Shown: in pieces, positions 1 to 61,273 of the stretch
Layout: each line of letters begins with the position of its first letter
Numbering within the stretch: the first letter of the stretch is position 1
Origin: Alphaproteobacteria bacterium
Lineage (GTDB): Bacteria > Pseudomonadota > Alphaproteobacteria > Bin95
Length of the DNA stretch: 61,273 nt
Direction of reading: 5' to 3'
NCBI GenBank assembly: GCA_022827685.1
Contig: JAJEIH010000001.1
Span: 1 to 61,273 of the forward strand
Notes under the pieces: generated by a model
What the model was told of the DNA's origin: nothing
The model's input: the letters and a program-made list of their open reading frames with translations, nothing else
Database searches by the model: none
Program-made: the position numbers and the translations under genes

Positions 1-927
1 CTCGTCTTCGGTAGGCTCGCCCGGGACGGGATAGACGCGGCCCAGCTGGGCGGTGATTCCCCACTCGACCTCGATCATGGGAACCGCCCATTTCCAGTCG
101 CCGGAGATCTTCTCCGCCTCATCGGTGAGCTTGGCCATGGCGAGCTCGTTCAGGAGGTCGGGATTGTCGAGCCAGGTGGTGGCGCGGGTGGAGAAGAGGT
201 CGCGCAGGAACGTGCCGCCTGCGGCCTTGTAGGCGTTGATGCCGACGAACTGCGCGATGGCGGCGCCGGAGGGCACGCGCTCCGAGGTCAGCATGCGCGA
301 GACCTGGTAGGCGTTGGGGTGGTAGGACAGGCCGGAGAGCTGTTCCCATACCGCCATCTGCCGGGCATGGTCCGTGGTCAGGCTGAAGGCCTGGAGCGTC
401 TCCATGTCGATGCGGTCGTCGCGGAACGCCTGGATGATCTCGGGCGCGGCGTTGCCGAGGCGCATGCGCTGCTTGACCAGGCGCTGCGAGACGCCGAACC
501 GGGTGGCGACCTCGGCGACGCTGGCGCCGGCATCCAGAAGCCGGGAGAAGGCCGAGACCTGGTCTGCCGGGTGCATGGGCAGGCGGACGACATTCTCGGC
601 GAGCGAGATCTCCTCGGCCGGCGTGTCGGCCGTCGCGACGATGCAGGGGATGGGATGGTCGGTGGGGATATCGCCTTCGGAGGCGAGCTCCTGGAGCACG
701 GCAAGGCGCCGGCCACCTGCGAGGACCCCGAACCGGGGATCGCCGTTCCTGGCGGGATCGCTCTCGCGGACGACCAGGTTCTCAAGGAGGCCATGGTTGA
801 AGACCGAGGCCTTCAGTTCGGCCTGGGCGTTCTTGCCCGGAGGCGTCGCGCGGACGTTCTCCGGGGCCAGGAAGAGATGGGAAAGAGGAACGGTCCGGAT
901 GACCGCGGCGGAAACGGATTTTGCCAT
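1..927 (-). CDS. ParB/RepB-like DNA-binding protein, C-terminus beyond window
   Basis: The frame stays open from an ATG at 927 to the window edge (309 codons), so the C-terminus is missing. The ParB/Spo0J N-terminal nuclease-like fold is visible: the GGRRLAVL motif at residues 71-78 and ENVVRLPMHP at 111-120. A helix-turn-helix follows at about 137-157 (VAEVATRFGVSQRLVKQRM). Plasmid proteins of this type are often over 500 residues and may do more than partition. It is the second ParB-like gene in the island and is unrelated in detail to the interrupted parB further right. A terminator cassette lies just upstream, so it is probably transcribed separately from the gene at 1222. Family assignment is firm; the exact role is inferred. 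Confidence 0.9.
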   Translation of the reverse strand, partial: MAKSVSAAVIRTVPLSHLFLAPENVRATPPGKNAQAELKASVFNHGLLENLVVRESDPARNGDPRFGVLAGGRRLAVLQELASEGDIPTDHPIPCIVATADTPAEEISLAENVVRLPMHPADQVSAFSRLLDAGASVAEVATRFGVSQRLVKQRMRLGNAAPEIIQAFRDDRIDMETLQAFSLTTDHARQMAVWEQLSGLSYHPNAYQVSRMLTSERVPSGAAIAQFVGINAYKAAGGTFLRDLFSTRATTWLDNPDLLNELAMAKLTDEAEKISGDWKWAVPMIEVEWGITAQLGRVYPVPGEPTEDE

Positions 928-1006
928 TTGGCACTGCCTCGTCGTTTGTGGAGAGAAACAAGCGCGGCGATCCGGGGACGTCCCGGACCGCATCGACGCT
1001 TACCCG

Positions 1007-1061
1007 AAAAAACCCCTTCCCGACCTTCGGCGGCGCGGACGCGATCGAAGGCGGGAAGGGG
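1007..1061 (-). terminator. Intrinsic terminator, cassette copy 1
   Basis: On the minus strand a stem CCCCTTCCCGCCTTCG pairs with CGAAGGTCGGGAAGGGG across a GC-rich loop and is followed by six T (A-run at 1007-1012). It lies downstream of the gene ending at 1222. The right-hand arm is nearly identical to the cassettes at 1641, 2069 and 3015. Confidence 0.8.
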
Positions 1062-1221
1062 CGGCCGGCGGGGAGGACGCCGGCGTCTCCGAGCTGCTGA
1101 ATGCGGGTCTCGTTGCCGTCATGCCGGCCTTGGCGCCGGCAGGAGCGGTCCTCCCCGGGACAGCTGCATCGGCGAAGGCCGGCCCTGCGCGCGACAACCT
1201 GCCCCGCGCGGGGCCTTCTTG

Positions 1222-1581
1222 TCAGGCGAGGCTGGAGGACCCGTGGTACGAGCCGACGCGGCAGCCGGAGTAGTCGTGCCGGTCCACGTCGGGATAGCCC
1301 GAGGCCTTGCGACCCTCGAACAGGTGCCAGAGCCCCTCCTGGATCGCCCAGGCGGCCCAGCCGGCGCACCAGGTGTCGCCGCCGATCCGTCCCGACGCGA
1401 GGCGCCGGTGCTCGTCATAGGCCCGCTGCTTCACGCGGTTCGCTTTGGTGTGCTTCTCGCAGAGCACGGTGCCGGGGATGGCGGGGCTGCCGCAGCGAAC
1501 GCACAGCCCCTGCTCCTTGCGGAGGCGGTAGCGGCGCCGCGCGGCCGCCGCATTCGCCTTCTGCTTCTTGGTCTGCGCCAT
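1222..1581 (-). CDS. Small zinc-ribbon-like basic protein
   Basis: A 119-aa protein of unknown function. The N-terminus is very basic and rich in Lys, Ala and Arg (residues 4-22). A likely metal site follows, with CVRCGSPA spaced from CEKH (residues about 27-44). This pattern recurs in short phage and plasmid proteins. The ATG at 1581 was chosen over an in-frame upstream start because AGGAG sits about 9 nt before it. The C-terminal half is Gly/Trp-rich with no recognised domain. Terminator cassettes lie on both sides, so it appears to be its own transcription unit. Nucleic-acid binding is an inference. Confidence 0.7.
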   Translation of the reverse strand: MAQTKKQKANAAAARRRYRLRKEQGLCVRCGSPAIPGTVLCEKHTKANRVKQRAYDEHRRLASGRIGGDTWCAGWAAWAIQEGLWHLFEGRKASGYPDVDRHDYSGCRVGSYHGSSSLA

Positions 1582-1640
1582 GTGCGATATCTCCTGATCG
1601 AGGAACGGGAGCCGGACGGCCGCCCGCGGGAATCGCACCG

Positions 1641-1694
1641 AAAACCCCTTCCCGACCTTTGCGGCGTGGATGCCGTCAAAGGCCGGGGCAGGGG
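1641..1694 (-). terminator. Intrinsic terminator, cassette copy 2
   Basis: The minus strand reads CCCCTGCCCCGGCCTTTG, a loop, then CAAAGGTCGGGAAGGGG followed by TTTT. It starts about 19 nt after the stop codon at 1713, so it ends that gene. Confidence 0.8.
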
Positions 1695-1712
1695 GAAGAG
1701 GGACGCGCGGCG

Positions 1713-2012
1713 TTACCGGGACGCCTCCTCGAGGGCGCGCCCGAGCTCGGCGGCATGGCGGCGAAAGGCGCGGTCGAGCGCGTGCAGCACGATGCCGGCC
1801 TCGGGATGGTCGGTGGAGATGATCGAACTCTGCGCATCGATGCGGGCGACGAAGCCGCCTTCGGCGTCGTGCAGCCTCGCGCCCGAGGCCAGGCCGGCGA
1901 ACCGGAGCCAGGCCTGGACGCGGACGGCTTGCCGGGCGGCTTCATCGAGCCCGAGCCGGGGGCGCAGCTGTATTTCGCCGTGCGCATTGGGCCACTGGAG
2001 CGTGTAGGGCAT
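1713..2012 (-). CDS. Hypothetical 99-aa protein
   Basis: The protein begins MPYTLQWPNAHGEIQL and has no family I can name. It reads as a compact soluble alpha/beta protein: a strand-like start, an Ala-rich helix (DEAARQAVRVQAWLRF), a strand pair around DAEGGFVARIDAQ, and a C-terminal helix ending LGRALEEASR. The start at 2012 is preceded by GGGGAGAC. A terminator cassette follows it directly, and a lone copy of the cassette arm lies 57 nt upstream, matching the layout of its neighbours. No membrane segment or signal peptide is seen. Confidence 0.65.
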   Translation of the reverse strand: MPYTLQWPNAHGEIQLRPRLGLDEAARQAVRVQAWLRFAGLASGARLHDAEGGFVARIDAQSSIISTDHPEAGIVLHALDRAFRRHAAELGRALEEASR

Positions 2013-2068
2013 GGGACGGTCTCCCCGATGGTGGCGCCGCGAACCCCTGCGGTCCGCGATCTCGCGCC

Positions 2069-2090
2069 CGAAAACCCCTTCCCGACCTTT
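2069..2090 (-). repeat. Lone arm of the terminator cassette, copy 3
   Basis: The sequence on the plus strand is CGAAAACCCCTTCCCGACC plus TTT, identical to the arm at 1639-1660. The complementary second arm of the other copies is not present; the next hairpin-forming sequence (about 2104-2130) is unrelated. Confidence 0.7.
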
Positions 2091-2198
2091 GCGGAGGGAC
2101 CGGCCGGGCAACGCCGCTTGCCGGGAGAACGGCGGGCGGCGGCGCCCGGACAGCCACCAACAGAGGGAAGGCCGCAACGGTCCGGAACGGGGCGGCAG

Positions 2199-2229
2199 AA
2201 TCAAAGGTCCGAAAATCAGACCTTTGATT
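2199..2229. promoter_or_regulatory. Perfect 11-bp inverted repeat in gene-free DNA
   Basis: AATCAAAGGTC at 2199-2209 and GACCTTTGATT at 2219-2229 are exact inverted repeats around a 9-nt AT-rich spacer. The stretch 2096-2358 holds no gene I can support, so this is its clearest structured element. It could be an operator, a partition-like site or, read on the plus strand, a weak terminator (TTTT follows). Only the symmetry is observed. Confidence 0.5.
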
Positions 2230-2359
2230 TTCCGGCCGCGCCGGACGTCCCTGACGGCGTCCGGAGGACCGGAACTCCGGGGCGTATCGCGGGAGATCGG
2301 CAGCCGGGAAGCCGGCGGAAAGCCCGATGGCGGATCGATGCCGCCAGCGGACCGCCACG

Positions 2360-2393
2360 AAAAACCCCTCCCCGGCCTCGTGCCGGGAAGGGG
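2360..2393 (-). terminator. Intrinsic terminator after the coiled-coil gene
   Basis: The minus strand reads CCCCTTCCCGGC, a short loop, GCCGGGGAGGGG, then TTTTT. It lies 26 nt downstream of the stop at 2420. It is a variant of the cassette family with a shorter, cleaner stem. Confidence 0.85.
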
Positions 2394-2419
2394 CGGGAAC
2401 GGCGCCGGCAGGGAACCGG

Positions 2420-2938
2420 CTATTGCGCCGGGGGAGGCTCCGGCTGTTCGGTTGCAGGCTGCGGCGCCCCGGGGTAGTGGGCGCGGACGAAGCCGGCCAG
2501 CTCGCGATGGTTGGCGCGGTTCCCGGCGATGCCGGCGGCCAGGCGCTTCGTGACGGCCGACTGCCGCGCCTCGCTGGCTTCCAGATCTGCCTTCACCTCG
2601 TCGATCCGGGCACCGAGTGCCTTCTCAACCCTGTCGATCCGGTCCGTCAGGCGTTTTTCGACCCGGTCGATCCGATCCGAAAGACGTTTCTCGGTCGTTG
2701 CCAGGTCGGCCTTCACCTCGGCGATCTGTGAGGTCAGGCGCTGCTCCGTCATCGCAAGCTCCGTCCTGAAGCCTGCAATCCCGACGGTGAAGCGGTTGTC
2801 GAAATAGGTGATCATAGCGCCCAGAAACGTCAGGAAGGCGCCCAGCACGATGGCGATAGGCATGACCGCCTTCCAGCTGCCGTCACCGGGGAGGGCGCTG
2901 CGTTGCGGGGCCGGGGAAGGGGTTTCGGGAGAGGTCAT
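2420..2938 (-). CDS. Membrane-anchored coiled-coil protein
   Basis: A 172-aa protein. A Pro/Ser-rich cytoplasmic start is followed by one membrane segment at about residues 25-46 (VMPIAIVLGAFLTFLGAMITYF). A long amphipathic coiled coil follows (about 60-140) with repeated units of the type EKRLxDRIDRVEKxL. The tail is Pro/Gln-rich. The layout resembles the DUF1640/CCDC90-like and phage-island coiled-coil proteins. The start at 2938 was chosen because AGGAGACGAGG precedes it and the upstream frame overlaps a terminator. Function unknown. Confidence 0.75.
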   Translation of the reverse strand: MTSPETPSPAPQRSALPGDGSWKAVMPIAIVLGAFLTFLGAMITYFDNRFTVGIAGFRTELAMTEQRLTSQIAEVKADLATTEKRLSDRIDRVEKRLTDRIDRVEKALGARIDEVKADLEASEARQSAVTKRLAAGIAGNRANHRELAGFVRAHYPGAPQPATEQPEPPPAQ

Positions 2939-3014
2939 GGGCCTCGTCTCCTGTCCGTTGCGGAGTATGGGATCGGAACGCGCCGAAGGCAAGCCGCGCC
3001 CGCATCGACACGCC

Positions 3015-3041
3015 CGGCAAACCCCTTCCCGACCTTTGCCG
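3015..3041 (-). terminator. Terminator-like hairpin, cassette copy 4
   Basis: CGGCAAA and TTTGCCG form a 7-bp inverted repeat enclosing the cassette core CCCCTTCCCGACC. It lies about 70 nt after the stop of the Toprim gene at 3110. A T-run after the stem is weak, so termination is less certain than for copies 1 and 2. Confidence 0.55.
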
Positions 3042-3109
3042 TCCGGGCGGGCACGGAAGCGCCGGCGGCGAGGCCCCGGAGTTCGCGGCCGCAATCCCGC
3101 TGTCCGTTG

Positions 3110-4135
3110 TCAGCCGAACAGTCCCTGGGACGCGAGCCTTGCCCGGAACCGCGCGGGACCCAGCGCCAGCAGCTCGTCATTGGCGTCCTTCGCACGGGGG
3201 ACGATCCGGTCGAGCAGCAAGGCGGAGCCCGCATGTTCGCGGCAGAGCGCGACCCAGGCGTTCTCGCCTGCCAGGTCGCGGTCCTGGACGAGGGTCACGC
3301 GCCGGATGCCCGGGGGCAGGCCGACGCGGTGGACGCGCCCGGCGGAGATCGCGGCGGCGACGGCGATATCCCGGCGGCCGCCTGCGCCGAGCGCGCCGGC
3401 AATGGCGAGTGCATCCTCGACGCCTTCGGTCAGCACCAGGTGCCCCGCCGCGCCGGCGGGCCAGCGCACGGCGCCGGAGAACAGCCGCCCGCTGGTGCGC
3501 TTCGGGTCCGGGATCGGGGCCTTGCGCCCGTCATCGGCGAGGAATATCCGCTGCAGGCCCTCCAGCGTGCCGTCCAGCGCGCGGATCGGCGCGAGCAGCG
3601 CCGGCAGCTCGCATTTCTCGCCGTCCACCTGCACCCAGACATCGGGGCGGAAACGCAGCCCTGCGGCGCCGGCGTCCTCCAGGGCGAGCCCGCGGGCGGC
3701 GAGATAGCGCCCGGCCGGGTTGTCGGGCCGGACCGGCTCCGCGCCCGCCAGCACCCGTTCCAGGCCCTTCTGCGCATCGGGTGCGCCGTTCTGCCGGCGG
3801 GGCCCGCACCGGGGGCGCTCATATTCCGGCAGGGCGAGGAAGCGGCGCGCCTCGTCGGCCGCTTCTCCGATGCTGTTGCAGTTGCGCACGGCGCGGATCA
3901 GGTCGAGGGGCCTGCCCCGGTCCTTCGGGTTCGCCCAGTCCCTCCAGTATCCGCGCCAGCGCCCGGCCAGGTTGACCCGCAGCGACGCGCCCTCCTCGCC
4001 GGCCGTGCTGCCCACCTGCCAGTAATTGCCGTTCCGCTTGCCGTTCGGAAGGTAGTGCCGGCAGACCGCCTCGATATCGGCCGCCAGCATGGCGGACAGG
4101 TCCTTCAGGCTGTGGGTCGTCGGATCGGAGGGCAT
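3110..4135 (-). CDS. Toprim-domain primase-like protein
   Basis: A 341-aa protein of the DUF7146/Toprim type found on plasmids and prophages. A Toprim fold is supported by the EGVEDAL motif (residues 237-243), holding the catalytic Glu, and the DRD pair at 285-287. The N-terminal part (WQVGSTAGEEGASLRVNL, then WRDWANPKDRGRPLDLI) resembles the region preceding Toprim in phage primase/helicase proteins. No helicase domain is fused. The start at 4135 has GGGAGG a few bases upstream. In this island it is likely to act in element replication by making or handling primers; that role is inferred from the family. Confidence 0.85.
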   Translation of the reverse strand: MPSDPTTHSLKDLSAMLAADIEAVCRHYLPNGKRNGNYWQVGSTAGEEGASLRVNLAGRWRGYWRDWANPKDRGRPLDLIRAVRNCNSIGEAADEARRFLALPEYERPRCGPRRQNGAPDAQKGLERVLAGAEPVRPDNPAGRYLAARGLALEDAGAAGLRFRPDVWVQVDGEKCELPALLAPIRALDGTLEGLQRIFLADDGRKAPIPDPKRTSGRLFSGAVRWPAGAAGHLVLTEGVEDALAIAGALGAGGRRDIAVAAAISAGRVHRVGLPPGIRRVTLVQDRDLAGENAWVALCREHAGSALLLDRIVPRAKDANDELLALGPARFRARLASQGLFG

Positions 4136-4220
4136 GACGCTGCCTCCCTTCTTCCCGGCCCGCCGGAGGCGCCTTTCGGCCGCCCCGAAGCTGTCGCCGG
4201 GACGGCCTTGCGCGCGGCGC

Positions 4221-4583
4221 TCAGAACGGACGGATCCTGCAGAGTTCCGGGTCGCGCCGGCCGCGCTCGTAGTTGAGGACGGCCCAGGCCGCGATCTCGA
4301 TCACGGCCTGCAGCGGGACGTTCATCTCTCCGGCCTGCTCCTTCGCGTAATGGAACGCCGCCTCGAGCGCGGGCTCGTCGATGGCGAGCTTGAAGCCGGA
4401 CTCCCGCCCGAACCTGGCGGTGAGCTCGGAGAGCTTCTGCAGGTCGTAGGTCCGGGGGCGCGGCTCGAAAGCCGGAACCGGGTCGGGCAGCGGCTCGTAG
4501 TCGTACTCGTGGAAGTCCTCGTCCGGATCCCACAGGCCGTGCCGGTCCCAGTAGTAGCCTTCAAAGTCGATGACGTTGGACAT
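4221..4583 (-). CDS. Acidic hypothetical protein, 120 aa
   Basis: The N-terminal third is very acidic and Tyr-rich (DFEGYYWDRHGLWDPDEDF). It is followed by a helical half (residues about 50-110) with FGRESGFKLAIDEPALEAAFHYAKEQAG. I recognise no domain. The start at 4583 is supported by AGGAGAC about 8 nt upstream. The acidic, aromatic N-terminus is the kind of composition seen in DNA-mimic or protein-binding segments, but that is only a resemblance. It sits between the serine recombinase and the Toprim gene, on the same strand as both. Confidence 0.7.
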   Translation of the reverse strand: MSNVIDFEGYYWDRHGLWDPDEDFHEYDYEPLPDPVPAFEPRPRTYDLQKLSELTARFGRESGFKLAIDEPALEAAFHYAKEQAGEMNVPLQAVIEIAAWAVLNYERGRRDPELCRIRPF

Positions 4584-4708
4584 GGATCGTGTCTCCTGCG
4601 GAGTTGAAACGCCGGCCGGTGGGGGCCGGCATGACGGCCGCGCACGGCCCGGCTCGGGGCGGTGTCGGCCCGGTAACGGGGGATGCGGCTTTTCTTGACT
4701 GATGGAAG

Positions 4709-6289
4709 TCATGCGCCGTCGGCGGCATGGCGGGCGATCAGGTCGAGGATCGCCGGGATGTCGGGGACCGTCTCGACCGCGACGCGTTCGGGGCCGTTCG
4801 AGGGGCGGATCCCGATGGCGGCGATCAGGTCGCGGACGGCAAGCAGGGCCTCCTCGCGCCGTTCGGTTCGCGGGCCATCGGGGACGGCGCCGCGAAACCG
4901 GGCGAGATGGTCCCGGACGAACGCTTCGATATGGAAGCCGGGAGGCGGCGGCGCCGTCGGCAGCCTGTCGAGCTCCGCGGACGCCTCGTTTCGCTGGCGT
5001 TCGAGATCGAGGAGGCGGTCGCGGATGCTCGCGGAGGGAATGCCGGCTTCGATGGCGGCGACCAGGCGGCCGATCCCGGCATTGGCCACCTCGGCCTGCT
5101 GGCGCAGCTCCCGGCGCCGCGCGGCGGTCTCGCGCTCGGACCCGGCGAACATGTCCCGCCAGTCGCGTTCGGGGGACTGCATCCATGCGAAGAGCTGTCC
5201 GACGGCGAGGCATTCCAGCTTCTCGCGCCGGATGCCCCTGTTGTTCGAGCAGCTCTCCGGGTGGAGGCGCCGGGTCTTGCAGCGATAGTGGCCGAGCCCG
5301 GCAATCACCAGGCGGGAGCCGCAGACGCCGCAGCGGAGCCTGGCCGTCAGCGGATAGGCGGCCTTGCGGCTTGGCGTCACCACGGCCAGGTGGCGCTTCT
5401 TGCGCCGCTCCAGCTCGTCCTGGACGGCGTGCCAGGTCTCGTCGTCCACGATCCTCATTCCGGGGGCTTCGGCAACGACCCATTCCTCCGGCGGAACGGG
5501 AACGGAGTGGCGCCGCCCGGTGACGGGATGGCGCCTGCTGCGGCTGCGGCCGTACACCAGCACGCCGCGGTAGATGTCGAAGCGGAGTATCCCGTTGCTG
5601 CCGCGCCCGCGTATGACCTCGGCGCTCCAGGGCTTGTCGTTGGGCCCGACGACGCCTTCCCGGTTGAGAATGCGGGCGATCTGCTGCGGGCTCATGCCGT
5701 CGAGGTAAAGCCGGTAGATGCGGCGGACCACCCCGGCCTCGTCGAGGTCGATCATCCGCAGGCCCCGGACGGCCTTGCCGCTTTCGGAGATGTAGTTGGC
5801 CATGCGGTAGCCGTATATGCGGTGCCCCATGACCCGGAGGTCGTGGAGGGCCTCGATCTGCCCCCGGCGCGTCTTGGCGCCGATATTGTCGATGACCATC
5901 TCGCTCACGGCCCCCTTGATATGCGCATGGAGGGAGTCGACCTGCCCGTCTTCCAGGCTGTGCAGGTCGATACCCAGGAACCGCAGTTCGCGGTAAAGCC
6001 ACGCCATGTCGGCGGTGCTCCTGGCGAGCCGGTCCAGGCCCTCGACGCAGACGCTGTCGAAACGCTGCGCGCGGGCATCCTCGAGCAGCTGGCGAAGCCC
6101 CGGGCGCAGCTGCATGGCCGTGCCCGAAAGCTCCGGGTCGGTGTATTCGTCCGCGATCACGCCGCCCAGATCGGCGACGCGGTCGCGGCAGAGGCGGAGC
6201 TGGCCCGAGATCGACGTCATCTCCTGCAGCGGCGAGGAATAGCGCGCATAGATCGCGAAGCGCGCAATGTCGGCGGTATGCCCGTTCAT
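4709..6289 (-). CDS. Large serine recombinase
   Basis: A 526-aa site-specific recombinase. The resolvase domain spans residues 10-150, with the catalytic motif YARYSS (nucleophile Ser18), DPELSGT at 51-57 and EGLDRLARS at 83-91. A recombinase domain follows, then a zinc ribbon with Cys320, Cys323, Cys337 and Cys347, and a coiled-coil segment around 370-430. Size and layout match phage and integrative-element integrases that act between attP and attB. The start at 6289 has ACAGG close upstream. It probably moved, or still moves, the island; I could not identify its attachment sites in the window. No truncation is visible. Confidence 0.93.
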   Translation of the reverse strand: MNGHTADIARFAIYARYSSPLQEMTSISGQLRLCRDRVADLGGVIADEYTDPELSGTAMQLRPGLRQLLEDARAQRFDSVCVEGLDRLARSTADMAWLYRELRFLGIDLHSLEDGQVDSLHAHIKGAVSEMVIDNIGAKTRRGQIEALHDLRVMGHRIYGYRMANYISESGKAVRGLRMIDLDEAGVVRRIYRLYLDGMSPQQIARILNREGVVGPNDKPWSAEVIRGRGSNGILRFDIYRGVLVYGRSRSRRHPVTGRRHSVPVPPEEWVVAEAPGMRIVDDETWHAVQDELERRKKRHLAVVTPSRKAAYPLTARLRCGVCGSRLVIAGLGHYRCKTRRLHPESCSNNRGIRREKLECLAVGQLFAWMQSPERDWRDMFAGSERETAARRRELRQQAEVANAGIGRLVAAIEAGIPSASIRDRLLDLERQRNEASAELDRLPTAPPPPGFHIEAFVRDHLARFRGAVPDGPRTERREEALLAVRDLIAAIGIRPSNGPERVAVETVPDIPAILDLIARHAADGA

Positions 6290-6392
6290 GCCCTGTCCTT
6301 CGGGTGTCGAAAAACCGGACGCTTTGGCCACTGGCGCCCGCCCCTGCAACCGGGAAAGCCGCCGCGTCCGGTGGATAACCGGCCAGGCGCCG

Positions 6393-7136
6393 TCATCGCC
6401 GCGCGCGCCGCCATCCGGCCGCCCGGGCCTCGGCCTCGCTGCAGAACCAGCGCTCGCCCTTCGAGGCGTCGATCCGGGTCCGGTCGTAATGTTCCGCTCC
6501 GGGCATGTGGTAGATGCGGCCGTTGCGCGAGATGTTCCCCTTGATGGCGCAATTGCCGGTCCCGGGGATGGCCTGCCGCTGAGGCCGGGGGCTTGCAGCG
6601 CGGCGCCGTGCCTTCGCCTCGCGGCGCCAGCGCCAGGGCTCGACGAACTCTCCGGACCACAGGCCGAGGCCTTCGGCGCGGGCCGCATCCTCGTCGGCGA
6701 CATAGCGCGTGGAATAGCGACGGTAGGCCAGCGCCAGACCCTGCCGGACGAGCTGCTGCTGCAGGTCCCGGCCGGCCGCGTAGCATGCCGCGACCGCACG
6801 GCCGTAGCGGTCCCGGTCCCGGACCTCGCAGCGGACCGGGTCCCGGCCGACAAGGCGGCGCATGGCCTTCGTCGCGGCCCTTCCGCAGGCCCAGCGGCGG
6901 CCGTCGCGCGAGCAGGTCTGGCGGGTCTCGGGGGCGTCGATCCCGTGAAGGCGGACGCGCTGGCCGGCGACGGCGAACGTGTCGCCGTCCACGACCCGGG
7001 CCTTGCCGGAAAGCGTCTCGGAGGAGGCGGGCCAGGCGATACAGGCGGCAAGAATGGCGCCCGCCAGAAGCCGGCAGGCGCCTGGCCATCCCGGCCGGGC
7101 CTGCTCGCGAACCCGGCTGCCGGCGAAGCGCCTCAC
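6393..7136 (-). CDS. Exported thermonuclease-family (SNase-like) protein
   Basis: A 247-aa protein with an N-terminal hydrophobic export segment (residues about 19-38) and a staphylococcal-nuclease fold. VVDGDTF (48-54) supplies the calcium-binding acids and RLHGIDAPE (62-70) the catalytic Arg/Glu region; GLGLW lies near residue 155. A second small C-terminal module (about 190-240) with CAIKGNISRNGRIYHMPG is common behind such nucleases in alphaproteobacteria. The start is a GTG whose last bases overlap the TGA of the upstream gene (GTGA at 7133-7136), so the two are translationally coupled. Nuclease activity is expected from the family. Confidence 0.88.
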   Translation of the reverse strand: MRRFAGSRVREQARPGWPGACRLLAGAILAACIAWPASSETLSGKARVVDGDTFAVAGQRVRLHGIDAPETRQTCSRDGRRWACGRAATKAMRRLVGRDPVRCEVRDRDRYGRAVAACYAAGRDLQQQLVRQGLALAYRRYSTRYVADEDAARAEGLGLWSGEFVEPWRWRREAKARRRAASPRPQRQAIPGTGNCAIKGNISRNGRIYHMPGAEHYDRTRIDASKGERWFCSEAEARAAGWRRARR

Positions 7137-8017
7137 GGGACGGACCGGTCAGGCCGGTCGGGCGCATGGCCCGGGGCCGGGAGGAGGCGCCGGTGCTGGC
7201 GGCGCACCAGGATGGAGACGTAGTTGCTGCTGAGGCCGGTCCGGCGCGCGATCTCCGTCTGGGGAATGCGCAGGACGACAGCGAGATATATCCAGCCGTC
7301 GCGGGCCCGGTTGCGCTCCCGGCCGCGGCGTGCAGCGAAATCGGCCTGGCAGAGGCGGCCGCAAAACTGTCCGGAGGGGCGACTGGCCCGGGCGCCGCAG
7401 CCATTGGCGCAGAGCGGCCTTCGGGCTTCCTGGGCGGCGCGCATGCAGGCGGCGCTGCAGAACCGGCGCCGGCGGCGGGGCAGGGCCGCGGAACAGCCGG
7501 GCGCCTCGCAAATCCCGTCGCTCTCCCCTTCCAGGCCCTGCACGACATTCGAGACCGTCCTGTGGCTGACGCCATGAAAGGCGGCGATCTGCGCGAGCGG
7601 CCGGCCCGAGCGGGCTTCCGTCCGGATGCGGCGGTCGCGGGCGTCGTTGATGTCGGCCCAGAAGCCGCGGAGCGAGCGGCTGTAGCAGGCGCGCGAACAG
7701 AATATGCACGAGCTTCGCCGGACCTTGCCGCCGCACTCCGGACAGGTCGGCAGGCCCGAACGCCGCCAGGCCAGGAAGCAGTCGAAACTGCAAAAGCGGT
7801 TGCGGGTCCGGGGGACGCGGCGCGAGCAGCCGTCCCGGGCGCAGAAGCGGTCACATTGTCTGGGGCCGGCATGCCAGGTCCAGCCTTCGCGCCGTGTGAT
7901 GCCGTATACCGTGGAGACGGCAAGGCCGTGCTCGGCCGCGATCGAGCGGACCGATTGCCCGGCCGCCACCGCGCGGCTGATCGCGGCGTCGCGCTCGACA
8001 TGCCGGCGTCGGGGCAT
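7133..8017 (-). CDS. Multi-HTH, multi-zinc-knuckle protein
   Basis: A 294-aa basic protein that I cannot assign to a named family. Three helix-turn-helix-like segments are visible: residues about 10-45 (SVRSIAAEHGLAVSTVYGI), about 125-160 (PLAQIAAFHGVSHRTVSNV) and about 245-280 (PQTEIARRTGLSSNYVSIL). Between them lie four Cys clusters, three of the form C-x3/4-C-x11-C-x3-C ending in FCS or FCG, and one C-x2-C-x8-C-x2-C-x3-C. The units look internally duplicated and likely bind zinc. The first HTH is of the Hin/resolvase type. It is coupled to the thermonuclease gene by a GTGA overlap. DNA binding is a confident inference; the target is unknown. Confidence 0.8.
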   Translation of the reverse strand: MPRRRHVERDAAISRAVAAGQSVRSIAAEHGLAVSTVYGITRREGWTWHAGPRQCDRFCARDGCSRRVPRTRNRFCSFDCFLAWRRSGLPTCPECGGKVRRSSCIFCSRACYSRSLRGFWADINDARDRRIRTEARSGRPLAQIAAFHGVSHRTVSNVVQGLEGESDGICEAPGCSAALPRRRRRFCSAACMRAAQEARRPLCANGCGARASRPSGQFCGRLCQADFAARRGRERNRARDGWIYLAVVLRIPQTEIARRTGLSSNYVSILVRRQHRRLLPAPGHAPDRPDRSVP

Positions 8018-8045
8018 TCAGGACCGCCCGCCGCCGGACCGCAGC

Positions 8046-8582
8046 TCAGAACTGCGGCCAGTCATCGTCGAGCGGCGCCAGAACCCGGTCGATAGTTGTT
8101 TCCCCGCGGAAGCGGGGGATGAAACGGCCATCGTCGGTCCTTTCCGTGGCAGCGGCGTCCTCGTCCGCCTCCGGCATGTACGCCGCCGCGATCACTGCCG
8201 CGCGATTGTCGCTGAAAACCCGACGAAGCAGTTCAACGGCCCGCTCGCGCTTGCCCTCGCGAGCCATCGCCCGCAGACGTACCGCCAGCAGCGCGCGCAC
8301 GTCCTCGGCGAGACCGGGAGATGCATAGCCCCGGAAATTCATGTTGCGGGCAGCCTCCGACATCGCGCGGGCGATGGTGTGTTGCTGATACGCATCGAGC
8401 ACCAGGGATCGGGAGGCCGACGTCTTCGACGAAAGGTCCACGGTCAGGGCGCATTCCCGGAACCATGCCGAAGCGGACTTTCCGCGCTCCTTCGCCTGGG
8501 CCCGGATTTCGTCCCATTCCCTGTCGGTCAGCGAAATCGTGTGGTTCATGCCGGACGTCGTCTTGCGCGGCTTCTTCGTCAT
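8046..8582 (-). CDS. Par-operon paralogue, ribbon-helix-helix-like (copy 1)
   Basis: A 178-aa protein sharing its layout with the products at 8925 and 9383. A basic start is followed by SLTDREWDEIRAQAKERGKSASAWF, a pattern typical of ribbon-helix-helix or MobC-like proteins. Then come LVLDAYQQHTIARAMSEAA and a C-terminal helix pair ending VFSDNRAAVIAAAYMPE. The start at 8582 overlaps the stop of the gene at 8579 (ATGA). It has the longest tail of the three, ending in acidic and aromatic residues. Possible roles are auto-regulation, partition accessory or relaxosome accessory; no relaxase is in the window. Confidence 0.7.
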   Translation of the reverse strand: MTKKPRKTTSGMNHTISLTDREWDEIRAQAKERGKSASAWFRECALTVDLSSKTSASRSLVLDAYQQHTIARAMSEAARNMNFRGYASPGLAEDVRALLAVRLRAMAREGKRERAVELLRRVFSDNRAAVIAAAYMPEADEDAAATERTDDGRFIPRFRGETTIDRVLAPLDDDWPQF

Positions 8583-8911
8583 GCTCCGTCCCCGTCATGG
8601 GCAAGACACAGGAAGCGGACCGCCTCCCACACCGAGGCAACCGCTTCAACGTCTCCGGGACCGTGAACCGAAATCCGCCCCGACCGGAGAACGGTCAACG
8701 CGTCCTTGGCAAGGCGGCCCTGTTCGGCTTTCGCCAGCACGAGGGAGTGCCCGGGCAGCTCCGGCGCCCTGCCGGCTCCCTCGTCGGCCGCGCGCCTGCA
8801 GCACAGATAGCCGAAGCGCGAGATCGGCAGCTTCGCCTTCCGGGCCCGCCTGCGGATCCGCTCCCACTCATCGAGCGGGCCGTAGATGCATCGCTGTCTC
8901 GAAAGCTTCAC
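8579..8911 (-). CDS. Small RHH-like protein in par operon
   Basis: A 110-aa protein. A GTG start at 8911 is preferred because GGGAGGAG lies 7 nt before it; an ATG at 8953 would overlap the upstream gene by 29 nt and has no such site. The core LDEWERIRRRARKAKLPISRFGYLCC resembles the RHH-type region of its three neighbours but lacks their C-terminal VFGEERAAVI block. SLVLAKAEQGRLAKDALTVL is a second helix. It sits between copies 1 and 2 of the paralogue family and is coupled to the gene at 8046 by an ATGA overlap. Probably a diverged or shortened family member. Confidence 0.65.
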   Translation of the reverse strand: MKLSRQRCIYGPLDEWERIRRRARKAKLPISRFGYLCCRRAADEGAGRAPELPGHSLVLAKAEQGRLAKDALTVLRSGRISVHGPGDVEAVASVWEAVRFLCLAHDGDGA

Positions 8912-8924
8912 CCCGGCTCCTCCC

Positions 8925-9386
8925 TCATCCCCGGTTGTCGTGGGGGCGCTCACCCGGCAGCTCCGGCGTTGCCGGGGTTTCGGGCATGAACGCGGCCTCG
9001 ATCACAGCCGCACGCTCCTCGCCGAACACGGTGCGGAGCCCTTCGAGTGCCTCCTCCCGCCGTCCCTCCAGGACCATCGCCTCAAGCCGCTCCCGAAGCA
9101 GTTCCACGGCCAGTGCGCCGAAACGGGCAGACACTTCGTCATCCACGTCTTCGGCCAGCTCTCGCGCAACACGGGCAATGCGGCGCTGCTGCTCCTCGTC
9201 CAGGACCAGCGGCGGGGCGGCGGTTTTCTCCGGGGCCGACAGATCGACGGTCGTGACGCATTGGCCCCACCAGGCCGATGCCGACATGCCCGCCGCCTTC
9301 GCCCACGCCTTGATCTGGGCCCACTGAGCGTCCGTATAGGATACTGAGTGTCCCGTGCCCGGCTTGCGTTTGCGCGCCTTCTTCAT
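8925..9386 (-). CDS. Par-operon paralogue, ribbon-helix-helix-like (copy 2)
   Basis: A 153-aa protein closely similar in pattern to the products at 9383 and 8046: SYTDAQWAQIKAWAKAAGMSASAWW, then LVLDEEQQRRIARVARELAEDV, then LRTVFGEERAAVIEAAFMPETP. The start at 9386 overlaps the stop of the upstream copy (ATGA), and GGAGGA lies just before it. Conservation of the SASAW turn and the final VFGEERAAVIxAAF block across the copies suggests tandem duplication. No catalytic motif is seen. Function unknown; the position after parB suggests an accessory role in maintenance. Confidence 0.72.
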   Translation of the reverse strand: MKKARKRKPGTGHSVSYTDAQWAQIKAWAKAAGMSASAWWGQCVTTVDLSAPEKTAAPPLVLDEEQQRRIARVARELAEDVDDEVSARFGALAVELLRERLEAMVLEGRREEALEGLRTVFGEERAAVIEAAFMPETPATPELPGERPHDNRG

Positions 9387-9889
9387 GCGTCCTCCCTGAA
9401 CTCGGGGCGTCCGGCGTCATTGGTCCGGGCGGAGTTCGCGGCCGGCTTATCCTGCGTTGCCGACGGGGTTTCGGGTATGAACGCGGCCGCGATCACAGCC
9501 GCACGCTCCTCGCCGAAAACCTCCCGCAGCAACTCCATCGCCCGCGCCCGCCGGCCCTCCTGCACCATCCTCCGCAGCGGCTCCTCCACCAGCGCGCGAA
9601 TATGCGCCTGAAGGGACGCCACGCCGTCCGCATCCAGACCCACGGCCAGTTCCGCCATGGTATCGGCAATGGCGCGCTGCTTTTCCGCGTCCAGGACCAG
9701 CGGCTGCGGCCCCGGCCCCTTCGCCGACGGGTCCTCGTGCAACGCACACGAAACCCACCAGGCCGATGCCGACATGCCGGCCCGCGCCGCGCCCTCCCGG
9801 ACCAGTTCCCACTCCTCGTCGGTGCAGCAGATCGTGTGCGTCGCGCCCTTCTTGCTGCGCGCGCCCGGCCTTGTCCGCGTCTTCTTCAT
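9383..9889 (-). CDS. Par-operon paralogue, ribbon-helix-helix-like (copy 3)
   Basis: A 168-aa protein and the first gene after the parB remnant. Its start at 9889 overlaps the parB stop (ATGA). It carries the same blocks as copies 1 and 2: CCTDEEWELVREGAARAGMSASAWW, LVLDAEKQRAIADTMAELAVGL and LLREVFGEERAAVIAAAFIPETP. The N-terminus is strongly basic. Since it was coupled to intact parB, the IS insertion upstream may now reduce its expression. An upstream in-frame start (10033) exists but lies inside parB and has no support. Confidence 0.72.
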   Translation of the reverse strand: MKKTRTRPGARSKKGATHTICCTDEEWELVREGAARAGMSASAWWVSCALHEDPSAKGPGPQPLVLDAEKQRAIADTMAELAVGLDADGVASLQAHIRALVEEPLRRMVQEGRRARAMELLREVFGEERAAVIAAAFIPETPSATQDKPAANSARTNDAGRPEFREDA

Positions 9890-10379
9890 GTCCGTTCCTC
9901 TTCCGGCGAGGCGGCGCCGGCGCCGGGCCGTGCGCGCAAGGCTTCGATGAGCTGGCGGCGCTGGTGTCGGTCGATAAGCAAGCTGAGGAGTTCGAGTGCC
10001 AGGACTTGCTCGTGCTTGGGAATGGGGTGCCATGCCGCTTCCAGTCGAGCGAAGAGTTGCCCGCGTGTGGGTGGGCGGGCCGGCGCTGCAGGAGTTTCCT
10101 TCTGCAACAGGGCAGACAGTCGCTCGGGGGGCTCGTCGGCCTCGCGCAGACGCTGGAGGACGCGCTGTTGCCGGGCTTCCGAAAGGCCGGCGAGCCGGTA
10201 GAGATCGCCTTCCCGGCGGGCGATCGGGGTGCCTTGAAGCTCGTCCTGCAGTTCGGGCAGGATACGCTTGCCGATGCGCAGCGCACGCTCGACCGTACCC
10301 TTGGACATCGAGGTCAGATCTGCCGTCTCTTCGACAAACGAAGGGGGTGACGAAAAATCAAAACCTAAATTTTCGGTTT
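9886..10379 (-). pseudogene. parB: parB, 3' part, separated by IS1595 element
   Basis: This is the C-terminal 162 codons plus stop of the partition gene (from ENLGFDFSSPPSF onward), including the helix-turn-helix region ETADLTSMSKGTVERALRIGKRI. The fragment has no start of its own; a frame beginning inside the IS adds 25 foreign residues. Joining codon GAA at 13558-13560 to AAT at 10371-10369 restores an uninterrupted frame. The 8-bp sequence TTCGGTTT at 10372-10379 is the target duplication. A residual HTH-bearing polypeptide might still be made. Confidence 0.88.
10372..10379. repeat. 8-bp target-site duplication, left copy
   Basis: TTCGGTTT directly precedes the left inverted repeat and is repeated at 13558-13565 directly after the right inverted repeat. 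Eight base pairs is the usual duplication length for IS1595. Confidence 0.93.
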
Positions 10380-10404
10380 GGGGATTATATAGTAGTTTAC
10401 CCAA
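10380..10404. repeat. Left terminal inverted repeat of IS1595 element
   Basis: Begins GGGGATTATATAGTAG and ends TTTACCCAA. It pairs with 13533-13557 with three mismatches in the centre. Confidence 0.93.
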
Positions 10405-10418
10405 GGCGTTGACGGGAC

Positions 10419-10580
10419 CTATTCGGTCCCGCGCTCCCGTTTGAGGTAGTCCCAATCCTTCTTCGGCGGCCCGGCCATGATGGCGCGTGCGATATTCTCC
10501 GGCGTATCGGGTATCGGATCCGGCATGGGCTTCTCCACCGGCCGCCCGCGCGCCCGCTTCGGCTTGTCTTTGTCAGTCAT
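10419..10580 (-). CDS. Small IS1595 accessory ORF, 53 aa
   Basis: A short basic and Pro-rich protein (KPKRARGRPVEKPMPDPI, then ENIARAIMAGPPKKDW). The ATG at 10580 is preferred over one at 10604 because GGAGATC precedes it at good spacing. The upstream ATG overlaps the end of the methyltransferase gene, so coupling is likely. Small proteins with this KKxWxYL-type ending are, from memory, often found beside IS1595-type transposases. Its role is unknown; regulation of transposition is one guess. Confidence 0.7.
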   Translation of the reverse strand: MTDKDKPKRARGRPVEKPMPDPIPDTPENIARAIMAGPPKKDWDYLKRERGTE

Positions 10581-10600
10581 CGTGGGATCTCCGGTTTCGT

Positions 10601-12040
10601 TCATCGTCCTCGGGTCTCATGGGGCAGCTTCGCCCGCTCCTCGTCGAGGAACAGGCCCCAAGCCTTCGCCCCCTTGCGCCCGTTGCAGTTGCCGCAAAGG
10701 CCGATGCGGTTGAGCGCGTCGTTGTCTCCGCCGCGCACCTTCGGGATGCGGTGGTCAAGGGCAAGGTCCACCGCCCGAAGGCTCTCCGCGTCGCAGTAGG
10801 GGTTGGCGCACTGGCGCCCCTGCCGCGCCCATAGAGCCTGCCGCAGCTTGTCGTCCGGAATATTCGGGATGTCGGTCCGGCGAAGCGTCTTCCGCACCGT
10901 GACCGGCGTATCCACCATGTTGAGGCCGGTTTCGTCGGCAAGGCGGTCCAGCGTCACCCGCTCCGCCACCGGGTCAATGTCGATGCCGACCCACTGGCGC
11001 TGCAATTGCTCGGCGGCTACGCAGGTGGTCGCGCACCCCGCGAACGGGTCCAGCACCGTGTCGCCGGGGTCGGTCGCGCACTCGATCAGCCGCCGGTAGA
11101 GCGCAACCGGCTTGCGCGTTGCCCACTCGACATCGTTCGATTCCGCCTGCCCGACATCGCTCCAGATGTCATCGCGCTTCCGGCCCTGCTGCTCGTCGAG
11201 ATACCGCTTGAAGCGCGGAACGCGCCCAGGGGCGGCCTGAACGACGCGACCGGCGTCATGGGCCGCCTGCATACGCTCCCGCGTCCAGCGCCAGACCCGC
11301 GTCACGCCAAGAAACTCGTAGGTCAGGTTCGGACGGTTGCCTTCCGGATGCGTCAAGTTGTCGAGCTGGTAGCGTCTCCCCCCCCCCTCAATCTTGTCAT
11401 ATTGCGCCAGTGTCTTGGCGTCGAGATTGGCGAGGTCATAGGGTTCATAGGACGGGTTCCACTTCCACTTCCGACTCTTGCCGTAGGCGAACACCGTGTC
11501 GCTGTTGTTCGGCAGCCGCCGGGTCGGATAGCCCTTCGCGGTGGTCCGGCGGCGCGTGATTTCATTGATGAACAGCGCCCGTCCAAACACGGCGTCGAGC
11601 AGCAGCCGGAGATAGGCATTCGCCTCCGTGTCGCACTGGAGGAACAGAACGCCGGTCGGCTTGAGGACGCGGTGCATTTCGACAATGCGCGGGGCCATGT
11701 AGGCCAGATAGGCGGCGATGGAGTTCTTCGCCCCGGTGCTGACCCTGCCGGTGCGGTGGTGAACCCGGCCGCCCTCGATGACTGCCGCCGCCTCGATGAT
11801 CTCCTTGATCGCCGGATGGTCCGACGCGATGAGGTCCTGCCATTCGTCCGTCACCTCGTCCCAGCGCCAGCGGTCATCGAACCGCTGCGCGGCTGACCGG
11901 GAGCCGAGCGGCGCATTGAAGACGCGCTTGGCGTTGAACGGCGGGTCCGTCGCCACGCAGTCCACGCTCTCGCTGTTCATGCCGCGAAGGATGTGGATGT
12001 TGTCGGCGACGAACAGCGACCGGTTGCGCCAGTTGGTCAT
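10601..12040 (-). CDS. DNA methyltransferase fused to HNH domain
   Basis: A 479-aa protein. The catalytic motif DPPF is at residues 32-35 and the SAM-binding motif DPFAGCATT at 331-339. This order (IV before I) defines beta-class amino-methyltransferases acting on adenine N6 or cytosine N4. A C-terminal HNH module follows: CANPYC (411-416), DHRIPKVRGG (429-438), then LCGNCN (448-453), fitting a zinc-bound HNH nuclease. The start overlaps the transposase stop (ATGA, 12037-12040), so it is co-transcribed as IS cargo. It could act as a self-contained modification and cleavage enzyme, or the HNH may be structural. Specificity cannot be read from sequence. Confidence 0.9.
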   Translation of the reverse strand: MTNWRNRSLFVADNIHILRGMNSESVDCVATDPPFNAKRVFNAPLGSRSAAQRFDDRWRWDEVTDEWQDLIASDHPAIKEIIEAAAVIEGGRVHHRTGRVSTGAKNSIAAYLAYMAPRIVEMHRVLKPTGVLFLQCDTEANAYLRLLLDAVFGRALFINEITRRRTTAKGYPTRRLPNNSDTVFAYGKSRKWKWNPSYEPYDLANLDAKTLAQYDKIEGGGRRYQLDNLTHPEGNRPNLTYEFLGVTRVWRWTRERMQAAHDAGRVVQAAPGRVPRFKRYLDEQQGRKRDDIWSDVGQAESNDVEWATRKPVALYRRLIECATDPGDTVLDPFAGCATTCVAAEQLQRQWVGIDIDPVAERVTLDRLADETGLNMVDTPVTVRKTLRRTDIPNIPDDKLRQALWARQGRQCANPYCDAESLRAVDLALDHRIPKVRGGDNDALNRIGLCGNCNGRKGAKAWGLFLDEERAKLPHETRGR

Positions 12041-13020
12041 GCCACCGGCCTTGCGCCGGAAGGCAGTCCGTTGTCCGCAATGAGGTCCCGATACCGCAGC
12101 CGCTTCCCGGCCATGCCGCCGGCGATGGACCGCATCATGTCCAGCGTGTCGAGGGACCGGATGTTGTGCCGGCCTGCGGCCTCGGCAACATAGAGGTCGA
12201 GGTGCTTCTCGCTGAACTTGTGGAAGACGCCGACGAAGCTGCGTTTGAGGCCCGACCAGAAGCTCTCCATGCCGTTCGTCGAGGCCATGCCCCGCACGAA
12301 CTCCTTGGCGGAATGCTTCACCGACTCATGGGCGTATTCGGGCATTCCAGCGTAGGCCGGCGCTTCGTCGGTGTAGAGCGTCGCGCCGGGCTCGACATGC
12401 GCCCGCACGAAGGACTGGAGCGCGCTCGCGTCGGTTGCCTCCATGCGGCGGGCCGCAACGCGATTGCTCGCCCGGTCCTTCACGCCCGCGACGGCCGCTT
12501 TCCCCACGGCCCCGCGTCCCGTCCCGGCGAGCTCTTTCCGCTTCCGGTTGCTCATGTTCTTGCGCTTGCCGCCGATGTAGGTCTCGTCTGCTTCCGCCGG
12601 GCCGGTGAACATCGCCGCCTTGTCGGTCCATGTCTCCCGGATGCGGTGCGCCAGATGCCAGGCCGTCTTCTGCGTCACCCCAAGGTCGCGGTGGAGCTTC
12701 ATGCTCGACACGCCCTTGAGGTTCGTCGAGCACAGGAAGATGGCAATCGCCCAAATCTGGAAGCCGAGCGGCGAGGAATGCATCAGCGTGTCGGTCTTGA
12801 CGCTGAAATCCTTCCGACAGTCCCGGCAGCGGTAGGGCTGCGGCTTGCGCGTCTCGCGCTCCTGAATGTTGACCGACCCGCACTTGGGGCAGCACACGCC
12901 TTCCGGCCAGCGCGTCTTCACGAACCAAGCCTCGGCGGTCTCATCGTCCGGGAACATCCGCGTCAGGTCCACGAAGGTCATGCCCTTGCGGAAGTGTTTG
13001 CCGGGAGCGTTGCGAGCCAT
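12037..13020 (-). CDS. IS1595-family transposase
   Basis: A 327-aa transposase of the IS1595 family. An N-terminal zinc ribbon is formed by Cys44, Cys47, Cys65 and Cys68. The catalytic core has ADETYIGGK (Asp145), LYTDEAPAY (Asp218) and the block TNGMESFWSGLKRSFVG, whose Asn249/Glu252 region supplies the third residue, followed by AEAAGRHN. All motifs are intact. AGGAGG lies before the ATG at 13020 and a good promoter lies upstream. Its stop overlaps the methyltransferase start. Confidence 0.95.
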   Translation of the reverse strand: MARNAPGKHFRKGMTFVDLTRMFPDDETAEAWFVKTRWPEGVCCPKCGSVNIQERETRKPQPYRCRDCRKDFSVKTDTLMHSSPLGFQIWAIAIFLCSTNLKGVSSMKLHRDLGVTQKTAWHLAHRIRETWTDKAAMFTGPAEADETYIGGKRKNMSNRKRKELAGTGRGAVGKAAVAGVKDRASNRVAARRMEATDASALQSFVRAHVEPGATLYTDEAPAYAGMPEYAHESVKHSAKEFVRGMASTNGMESFWSGLKRSFVGVFHKFSEKHLDLYVAEAAGRHNIRSLDTLDMMRSIAGGMAGKRLRYRDLIADNGLPSGARPVA

Positions 13021-13044
13021 TTCCTGCCTCCTGATTACGGAAAC

Positions 13045-13073
13045 AGATTACCCCAATGCGGCGTTGCCGGCAA
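13045..13073 (-). promoter_or_regulatory. Sigma-70-type promoter for transposase operon
   Basis: On the minus strand TTGCCG (13073-13068) and TAATCT (13050-13045) are separated by exactly 17 nt. The transposase start is about 25 nt downstream of the -10 box. It lies in the gap between the divergent IS genes. Confidence 0.7.
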
Positions 13074-13120
13074 GAGGAAAATGGGTAAAATGCAGAAAAA
13101 ATCACGCTGCCGGAGTCGCC

Positions 13121-13540
13121 ATGTTGGACCATCAGCCGCCGCCGGAATGGGTCCGGGGCCGGGCCGAGTGCAATCTCGACATGATCTTCGACGCGCTGCA
13201 TCAGATCGTCCAGCGCGACGTGAAGCAGTTCAATGAACTCTACGACCGGCAGCGGCAGGGACGGCGGTTTCAGGTCCACGAAAACGGCGGCGGCTGCGAC
13301 CCGTCCTTCCGGGTCGTGCTCGATGCGGATATGGACCGGCCGCCGCAGGTGGTCTTCCGGCTGTCGCGGTCGGCGATCCTCATCAACGGCGGCGGGCAGA
13401 TATTCAATGTGCGCCCGGAATGGGACGGGAAACGCTGTCGGCTGAGCGTTGGCGAGCGGTCTTACAGCGAGCCGTGGGAAATCAGCCAACTCGCGCTGGC
13501 CGGGTTCCTGTTCGGGCCAGCCGATGAGCCGCTTGGGTAA
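13121..13540 (+). CDS. IS1595 accessory protein, 139 aa, divergent
   Basis: The protein begins MLDHQPPPEWVRGRAECNLD and has a helical first third followed by beta-rich sequence (FQVHENGGGCDPSFRVVLDAD, VVFRLSRSAILINGGG). I recognise no family. The ATG at 13121 has GGAG 7 nt upstream. It is transcribed away from the transposase. Its last codons and stop lie inside the right inverted repeat (13533-13557), so it evolved as part of the element. Its role is unknown. Confidence 0.75.
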   Translation: MLDHQPPPEWVRGRAECNLDMIFDALHQIVQRDVKQFNELYDRQRQGRRFQVHENGGGCDPSFRVVLDADMDRPPQVVFRLSRSAILINGGGQIFNVRPEWDGKRCRLSVGERSYSEPWEISQLALAGFLFGPADEPLG

Positions 13541-13557
13541 AGTGGTATATAATCCCC
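13533..13557. repeat. Right terminal inverted repeat of IS1595 element
   Basis: Reads TTGGGTAAAGTGG and then TATATAATCCCC; inverted match to 10380-10404 at 22 of 25 positions. It overlaps the end of the plus-strand accessory gene. Confidence 0.93.
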
Positions 13558-14136
13558 TTCGGTTTTGATTTTCTCCTGGTATTCCAAACTCTTACGGTCG
13601 CCGCCATGGCGGGCTTCCGGGTACAGTTTGTTGCGGAGTTCCTCGCGCCTGGCAACGAAGCGGGCGCGGTGAAGCGGCGTGAGTTCCGAGCGGATCAAGT
13701 TCTCGTCGACCTCGACCAAGGCGATCTCGTCCGGGCTCGGATCGTCGAGCACGAAGGCCTCGATCCGGCCCCAGCCGAGCTTCTTCGCGGCCTCGATCCG
13801 GTGCCGTCCCGCGACCAGCGCAAAGCCGCCCTCGTCCAGGCCGCGGTCGTATTCGCCGGTCTCCGGATCGATCCCGAAATTGTGGCGGACCTGGATCGGG
13901 TTCTGAAGGCCGATCCGGTCCATCGACTCCGTGAGGCGGGCGACCGCTTCATCGTCGACCTCGCGCAGGCGCGGCCCGATGCGGATCTGCTCCAGGGCGA
14001 TCGGCCAGGTGCTCCGCTGGCGGGCCGTCGAGGGGTCGAACCGGGACGCCGCTTCGGCCGCCTCGGGGTTGCGGCTGCGCCAGTCCTGGAGACGGTGGAT
14101 GAGCGCGCCGCCCCCGCTGTTTGCGCGGCCGCTCAC
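13558..14136 (-). pseudogene. parB: parB, 5' part, interrupted by IS1595 element
   Basis: These are the first 193 codons of the partition protein, starting at a GTG whose bases overlap the parA stop (GTGA at 14133-14136). It holds the ParB N-terminal domain: LEQIRIGPRLREVDDEAVARL, the motif AGRHRIEAAKKLGWG, and DENLIRSELTPLHRARF. Reading through into the IS adds a foreign tail and stops at 13462. With the IS removed, the frame continues into 9886-10371 to give 354 residues. TTCGGTTT at 13558-13565 is the right target duplication. Partition by this pair is probably lost. Confidence 0.9.
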
Positions 14137-14810
14137 GCCGCCATCCTCATGTTGCTGGCGGGCCAGGCGAGCAGCGCCTCGGTCACGGCGCGGATCTCCG
14201 TTGCGGCCCGGCCCCCGGGCTCGGCCTCGACGACGCTCTCGCCGGCCCGGGCGGAGCGGATGAACGCGACGCGATGGCGGACGGCGGCCGGCAGGAGCTG
14301 CGCGCCTTCGCCGGCAAGCAGTTCCCTTGTCCCGGCCTCCCACTCGGCGGACCGTGTCGGGACGGCGTTGAGCACAGCCACGGCCCGCGTCCGGGCTGCG
14401 GCCGCCACATCGAGGCTCGCGCGGATCGCGGCGAGGTCGAACACCGACTGCCGGCAGGGGACCACCACAAGGCCGGCATGGCGCGCGCCGGCGACCGGGC
14501 CTCCGTCGGCGCCCATCGCCGTGTCGATCAGGATAAGGTCGGAGCCCCGGCCCCGGGCTCGATCGATCTCATGCTCCAGGCGCAGCGACGGGCAATACCG
14601 GACCTCCGGGGCCGGCTCGTCGCGAAGGTCGGCCCAGATGACGGCCGAGCACTGGGGGTCGCAGTCCAGCACGGTGACGCGCCGGCCGGCCTGGGCCGCG
14701 ACCACGGCAATGTTCAGCGCCAGCGTCGTTTTCCCGGCCCCGCCCTTCTGGCTGACGAAGGCGAGGATGCGGGGCGCCGCAAAGGCGGCGGAGTGCGAAT
14801 GGTCAGGCAT
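14133..14810 (-). CDS. parA: ParA-type partition ATPase
   Basis: A 225-aa ATPase from the start at 14810, which has AAGGGAG upstream. The deviant Walker A box QKGGAGKTT is at residues 21-29, the Walker A' region VLDCDPQ at about 48-54, and the Walker B-like LILIDTA near 95. ParA positions plasmid or chromosome copies with ParB. The frame is open for 126 further codons up to an ATG at 15188 that is coupled (ATGA) to the upstream gene, so a longer 351-aa form with an unknown N-terminal region is possible. It overlaps parB by GTGA. The family is certain; the start is not. Confidence 0.88.
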   Translation of the reverse strand: MPDHSHSAAFAAPRILAFVSQKGGAGKTTLALNIAVVAAQAGRRVTVLDCDPQCSAVIWADLRDEPAPEVRYCPSLRLEHEIDRARGRGSDLILIDTAMGADGGPVAGARHAGLVVVPCRQSVFDLAAIRASLDVAAAARTRAVAVLNAVPTRSAEWEAGTRELLAGEGAQLLPAAVRHRVAFIRSARAGESVVEAEPGGRAATEIRAVTEALLAWPASNMRMAA

Positions 14811-15184
14811 GGGAATGCTCCCTTGTGAAGGCCGTAATGCAGCCGGCATCCGCGGTGCTTGCCCGCGCGCCGGCCTGCTCATCCGTCCACCTCCTCGATC
14901 CATGCGCCGGCGACCGAGCGCGCGCATGCGGACGACGATCGCCGTGGCGTCGGATGCCGTCCTGGAGGCGATGCAGTAGTCGAACGGATCGGGGTCGCGG
15001 TGAAAGATCCTGATGGTGAAAGGGAAGTCGGAACGCCGTCTCGTCGCGCGCATCACCAGGCGCTCGCAGGCCAGCAGCTCGGAGAGCTCGGGAAAGTCGA
15101 GCATTCGGCACTCCATCTCGCTCGTAGGCGGACGCCTGCGGGGCCTCGCCCGGCGCTGCGGCATGCGCGTGATCTCTCGGTTGG

Positions 15185-15718
15185 TCATGGCGGGCCGTCC
15201 TCCGCCGGCTCCTGGAGCCGCCACAGGCGCCGCATGACCTGGCCCAGATAGGGTTCGGCCGCGAGCCGGATCTCCGCGATCGACGGCCACGTGGAACAAA
15301 TGTTCCGGCAGTCGGCCAGCGCGTTATCCAGCACGGCGCGCGGAAGGTCATCCAGGCAGTCGAGATAGCTGGGCATAGCGGCTACGCGGTCGAAACCCGG
15401 CCACGGAGGGATATCGACCATTGCGGCCTCGAGCAGCGTCTTCGCTTCGTTCCTGGACGCCGGCTCCGCCGCGGCCCGCGCGGCCGCGGTCTCCTCATTC
15501 AGCGGCCGGCGTTCCGTGTCGGCCCTGGCCCGGTCGATGATCTTGTAGATCAGGCTCGGGTTGACGACCTCCTCCAGGCTCATGTGCCGCATCTCCTCGA
15601 TCCGCGCCAGCGTAGCCGGGCCGTTCAGGAACGCCGCGCGCCACGCCAGGTCGCGCGGGGCATCGCAGAGCACCAGACGTCGCTCGAGGGCGCGGGCGTC
15701 ATACAGGCTCCAGTTCAC
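15185..15718 (-). CDS. Hypothetical protein upstream of parA
   Basis: A 177-aa mostly helical protein beginning MNWSLYDARALERRLVLCD; no family recognised. WPSIAEIRLAAEPYLGQVMRRLWRLQEP near the C-terminus is the clearest amphipathic helix, and CLDDLPRAVLDNALADC precedes it. The pattern recalls small replication or phage accessory proteins that end in a helical RepA/DnaT-like segment, but this is not firm. Its stop overlaps an ATG at 15188, and its start overlaps the stop of the 59-aa gene at 15715, so it is tightly coupled on both sides. Confidence 0.7.
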   Translation of the reverse strand: MNWSLYDARALERRLVLCDAPRDLAWRAAFLNGPATLARIEEMRHMSLEEVVNPSLIYKIIDRARADTERRPLNEETAAARAAAEPASRNEAKTLLEAAMVDIPPWPGFDRVAAMPSYLDCLDDLPRAVLDNALADCRNICSTWPSIAEIRLAAEPYLGQVMRRLWRLQEPAEDGPP

Positions 15719-15894
15719 GGCGGGAGCCTCCCCTGTCTGGCGTGGAAGTCGGCCTCGCAGCGGGCGTATTCCTCGAGCACGGCCTCCATGACCTCCTCCT
15801 TGCCGGCGTTCCTGGCCAGCGGGAGGCGCAGGAGATGCCTGCGGGGGATGCCTCCCACGGCCTCAACATGGACGGTGACCTCGAGGGTGGTCAT
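15715..15894 (-). CDS. Small hypothetical protein, 59 aa
   Basis: Begins MTTLEVTVHVEAVGGIP and continues with a Leu/Arg-rich strand and an acidic helix (KEEVMEAVLEEYARCEADF). It has no recognised family. Evidence that it is real is the ATGA overlaps at both ends (15891-15894 with the upstream gene, 15715-15718 with the downstream one) and codon use with high GC at third positions. Longer upstream starts in this frame overlap the neighbouring gene fully and are not supported. Confidence 0.65.
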   Translation of the reverse strand: MTTLEVTVHVEAVGGIPRRHLLRLPLARNAGKEEVMEAVLEEYARCEADFHARQGRLPP

Positions 15895-16226
15895 CGCCGG
15901 TCCGTTGTCGATTCCGGCCCGCCGTGGATGGCGCAATATTCGGAGCGATCGAGGCGCGCATGGACTGCAAGATCGCGGGCTGGCCCGGATATCGGGTTCG
16001 CGCATCGATTGCCCTTGCGGGTGTGCCCTGCGCAGCGAGGCCGGCCGTCGGTGTCGATCCAGGCCCGATATTGCTCGACCGTGGCGCTGTGCCGGCGGGC
16101 ATAGAACGCTTCGGGCCCTGCCCGGAACTCCTCGATTTCCTCCGGCGTATTCAGCGACATCTCGACGACGCCCCAGATCGTGGTGACATAGCCGACCGTC
16201 CAAGTGTGAATTCGAGCATCGGACAT
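15891..16226 (-). CDS. Small protein with C/H metal-binding motif
   Basis: A 111-aa protein with an N-terminal half (VGYVTTIWGVVEMSLNTPEEI) and a C-terminal Cys/His cluster: RCAGHTRKGNRCANPI, then YCAIHGG. The pattern C-x(n)-KGxRCxxP...CxxHGG is widespread in small phage and plasmid proteins and probably binds zinc. The ATG at 16226 is chosen because AGGA lies 9 nt upstream; a second ATG three codons earlier falls within that site. It is coupled to the next gene by ATGA. Function unknown. Confidence 0.7.
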   Translation of the reverse strand: MSDARIHTWTVGYVTTIWGVVEMSLNTPEEIEEFRAGPEAFYARRHSATVEQYRAWIDTDGRPRCAGHTRKGNRCANPISGPARDLAVHARLDRSEYCAIHGGPESTTDRR

Positions 16227-16270
16227 CCGTCCCATTCCTCCCAAGGCGCCGCGACGCCGCCTGACCCGCG

Positions 16271-17494
16271 TCAGCGGGCGGCGTCGCGGCGCTGTTTCTT
16301 TTCTGTTTCTTCCTGTTTGGCAGTGGACTCGGGCGTCCCTTCGACGGGGGTGTGTGCCCCACTCGGCCGGGGCTGCACCCCACCTTGCAGGGGGGGCTGC
16401 AAACCCCCGTGGATGGTCCGCAGCAGCGTCATCTCACGCTGGCGTTGCGGGGGCGGGCCATCGGGAAAGACGTGATCGCGACTCGGCATGTTCCGCCGCC
16501 GCACGCTCCGCAGGTAGCCTCGGGCGCGAAGATCGGCAAGGCAGTCCTTCACCCAGTCTTCGCTGCAACCGTGATGCTTGGCGAGGGTCGCCCGCTTCAC
16601 GAAGGCACCGGTGCCGCCATCGCGGAAGGCCAGCGTAGCAAGGATCGAGCGCTCCAGATGCGAGGTGATGTCGTGCAGGGTGAAGCAGAGCAGCATCCGG
16701 TGCGCCGGGTTCCGGTGATCGTAGCCCTCGGGCAGGATCGGGCGCTCCAGCGGGCCGTCGACGGGGTCGCCCGCCGGCAGCGGCAGCTCCGGGGCTGGTC
16801 CGGAGGCTGCCTCGGCGACGCCGTATTCCAGCCTGACACCCGGGAGTTCCTCCTCCAGGAAGCGCGAGATGCGCTCGCCGAAGTCCTGGCGGACGCGGTC
16901 CCTGGTGAACGTGGTTCTGGCGAGCAGCACGGCGGCACCGTCGCGGGCCTCCATGCAGAGATCGGCGAGCCAGGACTTGAATAAGGGCTCGCCGACCGCC
17001 TCCAGCAGGCGCTCGCGGACGGCTTCCCACGCCTGGATTACAGGCTGCGCCGGGGCTTCGGCGGGTTCGGAAGAGGCGGGATCGGGCTCGGCTTTGGTGC
17101 CCTCAAATTTTGCAGAACTGCAAAATTTGCCGTCTTCAGCCGGGGCCGGACCGGGTTCCGGTTCCGGGTCACCTTGGGCCTCCATTCTGGCAGCCCGGCG
17201 CTGTTGGGAAAGCAGCTCCAGCGTGGCCGTGAGCCCGTGCTCCATGAGCATCTCGACCGTGGCGCCCCATTTGACCGCGCGCATGTGCTTCGCGACCTGG
17301 TCATAGGACATTCCCCAAGCCTCGATCGTGGGAAGCCACTCGCCATGGGGGATCAGCTTCTTCACGTCCAGAAAGTCCTGGCCGAGTTGCAGCGTCCCTT
17401 CGGCCCATTCTTGCGACCGGGCTCTCTGCCGCCTGTAGGCCTCGGCTATCTTGCCAAGGGCCTCATTGATCTCCTCCTTCGTCGCCACAGTCAT
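16271..17494 (-). CDS. Replication-initiator-like protein
   Basis: A 407-aa protein. Residues about 20-75 (LDVKKLIPHGEWLPTIEAWGMSYDQVAKHMRAVK) match the DUF3102-type pattern. Residues about 150-210 (AWEAVRERLLEAVGEPLFKSWLADL, then TTFTRDRVRQDFGERI) look like the DnaA N-terminal domain. Residues about 270-330 form a winged helix (KRATLAKHHGCSEDWVKDCLADLRARGYL). No ATPase motif is present. The Pro-rich linker and polar tail (GGLQPPLQGGVQPRPSG) are low complexity. The ATG at 17494 has GGAG upstream and overlaps the preceding gene by 32 nt. Its position before parA-parB supports a replication or control role; this is inferred. Confidence 0.7.
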   Translation of the reverse strand: MTVATKEEINEALGKIAEAYRRQRARSQEWAEGTLQLGQDFLDVKKLIPHGEWLPTIEAWGMSYDQVAKHMRAVKWGATVEMLMEHGLTATLELLSQQRRAARMEAQGDPEPEPGPAPAEDGKFCSSAKFEGTKAEPDPASSEPAEAPAQPVIQAWEAVRERLLEAVGEPLFKSWLADLCMEARDGAAVLLARTTFTRDRVRQDFGERISRFLEEELPGVRLEYGVAEAASGPAPELPLPAGDPVDGPLERPILPEGYDHRNPAHRMLLCFTLHDITSHLERSILATLAFRDGGTGAFVKRATLAKHHGCSEDWVKDCLADLRARGYLRSVRRRNMPSRDHVFPDGPPPQRQREMTLLRTIHGGLQPPLQGGVQPRPSGAHTPVEGTPESTAKQEETEKKQRRDAAR

Positions 17495-17777
17495 CGTCCG
17501 AGCTCCGCCGGTACTCGATAAGCTCGTCGACCGTGAAGCCGGCCCTGGCAATTGCCATAAGCTCGACATGCTCGCCGGCGTTGTACCCCGACTTCGCCAT
17601 GCTCATGTACCGGTTTGCGATGGACTTCGGCATTCGGATCTCCCGGAGATGCCGGCGCCACTGACGGCGGTTCATCGTCGCCCTCGTGTCGGTCAACCAA
17701 TGCCCCAAGAGGAGCGCTTCCTCGCACCACCGCAACGTCGGCACCCCATCGTCGTCCAGCCGCTCGGTGGCTTCCAC
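17463..17777 (-). CDS. Small helical protein; perhaps end of a frameshifted gene
   Basis: A 104-aa ORF from a GTG at 17777, with MNRRQWRRHLREIRMPKSIANRYMSMAKSGY as its core, an HTH-like or DUF3102-like helix pair. The coding-like sequence extends upstream of the GTG in the same frame (CRDHAQTLRERIVEATERL) as far as a TAG near 17839. That suggests the GTG is not the true start and that this is the C-terminal part of a longer gene (see 17778-18480). It overlaps the replication-like gene by 32 nt. Confidence 0.6.
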   Translation of the reverse strand: MEATERLDDDGVPTLRWCEEALLLGHWLTDTRATMNRRQWRRHLREIRMPKSIANRYMSMAKSGYNAGEHVELMAIARAGFTVDELIEYRRSSDDDCGDEGGDQ

Positions 17778-18480
17778 GATCCTCTCGCGAAGGGTTTGCG
17801 CGTGGTCGCGGCAGGACGCATCTGAAGTGGTTATGGGCTACCTCCACGGTCCGCAGGAGCGGCTGCAGTCGGGTCGGGTCCGGATCGCATTCCGTCAGCC
17901 GCTTGAGATGGGGCGGCACGATATCCGACGATTCGAACATCGTTTCCGCACGCGCGCACAGGCGCGTCGGCCGAAACCCGGTATCCGTGTAGAGGTATGG
18001 CCCGGTCGTACACACGACAGGCTGGCCGGCGAACGCCGTCTTGCCGGACCATTCCTCTCCGGCTTCTTCTCCGGCATGTATGCGCCAATCCGCCGCAGCA
18101 TATTTTCGAGTTCCCGGACCTTCCGGGCGCTCCGGCGGAGCTTCGCGGCCGCCTTGCTCACTGAGCTCCGGACCGGGGAACGGCTGCCGGCAAGGGGGAG
18201 CGATTCGTGCAGCCGGCTGAACCTGGAAGCGAGCCGCACTGCCTCCATGCCAGCGGCTCCGGCGGCCTCCGACGTCGGCCGCCGCGACCTGGCGGTGCAG
18301 GAGGGGAACAGCTTCTTGGGGGCGCATGCCCTTGAGAAAGCCGGGAAAGTTCCTGGCGGCCGACCGGGCCCGGTCGGGCTCGGGGAGCCGCTTGCGCTGC
18401 CCGGAAGGATTCGGGGACGAGCTTTCAGGGGCCGATGCGCGGGCGGTCAGCCCGGCGCCGGAAAAGGTCCGTGTTTCCAT
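17778..18480 (-). pseudogene. Frame-disrupted gene upstream of rep-like gene
   Basis: Plausible coding sequence with high GC3 switches between two minus-strand frames. One frame has METRTFSGAGLTARASAPES to about 18290; the other has MEAVRLASRFSRLHESLPLA through ENMLRRIGAYMPEKKPE to about 18060; the first returns with EEWSGKTAFAGQPVVCTTGP through LLRTVEVAHNHF to about 17850; the second resumes into the ORF ending at 17463. Joined, they would give a protein near 340 residues with no known domain. Either the gene is decayed or the assembly has indels. A plus-strand gene is less likely, since those frames give low-complexity Arg/Ser text. Confidence 0.45.
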
Positions 18481-18537
18481 CGAGTTGCGGTGAACCCGGC
18501 AGCGGCGGAAAAATCCGCCACCCCAACGACCCAGCGC

Positions 18538-18566
18538 TTGACATTGCGGCAGCAGAGGCCGATTAT
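18538..18566 (+). promoter_or_regulatory. Sigma-70-type promoter for candidate sRNA
   Basis: TTGACA at 18538-18543, preceded by C as in the alphaproteobacterial CTTGAC form, and GATTAT at 18561-18566 are separated by 17 nt. No protein-coding gene with a credible start lies downstream before the terminator. Confidence 0.65.
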
Positions 18567-18601
18567 CCGGTCACGCGATTGCCGGATTTTGGCCTGAGTT
18601 T

Positions 18602-18628
18602 TGCTGCTGCTGCTGCTGCTGCTGCTGC
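18602..18628 (+). repeat. (TGC)9 trinucleotide tract
   Basis: Nine exact TGC units in gene-free DNA between the candidate promoter and terminator. Such tracts are prone to length change by slippage. Confidence 0.95.
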
Positions 18629-18670
18629 ACTGGGTAGTTGGCAACGAACCAAGGGCTAAACCGCATCCCC

Positions 18671-18708
18671 GAAGGCCGCTGGCTCGGAACCGGCGGCCTT
18701 CATTTTTT
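18671..18708 (+). terminator. Intrinsic terminator at island border
   Basis: GAAGGCCGC at 18671-18679 pairs with GCGGCCTTC at 18693-18701, with extra pairing in the loop (GGCTC...), followed by A and six T. The T-run exists only on the plus strand, so it stops rightward transcription. Confidence 0.88.
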
Positions 18709-18730
18709 CTGCGGATGCCCCTTGACCTCG

Positions 18731-19063
18731 TTACGACCGGCAAATACCGTCTCCCTCGGTCGTGCTTCGGCTGAAAAACTGCTGAATGAGTCGGTCGACC
18801 CGGCAGCACGACCAGGAAATCATCGCCTTGCCGTCCTCCGGGTCGAGGAACAGGTCTTCCTCCTCGAAGCGAACCTTGCCGAACTTGCCGGCGAACATCG
18901 GCTCGAACGCCGCGCGGATCGCTTCCCTGCCCTCGTGCCGGGCGCCGTGGAACTCGTCATAGACCGCGTCCCCGGCGAACCAGGCCATGACGCCGTCGAG
19001 GTCGTCGCGGTTGAAGGCGTCGGTGAACTGGAGCGTGATTTCCTTGAGCTCGTCGCGGGTCAT
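18731..19063 (-). CDS. SnoaL-like protein, probably 3'-truncated
   Basis: A 110-aa protein. Residues 1-88 (ITLQFTDAFNRDDLDGVMAWF, DAVYDEFHGARHEGREAIRAAF, then DPEDGKAMISW) match the nuclear-transport-factor-2/SnoaL-like fold. Family members are normally 120-130 residues and continue with strands such as WRGLDxxHF and LTEKLTYAKA. Here those are replaced by RVDRLIQQFFSRSTTEGDG, which looks unrelated. The break falls near 18805, at the island border, so the end may have been lost on integration. It follows the flavin monooxygenase gene by 32 nt with GGAGGA before its start. A truncated product may not fold. Confidence 0.75.
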   Translation of the reverse strand: MTRDELKEITLQFTDAFNRDDLDGVMAWFAGDAVYDEFHGARHEGREAIRAAFEPMFAGKFGKVRFEEEDLFLDPEDGKAMISWSCCRVDRLIQQFFSRSTTEGDGICRS

Positions 19064-19095
19064 CGGGGTCCTCCGGGGCAGGGTTTGCGGTTTCA

Positions 19096-20229
19096 CTATA
19101 GCCTTTCGGCCGGGCTGAAGGGACGGCGCTGGCCGGCCGCCTCCATCAGCGGCATGACCTCCTCGATCCACTGGCGGCACTCGCCGAGATAATCCACCCA
19201 GGAGAGCAGCAGCCCGTCCACGCCCATGTCCGAAAGCCGCTCCAGCTCTTCCACAATGTCCTCCGGCGCCCCGACCAGCGGATAGCCGCCATGGCCCGCC
19301 TTGAAGTGGAAGCGGAAGGCGTCCATCACCGCCGGCTCCAGGGTGCCGGACTGCACCCCGAAGATGTCCAGCATGTTGGCGACTGCCACGTCGTCGCCGC
19401 GCTCCACGACATAGTGGTGGAGATAGTCTTCGGCCTCCTGCCGCGTCGGACGGCAGACGACATAGCCGTGGATCCAGCATTGCGAGGAGCGCCCGAGATC
19501 GGCGGCCATGGCCTTGAGACGGGCGATCTGCGCGCGGTCGCTGCCCTCGTCCTTCTGGCGCAGCATGACGAAATTCATGTCGGCATGGGCGGCGGAGAAT
19601 GCCTGTCCGGCGGAGGAGCTGCCGGCGTTCATGATCGGCGGCCTCGGGCGCTGCAGGGGCTTCGGCTCGCTCCAGAGCGCCCTGCCGCTGAAGAAGCGCC
19701 CGTCGAGGTCGAAGGGTTCCCGCTCGCTCCAGAGGCGCTTCACCAGCGAAAGCCATTCCTCGGCATAGGCGTAGCGGTTGTCATGGGCGCGCATTTCGAG
19801 GCCGAACATGTCGAACTCGTTCTTGAACCAGCCGGCGACAAGGTTGAGCGCGAAGCGCCCGCCCGAAATATGGTCCACCGTCGCGCCCATCTTGGCGGCC
19901 GCGACCGGGTGGACCAGCGGCGCGTGGACGGTCGAGAAGACGGTTGCGTGCGCGGTCTCGGCCGCGATGCCGGCCGCCCAGGTCAGGCTCTCGAAGGTCC
20001 GGTTGTTGAAATCGGTCTCGCCGCCATAGCCCTTCCAGCGCCCGACCGGCAGCAGCGCCTCGAAACCGGCGGCGTCCGCCATGCGGGCGAGCGCCCGGTT
20101 GTCCTCCCAGGTCATCGGCCAGGCGCCGTCCGCCGTCGTCACGGTGGAGCCGTGCGAGCAGTTGAACGCCATCACGCCGAGCTTGATGCGGTTGTCGTTG
20201 AAGAGCGGACTCCGGACGGTGTCGTTCAT
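19096..20229 (-). CDS. LLM-class flavin-dependent monooxygenase
   Basis: A 377-aa bacterial-luciferase-like TIM-barrel protein of the RutA/SfnG-type group. Typical segments are IKLGVMAFNCSHG at the start, DNRALARMADAAGFEALLPVGRW, THATVFSTVHAPLVHPVAAAKM-like barrel sequence near residue 95-110, ISGGRFALNLVAGWFKNEF, and SSSAGQAFSAAHAD. These enzymes use FMNH2 (or F420 in some branches) and oxygen to open or cleave organosulfur or N-heterocyclic compounds; the substrate here is unknown. Its start overlaps the stop of the CoA transferase (ATGA), and the SnoaL-like gene follows, so the three form an operon. Confidence 0.88.
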   Translation of the reverse strand: MNDTVRSPLFNDNRIKLGVMAFNCSHGSTVTTADGAWPMTWEDNRALARMADAAGFEALLPVGRWKGYGGETDFNNRTFESLTWAAGIAAETAHATVFSTVHAPLVHPVAAAKMGATVDHISGGRFALNLVAGWFKNEFDMFGLEMRAHDNRYAYAEEWLSLVKRLWSEREPFDLDGRFFSGRALWSEPKPLQRPRPPIMNAGSSSAGQAFSAAHADMNFVMLRQKDEGSDRAQIARLKAMAADLGRSSQCWIHGYVVCRPTRQEAEDYLHHYVVERGDDVAVANMLDIFGVQSGTLEPAVMDAFRFHFKAGHGGYPLVGAPEDIVEELERLSDMGVDGLLLSWVDYLGECRQWIEEVMPLMEAAGQRRPFSPAERL

Positions 20230-21431
20230 GGCTCTCGGGCCGTCGCCGTCACGCCCGCCTCGACCAGCGCCCGGATTTCCGCCGCGTCGAGCCCCGCCTC
20301 GCGCAGCACTTCCTCGCTGTGCTGGCCGGCCTGCGGCGCCTGGAGGCGGATCGAACCCGGCGTCTTCGAGAAGGAGACGGGAGGCCGCATATGCACGAGC
20401 CGGCCTTCGGAGGGGTGGTCGAGGGTCTTGAAGAAATCCACGGCCTGCAGGTGCGGGTCGTCGAACAGCGTCTCGGGGGAGTGCATCGGCATGCAGGGAA
20501 TATCGGCGCCCTCCAGTTCGGCCAGCCAGTCCGCCGTCGTCCGGCCCCGCATGATGTCCGCGAGGATCCTGTAGAGCGCCTCGATGTTTCGCGAGCGGGC
20601 GGTCATGGTCGCGAACCGCTCGTCCTCCGCGAGCTCCGGGCGCCCCGCGATCTCGAAGAAGCGGCGCCAATGGCGGTCGTTGTAGGGCAGCACGCAGAGA
20701 TGCCCGTCGGCGGTTTCGTGCGGCCGGCGCCAGGGCGTCAGCAGGCGTTCATAGCCGGCGGGCCCGAGCGGCGGGTCGAAGGTGCGCCCCTGCTGGTGCT
20801 CGTTCATTATGAAGGAGGCGAAACACTCGAACATGCCGCAGTGGATTTCCTGCCCCTCGCCGGTCCGGGCGCGGTGGTGGAGCGCCATCAGGACCGAGAA
20901 GAGCGCGAACAGGCCGCTGGTCTTGTCGGCCAGCACGGAGGGGGCGTAGCGCGGCGCGCCGCCGGTTTGCGCGCCCTCCAGCCAGGCGAGCCCGGAGACC
21001 CCCTGGATCAGGTCGTCATAGGCGGGCTTGTCGGCATAGGGGCCGTCCTTGCCGAAGCCCACGGCGGTGCAATAGACGATATCGGGCCGGTGCTCCGAGA
21101 TGGTTTCATAGTCGATCCCAAGCCGGGCGGCGGGCTTCGGGCGCATGTTGTGGATGAACACGTCGGCGGTCCGCGCCAGCCGGTAGAGGGCGTCGCGCCC
21201 GGCGGCCTGCTTCAGGTCGAGCACGAGGCTGCGCTTGTTGCGCGCCTTGGTGAGGATGCCGGCCGCCATGCCCCCGTTGCGGCGCGGCCCCACCTGGCGG
21301 CTGATATCGCCTCCCGGCGGCTCGACCTTCACCACATCGGCCCCGTAGTCGCCCATCAACTGGGTGCAGTAGGGGCCGTACATCACCGTGGTGAGGTCGA
21401 GCACGCGCAATCCGGCAAGCGGTCCGGACAT
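20226..21431 (-). CDS. CaiB/BaiF family III CoA transferase
   Basis: A 401-aa family III CoA transferase. LAGLRVLDLTTVMYGPYCTQ is the usual start; GADVVKVEPPGGD, then RNKRSLVLDLK, ADVFIHNMRPK and LVQG-type loops (DDLIQGVSGLAW) follow in order. The conserved catalytic Asp of the family falls in the segment HQGRTF-GMFE. The enzyme moves CoA between carboxylic acids, often in catabolism of unusual acids. The ATG at 21431 is favoured over an upstream in-frame ATG by GGAGGATCAGG. It heads the operon with the flavin monooxygenase. The substrate is unknown. Confidence 0.9.
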   Translation of the reverse strand: MSGPLAGLRVLDLTTVMYGPYCTQLMGDYGADVVKVEPPGGDISRQVGPRRNGGMAAGILTKARNKRSLVLDLKQAAGRDALYRLARTADVFIHNMRPKPAARLGIDYETISEHRPDIVYCTAVGFGKDGPYADKPAYDDLIQGVSGLAWLEGAQTGGAPRYAPSVLADKTSGLFALFSVLMALHHRARTGEGQEIHCGMFECFASFIMNEHQQGRTFDPPLGPAGYERLLTPWRRPHETADGHLCVLPYNDRHWRRFFEIAGRPELAEDERFATMTARSRNIEALYRILADIMRGRTTADWLAELEGADIPCMPMHSPETLFDDPHLQAVDFFKTLDHPSEGRLVHMRPPVSFSKTPGSIRLQAPQAGQHSEEVLREAGLDAAEIRALVEAGVTATAREP

Positions 21432-21493
21432 CCTGATCCTCCGGTTGTTTCGCATATTCTGGCCCGCAGGCCGGAAGCGGGGAAGTGCCGGCG

Positions 21494-22567
21494 TCAGCCT
21501 GTCTGGGCGCGGTGCCGGAGCAGGTGGTCCGCGAGCACCAGCGCCATCATCGCTTCGCCGACCGGCACGGCGCGGATGCCGACGCAGGGATCGTGGCGGC
21601 CTGTGGTGACGATCTCGACAGCTTCGCCCGCCTCGGTGACGCCCCGGCGCGGAATGAGGATCGAGCTGGTCGGCTTGACCGCGAAACGCGCGACCACGGG
21701 CTGGCCCGAGGAGATGCCGCCCAGCACGCCGCCGGCATTGTTGGAGAGGAAGGCGATGCCGCCTTCGCCGTCCGGGGCCATCTCGTCATGGGCGGCCTCG
21801 CCGCGCTTCGCCGCCGCGGCGAAGCCGTCGCCCATCTCGACGCCCTTGACCGCGTTTATACTCATCATTGCGGCCGCGAGGTCGCCGTCGAGCTTGCCAT
21901 AGACCGGTTCGCCGAGGCCGGCCGGCACGCCCTCCGCGACGACCTCGATGACCGCACCGACCGACGATCCGGCTTTGCGGACCGAATCGAGATAGTCCAC
22001 CCATTCCCCGACCGCGGCGGCGTCCGGGCAGAAGAAGGGATTGTCCCCGACGGCATTCCAGTCCCAGCGGGCGCGGTCCACGGTCTTCTCGCCCATCCGG
22101 ACCAGCGCGCCGCGAATCGAGACGCCCTCGCCCAGCACCTTGCGCGCGATGCCGCCGGCCGCCACCCGCATGGCGGTTTCGCGGGCCGACGACCGCCCGC
22201 CGCCGCGATAGTCGCGAATGCCGTATTTCCGCCAGTAGGTGTAGTCGGCATGGCCGGGGCGGAAGCGGTCGGCGATCTTCGAATAGTCCCGGGACCGCTG
22301 GTCCACATTCTCGATCACGAGGCCGATGGGGGTGCCCGTCGTCCGCCCCTCGAACACGCCGGAGAGGATGCGCACGCTGTCCGGCTCCCGGCGCTGGGTG
22401 GTGAAGCGGGACTGGCCGGGCCGGCGCTTGTCGAGCCAGACCTGGAGGTCGTCCTCGGCGAGCGGAATGCCGGGCGGGCAGCCGTCCACGACGCAGCCTA
22501 TGGCCGGCCCGTGGCTCTCTCCCCAGGTGGTGAAGCGAAAGGCCTGTCCGAACCCGTTGGAGGCCAT
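21494..22567 (-). CDS. aroC: Chorismate synthase
   Basis: A 357-aa enzyme converting EPSP to chorismate, the last step of the shikimate pathway; it needs reduced FMN. Signature regions are present: [20 protein letters not shown] (residues about 13-32), [28 protein letters not shown] near 115-142 and [18 protein letters not shown] near 285. Length is normal. The ATG overlaps the fabI stop (TGATG at 22565-22569), so the two are coupled. No odd features. Confidence 0.97.
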
Positions 22568-23409
22568 CAGCCGTATTTCGGCTTGAAGCTCGCCAGCAGG
22601 TCCGACGTGTCCCCCGCCCGGTGCGGGTTCATCATGCCGACGGTGTGGTAGCCGCAATCCACATGATGCACCTCGCCGGTGACGCCGGCGCTCATCGGGC
22701 TGAGCAGGTAGAGCGCGGACTGGCCGATCTGCTCCAGCGTGACATTCGCCTGCAGCGGCGAGTTCAACTCGTTCCACCTCAGGATGAAACGGAAATCGCC
22801 GATCCCGGACGCTGCGAGGGTCTTGACCGGCCCGGCCGATATGGCGTTGACGCGGATGCCGTCATTGCCGAAATCGGCCGCCATGTAGCGCACGCTCGCC
22901 TCCAGCGCGGCCTTGGCAACGCCCATGACATTGTAGTGCGGCATCACCTGCTCGGCGCCGTAATAGGTGAGCGTCAGCATCGCCGCCCCCGGCTCCATCA
23001 GCGCCGACGCCCTGCGGGCGAGGTCCGTGAAGGAGAAGCAGGAGATGTCGAGCGACATGCGGAAGTTCTCGCGCGTCGTATCGACATAGCGGCCCTTGAG
23101 CTGGTCCTTGTCGGAAAAGGCGATGGCGTGGACGACGAAATCGAGCCGGCCCCATTCGGCCGCCAGCGTCTCGAACAGGGCGTCCATGCTGGCGTCGTCT
23201 GCGACATCGGCCGGCAGCACCAGCGCCGCGCCCAGCGACTCGGCGAGCGGGCGGACCCGCTTGGCAAGCTGTTCCGTCTGGTAGGTGACGGCGAGTTCGG
23301 CCCCGCTCCCCGCCAGCGCCTGCGCGATCCCCCAGGCGATGGAGCGGTCGTTCGCCATGCCCATGATGAGCCCGCGCTTGCCGGTCATGGCGGCCGATGA
23401 TCCGGTCAT
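22567..23409 (-). CDS. fabI: Enoyl-ACP reductase (NADH)
   Basis: A 280-aa FabI that reduces trans-2-enoyl-ACP in fatty acid elongation. The nucleotide-binding start [20 protein letters not shown] is typical, with [18 protein letters not shown] and the active-site spacing Tyr-x6-Lys in [13 protein letters not shown]. The ending ([15 protein letters not shown]) is also standard. The ATG at 23409 has GGAGAAC upstream; a second ATG seven codons in is possible. It precedes aroC and follows the Tim44-domain gene by 25 nt. Target of triclosan-type inhibitors in many bacteria. Confidence 0.96.
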
Positions 23410-23434
23410 GGTGTTCTCCGGGGTCGGGACAGGC

Positions 23435-24103
23435 TCAGCTTTCGCCCCCGGTTGCGACCAGCCGCCAGTTGGGGTCGGGCGACCGCGTGTCGCGGGCGAA
23501 GGTCCAGACGTCGGTGATCTCCTCGATGGCGTTGGTCGCCCCGGAGAGCGTCTGCCCCTCGGAATCGCGCAACACGCCGACCTGCTCCGAGACGAACCGG
23601 ACCGTCGCCCATGCTTCGTGGCCGTCGAGCCCGGCATCGGTGAGCTCGGCTTCCTTGATGCCAATCAGCGTCGCCTCGAGGATATGGCCCTTCTCCTCCC
23701 GGTCGGCGATGGTGCGCTCGAAATTGCCGAACACCTCGGCGCTGGTCAGCGGCCGGAGCGTATCGCGGTCTCCGCCGGCGAAAGCGTTCACGATCATCTC
23801 GAACGCGGCGCGCGCGCCCGACGCGAACAGTTCCGGCTCGAAGCTCGCGTCCACGCCCCGGATCTGCCGTATGCCGTCCCCGAGCGGCGTGCCGTCGCTC
23901 TCTTCGTCCTCGCCCTTGTTGCGGTCGGGCAGCGCAATCACATTGTCGTTGGAGTTCGCATCGCCGGCGGCATTCGGCTCCGCCTGCGGGGGCGCCTGGT
24001 GATGCCCCTGGCGGCGGCCCAGAACACTGCGCAGCCGGAACACGAGGAACGCCGCCACCATGGCGAAGAACAACAGGTCGAAGAACGGAATTCCGCCGTC
24101 CAT
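23435..24103 (-). CDS. Tim44-domain inner-membrane protein
   Basis: A 222-aa protein with an N-terminal membrane segment (FFDLLFFAMVAAFLVFRL), a polar linker and a C-terminal Tim44-like domain (about 90-220) containing GARAAFEMIVNAFAGGD and DVWTFARD. This is the TimA-type protein commonly found in alphaproteobacteria near fxsA and secB. The ATG at 24103 gives the usual MDGGIPFFD start; a GTG three codons upstream (24112) is possible. Its role in envelope biogenesis is suggested by the family; the bacterial function is not well settled. Confidence 0.85.
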   Translation of the reverse strand: MDGGIPFFDLLFFAMVAAFLVFRLRSVLGRRQGHHQAPPQAEPNAAGDANSNDNVIALPDRNKGEDEESDGTPLGDGIRQIRGVDASFEPELFASGARAAFEMIVNAFAGGDRDTLRPLTSAEVFGNFERTIADREEKGHILEATLIGIKEAELTDAGLDGHEAWATVRFVSEQVGVLRDSEGQTLSGATNAIEEITDVWTFARDTRSPDPNWRLVATGGES

Positions 24104-24182
24104 GGCGCTCACTACCGGCCTTTGCGGCCGATCCCTTCACTCGATTGACCAGAGATAAGCCCAAGTCTAGGAAAGGGCAAGT

Positions 24183-24614
24183 ATGGCCTTCGCAATCCTT
24201 TTGGCGCTGATCGGGGTTCCCCTGGTCGAGATCGCCGTTTTCATCGAGGTCGGCGGCTGGATCGGGTTGTGGCCGACGCTCGCCGTCATCGTGCTGACGG
24301 CCGTCGTCGGGACCTGGCTGATCCGCGCGCAGGGGGTGGGTGTGCTGATGCGCGCCCGGCGGACGATCGCGGAGGGCGGCGCGCCCTTGCGCGAAATGTT
24401 CGACGGGGTCTGCCTCATCGTGGCGGGCGCCCTGCTGCTGACGCCGGGTTTCTTCACCGACGCCGCCGGGTTCCTGCTGCTGCTGCCGCCGTTCCGGGAC
24501 CTCGCCGCCGGCTGGGCCTGGCGGCGCTGGGGCGGCGAGGCCCGCGTCCGGCGGGGCGGGGCTGGCGTCATCGAAGGCGAATATCGCGACGACACGCCGG
24601 GAGAGCCCAGATGA
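24183..24614 (+). CDS. fxsA: FxsA family membrane protein
   Basis: A 143-aa protein with three to four membrane segments: residues 2-16, 21-40 and a hydrophobic block near 75-103 (LIVAGALLLTPGFFTDAAGF). The motif LLTPGFFTDxxGF is the FxsA signature. FxsA affects phage F exclusion of T7 in E. coli; its normal role is unclear. It is divergent from the Tim44 gene and overlaps the phosphatase gene by ATGA. GGAAAGGGCAAG precedes the start. Confidence 0.93.
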   Translation: MAFAILLALIGVPLVEIAVFIEVGGWIGLWPTLAVIVLTAVVGTWLIRAQGVGVLMRARRTIAEGGAPLREMFDGVCLIVAGALLLTPGFFTDAAGFLLLLPPFRDLAAGWAWRRWGGEARVRRGGAGVIEGEYRDDTPGEPR

Positions 24615-25162
24615 TCCTGCTGCGCCACGGCCAGACGCTGTGGAACCTGCATTACGGCCAGACGCGCATCGATCCGGGCCTTCCCGATCCGGGGCTGACG
24701 GAAGAGGGCCGCCGGCAGGCCGAGGCGGCCGCGGTTGCGCTCGCCGGGCGCGGCGTCTCGCTCCTCTTCGCGAGCCCCTACCGGCGCACGCTGGAAACGG
24801 CGGCGGTGGTCGCCCGGCGCCTCGATGTCCCGATCCTGATAGAGCCGCTGCTGCGCGAGCGGGCCGGCTTTTCCTGCGATGTCGGGACCCGCGCGGGCAT
24901 GCTGGCCGGGGCGTGGCCGGATCTCGATTTCTCCGCCCTCGACGAGCAGTGGTGGTGCGAACTCGGGGAAACGCATGAACGGGTGCTGGCCCGCGCCCGC
25001 GCCTTCCGCACCGCCGTGGCCGGGCGCCCGGACCGCGACGGCATCTGCGCCGTGACCCATTGGGGCGTCATCCGCGCGCTGACCGGCGAGACCGTCGAGA
25101 ACGGCGCGATCCGCGAGCACGACCCCTCCGGCCGGCTTCCTCCCTTTGCCGCCCCGTGCTAG
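24611..25162 (+). CDS. Histidine phosphatase family protein
   Basis: A 183-aa protein of the phosphoglycerate-mutase-like superfamily. LLRHGQTLWN (residues 3-12) carries the catalytic RHG, SPYRRTLETA (about 56-65) the second Arg, and VTHWGVIRAL near 153 the second His. It most likely removes phosphate from a small molecule, perhaps a sugar phosphate; the substrate cannot be told. It starts inside the end of fxsA (ATGA). Confidence 0.9.
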   Translation: MILLRHGQTLWNLHYGQTRIDPGLPDPGLTEEGRRQAEAAAVALAGRGVSLLFASPYRRTLETAAVVARRLDVPILIEPLLRERAGFSCDVGTRAGMLAGAWPDLDFSALDEQWWCELGETHERVLARARAFRTAVAGRPDRDGICAVTHWGVIRALTGETVENGAIREHDPSGRLPPFAAPC

Positions 25163-25192
25163 ACGGGCGGCCCCGACAGGAAGGCGGCAGCC

Positions 25193-25705
25193 ATGAACGG
25201 GAACGGCGCGAACGGAGCGGCCGAGGCGAAGCCGCGGGTGACCATCGGCGCGCAATATCTGAAGGACCTCTCCTTCGAGAGCCCGAACGCGCCGATGAGC
25301 TTCAACGAGCTGGAAACGCGGCCGGAGATCGGCATCGACCTCAATGTCGAGGCGCGCCCGCTGCAGGACAACCACTTCGAGGTGGTGCTGCATGTCACGG
25401 CGCGGGCGAGGCGCGGCGAGACGGTCCTCTTCCTGGTCGAACTGTCCTATGGCGCGGTTGCGTCCGTGCCGCCCCTGCCGGACGAAGTGAGGACCAGGGT
25501 GGTCGGGTCCGAGGTGCCGAAGCTGCTGTTCCCCTTCGCCCGCGGCATCATCGCCAATGCGGTGCGGGACGGGGGCTTCCCGCCCTTCCTGATCGACCCT
25601 GTCGACTTCGATGCGCTGTTCGAGCGCGCCGCGGCCGCGCAGACGGACGAACGCCGGCGGGAGGCGGGCGGGCAGCCCGCGCAGGAGGAGGGAGGCGGCG
25701 GTTAG
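25193..25705 (+). CDS. secB: Protein-export chaperone
   Basis: A 170-aa SecB, which holds pre-proteins unfolded and hands them to SecA. IGAQYLKDLSFESPNAP (residues about 18-34), then LDVEARP-type strands (IGIDLNVEARPL) and VPKLLFPFARGIIANAVRDGGFPPFLIDPVDF are typical. The acidic, Gln-rich tail is normal. AGGAAGG precedes the ATG. It lies 30 nt after the phosphatase gene and converges on the hydrolase gene. Confidence 0.96.
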   Translation: MNGNGANGAAEAKPRVTIGAQYLKDLSFESPNAPMSFNELETRPEIGIDLNVEARPLQDNHFEVVLHVTARARRGETVLFLVELSYGAVASVPPLPDEVRTRVVGSEVPKLLFPFARGIIANAVRDGGFPPFLIDPVDFDALFERAAAAQTDERRREAGGQPAQEEGGGG

Positions 25706-25760
25706 CCGGGACCGCGAATTCTCCCCCTCGTCTGCGGCGCCATCGGCCTGGAATAGGCGC

Positions 25761-26651
25761 TCAGCCGGGCAGGAAGGCGAGGAGTTCGGCGAGCAGTTCT
25801 TCCGGCGCTTCCTCGGGGATGAAATGCCCGCAATCGAGCGCGCGGCCGCGCACGTCGTCGGCGCGGGCGCGCCAGACATCCAGCATGTTCAGCTTCGCCC
25901 CGGTCTGCCAGCCGGGCCGCTTCGGCATGTTGCCGGCCCAGAGCACCAGCACGGGGCAGGCGAGCTTCCGGCCCCGGTCGGCGGCGTCATGCTCCATGTC
26001 GAGCGCGACCGCGCGGTAGTCGGCGCACATGGCGCGCACCGTTTCGGGGTCGGAGAAGCAGCGCAGATATTCCCCGTAGGCCGCGTCCTCGAAAGCGCCC
26101 GGCGCCGCCGTCCATTGGTCCAGGAAAAAGTCCAGGAACAGCTTCGGACTGGCCGAGAACACGGTCTCCGGAAGCGGCGAAGGCTGGCGCATGAGGTTCC
26201 AGTGGAACCACGAGAACGCGAGCGAGGCGTCCATGTTCTCGAACGCCTCCAGCGACGGCACCACGTCCAGGTTGGTGAAGCTCAATACGCGTTCGGGATG
26301 GTCGAGCGCGAGGCGGAGCCCGACGCGCACGCCCCGGTCATGGCCGACGAGGTGGAAGGCCTCGAAGCCGAGCGCCTGCATGACGGCCACCTGGTCGCCG
26401 GCGGAGGTGCGCTTGCAGTAGGTGATGTGGTCGCCCGGTTCGCAACGCGGCTTGTCGCTGTCCCCGTAGCCGCGCAGGTCCGGGCAGACGACCGTGAACC
26501 GCTCCGCCAGGCGGGGCGCCACCTTGTGCCATTCCGCATGGGTCTGCGGGTAGCCGTGCAGCATCAGCAGCGGCGGCCCCTCGCCTCCATGCACGACATG
26601 GATCCCGCACCCTCCGGCGTCGATCCTGGATCTCTGGAATCCCTCGAACAT
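25761..26651 (-). CDS. Haloacetate-dehalogenase-like alpha/beta hydrolase
   Basis: A 296-aa alpha/beta hydrolase. HGYPQTHAEWHKVAPRL provides the oxyanion region, DLRGYGDSDKP follows, and the nucleophile is Asp in GHDRGVRVGLRLALDHP. The late His is in DCGHFIPEEAP. An Asp nucleophile in HDRG, with the Arg residues after it, is the pattern of fluoroacetate/haloacetate dehalogenases and of epoxide hydrolases; ordinary esterases have Ser. The ATG at 26651 is preferred, as the upstream extension overlaps the fur promoter. The substrate is inferred from the motif only. Confidence 0.85.
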   Translation of the reverse strand: MFEGFQRSRIDAGGCGIHVVHGGEGPPLLMLHGYPQTHAEWHKVAPRLAERFTVVCPDLRGYGDSDKPRCEPGDHITYCKRTSAGDQVAVMQALGFEAFHLVGHDRGVRVGLRLALDHPERVLSFTNLDVVPSLEAFENMDASLAFSWFHWNLMRQPSPLPETVFSASPKLFLDFFLDQWTAAPGAFEDAAYGEYLRCFSDPETVRAMCADYRAVALDMEHDAADRGRKLACPVLVLWAGNMPKRPGWQTGAKLNMLDVWRARADDVRGRALDCGHFIPEEAPEELLAELLAFLPG

Positions 26652-26741
26652 GCGTTGCTCCAACGCCCCGTTTTTCCGATCAAGCGTCGGAAGGGCGCGC
26701 CTTGTCAACGAAACCGCGCCCGGCTGCGCCCTCCGGCTTGA

Positions 26742-26770
26742 TTGACCCGGTCGGTTGCGGCCTGTATTCA
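26742..26770 (+). promoter_or_regulatory. Promoter for fur
   Basis: TTGACC at 26742-26747 and TATTCA at 26765-26770 are spaced by 17 nt; the fur ATG lies about 25 nt after the expected start site. Confidence 0.6.
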
Positions 26771-26801
26771 ACACAGTCAGGCGGCTATCGGACGGCAGGG
26801 A

Positions 26802-27215
26802 ATGGCTGAGGAAACCGGCATCGAAAAGCTGTGCCGCGAAAGAAACCTTCGCCTGACGGGCCAGCGCCGCACGGTGGCCCGCGTCCTTTCAGACAGCGCC
26901 GACCATCCCGATGTCGATACGGTCTATCGGCGCGCGAGCCGGATCGACCCGCACATCTCCATCGCCACCGTCTATCGCACGCTCAAGCTCTTCGAGGACG
27001 CCAATGTGCTGACCCGGCACGATTTCGGCGGTGGCCGGGCGCGCTACGAGGAGGCCGGCGAGCATCACGACCACCTGATCGATGTGGAAACCGGGGCGGT
27101 GAAGGAATTCTACGATGCCGAGCTCGAAGAGATGAAGAGCCGGATCGCCGAGCGCCTCGGCTTCGAGCTGGTGGACCATCGTCTCGAGCTCTATGGCCGT
27201 CGCCGGCGCAGCTAG
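26802..27215 (+). CDS. fur: Fur-family metal-responsive regulator
   Basis: A 137-aa regulator. The winged helix spans residues about 15-80 (GQRRTVARVLSDSADHPDVDTVY, ISIATVYRTLKLFEDANVL). The metal-binding motif EHHDHLID is at 87-94. The CxxC zinc sites of many Fur proteins are missing, as in alphaproteobacterial Fur/Mur and Irr-like proteins, so the metal sensed (iron or manganese) is open. The ATG at 26802 follows GGCAGGG; a TTG at 26742 would lie in the promoter. It overlaps the iron permease gene by 23 nt, which supports control of metal uptake. Confidence 0.88.
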   Translation: MAEETGIEKLCRERNLRLTGQRRTVARVLSDSADHPDVDTVYRRASRIDPHISIATVYRTLKLFEDANVLTRHDFGGGRARYEEAGEHHDHLIDVETGAVKEFYDAELEEMKSRIAERLGFELVDHRLELYGRRRRS

Positions 27216-28902
27216 CGCACGGCGCCGGGCCTGGCGCACCACGACACCGGACGGCTGGACCTGGATAACCCTGTCGGTGGCGGCGCTGGCGGCCGCGCCG
27301 ATCTGCGCCGTCATCTGGACGGCCGTCACGCCGACCCTGGACATCTGGCGGCACCTCGCCTCGACGGTGCTGCCGGACTACATATGGACCTCCTTCCTGC
27401 TTGCGCTCGGCGTTGCGGTCGGCACGGCGGTTATCGGCGTCGCGACGGCCTGGCTGGTCACCATGTGCCGGTTTCCGGGAAGCCGGGCCTTCGAATGGCT
27501 GCTGCTGCTGCCGCTCGCCATGCCGGCCTATGTCGTCGCCTACGTCTATACCGACCTGCTGGAATATGCCGGCGCGGTGCAGGTGTTTCTGCGCGCCTCG
27601 TTCGGCTGGACCGGCGCGCAGGACTACTGGTTCCCGCAGATACGCTCGCTCGGCGGCGCCGTCACCCTGTTCTCGCTGGTGCTCTACCCCTATGTCTATC
27701 TGCTTTCCAGGGCGGCCTTCATCGAGCAGAACATCTGCGTGCTCGAAGCGAGCCGCCTGCTCGGCTGCACGCCCTGGCAGGCCTTCCGGCGCGTCGCGCT
27801 GCCGCTCGCCCGCCCGGCGGTGGCCATCGGCGTCATCCTCGCCCTCATGGAAACCCTGAACGATCTGGGAGCAGTCGAATTCTTTGCGCTGCGGACCTTT
27901 ACGGTCGGCATCTTCGACATCTGGATGAACATGGGCAATGCCGCCGGCGCGGCCCAGCTTGCGCTTGTGCTTCTGGTCGTCATTGCCGGTCTCATCTGGG
28001 CGGAGCGCGCCGCGCGGCGCCAGCGGCGGTTCCACCACACGAGCGGGCGCTACCGCCGGCTGGCGCCGCGCCGCCTTTCCGGCCGGGCCGCCGCCGGCGC
28101 GTTCCTGGCCTGCGCATTGCCGGTGCTGCTCGGCTTCCTGCTGCCCTCGGCAGTGCTCGCCTGGTATGCGGTTACGGCCTGGCAGCCGGACCAGTTGTCA
28201 GACTTCCTGAATTATGCAGAGCACAGCCTGACCCTCGCCGGCATCGCCGCGCTGGCGGCCTCGGCGTTCGGGCTTGTCCTCGCCTACGGCGCCAGGGCCG
28301 GCGCGCCGCCGGTCGCCCAGGGCGCGGCGCGCTTCGTGTCGCTCGGCTACGCGGTGCCGGGCGCGGTGCTGGCGCTCGGCGTGATGATCCCGCTCGCCGG
28401 CCTGGACCGCGGCATCGACGCCTTTGCGCGCGCCGAGTTCGGCATTTCCACCGGGCTGGTTTTCAGCGGGACGCTGTTTGCGGTCTCGGCCGCGCTCACC
28501 GTGCGGTTCCTGGCGCTCGCCTACGGCACCATCGACGCCGGCCTCTCGAAGGTGACGCCCAATATCGACAGCGCGGCGCGCACGCTCGGCCACGGGCCGT
28601 TCGCGCGGCTCTCGCGCGTGCATCTGCCCATCGTGCGCGGCAGCGTGCTGACGGGCGCGCTGCTGGTCTTCGTCGATTCGATGAAGGAGCTGCCGATGAC
28701 GCTCATCCTCCGGCCCTTCAACTACGAGACGCTGGCGACGAACGTCTATCAGTTCGCCTCGGACGAACTGCTGGAGGAATGCGCGCTCTCGGCGCTCGCC
28801 ATCGTGCTGGCGGGCGTCCTGCCCGTGCTGTTGCTGACCCGTATCATCGGCCACTCCCGCGCCGGCGAGGAACTGATTCCCCGCCAGGCCGACCAGCGAT
28901 AA
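27193..28902 (+). CDS. Iron(III) ABC transporter permease, FbpB type
   Basis: A 569-aa double-length permease with about 12 membrane segments, made of two repeated halves. Each half has an EAA-type loop for the ATPase: EASRLLGCTPWQAFRRVALPLARPA (near 195) and DSAARTLGHGPFARLSRVHLPIVRG (near 460). The ending ELPMTLILRPFNYETLATNVYQFASDE is typical of FbpB/SfuB. It imports ferric iron brought by a periplasmic protein; neither that protein nor the ATPase is next to it. It overlaps fur, suggesting joint transcription. A dispersed repeat region follows. Confidence 0.9.
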   Translation: MAVAGAASARRRAWRTTTPDGWTWITLSVAALAAAPICAVIWTAVTPTLDIWRHLASTVLPDYIWTSFLLALGVAVGTAVIGVATAWLVTMCRFPGSRAFEWLLLLPLAMPAYVVAYVYTDLLEYAGAVQVFLRASFGWTGAQDYWFPQIRSLGGAVTLFSLVLYPYVYLLSRAAFIEQNICVLEASRLLGCTPWQAFRRVALPLARPAVAIGVILALMETLNDLGAVEFFALRTFTVGIFDIWMNMGNAAGAAQLALVLLVVIAGLIWAERAARRQRRFHHTSGRYRRLAPRRLSGRAAAGAFLACALPVLLGFLLPSAVLAWYAVTAWQPDQLSDFLNYAEHSLTLAGIAALAASAFGLVLAYGARAGAPPVAQGAARFVSLGYAVPGAVLALGVMIPLAGLDRGIDAFARAEFGISTGLVFSGTLFAVSAALTVRFLALAYGTIDAGLSKVTPNIDSAARTLGHGPFARLSRVHLPIVRGSVLTGALLVFVDSMKELPMTLILRPFNYETLATNVYQFASDELLEECALSALAIVLAGVLPVLLLTRIIGHSRAGEELIPRQADQR

Positions 28903-28952
28903 TGTCGCAATTTCTCCCCGTTCATTTTTTTTGAAATATTTCTCCTTCAATA

Positions 28953-28980
28953 CTTGACCTGATAGAAATTGTGTTAGAAT
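28953..28980 (+). promoter_or_regulatory. Promoter-like site reading into the left dispersed repeat
   Basis: CTTGAC at 28953-28958 and TAGAAT at 28975-28980, spaced by 16 nt, lie in an AT-rich stretch (28912-28985) that contrasts with the GC-rich surroundings. The next protein gene on this strand is over 3 kb away. Confidence 0.5.
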
Positions 28981-29027
28981 AGGACAGCAGGAGGGGAGCG
29001 GCATTCGCGGGGCTGCTTCATTTCCTG

Positions 29028-29395
29028 TGTCGCGCCGGCGCGAAAAAAGACCCCTGTGGAGCTGACGGGACAGGTGCGCCCTGCGTTTGGGCCTCGCGCG
29101 CGGGCGGGCACATGCGCAATCAGGCGCGTGAACCGCGCCGCCGCGATACGCGCGCCCCCGCGCCGGCACAGGCGCGCGCGGGATACGCGCGAATCAGGGT
29201 CCCGCCGCTCGGGCAAGCCGGCGGCGGGAGAACGGAACGAAGCGGAACGAAACATGGTAGTGGAACGACATGCGGGACGCAGACGAACACAACTCCGGCG
29301 AAACGGCCTCATGCCCGAAAGGACCACAGGATATGCGCTGCCTGCATGCGGATCATGACATCTCATGACATGCCATGACGCATCGCGAAGGGGCC
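29028..29395 (+). repeat. Dispersed repeat, left copy
   Basis: About 370 bp that match the reverse complement of 46044-46430 over most of their length. Shared blocks include GCAATCAGGCGCG, AACCGCGCCGCCGCGA, GGATACGCGCGAATCAGGGT, a stem TCCCGCCG/CCGGCGGGA around a variable 10-nt loop, GGATATGCGC and CATGACATCTCATGACA. It fills the gap 28903-29445, which has no recognisable gene. ORFs of 76-100 codons cross it, but they are Arg-rich and start without ribosome sites. Nature unknown: MITE-like repeat or structured RNA. Confidence 0.8.
29354..29383 (+). repeat. Three CATGAC motifs at 10-bp period
   Basis: CATGACATCT, CATGACATGC and CATGACGCAT follow each other without gaps. The 10-bp spacing places each on the same DNA face. 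The right repeat copy has the same arrangement. Confidence 0.85.
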
Positions 29396-29445
29396 TCGGG
29401 GCGCCTTCGTCGGAACCGGGTCACGGGGCCGTCCGCTCCGGGCCG

Positions 29446-31698
29446 CTAGTGCGTGTCCTGCGCCCGGTCCCTGAGGGCGCGCCAGACCCGCTCCGGCGTG
29501 GCGGGCATCTGGACGCAGGCGGCCCCGGCCGAGGCGAGCGCATCCGCTACCGCGTTCATCGCCGCCGGCAGGGCGGCCGTGGTGCCGCTCTCGCCGACGC
29601 CCTTCACCCCCAGCGGGTTGGTGAGGCAGGGCGTCCGGCTCCGCTCCAGCGCGAAGGACGGAATGTCGGCGGCGCGCGGCATGGCGTAGTCCATGAAGGA
29701 GCCGGAGAGGAGCTGGCCCGTTTCCGGCTCGTAAACCATGTGCTCCATCAGGGCCTGGCCGACGCCTTGCACGATGCCGCCGTGCAACTGGCCTTCCAGC
29801 AGCATGGGGTTCACGACGACGCCCGCATCGTTGACGAGGCTGTAGCGCTCCAGCGAGACCCGCCCGGTCTCGGGGTCGATCTCGACCTCGGCGACATGGG
29901 TCCCGTTCGGGAAGCTGTAGGTGCGGGCAATGAAATGGCCGGCGGCGTCGAGCCCCATATCCATGTCGTCGCCGAGGAACGCCGGGTTGAAGCTGGCCCC
30001 CGCCACCTCTCTCAGCCCGACCCGCCTGTCCGTGCCGACGACCTCGAAGGCGCCCTGCCCGAAGGCGATATCGTCCTCGCTCGCTTCCATCATGGCCGCC
30101 GCGATCCGCCGGCCCTTCTCCACGATGCGCTCGCTTGCCCGCACCATCGCCGCGCCCGCCACCGTGGTGACGCGCGAGCCGCCGGCGCCGCTGCCGCGGC
30201 CGACAATGTCGCTGTCGCCGGTCAGCACCCGGACGGTATCGACCGGCAGGCCCAGTTGCGCCGCCGCGATCTGCGAGAAGGTGGTCGCGAAGCCCTGCCC
30301 GTTGCTGGCGGCGGTGAGCGTGACGGTGAGCAGGCCTTCCTCGTCGAAGCGCATCGTCACGCGCCCGTCCTTGTAGCCGTCGGGTTCGGTATAGGAGGCG
30401 AAGCCGAAGCCGCGCAGCTTCCCGGCGGCCTCGCTTGCGCGCCGCCTCTCCGCGAAGCCCGCGCGGTCCGCCAGTTCCAGCGCAGCGTCGAGATTGCCGG
30501 CGAAATCGCCGCTGTCATAGACGAGGCCCGTCGGCGTTCGCCAGGGCATCTCCTCGGGGCGGATCATGTTGCGCCGGCGAAGCTCCGCCGGGTCGATGTC
30601 CAGTTGGCGCGCCGCCTCGTCCACAAGGCGCTCGACGATATAGCCGTATTCCGGCTTGCCTGCGCCGCGATAGGCGGTGACCGGGGTCGTGTGGCTGAGG
30701 CGGCAGACCGTTTCGGCATGGACCGCCGGGATGCGGTACACATTGGCAAGCATCCGCGAGCCGCCGTCTGTCGGGATGACGGGCCCCGCGCCCGTGGCGT
30801 AGGCGCCGAGGTCGGACCGGGTCGAGGTGCGGATGGCGAGGAAAATCCCTTCGGCGTCCAGCGCAAGCTCGGCCACCGTGTCGTGGTCGCGGGCGTGGTA
30901 GTCCGAAAGGAACGCCTCGGCGCGGTCGTCGATCCATTTCAGCGGCCGTCCGAGCTGCCGGGCCGCATGGGCGAGCAGCACCTGCTCGGCGAAGATGCCG
31001 TTCTTCATGCCGAAGCCGCCGCCGACATCCGGCGTGATGACGCGCACATCGGCGCGCGCCGCGCCGAGCGCCTTCGCCAGCGCCTCCTGCACCTGTCCCG
31101 GCCCCTGGGTCGGGGCGAACAGGGTGTAGCGCCCGTCGCGCGCGTCCCATTCCGCCAGCGCGCCCCGCGTCTCCAGCGGGGCGGCCGAAATGCGGTTGTT
31201 CGCAAGCGGAATCCGGATGCGGTGCGCCGCAAGCGCGAACCGCGCCTCGACCTCGGCGGCGTCGCCGGTCGCCCATTCGAACAGTTCTTCGGTTTCGGCC
31301 GCGTCCAGCGGGCGGTAGTCCACGGCGACGGCTTCCGCCATGTCGCGCGCCGCCGCCGCCGTCTCCGCCACGGCCATGGCCACGATCTCGCCTGCATAGC
31401 GCGCCCGGCCCCGCGCGAACGCGGGGAAGGGCGGCGGAGCCAGCGGCGTGCCGTCGCGCCGGCGCACCGGCGAGCGGTTGTCGAGCGGCCCGGTCTCGAG
31501 GCCGTCGCGCAGCAGGGCGACCGCGCCCGGCACCTTCAGCGCCTCGTTGTCGTCCACGCCGAGGATGTCGGCATGGGCATAGGGCGAACGCAGGAAGCGT
31601 ACCCATGCCTGGCCGGCGAGGTCCATATCGTCGATGAAGCGGCCCCGGCCGGTCAGCAGCGCCGCGTCCTCAAGGCGCGGGAGGCTTTCCCCGATCAC
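29446..31698 (-). CDS. Molybdenum hydroxylase large subunit (CoxL-like)
   Basis: A 750-aa molybdopterin-binding subunit of the xanthine dehydrogenase/aldehyde oxidase family. The N-terminal a/b-hammerhead domain (residues about 15-120) is followed by the Mo-binding domains. Marker segments are GGGFGMKN, the active-site loop TAYRGAGKPEY and the catalytic Glu in GVGESGT near the C-terminus. AYRGAG is the form II type, not the AYRCSFR of true aerobic CO dehydrogenase, so the substrate is probably an aldehyde or aromatic heterocycle. The FAD and 2Fe-2S subunits normally encoded beside it are absent here. It is coupled to the hydrolase gene (ATGA). Confidence 0.9.
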   Translation of the reverse strand: MIGESLPRLEDAALLTGRGRFIDDMDLAGQAWVRFLRSPYAHADILGVDDNEALKVPGAVALLRDGLETGPLDNRSPVRRRDGTPLAPPPFPAFARGRARYAGEIVAMAVAETAAAARDMAEAVAVDYRPLDAAETEELFEWATGDAAEVEARFALAAHRIRIPLANNRISAAPLETRGALAEWDARDGRYTLFAPTQGPGQVQEALAKALGAARADVRVITPDVGGGFGMKNGIFAEQVLLAHAARQLGRPLKWIDDRAEAFLSDYHARDHDTVAELALDAEGIFLAIRTSTRSDLGAYATGAGPVIPTDGGSRMLANVYRIPAVHAETVCRLSHTTPVTAYRGAGKPEYGYIVERLVDEAARQLDIDPAELRRRNMIRPEEMPWRTPTGLVYDSGDFAGNLDAALELADRAGFAERRRASEAAGKLRGFGFASYTEPDGYKDGRVTMRFDEEGLLTVTLTAASNGQGFATTFSQIAAAQLGLPVDTVRVLTGDSDIVGRGSGAGGSRVTTVAGAAMVRASERIVEKGRRIAAAMMEASEDDIAFGQGAFEVVGTDRRVGLREVAGASFNPAFLGDDMDMGLDAAGHFIARTYSFPNGTHVAEVEIDPETGRVSLERYSLVNDAGVVVNPMLLEGQLHGGIVQGVGQALMEHMVYEPETGQLLSGSFMDYAMPRAADIPSFALERSRTPCLTNPLGVKGVGESGTTAALPAAMNAVADALASAGAACVQMPATPERVWRALRDRAQDTH

Positions 31699-32585
31699 CG
31701 CATGCGCCCGCGCAGGAAGGCCCCGGCGCGGGCAATCGCCTCGCCGGCTTCGTCCAGCACCGGCTCGAACAGGTGCCAGACATGCATCATGTCATGAGCG
31801 ACATCGAGGCTGACATCGACGCCCGCCGCGCGGGCGCGCTCGGCAAGCCGGAGCGAATCGTCGAGCAGCACTTCGGCGGTGCCCACCTGGACCAGCAGCG
31901 GCGGCAGGCCCGCGAGGTCGGCATAGATCGGCGCGGCGAGCGGCGCGCGCGGGTCGGCGCCCGCAAGATAGCGCTCGGAGAACCAGAGCAGCGCCTCGTG
32001 GTTGAGCGTCGGGTCTTCTTCTTCCTTGGCCGTCATCGAGGCGCCGACGCCCTCCATATCGACCCAGGGCGAAAGGCAGAGCCCCGCCGCCGGCATCGGC
32101 TGGCCGCGATAGCGGAGCGCAACGAGCGCGGCGACGGTGAGCCCGCCGCCGGCGGAATCGCCCGCTATCGAGAGCCGGCCCGGCGCAAAGCCCTCGTCGA
32201 GCAGCCAGCAATAGGCGGCGACCGCGTCGTCCACCGGGGCGGGGAAGGGCGATTCCGGAGCGAGGCGGTAGTCGAGAAGCAGCACCTTCGCTTTCGACGC
32301 CGCGGCAATGTTGTAAGCGAGGTTGCGGTGCGAATCGCAGGAGCCGATGACATAGCCGCCGCCATGCAGGTAGAGCACGGCGCGGTCCGCCAGGCATCCG
32401 GGCGCGCCGATCCATTCCGCATAGCGGCCGGCGACGGTCACGGGCGTGACCTCCGCTTCCGCCGGCGCGGGGAACCTCTCGCCCACTTCCGCGATGCGCG
32501 CGCGCATTTCGGGCACGGTCGGATTCTCGGGTTTGCCGCGTTCCCGAAGCAGGGTCTTCAGGGCCGCCAATTGCTCCGAACTCAT
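31695..32585 (-). CDS. HSL-family alpha/beta hydrolase/esterase
   Basis: A 296-aa esterase of the hormone-sensitive-lipase group. HGGGYV (oxyanion hole, near residue 74) precedes GDSAGGG (nucleophile Ser, near 143). The acid lies in the segment GTAEVLLDDS and the His in HDMMHVWH. Members hydrolyse short- to medium-chain esters or carbamates. Its stop overlaps the start of the molybdenum hydroxylase gene (ATGA at 31695-31698), so it may supply or process that enzyme's substrate. The substrate is unknown. Confidence 0.9.
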   Translation of the reverse strand: MSSEQLAALKTLLRERGKPENPTVPEMRARIAEVGERFPAPAEAEVTPVTVAGRYAEWIGAPGCLADRAVLYLHGGGYVIGSCDSHRNLAYNIAAASKAKVLLLDYRLAPESPFPAPVDDAVAAYCWLLDEGFAPGRLSIAGDSAGGGLTVAALVALRYRGQPMPAAGLCLSPWVDMEGVGASMTAKEEEDPTLNHEALLWFSERYLAGADPRAPLAAPIYADLAGLPPLLVQVGTAEVLLDDSLRLAERARAAGVDVSLDVAHDMMHVWHLFEPVLDEAGEAIARAGAFLRGRMR

Positions 32586-32692
32586 CTGGGCGCTGCCTCC
32601 GTCATGCCGGGCCGCCGCAAGCCTAGACCGTTTCCGTATGGCTCAGAAAGGCTCTAAAGTGCCTTGTTCGAGGACGAGGGGGAGGAAGCGCC

Positions 32693-33430
32693 ATGCCGGT
32701 TGCAATCGTTACCGGCGCCGGGACCGGCGTCGGACAGGCGGCTGCCGAGGCCCTGCTGGGCGCGGGCTACCGGGTGGCGCTCGCCGGGCGGCGGACGGAG
32801 CCGCTGGAGGAAGTCGCCGCGCGCTGGCCGGAGAGCACGCTGGTGCAATCGACCGATGTCGGCGACGAGGACCAGGTGAAGGCGCTGTTCGAGGCGACGG
32901 TTGCGCGCTTCGGGCGGGTGGACCTGCTGTTCAACAATGCGGGCTCGGGCGCGCCTCCGGTGCCGCTGGAGGAGCTGACGCTTGCCCAGTGGCAGGCGGT
33001 GGTGGACGCCAATCTCACCGGCAGCTTCCTCTGCACCCGGGAAGCCTTCCGGGTGATGAAGTCGCAGGACCCGCCGGGCGGACGGATCATCAACAACGGG
33101 TCGATTTCCGCCCATGTGCCGCGTCCCAACTCGGCGCCCTACACCTCGACCAAGCATGGCGTGACCGGGCTGACCCGCTCGACCATCCTGGACGGACGCG
33201 CCTGCGGCATCACCTGCGGCCAGATCGACATCGGCAATGCCGAGACGCCGATGACGCAGCGCATGAAGAAGGGCGTGCTGCAGCCCGACGGCGAGACCCG
33301 GGTCGAGCCGGTGATGGATGTGCGCCATGTCGCCGACGCCGTGCTCTACATGGCGGGCCTCTCGCCGGACGTCAATGTGCCGTTCCTGACCGTGATGGCG
33401 AACGGCATGCCGTTCATCGGGCGAGGCTAG
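32693..33430 (+). CDS. SDR family oxidoreductase
   Basis: A 245-aa short-chain dehydrogenase. Cofactor motif TGAGTGVGQ is at residues 7-15, NNAG near 83-86, and the catalytic Tyr/Lys in YTSTKHG near 150 with Ser in NGSISA. Arg in the AGRR segment after the second strand suggests NADP. GGGGGAGGAAG precedes the ATG. It is divergent from the esterase gene. The substrate is not predictable. Confidence 0.9.
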
Positions 33431-33475
33431 GGCGCATCGCTTGGCGGCGACGCGGCGCAGCAGACTGAGACGGCC

Positions 33476-34006
33476 ATGATCAGGCGCTGCACGGCGGACG
33501 ATTTCGACCGCATCCTCGCGATCATCAACGACGCCGCCCGGGCCTATCGCGGCGTCATACCGGACGACCGGTGGAAGGAACCCTACATGCCCGCCGGGGA
33601 GCTGGCCGAAGAGCTTGCGGCCGATATCAGCTTCGACGGATACGAGATCGAAGGGACAGGACTGGTCGGGGTGATGGGCATCCAGCCGGTCGAGGACGTG
33701 ACGCTGATCCGCCATGCCTATGTGGCGACGGACCATCGGCGGTCCGGAATCGGGTCGGCGCTGCTCGAAGGATTGCTCGCGCGCCAGGACCGTCCGGTCC
33801 TCATCGGCACCTGGGCTGCCGCCGACTGGGCGGTTGCGTTCTATCGCCGGTATGGGTTCGAAATGGTTCCAGAGCCGGAGAAAACGACGCTGTTGCGGCG
33901 CTATTGGACCGTTCCCGAGCGCCAGATCGAGACCTCCGTGGTCCTCGCCGATTCCCGCTGGCGCAGCAGGGCGCATGGACCCGGCGAAACAGGCGCGGGG
34001 GATTGA
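33476..34006 (+). CDS. GNAT-family N-acetyltransferase
   Basis: A 176-aa protein with the GNAT fold. VTLIRHAYVATDHRRSGIGSALLEGLL carries the acetyl-CoA loop RRSGIG (about residues 84-89), and FYRRYGFEMV is the usual late motif. It probably acetylates an amine; the acceptor is unknown. It lies 45 nt after the SDR gene and 55 nt before asd, all on the plus strand. Confidence 0.85.
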   Translation: MIRRCTADDFDRILAIINDAARAYRGVIPDDRWKEPYMPAGELAEELAADISFDGYEIEGTGLVGVMGIQPVEDVTLIRHAYVATDHRRSGIGSALLEGLLARQDRPVLIGTWAAADWAVAFYRRYGFEMVPEPEKTTLLRRYWTVPERQIETSVVLADSRWRSRAHGPGETGAGD

Positions 34007-34061
34007 AAAGCCGACGGGCGCGCCGTAAGTCTCGCCGGCCATTTGCGAAGGACACGAGCTC

Positions 34062-35072
34062 ATGGGCTACAGGGTCGCCATAGCCGGCGCGACCGGAGCC
34101 GTCGGCTACCAGCTTCTGGAAGGGTTGCACGAGACATCCTTCCCCGTGGACGACATTGCGGCGCTTGCCTCGCGCAAATCCCAGGGCCGCAAGGTGTCCT
34201 TCGGCGACGACGAAGTGGACGTGCAGGTCCTGGACGAGTTCGACTTTTCGGGCTGGGACATCGCGCTGTTCTCCCCGGGCGGCGCGGTCTCGAAGGTGCA
34301 TGCGCCGCGCGCCGCCGCCGCCGGCTGCGTCGTCATCGACAACAGTTCGACCTTCCGCCTGGACAGCGACGTGCCGCTGGTGGTGCCGGAGGTGAACCGG
34401 GAGGCGCTGGCGGGCTTCTCGGCGCGCAACATCGTCTCCAATCCCAACTGCTCGACCATCCAGATGGTGGTGGCGCTGAAGCCGCTGCACGACGCGCAGC
34501 CGATCCGGCGGGTCGTGGTCTCGACCTACCAGTCGGTCTCCGGCGCGGGCCGCAAGGGCATGGACGAGCTCTGGGGCCAGACGCGCGGCGTCTATCAGCT
34601 GGAGGACGCGGAGCCGGCCGAGTTCACCAAGGAGATCGCCTTCAATGTCGTGCCGCATATCGACGTCTTCATGGACGACGGCTCGACGAAGGAAGAGTGG
34701 AAGATGGTCAACGAGACCCGGAAGATCCTCGACGCCGACATCGCCGTCACGGCGACCTGCGTGCGGGTGCCGGTCTTCGTCGGCCATGCCGAGGCGGTGA
34801 ATGTCGAGTTCGACGGGCCGATGGACGAGGAAGAGGCCTACGAACTGCTGAGCCAGGCCCCTGGCGTGGAGGTGGTGGACCGGCGCCAGGACGGCGGCTA
34901 TGTCACGCCCAAGGAGGCCGCCGGCGACGACACCGTGTTCGTTTCGCGCATCCGCCGCGACCCGACCGTCGAATACGGCCTCAACCTCTGGGTTGTTTCG
35001 GACAATCTGCGCAAGGGCGCGGCGACCAACGCCGTCCAGATCGCCCGCGAACTCGCCGACGCCTGGCTTTGA
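34062..35072 (+). CDS. asd: Aspartate-semialdehyde dehydrogenase
   Basis: A 336-aa enzyme making aspartate semialdehyde from aspartyl phosphate, the branch to Lys, Met, Thr and diaminopimelate. The NADP site is VAIAGATGAVG (residues 5-15); the active Cys is in NPNCSTIQM (near 130) and the His in the segment HAEAVNVEF. Length is typical. GAAGGAC lies before the ATG. It ends in a TTGA overlap with the thioesterase gene. Confidence 0.96.
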   Translation: MGYRVAIAGATGAVGYQLLEGLHETSFPVDDIAALASRKSQGRKVSFGDDEVDVQVLDEFDFSGWDIALFSPGGAVSKVHAPRAAAAGCVVIDNSSTFRLDSDVPLVVPEVNREALAGFSARNIVSNPNCSTIQMVVALKPLHDAQPIRRVVVSTYQSVSGAGRKGMDELWGQTRGVYQLEDAEPAEFTKEIAFNVVPHIDVFMDDGSTKEEWKMVNETRKILDADIAVTATCVRVPVFVGHAEAVNVEFDGPMDEEEAYELLSQAPGVEVVDRRQDGGYVTPKEAAGDDTVFVSRIRRDPTVEYGLNLWVVSDNLRKGAATNAVQIARELADAWL

Positions 35073-35557
35073 GCATCTGGCCGGAAGGGTTCGCGCCGGA
35101 GATTCCGGCCGCATGGGCAGGGCCGGACGGCCTCGTGCCGCGGGTGCGCTATCTGGAGCTGTTCGAGGCTGTGCTGGAGCCGTTCGGCCGCGCGCTCGGA
35201 CTGCCGCCGGACTATCTGGAGCGGACAAATTGCAGCACCTTCGCGCTGGAAAGCCATGTCGTCTATCTGGACGACGCCAGGGCCGGCGAGCGGCTGCTCT
35301 GCCGGTTCCATTTCGCCGATGCGGACGCGAAGCGCGTCCACTACCTGCAAACGCTCCACCGCACATCCGACGGCCCGGCGCTGGCCGCCTATGAGTGCCT
35401 GTGCATGCATGTGAACCTGGAACTGCGCCGGGGCCTGCCGTTTCCCGAAGCGGCGGCGGCGCGCGCAGGGAAACTGGTCGAGCTCCACCGCCGCCACCCC
35501 TGGCCCGTCGGCCCTCGCCTCGCCATCCGTTTCCACGCGGAGGAGGCCGCGGCGTAG
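35069..35557 (+). CDS. Acyl-CoA thioesterase-like hotdog protein
   Basis: A 162-aa hotdog-fold protein (VRYLELFEAVLEPFGRALGLPPDYL, FALESHVVYLDDARAGERLLCRFHFADAD, AAYECLCMHVNLE). It fits the 4HBT/thioesterase-like group. The only start that uses the whole domain is a TTG at 35069 that overlaps the asd stop (TTGA); a later GTG would remove the first strand. The coupling suggests asd read-through drives it. The acyl substrate is unknown. Confidence 0.78.
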   Translation: MSIWPEGFAPEIPAAWAGPDGLVPRVRYLELFEAVLEPFGRALGLPPDYLERTNCSTFALESHVVYLDDARAGERLLCRFHFADADAKRVHYLQTLHRTSDGPALAAYECLCMHVNLELRRGLPFPEAAAARAGKLVELHRRHPWPVGPRLAIRFHAEEAAA

Positions 35558-35563
35558 GCCGGG

Positions 35564-36484
35564 TTACCCCCGGGCGGCGCGGCGCAGGCGGTCGTTGATC
35601 GCCCGGCCGAGGCCGCGCTCGGGGATCGGGGCCACCGCGATGCCGCTCCCGCCGTCCAGCCGGCGCAGCATGGCGAACAGGTTGGCGGCGGCCTCCGCAA
35701 GATCGGCGGACGGGCTGAGGTTCAGATCGCCTCCCACGGCCCCGAAGCCGAGCATGGCTTCGCCCGAGCGGGCGGCTTCGGCCTCCATGCGGAGCGGGCT
35801 GTCGGGCGCATAGTGGCGCAGCAGCATACCGGGCGAAGGGCGCGGCTCGTCGCCCGCCGACGGGGCGGGTTCGGCGAGCGGGCCGGTCTCCGCCTCGATT
35901 GCGTCGGCGTCAAGCGCGCCCGGCCGCAGCAGGATCGGCAAGCCGTCGCCGAGCGCGACCACGGTCGATTCGAGGCCGAACCGGCAGGGGCCGCCGTCCA
36001 GCACCATGGCGGCGCTCTTCCCGAGCTCCGCCGCGGCGTGGGCCGCCGTCGTCGGGCTGAGCCGCCCGGAGCGGTTGGCGCTTGGGCCCACCAGCGGCCG
36101 TCCGGCGGCGCGGATCAGCGCTTCCGCCAGCGGATGCGCCGGCCAGCGGAGCGCCAGCGTGTCGAGGCCGGCCGACGCGAGCCACGAAACGGGCGAGGCC
36201 GGCGCGCGCGGCAGCACCAGCGTCAGCGGGCCGGGCCAGAACCGGTCCGCGAGCCGGCGGGCGCGGTCGTCGAAGACCGCCAGCGCCTCCGCCCCGCCAC
36301 GGTCCGCGACATGGACGATGAGCGGGTTGAAGCGCGGCCGGCCCTTGGCCTCGAACACGGCGGCGACGGCGCGGTCGTCGGTCGCGTCGGCTCCGAGGCC
36401 GTAAACGGTCTCGGTCGGGAAGGCGACGAGCCTGCCGGCGCGGATCGACCGGGCGGCTTCCTCGATAGCCGCCCCGGACGTCAC
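35564..36484 (-). CDS. tsaC: L-threonylcarbamoyladenylate synthase
   Basis: A 306-aa Sua5/YciO/YrdC-type enzyme that makes threonylcarbamoyl-AMP for the t6A tRNA modification. The YrdC domain has RLVAFPTETVYGLGADA, KGRPRFNPLIVH and GPSANRSGRLSPTT. The extra C-terminal Sua5 domain (residues about 205-306) makes it longer than E. coli TsaC. The GTG start overlaps the cysQ stop (GTGA at 36481-36484). It converges with the thioesterase gene, leaving only 6 nt. Confidence 0.93.
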   Translation of the reverse strand: MTSGAAIEEAARSIRAGRLVAFPTETVYGLGADATDDRAVAAVFEAKGRPRFNPLIVHVADRGGAEALAVFDDRARRLADRFWPGPLTLVLPRAPASPVSWLASAGLDTLALRWPAHPLAEALIRAAGRPLVGPSANRSGRLSPTTAAHAAAELGKSAAMVLDGGPCRFGLESTVVALGDGLPILLRPGALDADAIEAETGPLAEPAPSAGDEPRPSPGMLLRHYAPDSPLRMEAEAARSGEAMLGFGAVGGDLNLSPSADLAEAAANLFAMLRRLDGGSGIAVAPIPERGLGRAINDRLRRAARG

Positions 36485-37248
36485 GACCCGCCCCAGGCGA
36501 TGAACCAGGGGTTCGAGAAGCGCGCCTTGCCGTAGAGCAGTTCCGGGCCGTCGTCGATCTCGCGCACCGAGCCGCCGGCAGCCGCGAGCACGGCATGGCC
36601 GGCCGCCGTGTCCCACTCGTTGCTGCCGCCGTAGCGCGGATAGACATCGGCCTCGCCACGCGCGATCAGGCAGAATTTGAGCGACGAGCCGGCGTCGATC
36701 TGCCGGGCGACATCGTAGCGCGCGAGGAAACGGTCGATGTCCCGGCCAGCGCCGTAGGTGCGGCTGACCGTGACCGTGATGCCCGTGTCGGGGAACGGCC
36801 GGATGGAGATTTTCCGCCGCCCGCCATCGTCTTCCATGAAGGCGCCGGCGTCCTTCCGGCCGGCGTAAAGCTCATTCGAAGCGGGCAGATAGACGGCGCC
36901 CAGCACCGGGCGTCTTTGTTCGATGAGCGCGATATTGACCGTGAACTCGGGAACCTTGCGGATGAACTCCTTGGTGCCGTCGAGCGGATCCACCAGCCAG
37001 AACGGCCCGTCGCCGATTTCCGGCACCCGCCCGGCCGCAACGCTTTCCTCGGCTACGACAGGGATGTCCGGGGTCAATGCGGCGAGGCGCTCGATGATCA
37101 GGCGTTCGGCCGCCTCGTCCGCCGCCGTCACCTGGCTGCGGTCCGCCTTGCGGCGCGTCTCCAGCTTCGGCGCGCGGAACCACGGCATGATCGTCTCGCC
37201 CGCCTCGCGCGCGACCCGGCAGACGGATTCGAGCAGCTCTTCCCGCAT
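36481..37248 (-). CDS. cysQ: 3'(2'),5'-bisphosphate nucleotidase
   Basis: A 255-aa inositol-monophosphatase-fold enzyme that clears PAP, a by-product of sulfate assimilation. Metal-binding motifs are VVAEES (near residue 64), WLVDPLDGTKEFI (near 83) and the late WDTAAGHAVL (near 212). Length and motifs fit CysQ. It is coupled to tsaC by GTGA. No sulfate-assimilation genes are nearby. Confidence 0.92.
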   Translation of the reverse strand: MREELLESVCRVAREAGETIMPWFRAPKLETRRKADRSQVTAADEAAERLIIERLAALTPDIPVVAEESVAAGRVPEIGDGPFWLVDPLDGTKEFIRKVPEFTVNIALIEQRRPVLGAVYLPASNELYAGRKDAGAFMEDDGGRRKISIRPFPDTGITVTVSRTYGAGRDIDRFLARYDVARQIDAGSSLKFCLIARGEADVYPRYGGSNEWDTAAGHAVLAAAGGSVREIDDGPELLYGKARFSNPWFIAWGGS

Positions 37249-37274
37249 GGATGCGTTCCGTGCTCCGTCCGGCT

Positions 37275-38216
37275 CTATCCGGTCCGGTCGTTCAGATAGT
37301 GCAGCGGCAGGCCGGCCTCCGGCCAGTCGCAGGAAACCAGCCTGCCCGAATGAGACATTGTGATGAAGGCGGTGCGGAGGTCCGGGCCGCCGAAGCAGAT
37401 ATTGGTCGTGTAAGGGTCCGGCATCGGCACATGCTCCAGCCCCGACCCGTCGGGCCGGACGATGGAAATGCCGGGGTCCATCAGGGTGGCGACGCAGATG
37501 TTCCCGGCCGCATCCAGCGCCAGGCTGTCGAGCATGCGGTAGCCGTGGGTCTGGTTGACCAGCCGCCCGCCATGGGGGCTCGGCCAAGGATGCTTCTTCA
37601 GCACGCCCGGCGCCTCGACGTCAAAGGCCCAGATGCGCCCGGTCTGCGTTTCGGCGACATAGACCGTGCTGTCGTCGGGCGAGAGGCCGATGCCGTTCGG
37701 CGTGATGAGCGGGAAGGCGGCTTCCGTGATGAAAGACCCGTCGGCGCGGGCATAGTGGATGCCGGTGCGGTCCCACGTCCGCTCCCAGTCGCGGACCTTG
37801 CCGAGGTCGGTGAACCAGAAGCCGCCCTCGCCGTCGAACACCAAGTCGTTCGGGCTCTTGAGCCGGCGACCTTCGCATTCGGTGTAGAGCACATCGACCG
37901 TGCCGGTCTCGAGGTCCACCGCCTCGATCCGGCCGCCGCTGTAGTCCCGCGCCTGCCCGACGGGGCGCATCCGCCCGCCCGGCTCGTCGAGCCATTCATT
38001 GCCGCCATTGTTGCAGAGATAGACCCGCCCGTCGGGCCCGAGCGCGGCGCCGTTCGGCCCGCCGCCGGGCTCCGCCACGACTTCCTTGCGTCCGTCGGGA
38101 TGCACGCGCGTCAACGTGCCGCGACGGATCTCGACGAGGAGCACCGAGCCGTCCGGCATGGCGATCGGCCCTTCGGGAAACATCAGCCCGTCGGTGACGG
38201 TCCGCAATTCGGTCAT
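37275..38216 (-). CDS. SMP-30/gluconolactonase-family protein
   Basis: A 313-aa six-bladed beta-propeller. FPEGPIAMPDGSVLLVEI supplies the first metal-binding Glu, then GGGPNGAALGPDGRVYLCNNGG, SPNDLVFDGEGGFWFTDLG and TPNGIGLSPDDSTVYVAET. These Asn and Asp residues form the calcium site of lactone hydrolases. It probably opens a sugar lactone or related ester; the substrate is unknown. It lies between cysQ and an enoyl-CoA hydratase, with gaps of about 25-40 nt. Confidence 0.9.
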   Translation of the reverse strand: MTELRTVTDGLMFPEGPIAMPDGSVLLVEIRRGTLTRVHPDGRKEVVAEPGGGPNGAALGPDGRVYLCNNGGNEWLDEPGGRMRPVGQARDYSGGRIEAVDLETGTVDVLYTECEGRRLKSPNDLVFDGEGGFWFTDLGKVRDWERTWDRTGIHYARADGSFITEAAFPLITPNGIGLSPDDSTVYVAETQTGRIWAFDVEAPGVLKKHPWPSPHGGRLVNQTHGYRMLDSLALDAAGNICVATLMDPGISIVRPDGSGLEHVPMPDPYTTNICFGGPDLRTAFITMSHSGRLVSCDWPEAGLPLHYLNDRTG

Positions 38217-38258
38217 GTCCGCTCCGTGGCAGTGGATTGGGGCAATGGCGGCGGGCGC

Positions 38259-39056
38259 TCAGGCGCCCTTGAAGACGGGCCGGCGCTTTTCGAGGAAGGC
38301 CGTGACGCCTTCCGCATGGTCGTCCGTGGTCATCGACACCGCCATATGCTCGCCCTCCCACTGCAATTGCTGCTCCATGGGCGTGTGGAAGGCGGTGTTG
38401 AACAACGACTTGGCCTGGGCGTAAGCGACCGTAGGCCCGGCGGCCAGGCGTTCGGCGAGCGCCCGCGTCTCGGCCTCCAGGTCGGCTGTCGGTACGACCC
38501 GGTTCACGATGCCGAGTTCGAGTGCGCGCTCCGCGCCGAAACGGTCGCCGAGCAGCGCCAGTTCCATGGCCTGCTTCATGCCGAGCGTGCGGGCGAGGAA
38601 ATAGGAGGAGCCGCCATCCGGGCTCGCGCCGATGTGGCAGTAGGCGAGCGTGAAGAAGGAGTCGTCGGCGGCAAGCGCGAGGTCGCAGGCCGCGACCAGC
38701 CCGAGGCCGAAACCGGCGGCGGCGCCCTGGACGCTTGCGATCACGGGCTTGCGCATCCGGCGGATGGCAAAGATCGGCAGATGGATCGCGTGGATGCCCT
38801 CGACCACGGCGCGTTTGCGGGTCTCCCTGTCTATTTCGAGGCGTTCCTGCATGGCGCGGATGTCGCCGCCCGCCATGAAATGCCCGCCCGCGCCGCGCAA
38901 CACCACGCAGCGCACGGATCCGTCATGCTCCAGGTCGCCGATGACGTCCCGCATGTCGATGCGCATCTGCGGGCTGAGCGCGTTGCGCGCCTTCGGGTTG
39001 TTGAGCGTGACCCAGGCGATTCCCTTGTCGATCTCGCAAAGCACCGTGTCGCCCAT
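38259..39056 (-). CDS. Enoyl-CoA hydratase/isomerase family protein
   Basis: A 265-aa crotonase-fold protein. LRGAGGHFMAGGDIRAM forms the first oxyanion turn (near residue 60) and VQGAAAGFGLGLVAACDLALA the second (near 108). The Glu positions used by hydratases are replaced or shifted (AGASPDGGSSYFL region), so hydratase, isomerase or other crotonase activity is possible. It is divergent from the MFS gene. Confidence 0.88.
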   Translation of the reverse strand: MGDTVLCEIDKGIAWVTLNNPKARNALSPQMRIDMRDVIGDLEHDGSVRCVVLRGAGGHFMAGGDIRAMQERLEIDRETRKRAVVEGIHAIHLPIFAIRRMRKPVIASVQGAAAGFGLGLVAACDLALAADDSFFTLAYCHIGASPDGGSSYFLARTLGMKQAMELALLGDRFGAERALELGIVNRVVPTADLEAETRALAERLAAGPTVAYAQAKSLFNTAFHTPMEQQLQWEGEHMAVSMTTDDHAEGVTAFLEKRRPVFKGA

Positions 39057-39123
39057 TCCGGCTTCTCCTTGTCTCGGGGCGGGCCAGATTGTAAGCGACG
39101 CGGAACGCTTCGGGAAATCAGCG

Positions 39124-40326
39124 ATGCTTCGTTACGGCGTGTTCGCCGTTATCGCCGGGGGCCTTGTGCTGGCATTCACCTTCGGGTCGCGCCAGTCCTT
39201 CGGCATGTATCTGGAGCCGATCAGTTCCGATCTGGGCTGGTCGGTGGCAGTGGTATCGCTCGCGCTCGCCATCCAGAGCATCTTCTGGGGCCTGGGCCAA
39301 CCGTTCTTCGGCTGGATCGCGGACCGCTTCGGGACCGGGCGGACACTGGTCATCGGCAGCGCGATCTACGCCTCCGGCCTCTTCTACGCCAGCCGGATGC
39401 AGACGCCCGAGGACGCCTACCTGTCGCTCGGCCTGCTGGTAGGGCTGGGTGCGGCAGGCTGTGGCATGCCCATAGTGATGACGGCGGTGGTGCGCGCCTT
39501 TCCCAAGGAGCGGCACCCGCTGGTCATGGCGCTGACGGCAACCGGGGTTTCGCTCGGACAGTTCTTCGTGACCCCGTCCGCGCGCCCCATCATCGAGGCC
39601 TTCGGATGGCGGGGCGGACTGCTGTGCCTGATGGGGTTGATCGGTCTCGTCGTGCTGCTGGCCGCGGTGTTGCGCTCGCGGCCCGTGTCGCGGTCGCGAG
39701 CGCTGGAAGCGGAGCAGAGCCTGAGGGAGGCGCTGACCGAGGCCAGGGGCCATTCCGGGTATCTGCTGCTGACCGCAGGTTTCTTCGTCTGCGGCTTCCA
39801 CGTGCAGTTCATCGTGACGCATCTGCCCAATTTCATCTCGCAAAGCGGCCTGCCGGCCGATGTCGGCGGCTGGGCAATCGCGGTCATCGGCATCTGCAAC
39901 CTCATTGGCACAATCGCAGTGGGGTTCCTTGGCAGCCGTTTCCGCAAGAAATACCTGCTGAGCGGCGTCTATGCGGTGCGGGCGCTCATGTTTGCGATCT
40001 ATGCCTTCTCGCCGGTCACGACGACGACGACGCTCATCTTCGCCGCCGGGCTCGGCCTGGCCTGGCTCAGCACGGTGCCGCTTACCTCCGCGATCATCGG
40101 CCAGATCTTTGGCACGCGCTATTTCGGCACACTGTTCGGCATCGTCTTTCTCGGCCACCAGGCGGGCGCATTTCTGGGCGCCTCGCTCGGCGGCTATCTG
40201 TTCGACCTGACGGGCGGCTACGAGACGATCTGGCTCATCAATATCGGGCTTGGCGTGTTCGCTGCGATCATCCACCTGCCCATCGCCGACAAGCCTATCG
40301 TCCGCCCGCTGGCTCAGCCGGCATAA
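39124..40326 (+). CDS. MFS transporter
   Basis: A 400-aa transporter with 12 predicted membrane segments in two halves of six. The loop between segments 2 and 3 has GWIADRFGTGRTL (near residue 73), the MFS A-motif. The start GGLVLAFTFGSRQSFGMYL with EPISSDLGWSVAVVSLALA resembles the oxalate/formate antiporter-like and monocarboxylate-type group, so an organic acid is a reasonable substrate guess. No partner gene shows what it carries. Confidence 0.88.
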   Translation: MLRYGVFAVIAGGLVLAFTFGSRQSFGMYLEPISSDLGWSVAVVSLALAIQSIFWGLGQPFFGWIADRFGTGRTLVIGSAIYASGLFYASRMQTPEDAYLSLGLLVGLGAAGCGMPIVMTAVVRAFPKERHPLVMALTATGVSLGQFFVTPSARPIIEAFGWRGGLLCLMGLIGLVVLLAAVLRSRPVSRSRALEAEQSLREALTEARGHSGYLLLTAGFFVCGFHVQFIVTHLPNFISQSGLPADVGGWAIAVIGICNLIGTIAVGFLGSRFRKKYLLSGVYAVRALMFAIYAFSPVTTTTTLIFAAGLGLAWLSTVPLTSAIIGQIFGTRYFGTLFGIVFLGHQAGAFLGASLGGYLFDLTGGYETIWLINIGLGVFAAIIHLPIADKPIVRPLAQPA

Positions 40327-40398
40327 CGGGAAAGTGATTGGCGGCCGGGGCGTTTCCTGCGCATTTGTTGCGCCAGGAAATTCAAAGGAGCGCATGGC

Positions 40399-41367
40399 AT
40401 GCAGATCCTGAAACGACGGGGCTGGGAGCTGCCCGAGAGCGAGGCGACCCCGGAGGCAGTGTTCCGCGACAGGCGCCGGCTGATCCAGGCGGCGGCGGCC
40501 GGAAGCATCGCCTCGGCGGCATGGCCCCTTGCGGCGCGCGCCGCCACGCCGGAATCGGACCCGACGGCCGACCTCTACCCGGGACCGCGCAACGAGGCCT
40601 ATACGCTCGACCGGCCGCTGACGCCGGAGGACGTTGCGACCACCTACAACAATTTCTATGAGTTCGGCTCCAGCAAGGGCATCTGGAAGCGGGCGCGGGA
40701 CAATCTGCGCATCCGCCCTTGGACCGTGCATCTCGACGGCGATGTGGAAAAGCCCATCGAGATCGGATTCGACGACCTGGTGCGCAAGTTGGGCGTCGAA
40801 GAACGCCTCTACCGCCACCGCTGCGTCGAGGCCTGGGCGATGGCGGTGCCGTGGTCCGGCTTCCCGATGGCGAGGCTGGTCGAATTCGCGAAGCCGCTCG
40901 CCAAGGCGAAATATGTCCGCATGGAGACCTTCAACGACCCCGAGATGGCGTCGGGCCAGAAGGAGTTCTGGTATCCGTGGCCCTATGTCGAGGGCGTTAC
41001 CATGGAGGAGGCCACCAACGAGCTCGCCTTCATCGTCACAGGCCTCTACGGCAAGCCGGTGCCGGCCCAGAACGGCGCCCCGTTGCGCTTGGCGCTGCCG
41101 TGGAAATACGGCTTCAAGTCGATCAAGTCGGTTGTCCGCTTCACCTTCACGGACGAGCAGCCCAAGAGCTTCTGGGAGAAGGTGCAGGGCCGCGAATACG
41201 GCTTCTGGGCCAATGTGAACCCGGAGGTGCCGCACCGGCGCTGGAGCCAGACGACCGAGCGGATGATCGGCACCGACGAGCGTCGCAAAACCCTGCTCTA
41301 CAACGGCTACGGCGAGTTCGTGGCCCATCTCTACGAGGGGATGGACCAAAGGAAGCTGTTCTATTGA
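40399..41367 (+). CDS. msrP: Protein-methionine-sulfoxide reductase, catalytic subunit
   Basis: A 322-aa periplasmic molybdoenzyme that repairs oxidised methionines in envelope proteins. A twin-arginine signal is at residues 24-50 (DRRRLIQAAAAGS). The Mo-coordinating Cys is in YRHRCVEAWAMAVPW (near 145), followed by YGKPVPAQNGAPLRLALPWKYGFK. Length and order are standard. The heme partner MsrQ, usually encoded next, is not here: the next gene is an opposed peptidase 6 nt away. Confidence 0.95.
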   Translation: MQILKRRGWELPESEATPEAVFRDRRRLIQAAAAGSIASAAWPLAARAATPESDPTADLYPGPRNEAYTLDRPLTPEDVATTYNNFYEFGSSKGIWKRARDNLRIRPWTVHLDGDVEKPIEIGFDDLVRKLGVEERLYRHRCVEAWAMAVPWSGFPMARLVEFAKPLAKAKYVRMETFNDPEMASGQKEFWYPWPYVEGVTMEEATNELAFIVTGLYGKPVPAQNGAPLRLALPWKYGFKSIKSVVRFTFTDEQPKSFWEKVQGREYGFWANVNPEVPHRRWSQTTERMIGTDERRKTLLYNGYGEFVAHLYEGMDQRKLFY

Positions 41368-41373
41368 GGACGG

Positions 41374-42753
41374 CTATTCCCCGTAGCGGCGGCGGAGCAT
41401 GGCCATTGCGCCCCGGATGAATTGCGCCTCGCCGCCGCGGGGCCGGCCGGGCCGGTTCTCGCGGTTCCAGGCCATCATGTCCACATGCGCCCAGGGAACG
41501 CCCGGCTCGATGAAGCGTTCCAGGAACAGCGCCGCCGTTATCGCGCCGGCGAGCGGCCCGTCGGACACATTGTTCATGTCCGCGACATCGCTGGAAAGCA
41601 GCTTGCGGTAGGGCTGGAAGAGCGGCATCCGCCAGACCGGATCCCGCTCCGCCTCGCATGCGTCCAGCAGCGCCGCGGCTGCGGCATCGTCATTGCAGAA
41701 GAGCGCCGGCAGGTCGGCGCCGAGCGCGGTCCGGGCGGCGCCCGTCAAGGTCGCGCAGTCGAGAATCAGGTCGGGCGACTCCGCGGAGGCCTCCGCCAGT
41801 GCATCGCAGAGGATGAGCCGGCCTTCGGCGTCCGTATTCCCGATCTCCACCGTCAGCCCCTTGCGCGTGCGGATCACGTCCATCGGTCGCATCGCATTGC
41901 CGGAAACGCTGTTCTCGACCGCGGGGATCATCAGCCTGAGCCGCACGGGCAGTCCTGCCGACATGACCATGTGCGCAAGCCCCAGCATGTTCGCCGCTCC
42001 GCCCATGTCCTTCTTCATCAGCCTCATGCCGGCCGGCGGCTTGAGATCGAGGCCGCCGCTGTCGAAACAGACGCCCTTGCCGACAAGCGTGAGTTTCGGC
42101 CGGTCGTCGTCTCCCCAGACGAGGTCGATCAGCCTCGGCGCGACCGAGGCGGCGCGGCCGACGGCGTGAACGGTCGGGTAATTCCGGGCGAGCAGCTCAT
42201 CGCCGACGATGGAGGAGACCTGCGCGCCGTGACGCTCGCCGAGTTCCCGAACGGCGGCTTCCAGCCGTTCCGGCCCCATATCGTTGGCGGGCGTATTGAT
42301 GAGGTCTCGCGCCAGCGCGTGCGCCTCGACCGTCGCCTGCGCCGCGTTCCGGTCCGCGTTTGCCGGCCAGAGAAGACTCGCATGGTTGCGGCTCTTGCTG
42401 CCGGAATATGCGTCGAAGGCGTAGCAGCCGAGTCCCCAGGCGGTCGCCGCCCGCGTCGCTGCCGCAGCGTCGAGATCGTTCTCGATCAGGAAAGCGCCGC
42501 TTTTCAGGCCGCGCGGCAAACTTCCGCAGGCCCACATGTCGCCGGGACTCTCGGCTCCCGCCAGAACACGCACAGCTTTTCCGTCCGGACCGGGAAGGGC
42601 CAGCGCGCTGCCGGCCTCCGCCTCGAAGCCGTTGGCGGCCACCCAGTTGCGCGAGGCCGGATCGGCGCTCTCCAGCCAGCCTTGCAGGCTTTCCTTGTCC
42701 ACAATCAGGACAGGCACGGCGTCGGGCGCATCGGACAGGAAGATGTCGGTCAC
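41374..42753 (-). CDS. Leucyl aminopeptidase family protein (M17)
   Basis: A 459-aa M17 metallopeptidase. VGKGVCFDSGGLDLKPPAGM carries the first metal ligands, MKKDMGGAANMLG the Lys and Asp, and GNTDAEGRLILCDAL the signature NTDAEGRL. The start is a GTG at 42753, chosen because AGGAGACC lies upstream and it excludes sequence overlapping UbiD. It trims N-terminal residues from peptides. The N-terminal domain is shorter and divergent from PepA. Confidence 0.9.
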   Translation of the reverse strand: MTDIFLSDAPDAVPVLIVDKESLQGWLESADPASRNWVAANGFEAEAGSALALPGPDGKAVRVLAGAESPGDMWACGSLPRGLKSGAFLIENDLDAAAATRAATAWGLGCYAFDAYSGSKSRNHASLLWPANADRNAAQATVEAHALARDLINTPANDMGPERLEAAVRELGERHGAQVSSIVGDELLARNYPTVHAVGRAASVAPRLIDLVWGDDDRPKLTLVGKGVCFDSGGLDLKPPAGMRLMKKDMGGAANMLGLAHMVMSAGLPVRLRLMIPAVENSVSGNAMRPMDVIRTRKGLTVEIGNTDAEGRLILCDALAEASAESPDLILDCATLTGAARTALGADLPALFCNDDAAAAALLDACEAERDPVWRMPLFQPYRKLLSSDVADMNNVSDGPLAGAITAALFLERFIEPGVPWAHVDMMAWNRENRPGRPRGGEAQFIRGAMAMLRRRYGE

Positions 42754-42790
42754 GGGTCGGGGGTCTCCTGTTGGCAATTCTGCCGCCGGT

Positions 42791-44164
42791 TCAGAAGTCG
42801 TAGCGTTCGTCGGTGAGCAGCGCGTCGAGGTCCGGGTCGTCCTCGCCGGGCACATGGACGACGGTGTAGGTGAAGTCGTCGCGGTCGAGCGGCATGGTGG
42901 CGTCGAGCCCGAGCTTGTCCGAGACGCCGTTGTCCGCGGAGGGGTCGAGCTTCGAGCCCTGGGCGCGCGGCACGACGAACAGGTCGCGCCCGGCCTGGAA
43001 GCGCGTCGCCACCGCCCATTCCACTGCCGTCGGGTCGTGGACATCGACATCCTCGTCCACCACCGTCACCTGCTTCACATCGGCATGGGCGGCGAAGGCG
43101 GCCATGATGACATTGCGCCCCTGGCCCTCCTGCGTCTTCCGCAGCTTGACATAGAGGTGGTAGCGGCACACGCCGCCGCGAGAGAGATGCACGTCGAGCA
43201 CGGTCGGGCAGGTGCGCTGCAGATGCGCCGCGATGGTGGCCTCGCGCGGAATGGCGCCCAGCAGCAGGTGCTCCATCGCCGCCGGCACGATGGTGTGGAA
43301 GACGGGCCTCGCGCGCGTCGTGACCGCCTGCACCTCGATGGCCGGGTGCTCGCCGGCCGGCCCGTAATATTGCGGGAACTCGCCGAACGGCCCTTCGGTC
43401 TCGCGCACGCCCGGCAGCAGGCGCCCCTCGATGACGATCTCGGCGCCGGCGGGCACGCGCACATCGTTGGTCGCGCATTTCACCACTTCCAGCGGCGCGC
43501 CGTGCAGCGCGCCCGCCACCTCCAGCTCGTCATGGTCGATCGGCAGGATCGCCTGGCTGGCGAGCAGGGTCAGCGGGTCCACGCCGACCGCGACGGCCAC
43601 CTCCAGCGGCTCCCCGGCCGACTCGGCGGCGGCGAAGAAATGATGCAGGTCCCGCGGCAGGATCAGGATGCCCATACGCCTCGGCCCCGTGATCTGGAGG
43701 CGGTTGATCGAGACGTTCTGGATGCCGGTCCCCGGGTTGCGCGCAATCACCAGCCCCGCCGAGATATAGGCCCCGGCGTCGAGCGCATTGTGCTTCGGGA
43801 TCGGAAGCGCGGCGGTGAGGTCGGGGCTGCGGTCGATGCGTTCCTGGCACGCGCCGTCGGCCACCTCCCGCCAGGGAAGCGGCTGCTCGGCCGCGGCGCG
43901 GAAGCGGTCGAGCACCGCGCCGGGCTCGACGCCCATAGCCTCGGCAATCCAGTCCCGGTCCGAAACGAGGCCCGAAACCACCGGTATCTCGTGGCGGCGG
44001 CCGTCGAGACCCAGCGGCTCGGGGAAGAGCACCGCCTTGCGCGCGTCCCACCGTTTGGCGAGCGCGGCGAGGGTGAAGTCAAGCGAGACGCCCGGCCGGG
44101 CGACGGCGAGCCGGTCCGTGGCCTGCAGCCGGTCGAGCCAGGAACGGAGGGTGCGGTAGGTCAT
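42791..44164 (-). CDS. UbiD-family decarboxylase
   Basis: A 457-aa UbiD-type (de)carboxylase using prenylated FMN. Residues near 165-180 (IQNVSINRLQITGPRRMGI) and the catalytic region GVRETEGPFGEFPQYYG (near 268) are characteristic. The substrate may be ubiquinone precursor or an aromatic/unsaturated acid; neighbours (aminopeptidase, HpcH-like lyase) do not decide. UbiX, which makes the cofactor, is not in the window. Confidence 0.9.
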   Translation of the reverse strand: MTYRTLRSWLDRLQATDRLAVARPGVSLDFTLAALAKRWDARKAVLFPEPLGLDGRRHEIPVVSGLVSDRDWIAEAMGVEPGAVLDRFRAAAEQPLPWREVADGACQERIDRSPDLTAALPIPKHNALDAGAYISAGLVIARNPGTGIQNVSINRLQITGPRRMGILILPRDLHHFFAAAESAGEPLEVAVAVGVDPLTLLASQAILPIDHDELEVAGALHGAPLEVVKCATNDVRVPAGAEIVIEGRLLPGVRETEGPFGEFPQYYGPAGEHPAIEVQAVTTRARPVFHTIVPAAMEHLLLGAIPREATIAAHLQRTCPTVLDVHLSRGGVCRYHLYVKLRKTQEGQGRNVIMAAFAAHADVKQVTVVDEDVDVHDPTAVEWAVATRFQAGRDLFVVPRAQGSKLDPSADNGVSDKLGLDATMPLDRDDFTYTVVHVPGEDDPDLDALLTDERYDF

Positions 44165-44234
44165 GCGGAAAGGCGTCCTTCAACCGGATTGCGAATGGTA
44201 GCCGACAACGGCGCCATTGCGCTCGCACACGGAC

Positions 44235-45110
44235 TCAGCCCCGGCGCGCGGCGACGGCATCGGCGAGCGCCATCGTCCGCCTCGCCATTTCGACATGCAG
44301 GGTCTCGATGAGCCGCCCGTCCACCACGGTGACGCCCTGGCCGGCCGCCTCCGCCTCGGCATGGGCGGCGATGATCCGCTCCGCCTCGGCAAGGGCGTCG
44401 GGACCCGGTGAGAAGGCGGCGTTGCAAGGGCCGACCTGTTTCGGGTGGATCAGCGTCTTGCCGTCGAAGCCGAGTTCGACCCCCTGCCGGCAGGCCGCGG
44501 CGAAGCCCTCGTCGTCGGCGAGGTCGAGATGGACCCCATCGAGGACCGCGAGCCCGTGGGCGCGCGCCGCCAGCAGGCAAAGGCCGAGCCCGGTGATGAA
44601 GGGCAGCCGGTCCGGCGTGTGGGCGGCGCCAAGCTCCCTGGCGAGGTCGGACGTGCCCATGACCAGGGCGGCGAGGCGGTGCCCGGCTCCGGCGATGGCG
44701 TCCGCGCGGAGCATGGCGAGCGGCGTTTCCATCATGGCCCAGACGGCCATTCCGGCAGGAGCGCCATGCCGTTCGAGCAGGGCGGCAGCCTGGCGAACGG
44801 TCGCCTCGCTCTCGACCTTCGCCAGCAGCGCCGCATCCGCGCCCGACCCGGCTATGGCCGCAAGGTCGTCATGTCCCCAGGGCGTGTCGAGGCCGTTGGC
44901 GCGAATGACGATCTCGCGCGGCCCGTAGGCGCCCGAGCGCGCCGCCGCCACCGCCTGCGCGCGGGCCGTTTCCTTCGCATCGGGGCTGACGGCGTCTTCG
45001 AGGTCGAAGATCAGCACGTCGGCCGGCAGCGTCTTCGCCTTCTCCAGCGCGCCGGCGCGCGAGGCGGGCATGTAGAGGGCGCTGCGGCGCGGCTTGACGG
45101 CTTGGGGCAT
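44235..45110 (-). CDS. HpcH/HpaI aldolase-family CoA ester lyase
   Basis: A 291-aa CitE/malyl-CoA-lyase-like TIM barrel. RRSALYMPASRAGALEKA (residues 8-25) is the typical start, LIFDLEDAVSPDAKETAR holds the magnesium-binding Glu/Asp, and DGKTLIHPKQVGPCNAAFSP the late CoA-site motif. It likely splits or joins acyl-CoA esters such as malyl- or citramalyl-CoA. The ATG at 45110 matches family starts, with AAGGA upstream. It is divergent from pdxY. Confidence 0.9.
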   Translation of the reverse strand: MPQAVKPRRSALYMPASRAGALEKAKTLPADVLIFDLEDAVSPDAKETARAQAVAAARSGAYGPREIVIRANGLDTPWGHDDLAAIAGSGADAALLAKVESEATVRQAAALLERHGAPAGMAVWAMMETPLAMLRADAIAGAGHRLAALVMGTSDLARELGAAHTPDRLPFITGLGLCLLAARAHGLAVLDGVHLDLADDEGFAAACRQGVELGFDGKTLIHPKQVGPCNAAFSPGPDALAEAERIIAAHAEAEAAGQGVTVVDGRLIETLHVEMARRTMALADAVAARRG

Positions 45111-45159
45111 GAAGGCGGATTCCTTGTGCGGGCGAGTCGTCGGCAACGGGGCGGACATC

Positions 45160-45960
45160 ATGCACATTCTATCGATCCAGTCCTCGGTGGCGCGCGGTTT
45201 CGTCGGCAACCGCACGGCCGTGTTCGTGCTCCAGCGCCTCGGCCACCAGGTCACCTGCATCGACACGGTCGCCTATTCCAACCATCCCGCCCATGGCGGC
45301 TTCCGGGGCGAGGTGCATCCGGCCGGGAGCATCGACCGCATTGTGAGCGGGCTGGAGGAACGCGGTTTCCTGGAGGACATCGATCTCGTCCTTTCCGGCT
45401 ATCTGGGCTCGGCCGCCAATGCGGAGGCGGTGGCGCGGGCGGTGGACCGCGTGGGCGCGCCCTACCTGCTCGACCCGGTGATGGGCGACGATCCGAAGGG
45501 ATTGTTCGTGGCTCCCGACCTGCCCGATGCGATCCGGCGCAAACTCCTGCCGAGGGCGGCGGCGGCAACGCCCAACCGTTTCGAGCTTTCCCTGCTCGGG
45601 GAGCGCGAGGTGGACGGGCCGGCGCGCGCCGCCGAGGTTTCCGCCGCGCTCGGGCCTTCCCTCGTCGTGGCGACAAGCGTGCCGGCGGGGGAGGGGCGCA
45701 TCGCCTGCGTCGGCGTATCGGAAGGGAAGGCCAGGCAGGCCGTCGTGCCGCGGATCGCGCATCCGGGTTACGGGGCGGGCGACCTGTTCGCCGCTCTGCT
45801 TGCGGCCCGGTGGCGGGACGGCTGGGCGGAGGCCATGGCGCTCGCCGCCGGCACCGTTCACGCCACTATAGCCCGCTCGCCCGGGCGCGACCTCGATATC
45901 GTGGGGGCGCAGGCCCTCTTCGCCGACCCGCCGCCTCCGCCGCCGCTGGAGGCGGTCTGA
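45160..45960 (+). CDS. pdxY: Pyridoxal kinase
   Basis: A 266-aa ribokinase-fold kinase that phosphorylates pyridoxal in vitamin B6 salvage. ILSIQSSVARGFVGNRTAVFVLQRLG is the pyridoxal-kinase start; YLLDPVMGDDPKGLFV, ATPNRFELSLL and GYGAGDLFAALLAA (catalytic Asp in GAGD) follow. It could be called PdxK or PdxY; PdxY fits better by length. The poly-Pro near the end is an ordinary tail. Confidence 0.92.
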   Translation: MHILSIQSSVARGFVGNRTAVFVLQRLGHQVTCIDTVAYSNHPAHGGFRGEVHPAGSIDRIVSGLEERGFLEDIDLVLSGYLGSAANAEAVARAVDRVGAPYLLDPVMGDDPKGLFVAPDLPDAIRRKLLPRAAAATPNRFELSLLGEREVDGPARAAEVSAALGPSLVVATSVPAGEGRIACVGVSEGKARQAVVPRIAHPGYGAGDLFAALLAARWRDGWAEAMALAAGTVHATIARSPGRDLDIVGAQALFADPPPPPPLEAV

Positions 45961-46043
45961 CGCCGCGTGCCGGGCCCCGGAACCGGCAAGCCTTGGCCGG
46001 AGTCGGGCAGAGGGGGTGCGGCAAGGCTGCAGGGACCAGCCGG

Positions 46044-46430
46044 GAATGTCATGGAATGTCATGTTCCGTCATGAGGCCCGGCGGGTCTCCCCTGCGATGT
46101 GTCATGAGATGTCATGATTGGCATGCGTAGCGCGCATATCCCACGGCCTGTTCGGGCATGGGCTGCGGGCATTCCATCCGGTTTCGGCATGAGTTCCTCC
46201 TCTCGCCCCGGCTTCGATCCATTCCCTGTCCCGCCGGTTCGTCCGAACGGCGGGACCCTGATTCGCGCGTATCCTGCGCGGGCGCCTGTGCGCGTGCCGG
46301 CGCGCGTTTCGCGGCGGCGCGGTTTGCGCGCCTGATTGCGCCCGCGCGCCCGCCCGCGCGAGGGCAAGACGCGGGACACACCTATCCCGTCCGTTTCTCA
46401 ACGGTCTTTTTCGCGCCGGCGCCGGCGCGC
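46044..46430 (-). repeat. Dispersed repeat, right copy (inverted)
   Basis: Reverse-complement match to 29028-29395, with the same order of blocks, including the TCCCGCCG/CCGGCGGGA stem with a different loop. GTCATG motifs recur every 10 bp at 46048, 46058 and 46068, and again at 46101 and 46111. An AT-rich stretch (46475-46525) flanks it on the outer side, as 28912-28985 does for the left copy. The gap 45961-46504 has no recognisable gene. Confidence 0.8.
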
Positions 46431-46504
46431 AGGACGAAGCGGCGTCCGGACGCCGCCCCTTCAGCCCAATATAGCTCATGTTCTCTATAAATCCACTAAT
46501 TTAA

Positions 46505-46744
46505 GAATTATTACAAAAATTTAATGAACAACATGCCTCTTCGGGTCGCGGGCCCGATCCGGCCGCCGCCGGGATGGTGGCCGCCAAGGCCGGGATCGGC
46601 GTGATGGTGCTGAATGCCGCCCGGTTTCTCGCCACCGACATCGTCTTTCCCGGTATTATCGTCATCGGCGCCGTGGCGTTTGTCTTCGACCTCATCATGC
46701 GCCGGATCGAACGGTCTCTCGTCCCCTGGAAGGGCAAGGTATGA
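46505..46744 (+). pseudogene. ABC transporter permease, C-terminal remnant
   Basis: An open frame without a start codon ends in AGMVAAKAGIGVMVLNAARF and then FPGIIVIGAVAFVFDLIMRR, closing with ERSLVPWKGKV. This is the typical end of TauC/SsuC-type permeases (last membrane segment and tail). About 200 upstream residues are missing and replaced by AT-rich DNA next to the dispersed repeat. The stop overlaps the next gene's ATG (ATGA), showing that the two once formed an operon. Confidence 0.85.
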
Positions 46745-47454
46745 AGCTGCTTGTTTTCCAGCATGTGGAATGCGAACACCCCGGCTCGCTGCGCCGGCTT
46801 CTGGCCCGGGACGGCGTCCACTGGGACGCGGTCGAGCTTGACCGGGGCGAGGCCATTCCCGACCTTGACGGCTATGACGCCCTTTGGGTCATGGGCGGCC
46901 CGATGGATGTCTGGGATATCGAGGACAACCCCTGGCTGGTGGCCGAGAAAGCGGCAATCCGCCAATGGGTGCGCGGGATGGGAAAGCCGTTTCTCGGCAT
47001 CTGCCTCGGCCACCAGTTGCTGGCGGACGCCCTTGGCGGCACCTGCGGCCCCCAGGCGCCGCCGGAGATCGGCATTCTGGACATCGAACTGACGGAGGAC
47101 GGGCGCAACGACCCGCTGATGAGGGGATTGCCGGCCAGGCAGAAATGTCTGCAGTGGCACGGCGTCCGGGTCGCCCAGGCTCCCGAGGGCGCCGCGGTTC
47201 TCGCGCGGTCCCCGCTATGCGCGATCCAGGCCATGCGGGTGAACGGGAACGCCTGGTCGATGCAGTACCATGTCGAGGTCGAGCCGGACACGGTGGAGAA
47301 CTGGGCCACGATTCCCGACTATCTGGAGGACCTGATCGCCGTCATGGGCGAAAACGGCGTCGCCGAGTTGCGCGCGGAAGCCGAGCGGGAAATGTCCGGC
47401 TTCCTGAGCGCCTCGGCCACCCTCTACGAGAACTTCATGGCGGCGGCGCGGTAG
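46741..47454 (+). CDS. Class I glutamine amidotransferase-like protein
   Basis: A 237-aa protein. The nucleophile is in FLGICLGHQLLADALGG (Cys near residue 84), the His in WSMQYHVEVEP with Glu in the same block. Stand-alone proteins of this GMP-synthase-like type act on small molecules or peptides. It was coupled to the lost permease gene, which hints at use of an imported substrate. It may have lost its original promoter; the AT-rich DNA at 46480-46525 could supply one. Confidence 0.88.
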   Translation: MKLLVFQHVECEHPGSLRRLLARDGVHWDAVELDRGEAIPDLDGYDALWVMGGPMDVWDIEDNPWLVAEKAAIRQWVRGMGKPFLGICLGHQLLADALGGTCGPQAPPEIGILDIELTEDGRNDPLMRGLPARQKCLQWHGVRVAQAPEGAAVLARSPLCAIQAMRVNGNAWSMQYHVEVEPDTVENWATIPDYLEDLIAVMGENGVAELRAEAEREMSGFLSASATLYENFMAAAR

Positions 47455-47472
47455 AGCAGGGCCCGTCGCCGG

Positions 47473-48285
47473 TCACACCGGGCGGTCGCCCTCCAGGATG
47501 ATGCGCCAGAGCGTCCGGGGGTGCCGACGGTCGTAGTCACCATGGGCGCGGTGCATCGCGGCCCGGTTGTCGCAGACCACCATGTCGCCCTGCCGCCAGC
47601 TGTGGCGATAGACGACGTCGTCCCGGATCGTGCGGTCCAGCAGGTCCTGCATGAGCGTCTGCGAGTCCTCGGGTGTCATGCCCTCGATGTAGTGCGCCTT
47701 GGAGATGTGGAAATAGAGGGCCTTCGAACCGTGCTCGGGATGAGTGCGCATCATCGGGTGGACGACGGGGATGTCGTATTTCTCCAGGTCTTCATCCAGC
47801 GTCTGCGCCGCAAGGTGCCGGTCGATTCTGTTGACCGTCCGGAGTTTCGACAGGCGCTGCTGCTCCTCGCCGTCGAGACCGTCCCAGGCCGCGCGCATGT
47901 TCGCGAAGCTGGTGTCGCCGCCTTGCGGAGGGATTTCCACGCCGTAGAGGATGGTCGCCTTGGGCGGACGCTCGCGGTTGGTGTGGTCCGTATGCCAGAG
48001 TTCGGCGGGACGCTGGCCGTTGCGGTGCCAGATGCGCCCGATCATCGGCTGGTCCGGCATGTTGTGCTGGCTGAAATGCTGCGCCATCGGCTCGCCGAGC
48101 TGCGAGCAGGCCGCCAGATACTCGGCGGGCGTGAAGTCCTGGCCGCGGAACACCAGCACGATATGCTCGGCGAGCGCGGCGGCCACCGCGGCCCGGTCCT
48201 CCGCAGACAATGCCTCCCGGAGGTCGAGGCCGCAGATTTCCGCGCCGAGCGACGGATGCAGCGGCCGGGGTGTCGGGACGGTCAC
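47473..48285 (-). CDS. TauD/TfdA-family dioxygenase
   Basis: A 270-aa Fe(II)/2-oxoglutarate dioxygenase. The iron ligands are HTD in AELWHTDHTNRERPP (near residue 98) and the late His in RAAMHRAHGDYDR (near 247); the 2-oxoglutarate Arg is in HPRTLWRIILEG. Substrates in the family include taurine, sulfonates and 2,4-D; here it is unknown, though its opposed neighbour is the remnant of a TauC-like permease. It differs from the second TauD at 56514. Confidence 0.9.
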   Translation of the reverse strand: MTVPTPRPLHPSLGAEICGLDLREALSAEDRAAVAAALAEHIVLVFRGQDFTPAEYLAACSQLGEPMAQHFSQHNMPDQPMIGRIWHRNGQRPAELWHTDHTNRERPPKATILYGVEIPPQGGDTSFANMRAAWDGLDGEEQQRLSKLRTVNRIDRHLAAQTLDEDLEKYDIPVVHPMMRTHPEHGSKALYFHISKAHYIEGMTPEDSQTLMQDLLDRTIRDDVVYRHSWRQGDMVVCDNRAAMHRAHGDYDRRHPRTLWRIILEGDRPV

Positions 48286-48347
48286 TGCAGCCTCGCCGCT
48301 GCCGGTCTGCGCTGCCGAACGGCTCCGAATTGGAAAGCCATGCCCCC

Positions 48348-48599
48348 TCAGCCGCCTATGCCGACCGTCTTGACGATGGCGAATGTAAGCCCGGCATTGG
48401 CGAACACAATGCCGATTGCGGCCTTGAGCATGTCGGCGCGCAATTTCTCAGCCGCCACCTCAACGTCGGCTTTCGTCGCAACGGTGTCCGCCATCGCGCC
48501 GCCTACCGCATCGGCGACTGCTTCGGCCTTGTCGCGTTCAAAGCCTGCGTCGGTCAGCTTCCTGACGATGGAGAGCGTATCGAGCGCGGCTGCCGACAT
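48348..48599 (-). CDS. DUF1640-like coiled-coil membrane protein
   Basis: An 83-aa protein. An N-terminal helix with AALDTLSIVRKLTDAGFERDKAEA matches the DUF1640/CCDC90 start; a short coiled coil (TKADVEVAAEKLRADMLKA) leads to one membrane segment (IGIVFANAGLTFAIVKTVG). Eukaryotic relatives include the mitochondrial calcium-uniporter regulator MCUR1. The bacterial function is unknown. Confidence 0.8.
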   Translation of the reverse strand: MSAAALDTLSIVRKLTDAGFERDKAEAVADAVGGAMADTVATKADVEVAAEKLRADMLKAAIGIVFANAGLTFAIVKTVGIGG

Positions 48600-48697
48600 G
48601 GCGGTTCATCCCTTTCGCTGCCGGACACCGGGACGATACCGCATTCCAGCTTCTTTCGCGAGCACGGGCCAAGGCTTCTCGCAGACATTCGGCAGAA

Positions 48698-49936
48698 TTA
48701 CTCCGCGGCCTGGGCGGCGCGGGGCGGCCAATCGACCTGCCGGCGCATTTCCAGCCGCGCGATCTGCTGGCGATGCACCTCGTCCGGCCCGTCGGCGAAG
48801 CGCAGCGCGCGCATCCGCGACCACATGAAGGACAGCTTGAACGCCTGGCTCATCGCCCCGCCGCCATGGGCCTGCATGGCGTCGTCGATGACCTGCAGCG
48901 CCATGTTCGGCGCCGCCACCTTGATCATCGCGATTTCCTGCCGCGCGGCCTTGTTGCCGACCGTGTCCATCATGTAGGCGGCCTTGAGCGTCAGCAGGCG
49001 GCACATCTCGATATTGATGCGGGCATCGGCCACCCGCTCGCGGAAATTGTCGCGGTCGCCGACGGGCGTGCCCCAGGTCACCCGCTCGGTGCCGCGCCGG
49101 CACATCATCTCCAGCGCGCGCTCGGCCACGCCGATGATCCGCATGCAGTGGTGGATGCGGCCGGGACCGAGACGGCCCTGCGCGATCTCGAAGCCGCGGC
49201 CCTCGCCGAGCAGCATGTTCGAGGCCGGCACGCGCACATCCTTGAAATCGACCTCGCCATGGCCGTGCGGCGCGTCGTCGAAGCCCATCACGTTGAGCAT
49301 CCGCACGACCTCGATGCCCGGCGTGTCGGTCGGCACCAGGATCATGGACTGCTGGTTGTAGCGCGGGCCCGCCGGGTCGTTCTTGCCCATGAAGATCAGG
49401 ATCTTGCAGCGCGGGTCGCCGATGCCGGACGTCCACCATTTGCGCCCGTTGATGACATACTCGTCGCCGTCGCGCTCGATCCGGCTCTCGATATTGGTGG
49501 CGTCGGAGGAGGCGACGCGCGGCTCCGTCATGGCGAAGGCGGAGCGGATTTCGCCCGCCAGCAGCGGGTCCAGCCACTGCTTCTTCTGCTCCGGCGTGCC
49601 GTAACGCTCCAGCACTTCCATGTTGCCGGTGTCGGGAGCCGAGCAGTTGAAGACCTCCGGCGCCCAGTTGATCCGCCCCATGACCTCGCAGACCGGCGCG
49701 TATTCGAGGTTGGTGAGCCCGCCGCCGAGTTCGCTCTCCGGCAGGAACAGGTTCCAGAGACCCTCCTCGCGCGCCTTCTCCTTCAGCTCCTCCAGGACCG
49801 GGATGACCTTCCAGCGGTTGTCGCCCTCGTCCAGCTGCTCGTAATAGACCTCCTCGTTCGGATAGACGTAGCGGTCCATGAAGTCCTGGACGCGGCCGAC
49901 CAGTTCCTTGGTCCGGTCGTTGTATTCGAAGTCCAT
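48698..49936 (-). CDS. Acyl-CoA dehydrogenase
   Basis: A 412-aa flavoenzyme of the ACAD family. [20 protein letters not shown] (near residue 135) and [19 protein letters not shown] form the FAD/substrate middle domain; [22 protein letters not shown] and [18 protein letters not shown] belong to the C-terminal helical domain. The last motif places the active site near the AHGG loop, as in ACAD10/11-like enzymes. The substrate chain is not known. It stands alone on its strand. Confidence 0.92.
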
Positions 49937-50008
49937 CGGGTTCCCTCTCCGGAGTGTGCAATCTGCTCGTTCGACCCTAGCGCAAGACGAGGGCTGCCGG
50001 AAGCCGCG

Positions 50009-51019
50009 CTACGCCCTGCCGGCGAGTTCGCGCACGGTGGCGTAAAGCGCGTCCTCGACCGTAATGCCCTCTTCGGCCGTGCGGGCGCGGTTCGCAAGGC
50101 GCCGGTCGCCCGGCAGCCGCGCCTCGCCGTCGGCAAGCAGCCGTTCGAACAGCGCCTCGACATGCGCGGGGAAGCCGGGTCCGGCGAGCCGGGCCGGATC
50201 GATGGCGATGAAGGACTGGCAGGTGTTGGCGGGCCCGCCGTCATTGCTGTAGGCGGCCTTGCTTTCATAGCCGAAGAAGCCGCCGGAAAGTCCTCCGGTC
50301 ATCAGTTCCACCATGAGCGCGATCGCCGAGCCCTTGTAGCCGCCGAACGGCAGCTGCACGCCCTTCAGGATTTCCGAGGGATCGGTGGTGGGCTTGCCGT
50401 CCGGGCCGAGGCCGGCGCCGGGCGGCGCCTTATGGCCGTCCCGCGCGGCAATCTGGAGCTCCCCGCGCGCCGTCGCCGAGGACGCCTGGTCGAAGACCAT
50501 CGGCGCCCGGCCGCCGGCGCGCGGGCAGGCGAACGCCATAGGGTTGGTGCCGAACAGGGCCCTGGTGCCGCCCGCGGGCGCGACGAAGCTCTGCGAATTG
50601 ATAAAGGTGAACGCAACGAACCCCTCCTCGGCCAAAGGCTCGATATCCGGCCACAGGGCCGAGAAGTTGAGCGAGTTCCGGACCGTCATGCAGGCCACGC
50701 CCTGGGAACGGGTTTTCTCGGCCAGCAGGACACGCCCGCGCGCGATGGACAGCGGCGCGAGGCAGCGCCGTCCGTCTATGGCCACGAGGCCGGGTGCGGC
50801 ATCGACGATGTCAGGTTCCGCCTGCGGGTCCGCGCTGCCGCTCTGCACCGAGGCGATAAAGCCCGGCAGGCGGAAAAGGCCGTGGCTCTTGCAGCCGTCG
50901 GCCTCCGCGCGGGTGATGTGGTCGGCGGTCGCCTCCGCCTGGGCGCGGGAGACGCCCGCATTGGAAAAGGCGTCGAAGGCGAGTGCGCGGCATTCCTCAA
51001 GCGAAATTGTGGCGACCAT
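50009..51019 (-). CDS. Ldh-family (malate/lactate-type) dehydrogenase
   Basis: A 336-aa NAD(P)-dependent oxidoreductase of the YlbC/ComC/Mdh2 family. GCKSHGLFRLPGFI (near residue 43) supplies the catalytic His; LFGTNPMAFACPR, then LPFGGYKGSAIALMVELMTGGLSG are typical. Family members act on lactate, malate, ureidoglycolate or delta-1-piperideine-2-carboxylate; which one is unknown. GGAGGAAGATC precedes the ATG at 51019. It is divergent from the enoyl-CoA hydratase gene. Confidence 0.88.
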   Translation of the reverse strand: MVATISLEECRALAFDAFSNAGVSRAQAEATADHITRAEADGCKSHGLFRLPGFIASVQSGSADPQAEPDIVDAAPGLVAIDGRRCLAPLSIARGRVLLAEKTRSQGVACMTVRNSLNFSALWPDIEPLAEEGFVAFTFINSQSFVAPAGGTRALFGTNPMAFACPRAGGRAPMVFDQASSATARGELQIAARDGHKAPPGAGLGPDGKPTTDPSEILKGVQLPFGGYKGSAIALMVELMTGGLSGGFFGYESKAAYSNDGGPANTCQSFIAIDPARLAGPGFPAHVEALFERLLADGEARLPGDRRLANRARTAEEGITVEDALYATVRELAGRA

Positions 51020-51096
51020 ACCCGATCTTCCTCCATGCGATTGCGGAGCCGGTTCCGCAGCATAGACTTGGCGCTTCACGACGAGGAAGCCGCGAT

Positions 51097-51849
51097 ATGC
51101 GTATCCACACCGAGGACCTTGGCGGGCATGTGGCGCTCGTGCGGATCGAGAACGAGGCGCGCCGCAACGCCATGACCCGGGCGATGATGGTCCGTCTCGC
51201 CGATCTTTGGGACGAGCTGGAGGCGGGGCCCGCGCGCGCCATCGTGCTCACCGGGGCCGGGGACAAGGGGTTCTGCAGCGGCGCGGATGTGTCGGGGGAC
51301 CTGTCGGCCTCGCCGGAGACGGCCGCGGCGGTGGCGCGCGCGCTGCTCAAGACGAAGCGCTACCGGAAGCCGATTGTCGCGGCGGTCAACGGCGACTGCG
51401 TCGCGGGCGGAATCGAATTGCTGATCTCGACCGACCTGCGCGCCGCCGCCACACATGCCCGCTTCGGGCTGCCGGAGGTCAAATGGGGCATCTATCCGTT
51501 CGGCGGCGCGGCGACCAAGCTGGTGCGCCAGATCGGCTATGTGCATCTGATGGACATGATCCTGACCGGGCGCCTGCTGGACGCGAAGGAAGCCCGCGCC
51601 ATCGGGCTGGTGAACGCGGTGCTGCCGGCGGGGGAGCTTCTGGGCTGGGCGGTGGAGAAGGCGCGGCTGATTGCCGCCAACAGCCCGGCGGCCGTGCAGG
51701 CGGTCAAGGAGCAGGTCACCGCCGGGCTGGAGGAATGGACGCTCTCCCAGGAGCCGCGCGACCAGGCGCTGGGCGACCGGGTGCGCGCCTCTCCCGATTT
51801 CAGCGAAGGCGTCGCTGCCTTCCTGGAGAAGCGCCGGCCGCAATATTAG
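51097..51849 (+). CDS. Enoyl-CoA hydratase/isomerase family protein
   Basis: A 250-aa crotonase-fold protein. LTGAGDKGFCSGADVSGDL (near residue 52) and VNGDCVAGGIELLISTDLRA (near 98) form the oxyanion hole; GLPEVKWGIYPFGGA is the usual third block. The catalytic Glu positions are only partly kept, so the exact reaction is unsure. It differs from the paralogue at 38259. The gene ends 80 nt before fbiC. Confidence 0.88.
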   Translation: MRIHTEDLGGHVALVRIENEARRNAMTRAMMVRLADLWDELEAGPARAIVLTGAGDKGFCSGADVSGDLSASPETAAAVARALLKTKRYRKPIVAAVNGDCVAGGIELLISTDLRAAATHARFGLPEVKWGIYPFGGAATKLVRQIGYVHLMDMILTGRLLDAKEARAIGLVNAVLPAGELLGWAVEKARLIAANSPAAVQAVKEQVTAGLEEWTLSQEPRDQALGDRVRASPDFSEGVAAFLEKRRPQY

Positions 51850-51929
51850 CCGGCGGCCCCATGGACCTCAGGGTCCGCCTGCGCCATATGTTTGCCCCAT
51901 TCGGCAGTCCGCCGCTAAGGTCGCCCAGT

Positions 51930-54350
51930 ATGGAACTTCTGCAATATATCGACCGACGCCCGGTGCCCGCAGAGGCGCTGGCGCTTGCCGATTGCGGCGA
52001 CCTGGAAGGCCTGATGGATGCGGCGGCGAGGCTGCGCGACCGGCTGCACGGGCCGCGGATCAGCTATTCGCGCAAGGTGTTCATCCCTCTGACGCATCTC
52101 TGCCGCGACGTCTGCCATTACTGCACCTTCGCGAAGCCGCCGCGCCGGGGCGAAGCCGCCTACATGACGCCGGAGCAGGTGCTGGATATTGCGCGGGCGG
52201 GCGCAGCGGCCGGCTGCAAGGAGGCGCTGTTCACCTTGGGCGACAAGCCGGAACGGCGCTACCGCGCGGCGCGGGAGGCGCTGGCCGGACTCGGCTACGA
52301 CACGACGCTCGACTATCTGAAGGCGATGGCGAAGCTGGTCTTCGAGGAGACCGGCCTGCTGCCGCACCTCAATCCCGGCCTGATGACGGCCGGAGAGCTG
52401 GCGGAGCTTCGCGGCGTCTCGGCCTCGATGGGCATCATGCTGGAGAGCGCCTCGGACCGGCTCTGCGAAAAGGGCATGCCGCATTACGGCTCGCCGGACA
52501 AGCTGCCGGCGCGCCGGCTCGAGACCATCCGGCTCGCGGGCGAGGCGAAGGTGCCGTTCACCTCCGGCATCCTGATCGGCATCGGCGAGACGCGGCGGGA
52601 GCGCGTCGAGGCGCTGCTCGCGCTCCGGGACATCGACGACGCGACCGGCGCGGTGCAGGAGATCATCGTCCAGAACTTCCGCGCCAAGCCGGACACCAAG
52701 ATGGCCGATGCGCCGGAGCCCGGCCCGGACGAACTGCTCTGGACGATCGCCGTTGCGCGGCTGGTCTTCGGCCCGGCCGCCTCGATCCAGGCGCCGCCCA
52801 ACCTTTCGCCGGGGGCGCTCCAGCCCATCGTGGCGGCGGGCATTGACGACTGGGGCGGCGTGTCGCCGGTGACGCCGGACTTCGTCAACCCGGAGGCCCC
52901 CTGGCCGCATCTGGAGACGCTCGCGCGGGAAACGGCCGCGGCCGGCAAGCAGCTGGTCGAGCGGCTGACGGCCTATCCGCGCTACCTCAACGGTGAATGG
53001 CTGGCGCCGGCCATGCTGACGCGGGCCCTGCAGCTTTCCGATTCCGAGGGCCTGGCGCGGCCGGACGACTGGTCGCCCGGCGAACTGACGACGCCCCGGC
53101 CGATCCTGCGGCGGGGCGCGGCGAGCGCCGATGTCGCGGCGGTCCTGGCGAATGCCGAAGCGGGCGCGGCGCTCGACGAGGCCGGGATCGTGCGGCTGTT
53201 CCAGGCCCGCGACGACGACTTCCACGCCGTGGCGGAAGCCGCCGACCGGGTGCGGGCGCGGCTCGCGGGCGATACCGTCACCTATGTGGTGAACCGCAAC
53301 ATCAACTACACCAATGTCTGCTACTTCAAGTGCCAGTTCTGCGCTTTCTCGAAGGGCAAGCTCTCCGAGAACCTGCGCGGGCGCCCCTACGACCTCGACC
53401 TCGACGAGATCCGCCGCCGCGTGGCCGAGGCCTGGGACCGGGGGGCGACCGAGGTCTGCATGCAGGGCGGCATTCATCCCGATTACACGGGCCGCACCTA
53501 TCTCGACATTCTGGACGCGGTGAGGGAGGCCGCGCCCGACATCCACGTCCACGCCTTCACGCCGTTGGAAGTGTTCCAGGGCGCGCACACGTTGGGCATT
53601 TCCGTCGAATCCTTCCTGTGCGACCTCAAGGCCGCCGGCCTCGGCACGCTGCCGGGCACGGCCGCGGAGGTTCTGGACGACGAGGTGCGCCGGATCATCT
53701 GCCCCGACAAGATCGACACGCAGCAATGGCTGGATGTCATGGAGACCGCGCACGGCCTCGGCATCCGGTCCACGGCGACGATCATGTACGGCCATGTCGA
53801 GCGGTCGGTCCACTGGGCCCGCCACCTGCTGCGGCTGCGCGACCTCCAGGCGCGCACGGGCGGTTTTACCGAATTCGTGCCGCTGCCCTTCGTCCACATG
53901 GAGGCGCCCATCTACCTGAAGGGCCGGGCGCGCAAGGGGCCGACCTTCCGGGAGGCGGTGCTGATGCATGCCGTCGCGCGCCTCGCGCTCGCGCCCTATT
54001 TCACCAATATCCAGACCTCCTGGGTCAAGATGGGGCCGGACGGCGTCGCGGCGGCGCTGGCGGCCGGTGCGAACGATCTCGGCGGCACGCTGATGAACGA
54101 GAGCATCACCCGCGCCGCGGGCACGGTCCACGGCCAGGAAATGGCCCCGCACCGCATGGAGGAGACCATCCGCGCGGCCGGGCGCCGGCCGGTGCAGCGC
54201 ACCACGGATTACGGCCGCCCGCCGGAAATGCAGGTCCTACGCTCCCGCCAGGCCGCCCCGCTCGCCGATGTGGTGGAAACGCCCGCGCGCAAATACGAGC
54301 GCGCCGGCCCCCGCGCCCTCTACCGCCCCGGCCTGACCGCGGCGGAATAA
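51930..54350 (+). CDS. fbiC: Two-domain FO synthase (CofG-CofH fusion)
   Basis: An 806-aa enzyme making FO, the deazaflavin core of coenzyme F420, from tyrosine and a flavin-pathway diamine. Two radical-SAM domains are present. The CofG half has CRDVCHYC (Cys58, 62, 65) and the CofH half CYFKCQFC (Cys464, 468, 471). Each is followed by standard barrel motifs (LFTLGDKPERR; EVCMQGGIHPDYTG). The ATG at 51930 has AAGG upstream and gives the usual N-terminus; an ATG at 51861 is possible. FbiC is well known in actinobacteria and less common in proteobacteria. Other F420 genes are outside the window. Confidence 0.94.
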   Translation: MELLQYIDRRPVPAEALALADCGDLEGLMDAAARLRDRLHGPRISYSRKVFIPLTHLCRDVCHYCTFAKPPRRGEAAYMTPEQVLDIARAGAAAGCKEALFTLGDKPERRYRAAREALAGLGYDTTLDYLKAMAKLVFEETGLLPHLNPGLMTAGELAELRGVSASMGIMLESASDRLCEKGMPHYGSPDKLPARRLETIRLAGEAKVPFTSGILIGIGETRRERVEALLALRDIDDATGAVQEIIVQNFRAKPDTKMADAPEPGPDELLWTIAVARLVFGPAASIQAPPNLSPGALQPIVAAGIDDWGGVSPVTPDFVNPEAPWPHLETLARETAAAGKQLVERLTAYPRYLNGEWLAPAMLTRALQLSDSEGLARPDDWSPGELTTPRPILRRGAASADVAAVLANAEAGAALDEAGIVRLFQARDDDFHAVAEAADRVRARLAGDTVTYVVNRNINYTNVCYFKCQFCAFSKGKLSENLRGRPYDLDLDEIRRRVAEAWDRGATEVCMQGGIHPDYTGRTYLDILDAVREAAPDIHVHAFTPLEVFQGAHTLGISVESFLCDLKAAGLGTLPGTAAEVLDDEVRRIICPDKIDTQQWLDVMETAHGLGIRSTATIMYGHVERSVHWARHLLRLRDLQARTGGFTEFVPLPFVHMEAPIYLKGRARKGPTFREAVLMHAVARLALAPYFTNIQTSWVKMGPDGVAAALAAGANDLGGTLMNESITRAAGTVHGQEMAPHRMEETIRAAGRRPVQRTTDYGRPPEMQVLRSRQAAPLADVVETPARKYERAGPRALYRPGLTAAE

Positions 54351-54427
54351 AGCAAGGGGCAGGAGGCGGTGCCTCGTTGCCGGCTTTGTAAGCATGTGGA
54401 AGGGTTATCGGGACGAGGGAGCCGAGC

Positions 54428-54763
54428 ATGGTGCGGGTTGACGACGAGCTTCTGCGGCGGATGACGGCGGCCATCGTCGAGACGGCCGATCCCGAGCGGG
54501 TGATCCTGTTTGGCTCCCGCGCACGCGGCGATGCGGGGGCGGCCTCGGACATCGATCTGGTGGTCGTCGAAGCAAAGCCGTTCGGGCCGGGTCGGGACCG
54601 CGGCGTCGAAGAGACGCGGCTCTGGCGCGCGCTCGCGAAATTCCATGTTCCGAAGGACATCCTGGTCTACAGCCTGGACGAGGTCGAGCGCTGGCGCGGC
54701 TCCCTCAATCATGTGCTCGCGCGCGCGTTGCGCGAAGGCAAAGTGCTCTATGAGCGACCTTGA
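54428..54763 (+). CDS. MNT-type nucleotidyltransferase (antitoxin-like)
   Basis: A 111-aa minimal nucleotidyltransferase. The motif GSRARGDAGAASDIDLVVV (residues about 28-46) has the GSxARG and DxD elements, with the two metal Asp residues kept. In HEPN-MNT pairs this protein neutralises the HEPN partner, in known cases by AMP transfer. It overlaps the HEPN gene by 14 nt. GAGGGAG precedes the ATG. Confidence 0.9.
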   Translation: MVRVDDELLRRMTAAIVETADPERVILFGSRARGDAGAASDIDLVVVEAKPFGPGRDRGVEETRLWRALAKFHVPKDILVYSLDEVERWRGSLNHVLARALREGKVLYERP

Positions 54764-55148
54764 GCAAGCGCGGGAACTGGTTGGCGCGGCGGAAAGAGAC
54801 ATTTCGGCGCTTCGCGGCATGGACGACGCGGCCGTTTTCGCCGACGAGATTTTCGGCTTCCATGTCCAGCAGGCAGCGGAGAAGCTGTTCAAGGCTTGGC
54901 TCGCTTCGCAAGGCGAGACCTACCCGCTGTCACACGATCTGGCGGCCCTGCTGGACATATTGAGCGCTGGCGGAGCGGATGTCGCCCGTTTCGACGGGTT
55001 GGTGGATTACACCCGCTATGCCGTTCGTTTGCGTTACGCGGGCACTGATCCGGGCGCGTGCCCGCTCGACCGGCCCGAGGCGGTCGAGCGAGTGGAAGCG
55101 TTGCTGGCGACGGTTCGGCGTCGGTTGGCAGAAACGGAAGCAGGCTGA
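54750..55148 (+). CDS. HEPN-domain protein (toxin-like)
   Basis: A 132-aa helical protein of the HEPN (PF05168-type) group. EIFGFHVQQAAEKLFKAWLASQG and YPLSHDLAALLDIL are typical, and the late segment RYAVRLRYAG occupies the place of the active-site loop. The R-x4-6-H RNase motif of HepT toxins is not evident, so RNase activity is doubtful; this subgroup may work by another route. Start inside the MNT gene indicates coupling. Confidence 0.88.
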   Translation: MSDLEQARELVGAAERDISALRGMDDAAVFADEIFGFHVQQAAEKLFKAWLASQGETYPLSHDLAALLDILSAGGADVARFDGLVDYTRYAVRLRYAGTDPGACPLDRPEAVERVEALLATVRRRLAETEAG

Positions 55149-55150
55149 CG

Positions 55151-55812
55151 ATGGTGGACTTGAACCTGAAGGTTCCGGCTCTCGAGATGCTGCTGAAATA
55201 CACCGCCAGCGGTATCGGCGCGGTAGCGGGCCCCATGCCGGGGCCGTGGAGGGCGCGCCGGGCAGCTACGGTCAGACGTATCGAAGCGGAGGCTGAGAGA
55301 GACAATCTGAAAACTTATCGCCGACGCCCAGGCCGAGGCGCGACGGTCCCCTGTCGAGCCGGACAACACAGGATCTGGGATACTGGAAATCGGCCCGGAC
55401 GGCGGCATTACGCAGCGCATTGAGTTCCAAGAGAAGAAACGGCAGACAAACATCGCTTCCGTGGTCCGGGACGCTGCAGCCGGTCTCGGGGACAACGAGG
55501 TAATTACTAATCCGTTGATGTACGCGTTTTCCACCAAAATTTGATCTTGAAAATTTCGGCAAAAGACAAAAAAGTAAGAGTGCAGATTCCCACTTTCTTA
55601 CTTACGGCTTCTGGTAAAGAACTTCATCAATTTGCGAAATGCAACCCGATATGGAATACCTAAAGTCGCTTTCGCGTTTCCTACGCAATGAGGGTTGTGA
55701 GTTATCTTTCGCTCAAGTCGTGGAGAAGCGCCCTGATGGAAGCATTTTGCACACAAACCCGTTTGTTCCTATCGAACCGGAAGACCAGCCGTCTGGGAAC
55801 GCTGCCTCATGA
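55151..55812 (+). pseudogene. DUF2806 gene, frameshifted and internally deleted
   Basis: Three frames carry pieces of one DUF2806 protein. MVDLNLKVPALEMLLKYTAS to about 55313 (ERDNLKT) is followed, one frame over, by IADAQAEARRSPVEPDNTGS, then GGITQRIEFQEKKRQTNI and VVRDAAAGLGDNEV, ending at a TGA near 55543. After a jump that omits the family's middle part, KISAKDKKVRVQIPTFLLTA and SGKELHQFAKCNP appear, and a further one-base shift leads to DMEYLKSLSRFLRNEGCELS and PFVPIEPEDQPSG. A spare T near 55314 would explain the first shift. The gene is dead. Confidence 0.82.
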
Positions 55813-55973
55813 CTCCCGACGCCCCCACCTGAATCGAGGTCGATTTTCCGCTGGAGCGAGTCTCGCTCGACTCGGCGCATGGGAAGAACGTCTGGCATGG
55901 GCTATATCTCGACTTTGCATATACCATTCCGGTTTGTAGGCAGTTTGATATTGGAGAGGCCGTAGTAGATTGA
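55809..55973 (+). pseudogene. Short gene with internal stop, after DUF2806
   Basis: MTPDAPT, a TGA codon, then IEVDFPLERVSLDSAHGKN and VWHGLYLDFAYTIPVCRQ in one frame, to a TGA at 55971. Its ATG overlaps the stop of the DUF2806 remnant (ATGA), the way neighbouring intact genes do. Either a nonsense mutation or a different start would explain it. No family was recognised. The rest of the gap to 56169 holds only the terminator below. Confidence 0.5.
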
Positions 55974-55982
55974 GATGGATGC

Positions 55983-56013
55983 AAAGGGCGACCTCCTTCG
56001 GGACCGCCCTTTT
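55983..56013 (+). terminator. Intrinsic terminator after HEPN-MNT/DUF2806 unit
   Basis: AAAGGGCG (55983-55990) pairs with CGCCCTTT (56005-56012) around a loop containing CCTTCGG, followed by T. It closes the plus-strand unit that begins at 54428. Confidence 0.8.
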
Positions 56014-56169
56014 GATCCGGGGCAGGGAGGAGATCGGGGAATCTGCCGGGAACGGAAATAGAGTCATGTGCCGCCCGTATGCGAACCCTGGCGGAATATG
56101 CCGTCTCATGACACTCCCGTCGGGGATGCTGTCCTTTTTATGATGAAAGCTTGGACAGCGCCGCCGGTG

Positions 56170-56499
56170 TTACGACAACAACTCCACCGGTTCGTCGAGC
56201 GGGTGGCGGCCTTCGCGGTCCTCGATTTCGAGCACCCAGATGTCGGGGTCTCGCGCGGTCTCGCGGGCGATTTCCTCGTCGGCCTCGGCCTCGGGGCCCG
56301 GCGGGCGGGCAAGCCAGCGGCGGTGGTCGCCGTCGGTCCAGGCCGGTCGGAGGAGTTGCGCGGTGCCGTCGAGGCGGTTGAGCTTCAGCAGCACCGCGCC
56401 CGCCCCGTCGAAGCCGCGCCGCGCCACCTGCGCCGCGCAGCCCCGCACGGAAGCGGCGCGGATGCACGCCTGGATATAGACGCGGGGCGTCAGCGCCAT
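56170..56499 (-). CDS. DUF1491 family protein
   Basis: A 109-aa protein matching DUF1491, a small family of alphaproteobacteria: VYIQACIRAASVRGCAAQVARRG at the start, GAGAVLLKLNRLDG in the centre, and DPDIWVLEIEDREGRHPLDEPVE at the end. It ends with the Pro-Leu-Asp block typical of the family. Function unknown. It precedes the TauD-family gene by 14 nt on the same strand. Confidence 0.88.
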   Translation of the reverse strand: MALTPRVYIQACIRAASVRGCAAQVARRGFDGAGAVLLKLNRLDGTAQLLRPAWTDGDHRRWLARPPGPEAEADEEIARETARDPDIWVLEIEDREGRHPLDEPVELLS

Positions 56500-56513
56500 G
56501 GCGGCGCCGGACC

Positions 56514-57380
56514 TCAGGCGTGTCCGGGCACGATGTGCCGGGCGGGCGAGGGCCGGAAGGTGGCGCGTTTCAGCCAGCGGTTCTCCGCCGGGTCGAAGTC
56601 GTCCCGCCGGTGGAGCAGGAAGCCGTTGTCCCAGAGCACGGTGTCGCCGACCTGCCAGTCGTGGCGATAGACGAAGCGCGGCCCGGTCGCATGCGCGATC
56701 AGCCGGTCCAGCAGGGCGCGGCCTTCGCCGGGCTCCATGCCCTCTATGCCCGCCATGGTGCCGGGGTCGAGATAGAGCGCCTTGCGGCCCGTGACGGGGT
56801 GGGTATGCACCAGCGGGTGGGTGACATCCGGCGTGCGCCGGCGGATCTCCTCCTCCGCCATCTTGTCGATCTCGCCATAGCCGGCCACGCGCACGGCATA
56901 GCTGAAAATGCCCCGCCGGCCGTCGATTTCGGCCTTGGTCTCGTCGTCCAGCGCGTCCCAGGCGGCTTCGAGATTGGCCCAGCTCGTGGGCGCGCCGCCG
57001 GCCGGCGTCTCGACGCAGTAGAGCAGCGAGCCGGTTGCCGGATTCGCCATGTAGGACTGGTCGGTGTGCCAGGCGAGCTCGCCCTGGCCGATGCCGCCGA
57101 TCGTGTCTCCGTCCGGATTGCGCATGTTGGAGATGTAGGTGATCTCGGGCTGGTATTTCGAAGCCCAGTCCTCCCGCACGATCAGCTCCAGCGCGCCGAA
57201 CCAGGAGGCGGCCTCCACAAGCTCGGCCTCGGAGAGCGCCTGCCGGCGGAACACCAGCACGCCGTGCTCTGCAAGCGCCGCATCGAGCGCCGCGCGCATC
57301 TCCTCGTCCGGCTGGTCATGCAGTGCAACGCCTTCCACGATTCGGGCAAAGCCGTTGCCGGCGGGCGTGAGTGTCAGCAT
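56514..57380 (-). CDS. TauD/TfdA-family dioxygenase (second copy)
   Basis: A 288-aa Fe(II)/2-oxoglutarate dioxygenase. The ligands are HTD in GELAWHTDQSYMANP (near residue 104) and the late His in FLLHRRDDFDP (near 259); the Arg is in LKRATFRPS. It shares only family-level similarity with the protein at 47473. It is 5 nt after the fabD stop, so it is likely co-transcribed with fabD, an unusual pairing. The substrate is unknown. Confidence 0.9.
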   Translation of the reverse strand: MLTLTPAGNGFARIVEGVALHDQPDEEMRAALDAALAEHGVLVFRRQALSEAELVEAASWFGALELIVREDWASKYQPEITYISNMRNPDGDTIGGIGQGELAWHTDQSYMANPATGSLLYCVETPAGGAPTSWANLEAAWDALDDETKAEIDGRRGIFSYAVRVAGYGEIDKMAEEEIRRRTPDVTHPLVHTHPVTGRKALYLDPGTMAGIEGMEPGEGRALLDRLIAHATGPRFVYRHDWQVGDTVLWDNGFLLHRRDDFDPAENRWLKRATFRPSPARHIVPGHA

Positions 57381-57385
57381 GGCCG

Positions 57386-58327
57386 TCAGAGCTCCTTCAA
57401 CAGCGCCTCGATATCGTCCGGGCCCTCGACGGCGGCGCCGGACATCTCCCTGTCTATGCGCCTGGCCAGCCCGGAGAGGACCTTGCCCGCGCCGAGCTCG
57501 ACCACGCGGTCCACATCGTTGTCGCGCATGAACATCATGCTCTCCCGCCAGCGGACCGTCGCCGTCACCTGGCGGACGAGCAGGCCGGGCAGGTCGGCGG
57601 CGCTTTCGGCGGGTTGCGCCGTGACATTGGCGACCAGCGGCACCGAGGGGTCCTGCATGGCGACGGAGGCGAGCGCCTCCGCCATGGCGTCGGCGGCGGG
57701 CTGCAGCAGCGAGCAATGGAAGGGGGCGCTCACATCGAGCAGGATTGCCCGGCGCGCGCCCCGCGCCTTCGCCAGCTCCACCGCGCGTTCGACGGCGGCG
57801 CGGTCTCCGCTCACCACGACCTGGCCGGGGGCGTTGTCATTGGCCGGGTCGCAGACGTCGCCGTCCGCGGCGTCGCGCGCGACTTCCGCCGCCTGCTCGA
57901 AATCGAGGCCGAGCAGCGCCGCCATCGCGCCGGCGCCGACAGGCACCGCGCCCTGCATCGCCTGTCCGCGCAGTTTCAGCAGCCTGGCCGTATCCGCCAG
58001 CCGGAAGCTGCCCGCCGCGGTCAGGGCCGAGTATTCGCCGAGCGAGTGCCCCGCCAGATAAAGGCAGGCGCCCGGCAGCGAAACGCCGCCCTCGCGCTCC
58101 AGCACCCTGAGCACCGCCATGCTGTGCGCCATCAGCGCCGGCTGCGCGTTCTCGGTCAGGGTGAGTTCGTCGCCGGGGCCCTCGAACATCAGGCGCGAGA
58201 GGCTCTGCCCGAGGGCGTCATCGACCTCCTCGAAGACCTCGCGCGCGGCCGCCGAAGCCTCCGCCAGCGCGCTGCCCATTCCGACCGCCTGCGATCCCTG
58301 TCCCGGAAAGACGAAAGCTCTTGCCAC
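57386..58327 (-). CDS. fabD: Malonyl-CoA:ACP transacylase
   Basis: A 313-aa FabD that loads malonate on acyl carrier protein. FVFPGQGSQAVGMG is at residues 5-18, the nucleophile Ser in AGHSLGEYSALTAAG (near 94), and the late His in LLDVSAPFHCSLL (near 203). Length is typical. It is divergent from rpsF. The other usual partners fabG-acpP-fabF are beyond the window or elsewhere. Confidence 0.96.
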   Translation of the reverse strand: MARAFVFPGQGSQAVGMGSALAEASAAAREVFEEVDDALGQSLSRLMFEGPGDELTLTENAQPALMAHSMAVLRVLEREGGVSLPGACLYLAGHSLGEYSALTAAGSFRLADTARLLKLRGQAMQGAVPVGAGAMAALLGLDFEQAAEVARDAADGDVCDPANDNAPGQVVVSGDRAAVERAVELAKARGARRAILLDVSAPFHCSLLQPAADAMAEALASVAMQDPSVPLVANVTAQPAESAADLPGLLVRQVTATVRWRESMMFMRDNDVDRVVELGAGKVLSGLARRIDREMSGAAVEGPDDIEALLKEL

Positions 58328-58404
58328 GAACCCCTCCAGATGCCCCGTCGCGAACCGGCAATCAAGGCGCGGCGAGGGGGGCTGTCAAGGGCGCATTCCG
58401 GCAG

Positions 58405-58433
58405 CTTGCGCGCATTGCGGGTTCGTGTATAAC
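58405..58433 (+). promoter_or_regulatory. Promoter for rpsF operon
   Basis: CTTGCG at 58405-58410 and TATAAC at 58428-58433 are separated by 17 nt. The rpsF ATG is 40 nt further on. The match is to the CTTGAC/TATAAT-like alphaproteobacterial consensus. Confidence 0.6.
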
Positions 58434-58473
58434 CGCGCTCCCAGTGCAACTTGCAGGACGAAACGCATAGGCA

Positions 58474-58941
58474 ATGGCTCTTTACGAGAATGTCTTTATC
58501 GCGCGCCAGGACATGTCGCCCGCGCAGGTCGAGACCCTGGCGGATGACTACGGGGCCCTGATGGAGTCGCTCGGCGGCAAGGTCGAGAAGCGCGAACATT
58601 GGGGCCTCAAGACCCTCGCCTACCGCATCAAGAAGAACCGCAAGGGCCATTACGTCCTGTTCAATTTCGATGCGTCCGGCGATGCGATTGCCGAACTCGA
58701 ACGGCGGATGCGCCTGTCGGAAGACGTGCTGCGCTACCTGACCCTGCGGATCGAGGCCGTGGACGAACGGCCCTCGGTGATGCTGCAGGCCCGCCCGCGG
58801 GACGACCGCGGACGGCGCGACGCGCGTCCGCGCCGGGATGCCGCGGAAGCGCGGGACGGCGCAGAGGCGCGGAATGCCGCAGAGACGAAAGACGAAGGCG
58901 CCGACCGGCAGGCCGCCGCCGCAACGGAGGCCGCCCAATGA
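58474..58941 (+). CDS. rpsF: 30S ribosomal protein S6
   Basis: A 155-aa S6 that binds 16S rRNA together with S18. [20 protein letters not shown], then [22 protein letters not shown] and [11 protein letters not shown] are standard. The usual protein is about 100 residues, so it has a long charged tail (Arg/Asp/Ala-rich after residue 105), as in many alphaproteobacteria. It overlaps rpsR by ATGA. Confidence 0.97.
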
Positions 58942-59174
58942 ACGCCGCGCCGCGCCGCCCGTTCTTCCGCCGCCGCAAGAGCTGTCCCTTCTCGGGGCCC
59001 AATGCGCCGGAAATCGACTACAAGGACGTGAAACTGCTGCAGCGCTTCCTGTCGGAACGCGGCAAGATCGTGCCGAGCCGGATCACCGCCGTTTCGGCGA
59101 AAAAGCAGCGCGAACTCGCGCAGGCGATCAAGCGCGCGCGCTTCATGGCGCTGTTGCCCTACGTCCTGAAATAG
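58938..59174 (+). CDS. rpsR: 30S ribosomal protein S18
   Basis: A 78-aa S18. [20 protein letters not shown] and [20 protein letters not shown] are the family signature; the Cys is kept. The ATG overlaps the rpsF stop (ATGA at 58938-58941). Normal length. Confidence 0.97.
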
Positions 59175-59202
59175 GCACAGGACTGCTGCCCGCGCGGGTG
59201 GG

Positions 59203-60144
59203 ATGGGGAAGGATCTCATCCTCTTGATCGTTGGCGGGCTCGCCGCCGGCGCGCTCTTCGGCTCCATCGTCACGGGCTCTCTGGGCGCGGCGCTGCTGGC
59301 CTATTTCGCCGCCGCGCCGCTGTTCCTGGTCGGGCTTTCCCTCGGCTGGCTGCCGGCGGCCGCGGCGGCGCTCGTCGGCGCGGTGACGGTTGCAGGAATC
59401 ATCGGGTTTTTCACTGCGGGCTATTTCGCGCTCATAGTCGGGCTTCCGGTTGCGGCGCTCTGCCGGCAGGCCCTGCTGAGCCGCGCCGACGGGCAGGGGG
59501 GCGTCGAATGGTATCCGCCGGGCCGGCTCGTCGCCGTGCTGACCGCCATGGCGGCTGCCGCGCTTGCGGCCATGTTCGCGGTCGCCCTGCTGCAGGGCGT
59601 CGATCCGCGCCTGGAGGTCCAGCAGACGATCGAGGCGGTTCTGGACGCCGGGCTGCCGCCGGAAGTCGCCGAACGCGCCAGGGAGCAGGGCCTTGCGGAA
59701 CGCGCCGCCAGTTTCCTGCCGGGCATCGCCGCCGCGCTGCTTTTCCTGACGCTTGCCCTGGACGGCGTGCTCGCCCAGGCCATCGCCGCCCGTCTTTCCA
59801 TCGCGCGGCGGCCGTCGCCGGAATGGCGGAGCCTGACGCTTCCGGCATGGCCGCTGTATGCGCTCGGCCTTTCCTGCCTCGCCGGGATTGCCGCCGACGG
59901 GGCGCTGGAGTATATCGGCCGGAATCTGGCCATCGTCTTCGCCGTTCCGTTCCTGCTGCAGGGGCTCGCCGTCGTCCATGCCGTGGTGGCCCGGCTGCCG
60001 GGGCGGGCGGTCTGGCTGGTCGGTTTCTATCTGCTGGGGATCCTGATGGCCTGGCCGTTCGTGCTGGTTGCGGCGCTGGGCCTTGCGGAGCCCTATGTCG
60101 GTTTGCGCACCCGTTTCGGGGGCGGTCCGAAGGAGAATGAGTAA
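59203..60144 (+). CDS. DUF2232 multi-pass membrane protein
   Basis: A 313-aa protein with about eight hydrophobic segments (residues 5-35, 38-55, 58-85, 107-128, 170-190, 220-240, 250-270, 285-305). Alphaproteobacteria often encode a DUF2232 protein between rpsR and rplI. Function unknown; no transport motif seen. Its stop codon overlaps the rplI ATG by one base (TAATG). Confidence 0.88.
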
Positions 60145-60770
60145 TGGAGCTGGTCCTTCTGGAACGGGTCGAGAGCCTGGGGCTGATGGGCGATATCGTC
60201 ACGGTCAAGCCGGGTTATGCGCGGAACTACCTGTTGCCGCAGAAGAAGGCGCTGCGCGCGACGCCGGAGAACATGGCCGTTTTCGAGGCGCGCCGCGCGG
60301 AACTCGAGGCGCGCAACCTGGAGCGCAAGGGCGAGGCCGAAGCGGTCGCCGGGAAGCTGGAAGGCTTCAGCGTCACGCTGATCCGACGCGCCGGCGACAC
60401 GGGTCATCTCTACGGATCGGTCACGGTCCGGGACATCGCGGAGGCCGCGAGCGAGGTGGGTGTCGAGATCGACCGCCGGCAGCTCCGCCTGCCGCAGCCG
60501 ATCAAGTCGCTCGGCCTGCACGACATCACGGTGCAGCTGCATCCCGAGGTCCAGGTGCCGATTACCGCCAATGTCGCCCGCACGCTCGATGAGGCGGAGG
60601 CGCAGGCGCGCGGCGAGGATGTGCTGGCGGTGGACGACGAGGACGCCTATCGTTTCGAGGGCGGGCTGTCCGAGTTCTTCGACGACGACGTTCCCGAGGG
60701 CGGCGCGGCCGAAGGCGGCGAAGCCGCGCCGGAGGACGCGTCGGAAGAGGAACCGGCCGGGGAGAGCTAG
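60144..60770 (+). CDS. rplI: 50S ribosomal protein L9
   Basis: A 208-aa L9. [35 protein letters not shown] are the N-terminal domain; the C-terminal domain ends near residue 150 ([14 protein letters not shown]). The tail of about 55 residues is very acidic ([10 protein letters not shown], then EDASEEEP) and longer than usual. It ends the ribosomal operon. Confidence 0.97.
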
Positions 60771-60821
60771 CCTTCCGCTTCCCGCCGGCGGCAGGCATGG
60801 GGAAGGGAGAGGGCAGGATCG

Positions 60822-61273
60822 ATGCTGTTCGTGCCGTTGCTGCGCCGGCTCGTCCAATTCGGTCGGCTGACCGTAATCGACCCGCGCGGAAGCACGCATA
60901 GCATAGAGGGCGCGGGCGGGCCCTCGGCTACGATCCGCCTGCACGATTCCTCGGTAAGCCGGGCGCTTGTCCGCAACCCGGCGCTTGCGGTTGGCGAAGC
61001 TTATATGGACGGGCGGCTGACGGTCGAGCAGGGCACGCTGTTCGACTTCCTGACCATTCTGGTGGTGAACCGGCGCGAGGCGCATCTCGGCCGCTCCAGG
61101 GGGCCTGCGGATCTCGCCCGGAAGGCCGTGAACCGGTTTCGCACGCACAATCCGGTGGGCGCGGCGCGGCGCAAGGTCTCGCACCATTACGACCTGAAGC
61201 CGGAGCTGTTCGACCTGTTCCTGGACAGCGACCGGCAATACAGCTGCGCCTATTTCGCGTCCGACAATGACGA
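60822..61273 (+). CDS. Cyclopropane-fatty-acyl-phospholipid synthase-like, partial
   Basis: The first 150 residues of an SAM-dependent CFA-synthase family protein that runs off the right edge. GRLTVIDPRGSTHSIEG starts the N-terminal domain, followed by ALAVGEAYMDGRLTVEQGTL and then KVSHHYDLKPELFDLFLDSD plus YSCAYF, the typical beginning of the methyltransferase part. The SAM-binding motif lies outside the window. AGGATC precedes the ATG. It is 51 nt after rplI. Confidence 0.9.
   Translation, partial: MLFVPLLRRLVQFGRLTVIDPRGSTHSIEGAGGPSATIRLHDSSVSRALVRNPALAVGEAYMDGRLTVEQGTLFDFLTILVVNRREAHLGRSRGPADLARKAVNRFRTHNPVGAARRKVSHHYDLKPELFDLFLDSDRQYSCAYFASDND

Follow-up and report, generated by a model that had tools for sequence, protein, structure and literature searches.

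The locus raises the question of what is done by a protein, P0001, that combines three helix-turn-helix (HTH) segments with four cysteine clusters in a single chain of 294 amino acids, and of whether such a protein belongs to any family already described. Its gene is an ATG-initiated open reading frame with homologues, on the minus strand at 7133..8017 of the window (by which we mean the whole stretch of 61,273 nucleotides that was analysed), and its architecture may be written HTH-Z-Z-HTH-Z-Z-HTH, each Z being a putative zinc cluster with four cysteines (Cys4).

Reading from the N-terminus, HTH1 (residues 8-44; 7886..7996, minus strand, as for all P0001 features below) is delimited by Pfam HTH_28 at residues 12-43 and by AF2 helices, and is followed by two clusters evident from the sequence and alignment, Z1 (residues 59-80; 7778..7843; C59-x4-C-x11-C-x3-C80) and Z2 (residues 92-111; 7685..7744; C92-x2-C-x11-C-x3-C111). 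HTH2 (residues 126-161; 7535..7642; Pfam HTH_23 at 136-162, AF2) precedes the second pair of clusters, Z3 (residues 170-191; 7445..7510; C170-x4-C-x11-C-x3-C191) and Z4 (residues 203-223; 7349..7411; C203-x3-C-x11-C-x3-C223), both again evident from sequence and alignment and the latter also from AF2, and the chain closes with HTH3 (residues 235-275; 7193..7315; HTH_24 and Sigma70_r4_2 at 245-272, AF2). HTH_23 matches P0001 with E=8.5e-12 over three stretches, the best being 136-162, and other Pfam HTH models match at 9-43 and 242-273. In 100,000 shuffled versions of the sequence, three or more Cys4 clusters never occurred, against four in the real protein. The three HTHs and four clusters of the original prediction are thus borne out, and the C-x3/4-C spacing it gave for the clusters describes Z1, Z3 and Z4, with Z2 departing slightly as C-x2-C. 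It also had HTH and Cys units alternating along the chain, which is too simple: the clusters come in pairs between the HTHs, an order that stems from internal duplication.

Residues 1-122 align to residues 123-294 with a Smith-Waterman score of 148 (maximum in shuffles 63, or 75 with cysteines held fixed), and hhalign relates unit 1 to unit 2 at 99.1%; together these scores show that P0001 is an internal tandem duplication of an HTH-Z-Z unit. An AF2 model built from seven sequences has a pLDDT of 78.8 overall, with domains at about 80-93 over most of the length, and a pTM of 0.34, such that the domains themselves are confident and their relative placement is unreliable. Tri-helical HTHs are modelled at about 2-43, 121-160 and 237-278, one helix follows each Cys4 cluster, and unbroken helices run from Z2 into HTH2 (109-136) and from Z4 into HTH3 (221-248). 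The protein is strongly basic (pI 11.4, 56 Arg). Given this anatomy and charge, P0001 very likely binds DNA, and its Cys4 clusters are predicted to bind zinc; the earlier suggestion of a repeat-built protein that reads several DNA sites is likewise backed, as a likely prediction, by the modelled structure, the duplication and the charge.

Three genomes, all from a single alphaproteobacterial genus, hold seven further copies, at 92% identity in G002, 66-68% in G006 (two copies) and 49-65% in G001 (four copies); loci of the same sequences from a scan of GTDB contigs bear Alphaproteobacteria MAG titles. The HTH cores and almost every cluster cysteine are kept among these seven homologues, down to about 50% identity, one of them (L007, within the set from G001, G006 and G002) lacking the first Cys of Z1. 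Conservation among the domains is highest in HTH1 (mean pairwise identity 78%), and dN/dS among relatives is 0.32-0.54, values which indicate purifying selection on the gene. A sample of 384 further genomes from the class yielded no relative, and the P0001 profile detected none in 397 other genomes sampled across the phylum. Close homologues were also absent from the plasmids, phages, IMG/VR sequences and GTDB contigs outside the genus that were sampled, in searches with the reach of close relatives.

The gene sits in an integrated mobile element, whose genes lie on one strand in the order ParA, ParB, sometimes a DUF5131 protein, P0001, SNase, large serine recombinase, a small protein and a Toprim protein. 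In the window, domain matches and neighbourhood comparison place the ParA-type ATPase at 14133..14810 and the Toprim_3/DUF7146 protein at 3110..4135 (both minus strand). Three tandem NikA-like paralogues occupy 8046-9889, against a single NikA-like gene in the 92% relative (L009), and no relaxase was recognised near them.

Immediately downstream of P0001 is a gene for an SNase-type nuclease (6393..7136, minus strand; Pfam SNase 7.7e-19) with an N-terminal signal-like segment and a C-terminal 'sunset' domain (6393-6545, minus strand; NCBIfam NF051437, 1.9e-13). Its GTG start overlaps the P0001 stop by 4 bp (GTGA), which suggests translational coupling. The original prediction had linked P0001 to this apparently exported nuclease, and in the window the link stands by virtue of the overlap; an SNase gene also follows P0001 in all relatives, either adjacent or two or more genes further on. 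Tight coupling is nevertheless not constant, since two or more genes intervene in L009 and L010, and more distant SNase and recombinase pairs of the same genus (L038, L040, L041) occur without P0001. The recombinases of those pairs therefore do not need P0001, which is a frequent and not an obligatory part of the element.

The more telling partner of P0001 is the large serine recombinase (4709..6289, minus strand; Resolvase, Recombinase and zinc beta ribbon domains in Pfam). Relatives of this enzyme at 63-96% identity are encoded in L009, L010 and L011, and a same-strand serine recombinase lies downstream of the P0001 homologue in every relative whose contig reaches so far (these three, L013 and L014). 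The L014 copy, from G001, is cut short behind HTH2, although its neighbours are a recombinase and an SNase that is intact. Beside the element in L013, a caiB-like gene at 3-353, 91% identical to residues 19-132 of the window's copy, breaks off, possibly marking the insertion site; the window copy (20226-21404) is intact.

As to family, full-length P0001 matched only HTH models and weak fragments in Pfam, NCBIfam and PHROGs, and we found no description of the cassette in the literature. The MYM-type zf-FCS domain (PF06467) was rejected at 8.0 bits against a cut-off of 22.4 (E=3.5). The PDB yielded nothing significant in a profile search with A1, the alignment of the P0001 family, and a fold search with the P0001 and single-unit models gave no match below 0.001, a result that carries no information on fold novelty; the fold matches listed for P0001 were to single HTHs only, and single HTHs resemble those of the resolvase/Hin type.

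A relationship emerged from the consensus Z1-Z2-HTH2 segment of the P0001 family, which weakly matched a 133-amino-acid Oscillospiraceae phage protein consisting of one full HTH-Z-Z unit. That protein belongs to PHROG 2308 (1.8e-49), an uncharacterised family of about 133 residues whose members are annotated as hypothetical, as zinc-finger proteins or as 'RNA polymerase subunit sigma-70', and relatives of this phage family occur in 142 phage records and also in IMG/VR. An alignment of 37 such phage proteins (A2) is collinear with A1 over the HTH, Z1 and Z2 (hhalign 97.8%, residues 11-114 against 7-129), with a score of about 81 compared with at most 19 for column-shuffled controls and at most 30 with the Cys columns fixed. 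Single-sequence matches are weaker: the A2 HMM scores E=0.28 (Z=10000) on P0001 itself and 5.6e-07 on its relative L003, and PHROG 2308 matches a fragment of the P0001-family consensus partially, at E=0.015. A single phage unit modelled with AF2 (pLDDT 86) has the same elements in the same order. One apparent match of A2, PDB 8vd6 ('CAP REPEAT', E=9e-14), was discarded because its chain is repetitive and aligns through the HTH only, weakly and five times over, at about 11 bits per repeat.

PHROG 2308 and P0001 thus share the order HTH, Cys4, Cys4 over the whole unit, and both often have serine recombinases nearby. They differ in that the phage protein is one unit of about 133 residues whereas P0001, at 294, comprises two units and an extra HTH; in an invariant Cys that closes the HTH in PHROG 2308 and is absent from P0001; in a near-invariant WW after Z1, of which P0001 has one W; in the C-x4-C form of Z1 in P0001; and in the placement of P0001 in an alphaproteobacterial element with an SNase between it and the recombinase. 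Because the two differ in length, in number of units and in a pair of conserved features, and because the single-sequence matches are weak, P0001 is not filed in PHROG 2308; the apt description is a duplicated homologue of that family. Searches for single-unit intermediates in Alphaproteobacteria gave none that was convincing, the matches being to the HTH only. The expectation that no named family has the P0001 order holds for the curated libraries, but the HTH-Z-Z unit itself is already widespread, though unnamed, among phages. What is new here is the doubled form, together with its having no characterised or curated family.

Two further resemblances concern the zinc clusters, and each brings an alternative with it. 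The consensus Z1-Z2-HTH2 fragment matches the HNH endonucleases of PHROG 1271 at 5.3e-10 through a tandem Cys4 pair, and the best viral fold match of the P0001 model is an HNH protein (E=1.2e-4). Natural relatives match the PHROG 1271 profile at 171-259 only, the part before the HNH, so that the zinc pair alone and not the duplicated HTH-Z-Z is shared. Zinc-cluster pairs also precede nuclease-like domains elsewhere (L138, 4968-5618; L140, 1181-1963). P0001 might then be a nuclease-less derivative of the targeting domain of a phage HNH (homing-type) enzyme, one that binds target DNA and marks it for, or competes with, the SNase or HNH nucleases. We consider this improbable, given that Pfam detects no HNH or other nuclease domain in P0001. 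The long, conserved duplication is a further argument against such an origin, as is the signal-like N-terminus of the SNase, with which that enzyme would act outside the cytoplasm. P0001 is neither an HNH enzyme nor a zf-FCS member.

The second resemblance is to the treble-clef proteins YacG and DUF2116, with which the phage single unit shares a C-x2-C ... FCS-x2-C cluster and a helix after the last Cys. YacG is a binder of GyrB with one such cluster and no HTH. Its match to Z1 of the phage unit is weak (Pfam E=2.9e-4; Foldseek 4tma, probability 0.89), yet it raises the idea that the P0001 clusters contact protein or RNA, as in gyrase binding by YacG or mRNA binding by Com, instead of setting the spacing on DNA. 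A precedent is the zinc protein Com of Mu, a binder of mom mRNA (PMC6483171). This too seems a poor prospect for P0001, in which Pfam finds no YacG match and whose three HTHs indicate DNA.

The gene company of the single-unit phage family bears more directly on function. Proteins of the HTH-Z-Z type are encoded directly upstream of serine recombinases in phages of Streptococcus, Lachnospiraceae, Oscillospiraceae, Gardnerella and Corynebacterium. Among 88 IMG/VR loci, a biased set drawn by similarity to two queries and including near-duplicates, there are 38 in which a serine recombinase, usually as a tandem pair, is encoded 121-215 bases downstream and in the same orientation. In annotated phages, the corresponding cassette consists of holin/lysin, HTH-Z-Z, a small protein (with SHOCT_2 in the one tested) and serine recombinases. 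By eye, a protein of L135 (4767-6251), encoded behind two serine recombinases, fuses a zinc pair to a segment that resembles this SHOCT-like small protein, a frequent occupant of the place between HTH-Z-Z and recombinase genes. A further 46 of the 88 loci have no recombinase near, and the next long open reading frame in 34 of these has a DNA-methyltransferase-like motif, in keeping with a second cassette of annotated phages, comprising HNH, HTH-Z-Z and a DNA methyltransferase.

That the unit is linked to large serine recombinases in three phyla speaks for a part in integration or excision, and our leading interpretation, to which we assign a probability of about 0.45, is that P0001 binds DNA sequence-specifically, is stabilised by zinc and controls the serine-recombinase integration module of its element, either through transcription or as an accessory at the att site. 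A small HTH-Zn-Zn unit would have been doubled in tandem with a third HTH retained C-terminally; every HTH would lie in a major groove, with the zinc clusters and the long Z2-HTH2 and Z4-HTH3 helices fixing the spacing between HTHs, such that a single chain could span two or three spaced half-sites. Integration or excision would then be controlled via the recombinase encoded downstream, by transcription or, if P0001 acts as an accessory or directionality factor, by binding to the att region; it is the neighbourhood that points to the recombinase as the target.

The methyltransferase cassette makes a more general regulator possible. P0001 may regulate transcription of the element at large (its partition, mobilisation or replication operon) and adjoin the recombinase through a shared position at the end of an operon. 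It is in line and on the same strand with the ParA, ParB and NikA-like genes, its HTHs resemble those of sigma-70 region 4 and of Mor/late activators, about half of the single-unit phage relatives adjoin DNA methyltransferases instead of recombinases, and SNase/recombinase pairs exist that do without it. However, position alone hardly explains why HTH-Z-Z recurs beside serine recombinases in Firmicutes, in Actinobacteria and in an alphaproteobacterial genus, and we regard general regulation as a tenable but rather unlikely account.

Control of the recombinase could be taken further, to a speculative proposal that we hold as doubtful: HTH-Z-Z proteins would be accessory or directionality factors of large serine recombinases across phyla, and P0001 a fused two-unit clamp on two or three att half-sites. 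The likeness to recombination directionality factors, as an element-encoded accessory near a recombinase, is a lead drawn from position. To our knowledge, none of the known directionality factors of serine integrases are HTH-zinc repeats, and the directionality factors and regulators of large serine recombinases are not known to have a sequence in common, which makes them hard to recognise. A recognisable small HTH-Zn-Zn family beside such enzymes, in Firmicutes, Actinobacteria and the alphaproteobacterial element, supplies a testable candidate class of partners, and the doubled P0001 illustrates how the unit may evolve into a longer, multi-site binder.

Two other features of the window were observed. 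Iterated terminator-like repeats AGGTCGGGAAGGGGTTTT occur on the minus strand at 1008, 1640, 2070, 2360 and 3017, mostly a short way upstream of minus-strand genes, with eight copies in L011 and two in L010. As operators for P0001 the repeats at 1008-3041 were rejected, since on the minus strand they read as hairpins followed by T-runs, like intrinsic terminators, and since several P0001 loci lack them. Finally, an IS1595-family transposon at 10380-13557, bounded by terminal inverted repeats of 26 nt and an 8-bp target duplication TTCGGTTT, carries as its passenger a DNA methyltransferase that has an HNH at its C-terminus, and splits parB into halves at 13462-14136 and 9886-10455.

Follow-up and report, generated by a model that had tools for sequence, protein, structure and literature searches.

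The locus examined here raises the question of why a small insertion sequence would carry, coupled to its transposase, a DNA methyltransferase fused to an HNH nuclease domain, and whether its gene set is a fixed module or one case of a more general pattern. The window, by which we mean the whole 61,273-nucleotide stretch of an alphaproteobacterial contig that was analysed, had been read in a first-pass annotation as containing an IS1595 element at 10419-13540. Four genes were assigned to it: the transposase, the methyltransferase-HNH gene and two small ORFs of 53 and 139 aa (here O53 and O139), perhaps forming a fixed set that protects or marks its own DNA.

An IS1595 element within a partition gene

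All four ORFs are present as described. The annotated span covers them but is slightly short, since the element, when delimited by terminal inverted repeats (TIRs) and target-site duplication (TSD), occupies 10380-13557 and measures 3,178 bp (Table 1). Its 26-bp TIRs begin GGGGATTATATA and match at 23 of 26 positions, the stop codon of O139 does fall within the repeat at 13532-13557, and the 8-bp duplication is exact on both flanks. Deleting the element and one duplication copy in silico makes a parB-like frame continuous across the junction; the rejoined frame scores E 5.5e-5 and 23.6 bits against ParB_N, just missing the Pfam cut-off of 26.3. The combination of ORF set, TIRs, duplication and restored frame is far more than chance would produce.

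Table 1. Features of the element and its target gene, in window coordinates
Feature	Detail	Position	Strand
parB-like target gene, C-terminal part		9886..10379	-
Target-site duplication, left copy	TTCGGTTT	10372..10379	
TIR, end distal to transposase start	GGGGATTATATAGTAGTTTACCCAAG	10380..10405	+
O53	53-aa ORF at cargo end	10419..10580	-
Methyltransferase-HNH	beta-class methyltransferase with C-terminal HNH, 479 aa	10601..12040	-
IS1595-family transposase	327 aa, zinc ribbon and DDE domain	12037..13020	-
O139	139-aa divergent ORF	13121..13540	+
TIR, transposase-start end	GGGGATTATATACCACTTTACCCAAG	13532..13557	-
Target-site duplication, right copy	TTCGGTTT	13558..13565	
parB-like target gene, N-terminal part	start uncertain	13558..14135	-

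The transposase looks complete, matching Pfam DDE_Tnp_IS1595 (PF12762, 3.4e-35), Zn_ribbon_IS1595 (PF12760, 6.3e-9) and NCBIfam NF033547 (8.4e-50, 169.6 bits against a cut-off of 75). Members of the IS1595 family have TIRs that begin with GG and 8-bp target duplications (PMC8101967), and the element has both, together with the DDE domain and the N-terminal zinc ribbon. A transporter IS (tIS) holds passenger genes within its TIRs that are not directly involved in transposition (PMC11891212), and the methyltransferase-HNH gene is such a passenger on the assumption that it plays no part in transposition. The ISNha5-type tIS of this family resemble the window element in their transposase domains, GG TIRs, 8-bp duplications and internal passengers. 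However, the named passengers of IS1595 tIS are transcription regulators, as in ISNha5, unlike the methyltransferase-HNH found here, and where methyltransferases are cited as passengers, the element belongs to the IS1380 family (PMC11891212). The first-pass identification of an IS1595 element with passengers is thus upheld by the transposase domains, the TIRs, the duplication and the restored empty-site frame.

A gene for a ParA-type ATPase lies upstream of the interrupted parB-like gene, and small genes near the element match the mobilisation protein NikA. Because of this neighbourhood and the parB-like target itself, the element is probably located inside the partition gene of a plasmid or other mobile replicon. 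The whole element is present as one copy in the source genome.

The methyltransferase-HNH gene

The start of the methyltransferase gene overlaps the stop of the transposase gene by ATGA at 12037-12040, confirming the coupling noted in the first pass. The protein matches N6_N4_Mtase (PF01555) at 1.8e-40 and HNH (PF01844) at 1.6e-6, with DPPF at residues 32-35, DPFAG at residues 331-335 and the HNH domain at about residues 415-458. It also matches PADLOC models of Type II and Type III methyltransferases, and its relatives of solved structure are N4-cytosine and N6-adenine methyltransferases, including CcrM, MboII and RsrI. The motifs look intact, and the catalytic residues are not lost in relatives, an outcome that would have counted against the original reading: D32-P33-P34 and D331-P332-F333-G335 of the methyltransferase, and D429, H430, N444, C449, C452, N453 and K456 of the HNH domain, are the same in 10 of 10 aligned relatives. 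Compared with relatives that share 72-78% identity, the window gene has a dN of 0.12-0.21 and a dS of about 0.9-3 in both its methyltransferase and its HNH part, which shows purifying selection; with dS near saturation, the strength of this selection cannot be read. Structure prediction gave an unusable model (pLDDT 41).

Type IIC restriction-modification (R-M) enzymes, like the window protein, carry a methyltransferase domain and an endonuclease domain on a single polypeptide (PMC4081073), here PF01555 and PF01844 within a single 479-aa ORF. Most known Type IIC enzymes, although this is not a strict requirement, have an N-terminal PD-(D/E)XK nuclease followed by a gamma-class methyltransferase (PMC4081073), whereas the window protein has a beta-class methyltransferase, with motif IV before motif I, first and HNH second. 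Because it departs from the usual order, we do not file it as a Type IIC member, and say that it seems to work like Type IIC in arrangement. No characterised enzyme in which HNH follows a beta-class methyltransferase turned up in this analysis.

A viral origin of the gene was considered and rejected, as a scan of viral contigs returned no relative and the matches to phage proteins, at up to 47%, mostly cover the methyltransferase half.

The cargo gene and the element have separate histories

The closest methyltransferase-HNH proteins, at 71-78%, come from Dehalococcoidia/Chloroflexota, Silicimonas and one unclassified bacterium, and a Synechococcus relative stands at 54% (SB0668, presumably a sponge-associated MAG). 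The closest genes mostly stand alone among chromosomal genes in other phyla, and the family lies mostly outside IS1595 ends (L009, L010, L011, L014, L015, L016, L161-L164). The enzyme had been tied to IS1595 ends in the first pass, with a mainly external distribution named as the contrary case, and for the family as a whole the contrary case is what we observe. Because its members are mostly solitary on chromosomes, the family does not depend on the element. The Chloroflexota and Synechococcus MAG genes might have been IS1595 elements without a transposase; this was rejected, as no TIR motif was found near L009, L010, L011, L014, L015 or L016.

The family does recur with IS1595 in no fewer than three further settings. 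One, in the source genome (L082), is a 3,009-bp element with an 8/8 TSD whose transposase is 72% identical to that of the window while its methyltransferase-HNH is just 34% identical. Another is a 5,271-bp Silicimonas element (L013, of which L012 is the same element; TIR 22/24, duplication CATCCTTG), in which the methyltransferase-HNH, 71% identical, and a 55%-identical transposase occupy opposite ends and point in opposite directions. The third, from an Acidimicrobiia MAG (L019), has a TIR, a transposase start and a methyltransferase-HNH in one frame. Across these settings, therefore, transposase and cargo reassort. A cut-off copy also adjoins a transposase at L094, where the second end is missing. 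The idea of a fixed four-gene module therefore fails: the full set was seen once, in the single copy of the source genome, its genes recur separately, and the same four genes were not found together in any other element of the genomes searched.

Restriction-modification cargo in related elements

IS1595 elements were gathered at genus, class and phylum level, with limits set by TIR and TSD. The position overlapping the transposase stop, in most cases through ATGA, is often occupied by a methyltransferase gene, and a nuclease partner comes after it or is fused to it (Table 2). The window element, L082, L086, L099, L125, L139 (TSD 7/8), L149 and L013 each have a clear TIR and TSD, while L098, L148 and L094 rest on adjacency.

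Table 2. Methyltransferase and restriction-modification cargo of related IS1595 elements
Locus	Cargo	Ends
L081	C5 methyltransferase and GIY-YIG	TIRs only
L086	D12 methyltransferase and 255-aa ORF of unknown function	TIR and TSD clear
L090	methyltransferase and HNH	TIRs only
L099	methyltransferase-Mrr fusion	TIR 22/22, TSD 8/8
L139	methyltransferase-Mrr fusion, elsewhere in the element, outside the transposase-coupled slot	TIR clear, TSD 7/8
L125	N6_Mtase and Methylase_S specificity subunit, PADLOC Type IIG 4.5e-98	TIR and TSD clear
L149	methyltransferase and BglII-like REase	TIR and TSD clear
L098	Type II methyltransferase 5.2e-55 and Type II REase 5e-13	TIRs not found, adjacency only
L148	D12 methyltransferase, no nuclease identified	TIRs incomplete, adjacency only
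L082, L013, L019	methyltransferase-HNH	

A methyltransferase fragment beside the transposase at L088 was left out of the cargo count because it stops at the left TIR and looks like part of the gene that the insertion disrupted. In other elements the coupled slot holds P63C proteins, tiny ORFs or relatives of O139; the slot is therefore general, with R-M genes as one frequent occupant.

A tree of 55 transposases includes 12 rows whose cargo is methyltransferase or R-M, and their distribution takes 12 state changes, no fewer than random labels require; well-supported branches force at least eight. The change count is itself blind to gain versus loss; because the cargo types are unrelated, we argue for repeated gain. 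Eight genomes of the genus hold about 35 PF01555 loci (a count that leaves out C5, D12 and gamma-type cases), four of which are cargo in or beside IS1595 transposases (the window element, L082, L099 and L094), against about 0.3 expected from the fraction of the genome near such transposases. The association is rarer outside the clade of the window element, many IS1595 elements are without R-M cargo, and the annotation of eight IS1595 plasmid loci, one of whose records is unannotated, held none. A separate count of flanks, in which cargo windows totalling 122 kb gave 11 methyltransferase-like ORFs and 236 kb outside them gave 2, is biased in that its queries were the cargo proteins, and we rely on the Pfam-based count instead.

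The two small ORFs

Neither O53 nor O139 has a match in Pfam, NCBIfam or PHROG. The O53 family (A1) is marked by the motif IPDTPENIARAIM / ATPEMVARALL, and its confident matches among 95 genomes are confined to the genus and to two further genomes (G078, G088), both with close IS1595 transposases. Many copies adjoin a transposase or directly precede the right-hand TIR, several matches have neither within 1.5 kb, and the cargo beside them may be methyltransferase-HNH, Type IIG or none. Three other IS1595 elements have a relative of O139, at 28-31% identity, as the gene that immediately follows the transposase, and there is one additional weak match. Its profile drew weak, unconvincing matches alone among PDB sequences, and its predicted structure (pLDDT 52) is unusable. 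Both ORFs are best read as accessory genes of the IS1595 lineage that stand outside the R-M system; a role in transposition is our guess.

What does the cargo do?

We hypothesize, with a probability of roughly 0.6, that the cargo of this IS1595 tIS within a parB-like gene works as a one-protein R-M system, which would stabilise both the element and its plasmid. Three observations speak against this: the methyltransferase-HNH family is mostly solitary on chromosomes, no characterised enzyme with its domain order was found, and many IS1595 elements have no R-M cargo. The methyltransferase-HNH would be a single-chain R-M enzyme, with an arrangement like that of Type IIC, which methylates one sequence and cuts DNA without the mark. 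Co-expression from the transposase transcript would allow the mark to be laid early after entry into a new replicon. Cells that lost the element or plasmid would then be killed or disadvantaged and unmarked incoming DNA would be attacked, and through both effects the element would persist, with O53 and O139 possibly acting on transposition.

Dam regulates the transposition of IS10, and the methyltransferase here might similarly mark the element or its ends and regulate the access or timing of the transposase, while HNH processes ends or target DNA. Its translational coupling to the transposase would suit such control, as would at least one sister (L148) with a methyltransferase and no identified nuclease. 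However, the GIY-YIG, Mrr, BglII-like, Type II REase and HNH nucleases that stand beside unrelated methyltransferases would be superfluous for this purpose, L085, L089, L095 and L097 have similar TIRs without a methyltransferase, and genes other than methyltransferases (P63C, the O139 family) also occupy the coupled slot. We favor R-M because self-marking does not need unrelated methyltransferases paired with unrelated nucleases. Marking of its own DNA, as first proposed, is thus the weaker idea, and we consider it quite unlikely. The cargo could also have been caught by chance, in an association without function. The single copy in the source genome and the wide variation of sister cargo, which includes lipoprotein-like and unknown ORFs, are what a passive passenger would leave, but methyltransferase-nuclease cargo recurs scattered over the phylogeny, cargo PF01555 loci exceed chance, catalytic residues are conserved and dN is below dS. 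We give this reading very little credence.

An enzyme that spreads by protecting its host from phages, with no special benefit to the element, would differ from R-M as a stabiliser mainly in its beneficiary. R-M is enriched in Tn7-like transposons, 26% of which carry known innate defence systems (PMC8649781), as well as in sponge metagenomes (PMC5099237), and the methyltransferase-HNH gene also occurs alone on chromosomes. Yet the coupling to the transposase and a replicon with parA and NikA-like genes fit a benefit to element or plasmid at least equally, and host defence without such a benefit seems rather unlikely. We favor a single-chain R-M enzyme that would either stabilise the element and its replicon or defend the host, a choice that sequence does not decide.

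Relation to known systems and implications

R-M genes are moved by IS activity and are thought to stabilise their carriers (PMC3031569, PMC4176335). The genes in such cases lie between two IS copies or are inserted with long duplications, whereas the R-M-like genes of the window element lie inside one IS and are coupled to its transposase, unlike IS-flanked composites. Takahashi et al. in 2011 and Furuta et al. in 2010 reportedly described R-M on mobile elements and IS-flanked composite transposons. Tn7-like transposons use multi-protein transposition machinery. They resemble the IS1595 elements described here in being a family with R-M cargo, and they carry other defence cargo as well (PMC8649781), whereas the IS1595 elements, 2-6 kb long, have just one transposase gene and one principal slot for cargo. 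It is thus already known that tIS have regulator or methyltransferase passengers, that R-M occurs on transposons and that it occurs between IS copies. A search of the open-access literature found no report of IS1595 as an R-M carrier, and because of that coverage we regard this role as provisionally new.

A bolder reading, which we hold tentatively and at somewhat less than even odds, is that this IS1595 lineage consists of "restriction-modification transposons", in which a dedicated coupled slot is refilled again and again with unrelated methyltransferase-nuclease systems, while transposition is served by two small lineage-specific protein families, O139 and, near the far end, O53 with its TPEN/TPEE motif. 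If true, persistence through R-M would be a general strategy that extends from plasmids and large transposons to a minimal element with a single transposase.

The small-protein families O53 and O139, both unannotated, are linked to IS1595, and their role in transposition is testable, while the specificity of the methyltransferase-HNH architecture can be read from methylation data. More broadly, the IS1595 family seems to serve repeatedly as a carrier of R-M systems. If this pattern holds, minimal IS elements would carry R-M besides plasmids, phages and large transposons. This would give R-M a concrete route from one phylum to another, and it would offer a testable example of a very small selfish element that persists through R-M.

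Further genes in and beside IS1595 elements

At least three of the four tandem small genes beside the window's interrupted parB-like gene are mutual paralogues and NikA/MobC-like, with NikA-like matches at E values of 1.7e-6, 0.005 and 3.3e-7, and three of the four have in common a C-terminal motif resembling VFGEERAAVIEAAFMPET.

Coordinates of the genes described
Feature	Locus	Position	Strand	Remarks
Four small tandem genes	window	8046-9907	-	short overlaps; just downstream of interrupted parB-like gene
Lipoprotein-like ORF, 530 aa	L087	rc 4763-6355		in IS1595 element
Lipoprotein-like ORF, 474 aa	L080	rc 2140-3564		in IS1595 element

Both lipoprotein-like ORFs have a Gly-rich stretch past the signal peptide; a Pfam search with the longer one returned no match. 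At L088 (about 1490-2203), the insertion site of an IS1595 element apparently lies within or right at a methyltransferase gene, which in this case appears to be a target and not cargo.

P63C-type passengers lie immediately 3' of the IS1595 transposases in L126 (assignment checked against Pfam), L127, L128 and L155. Their N-termini are similar to the motif of O53, the window element's 53-aa ORF (e.g. IPDAFESVADAML), which looks as if the small ORF had been fused to the cargo.

The IS1595 elements of L085, L087 and L094 contain a third recurring small ORF, 70-99 aa long, whose motif resembles FLLTPPAAKQLAxLLE. In distant IS1595 elements (L129, L131, L132, L136, L138, L152, L154 and L156-L160) a tiny ORF lies 3' of the transposase. 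It carries motifs of the kind FGEALxRFxxTKPEEVE or RRDELLRQLLHTPPQPRP and is possibly a family-wide accessory gene.
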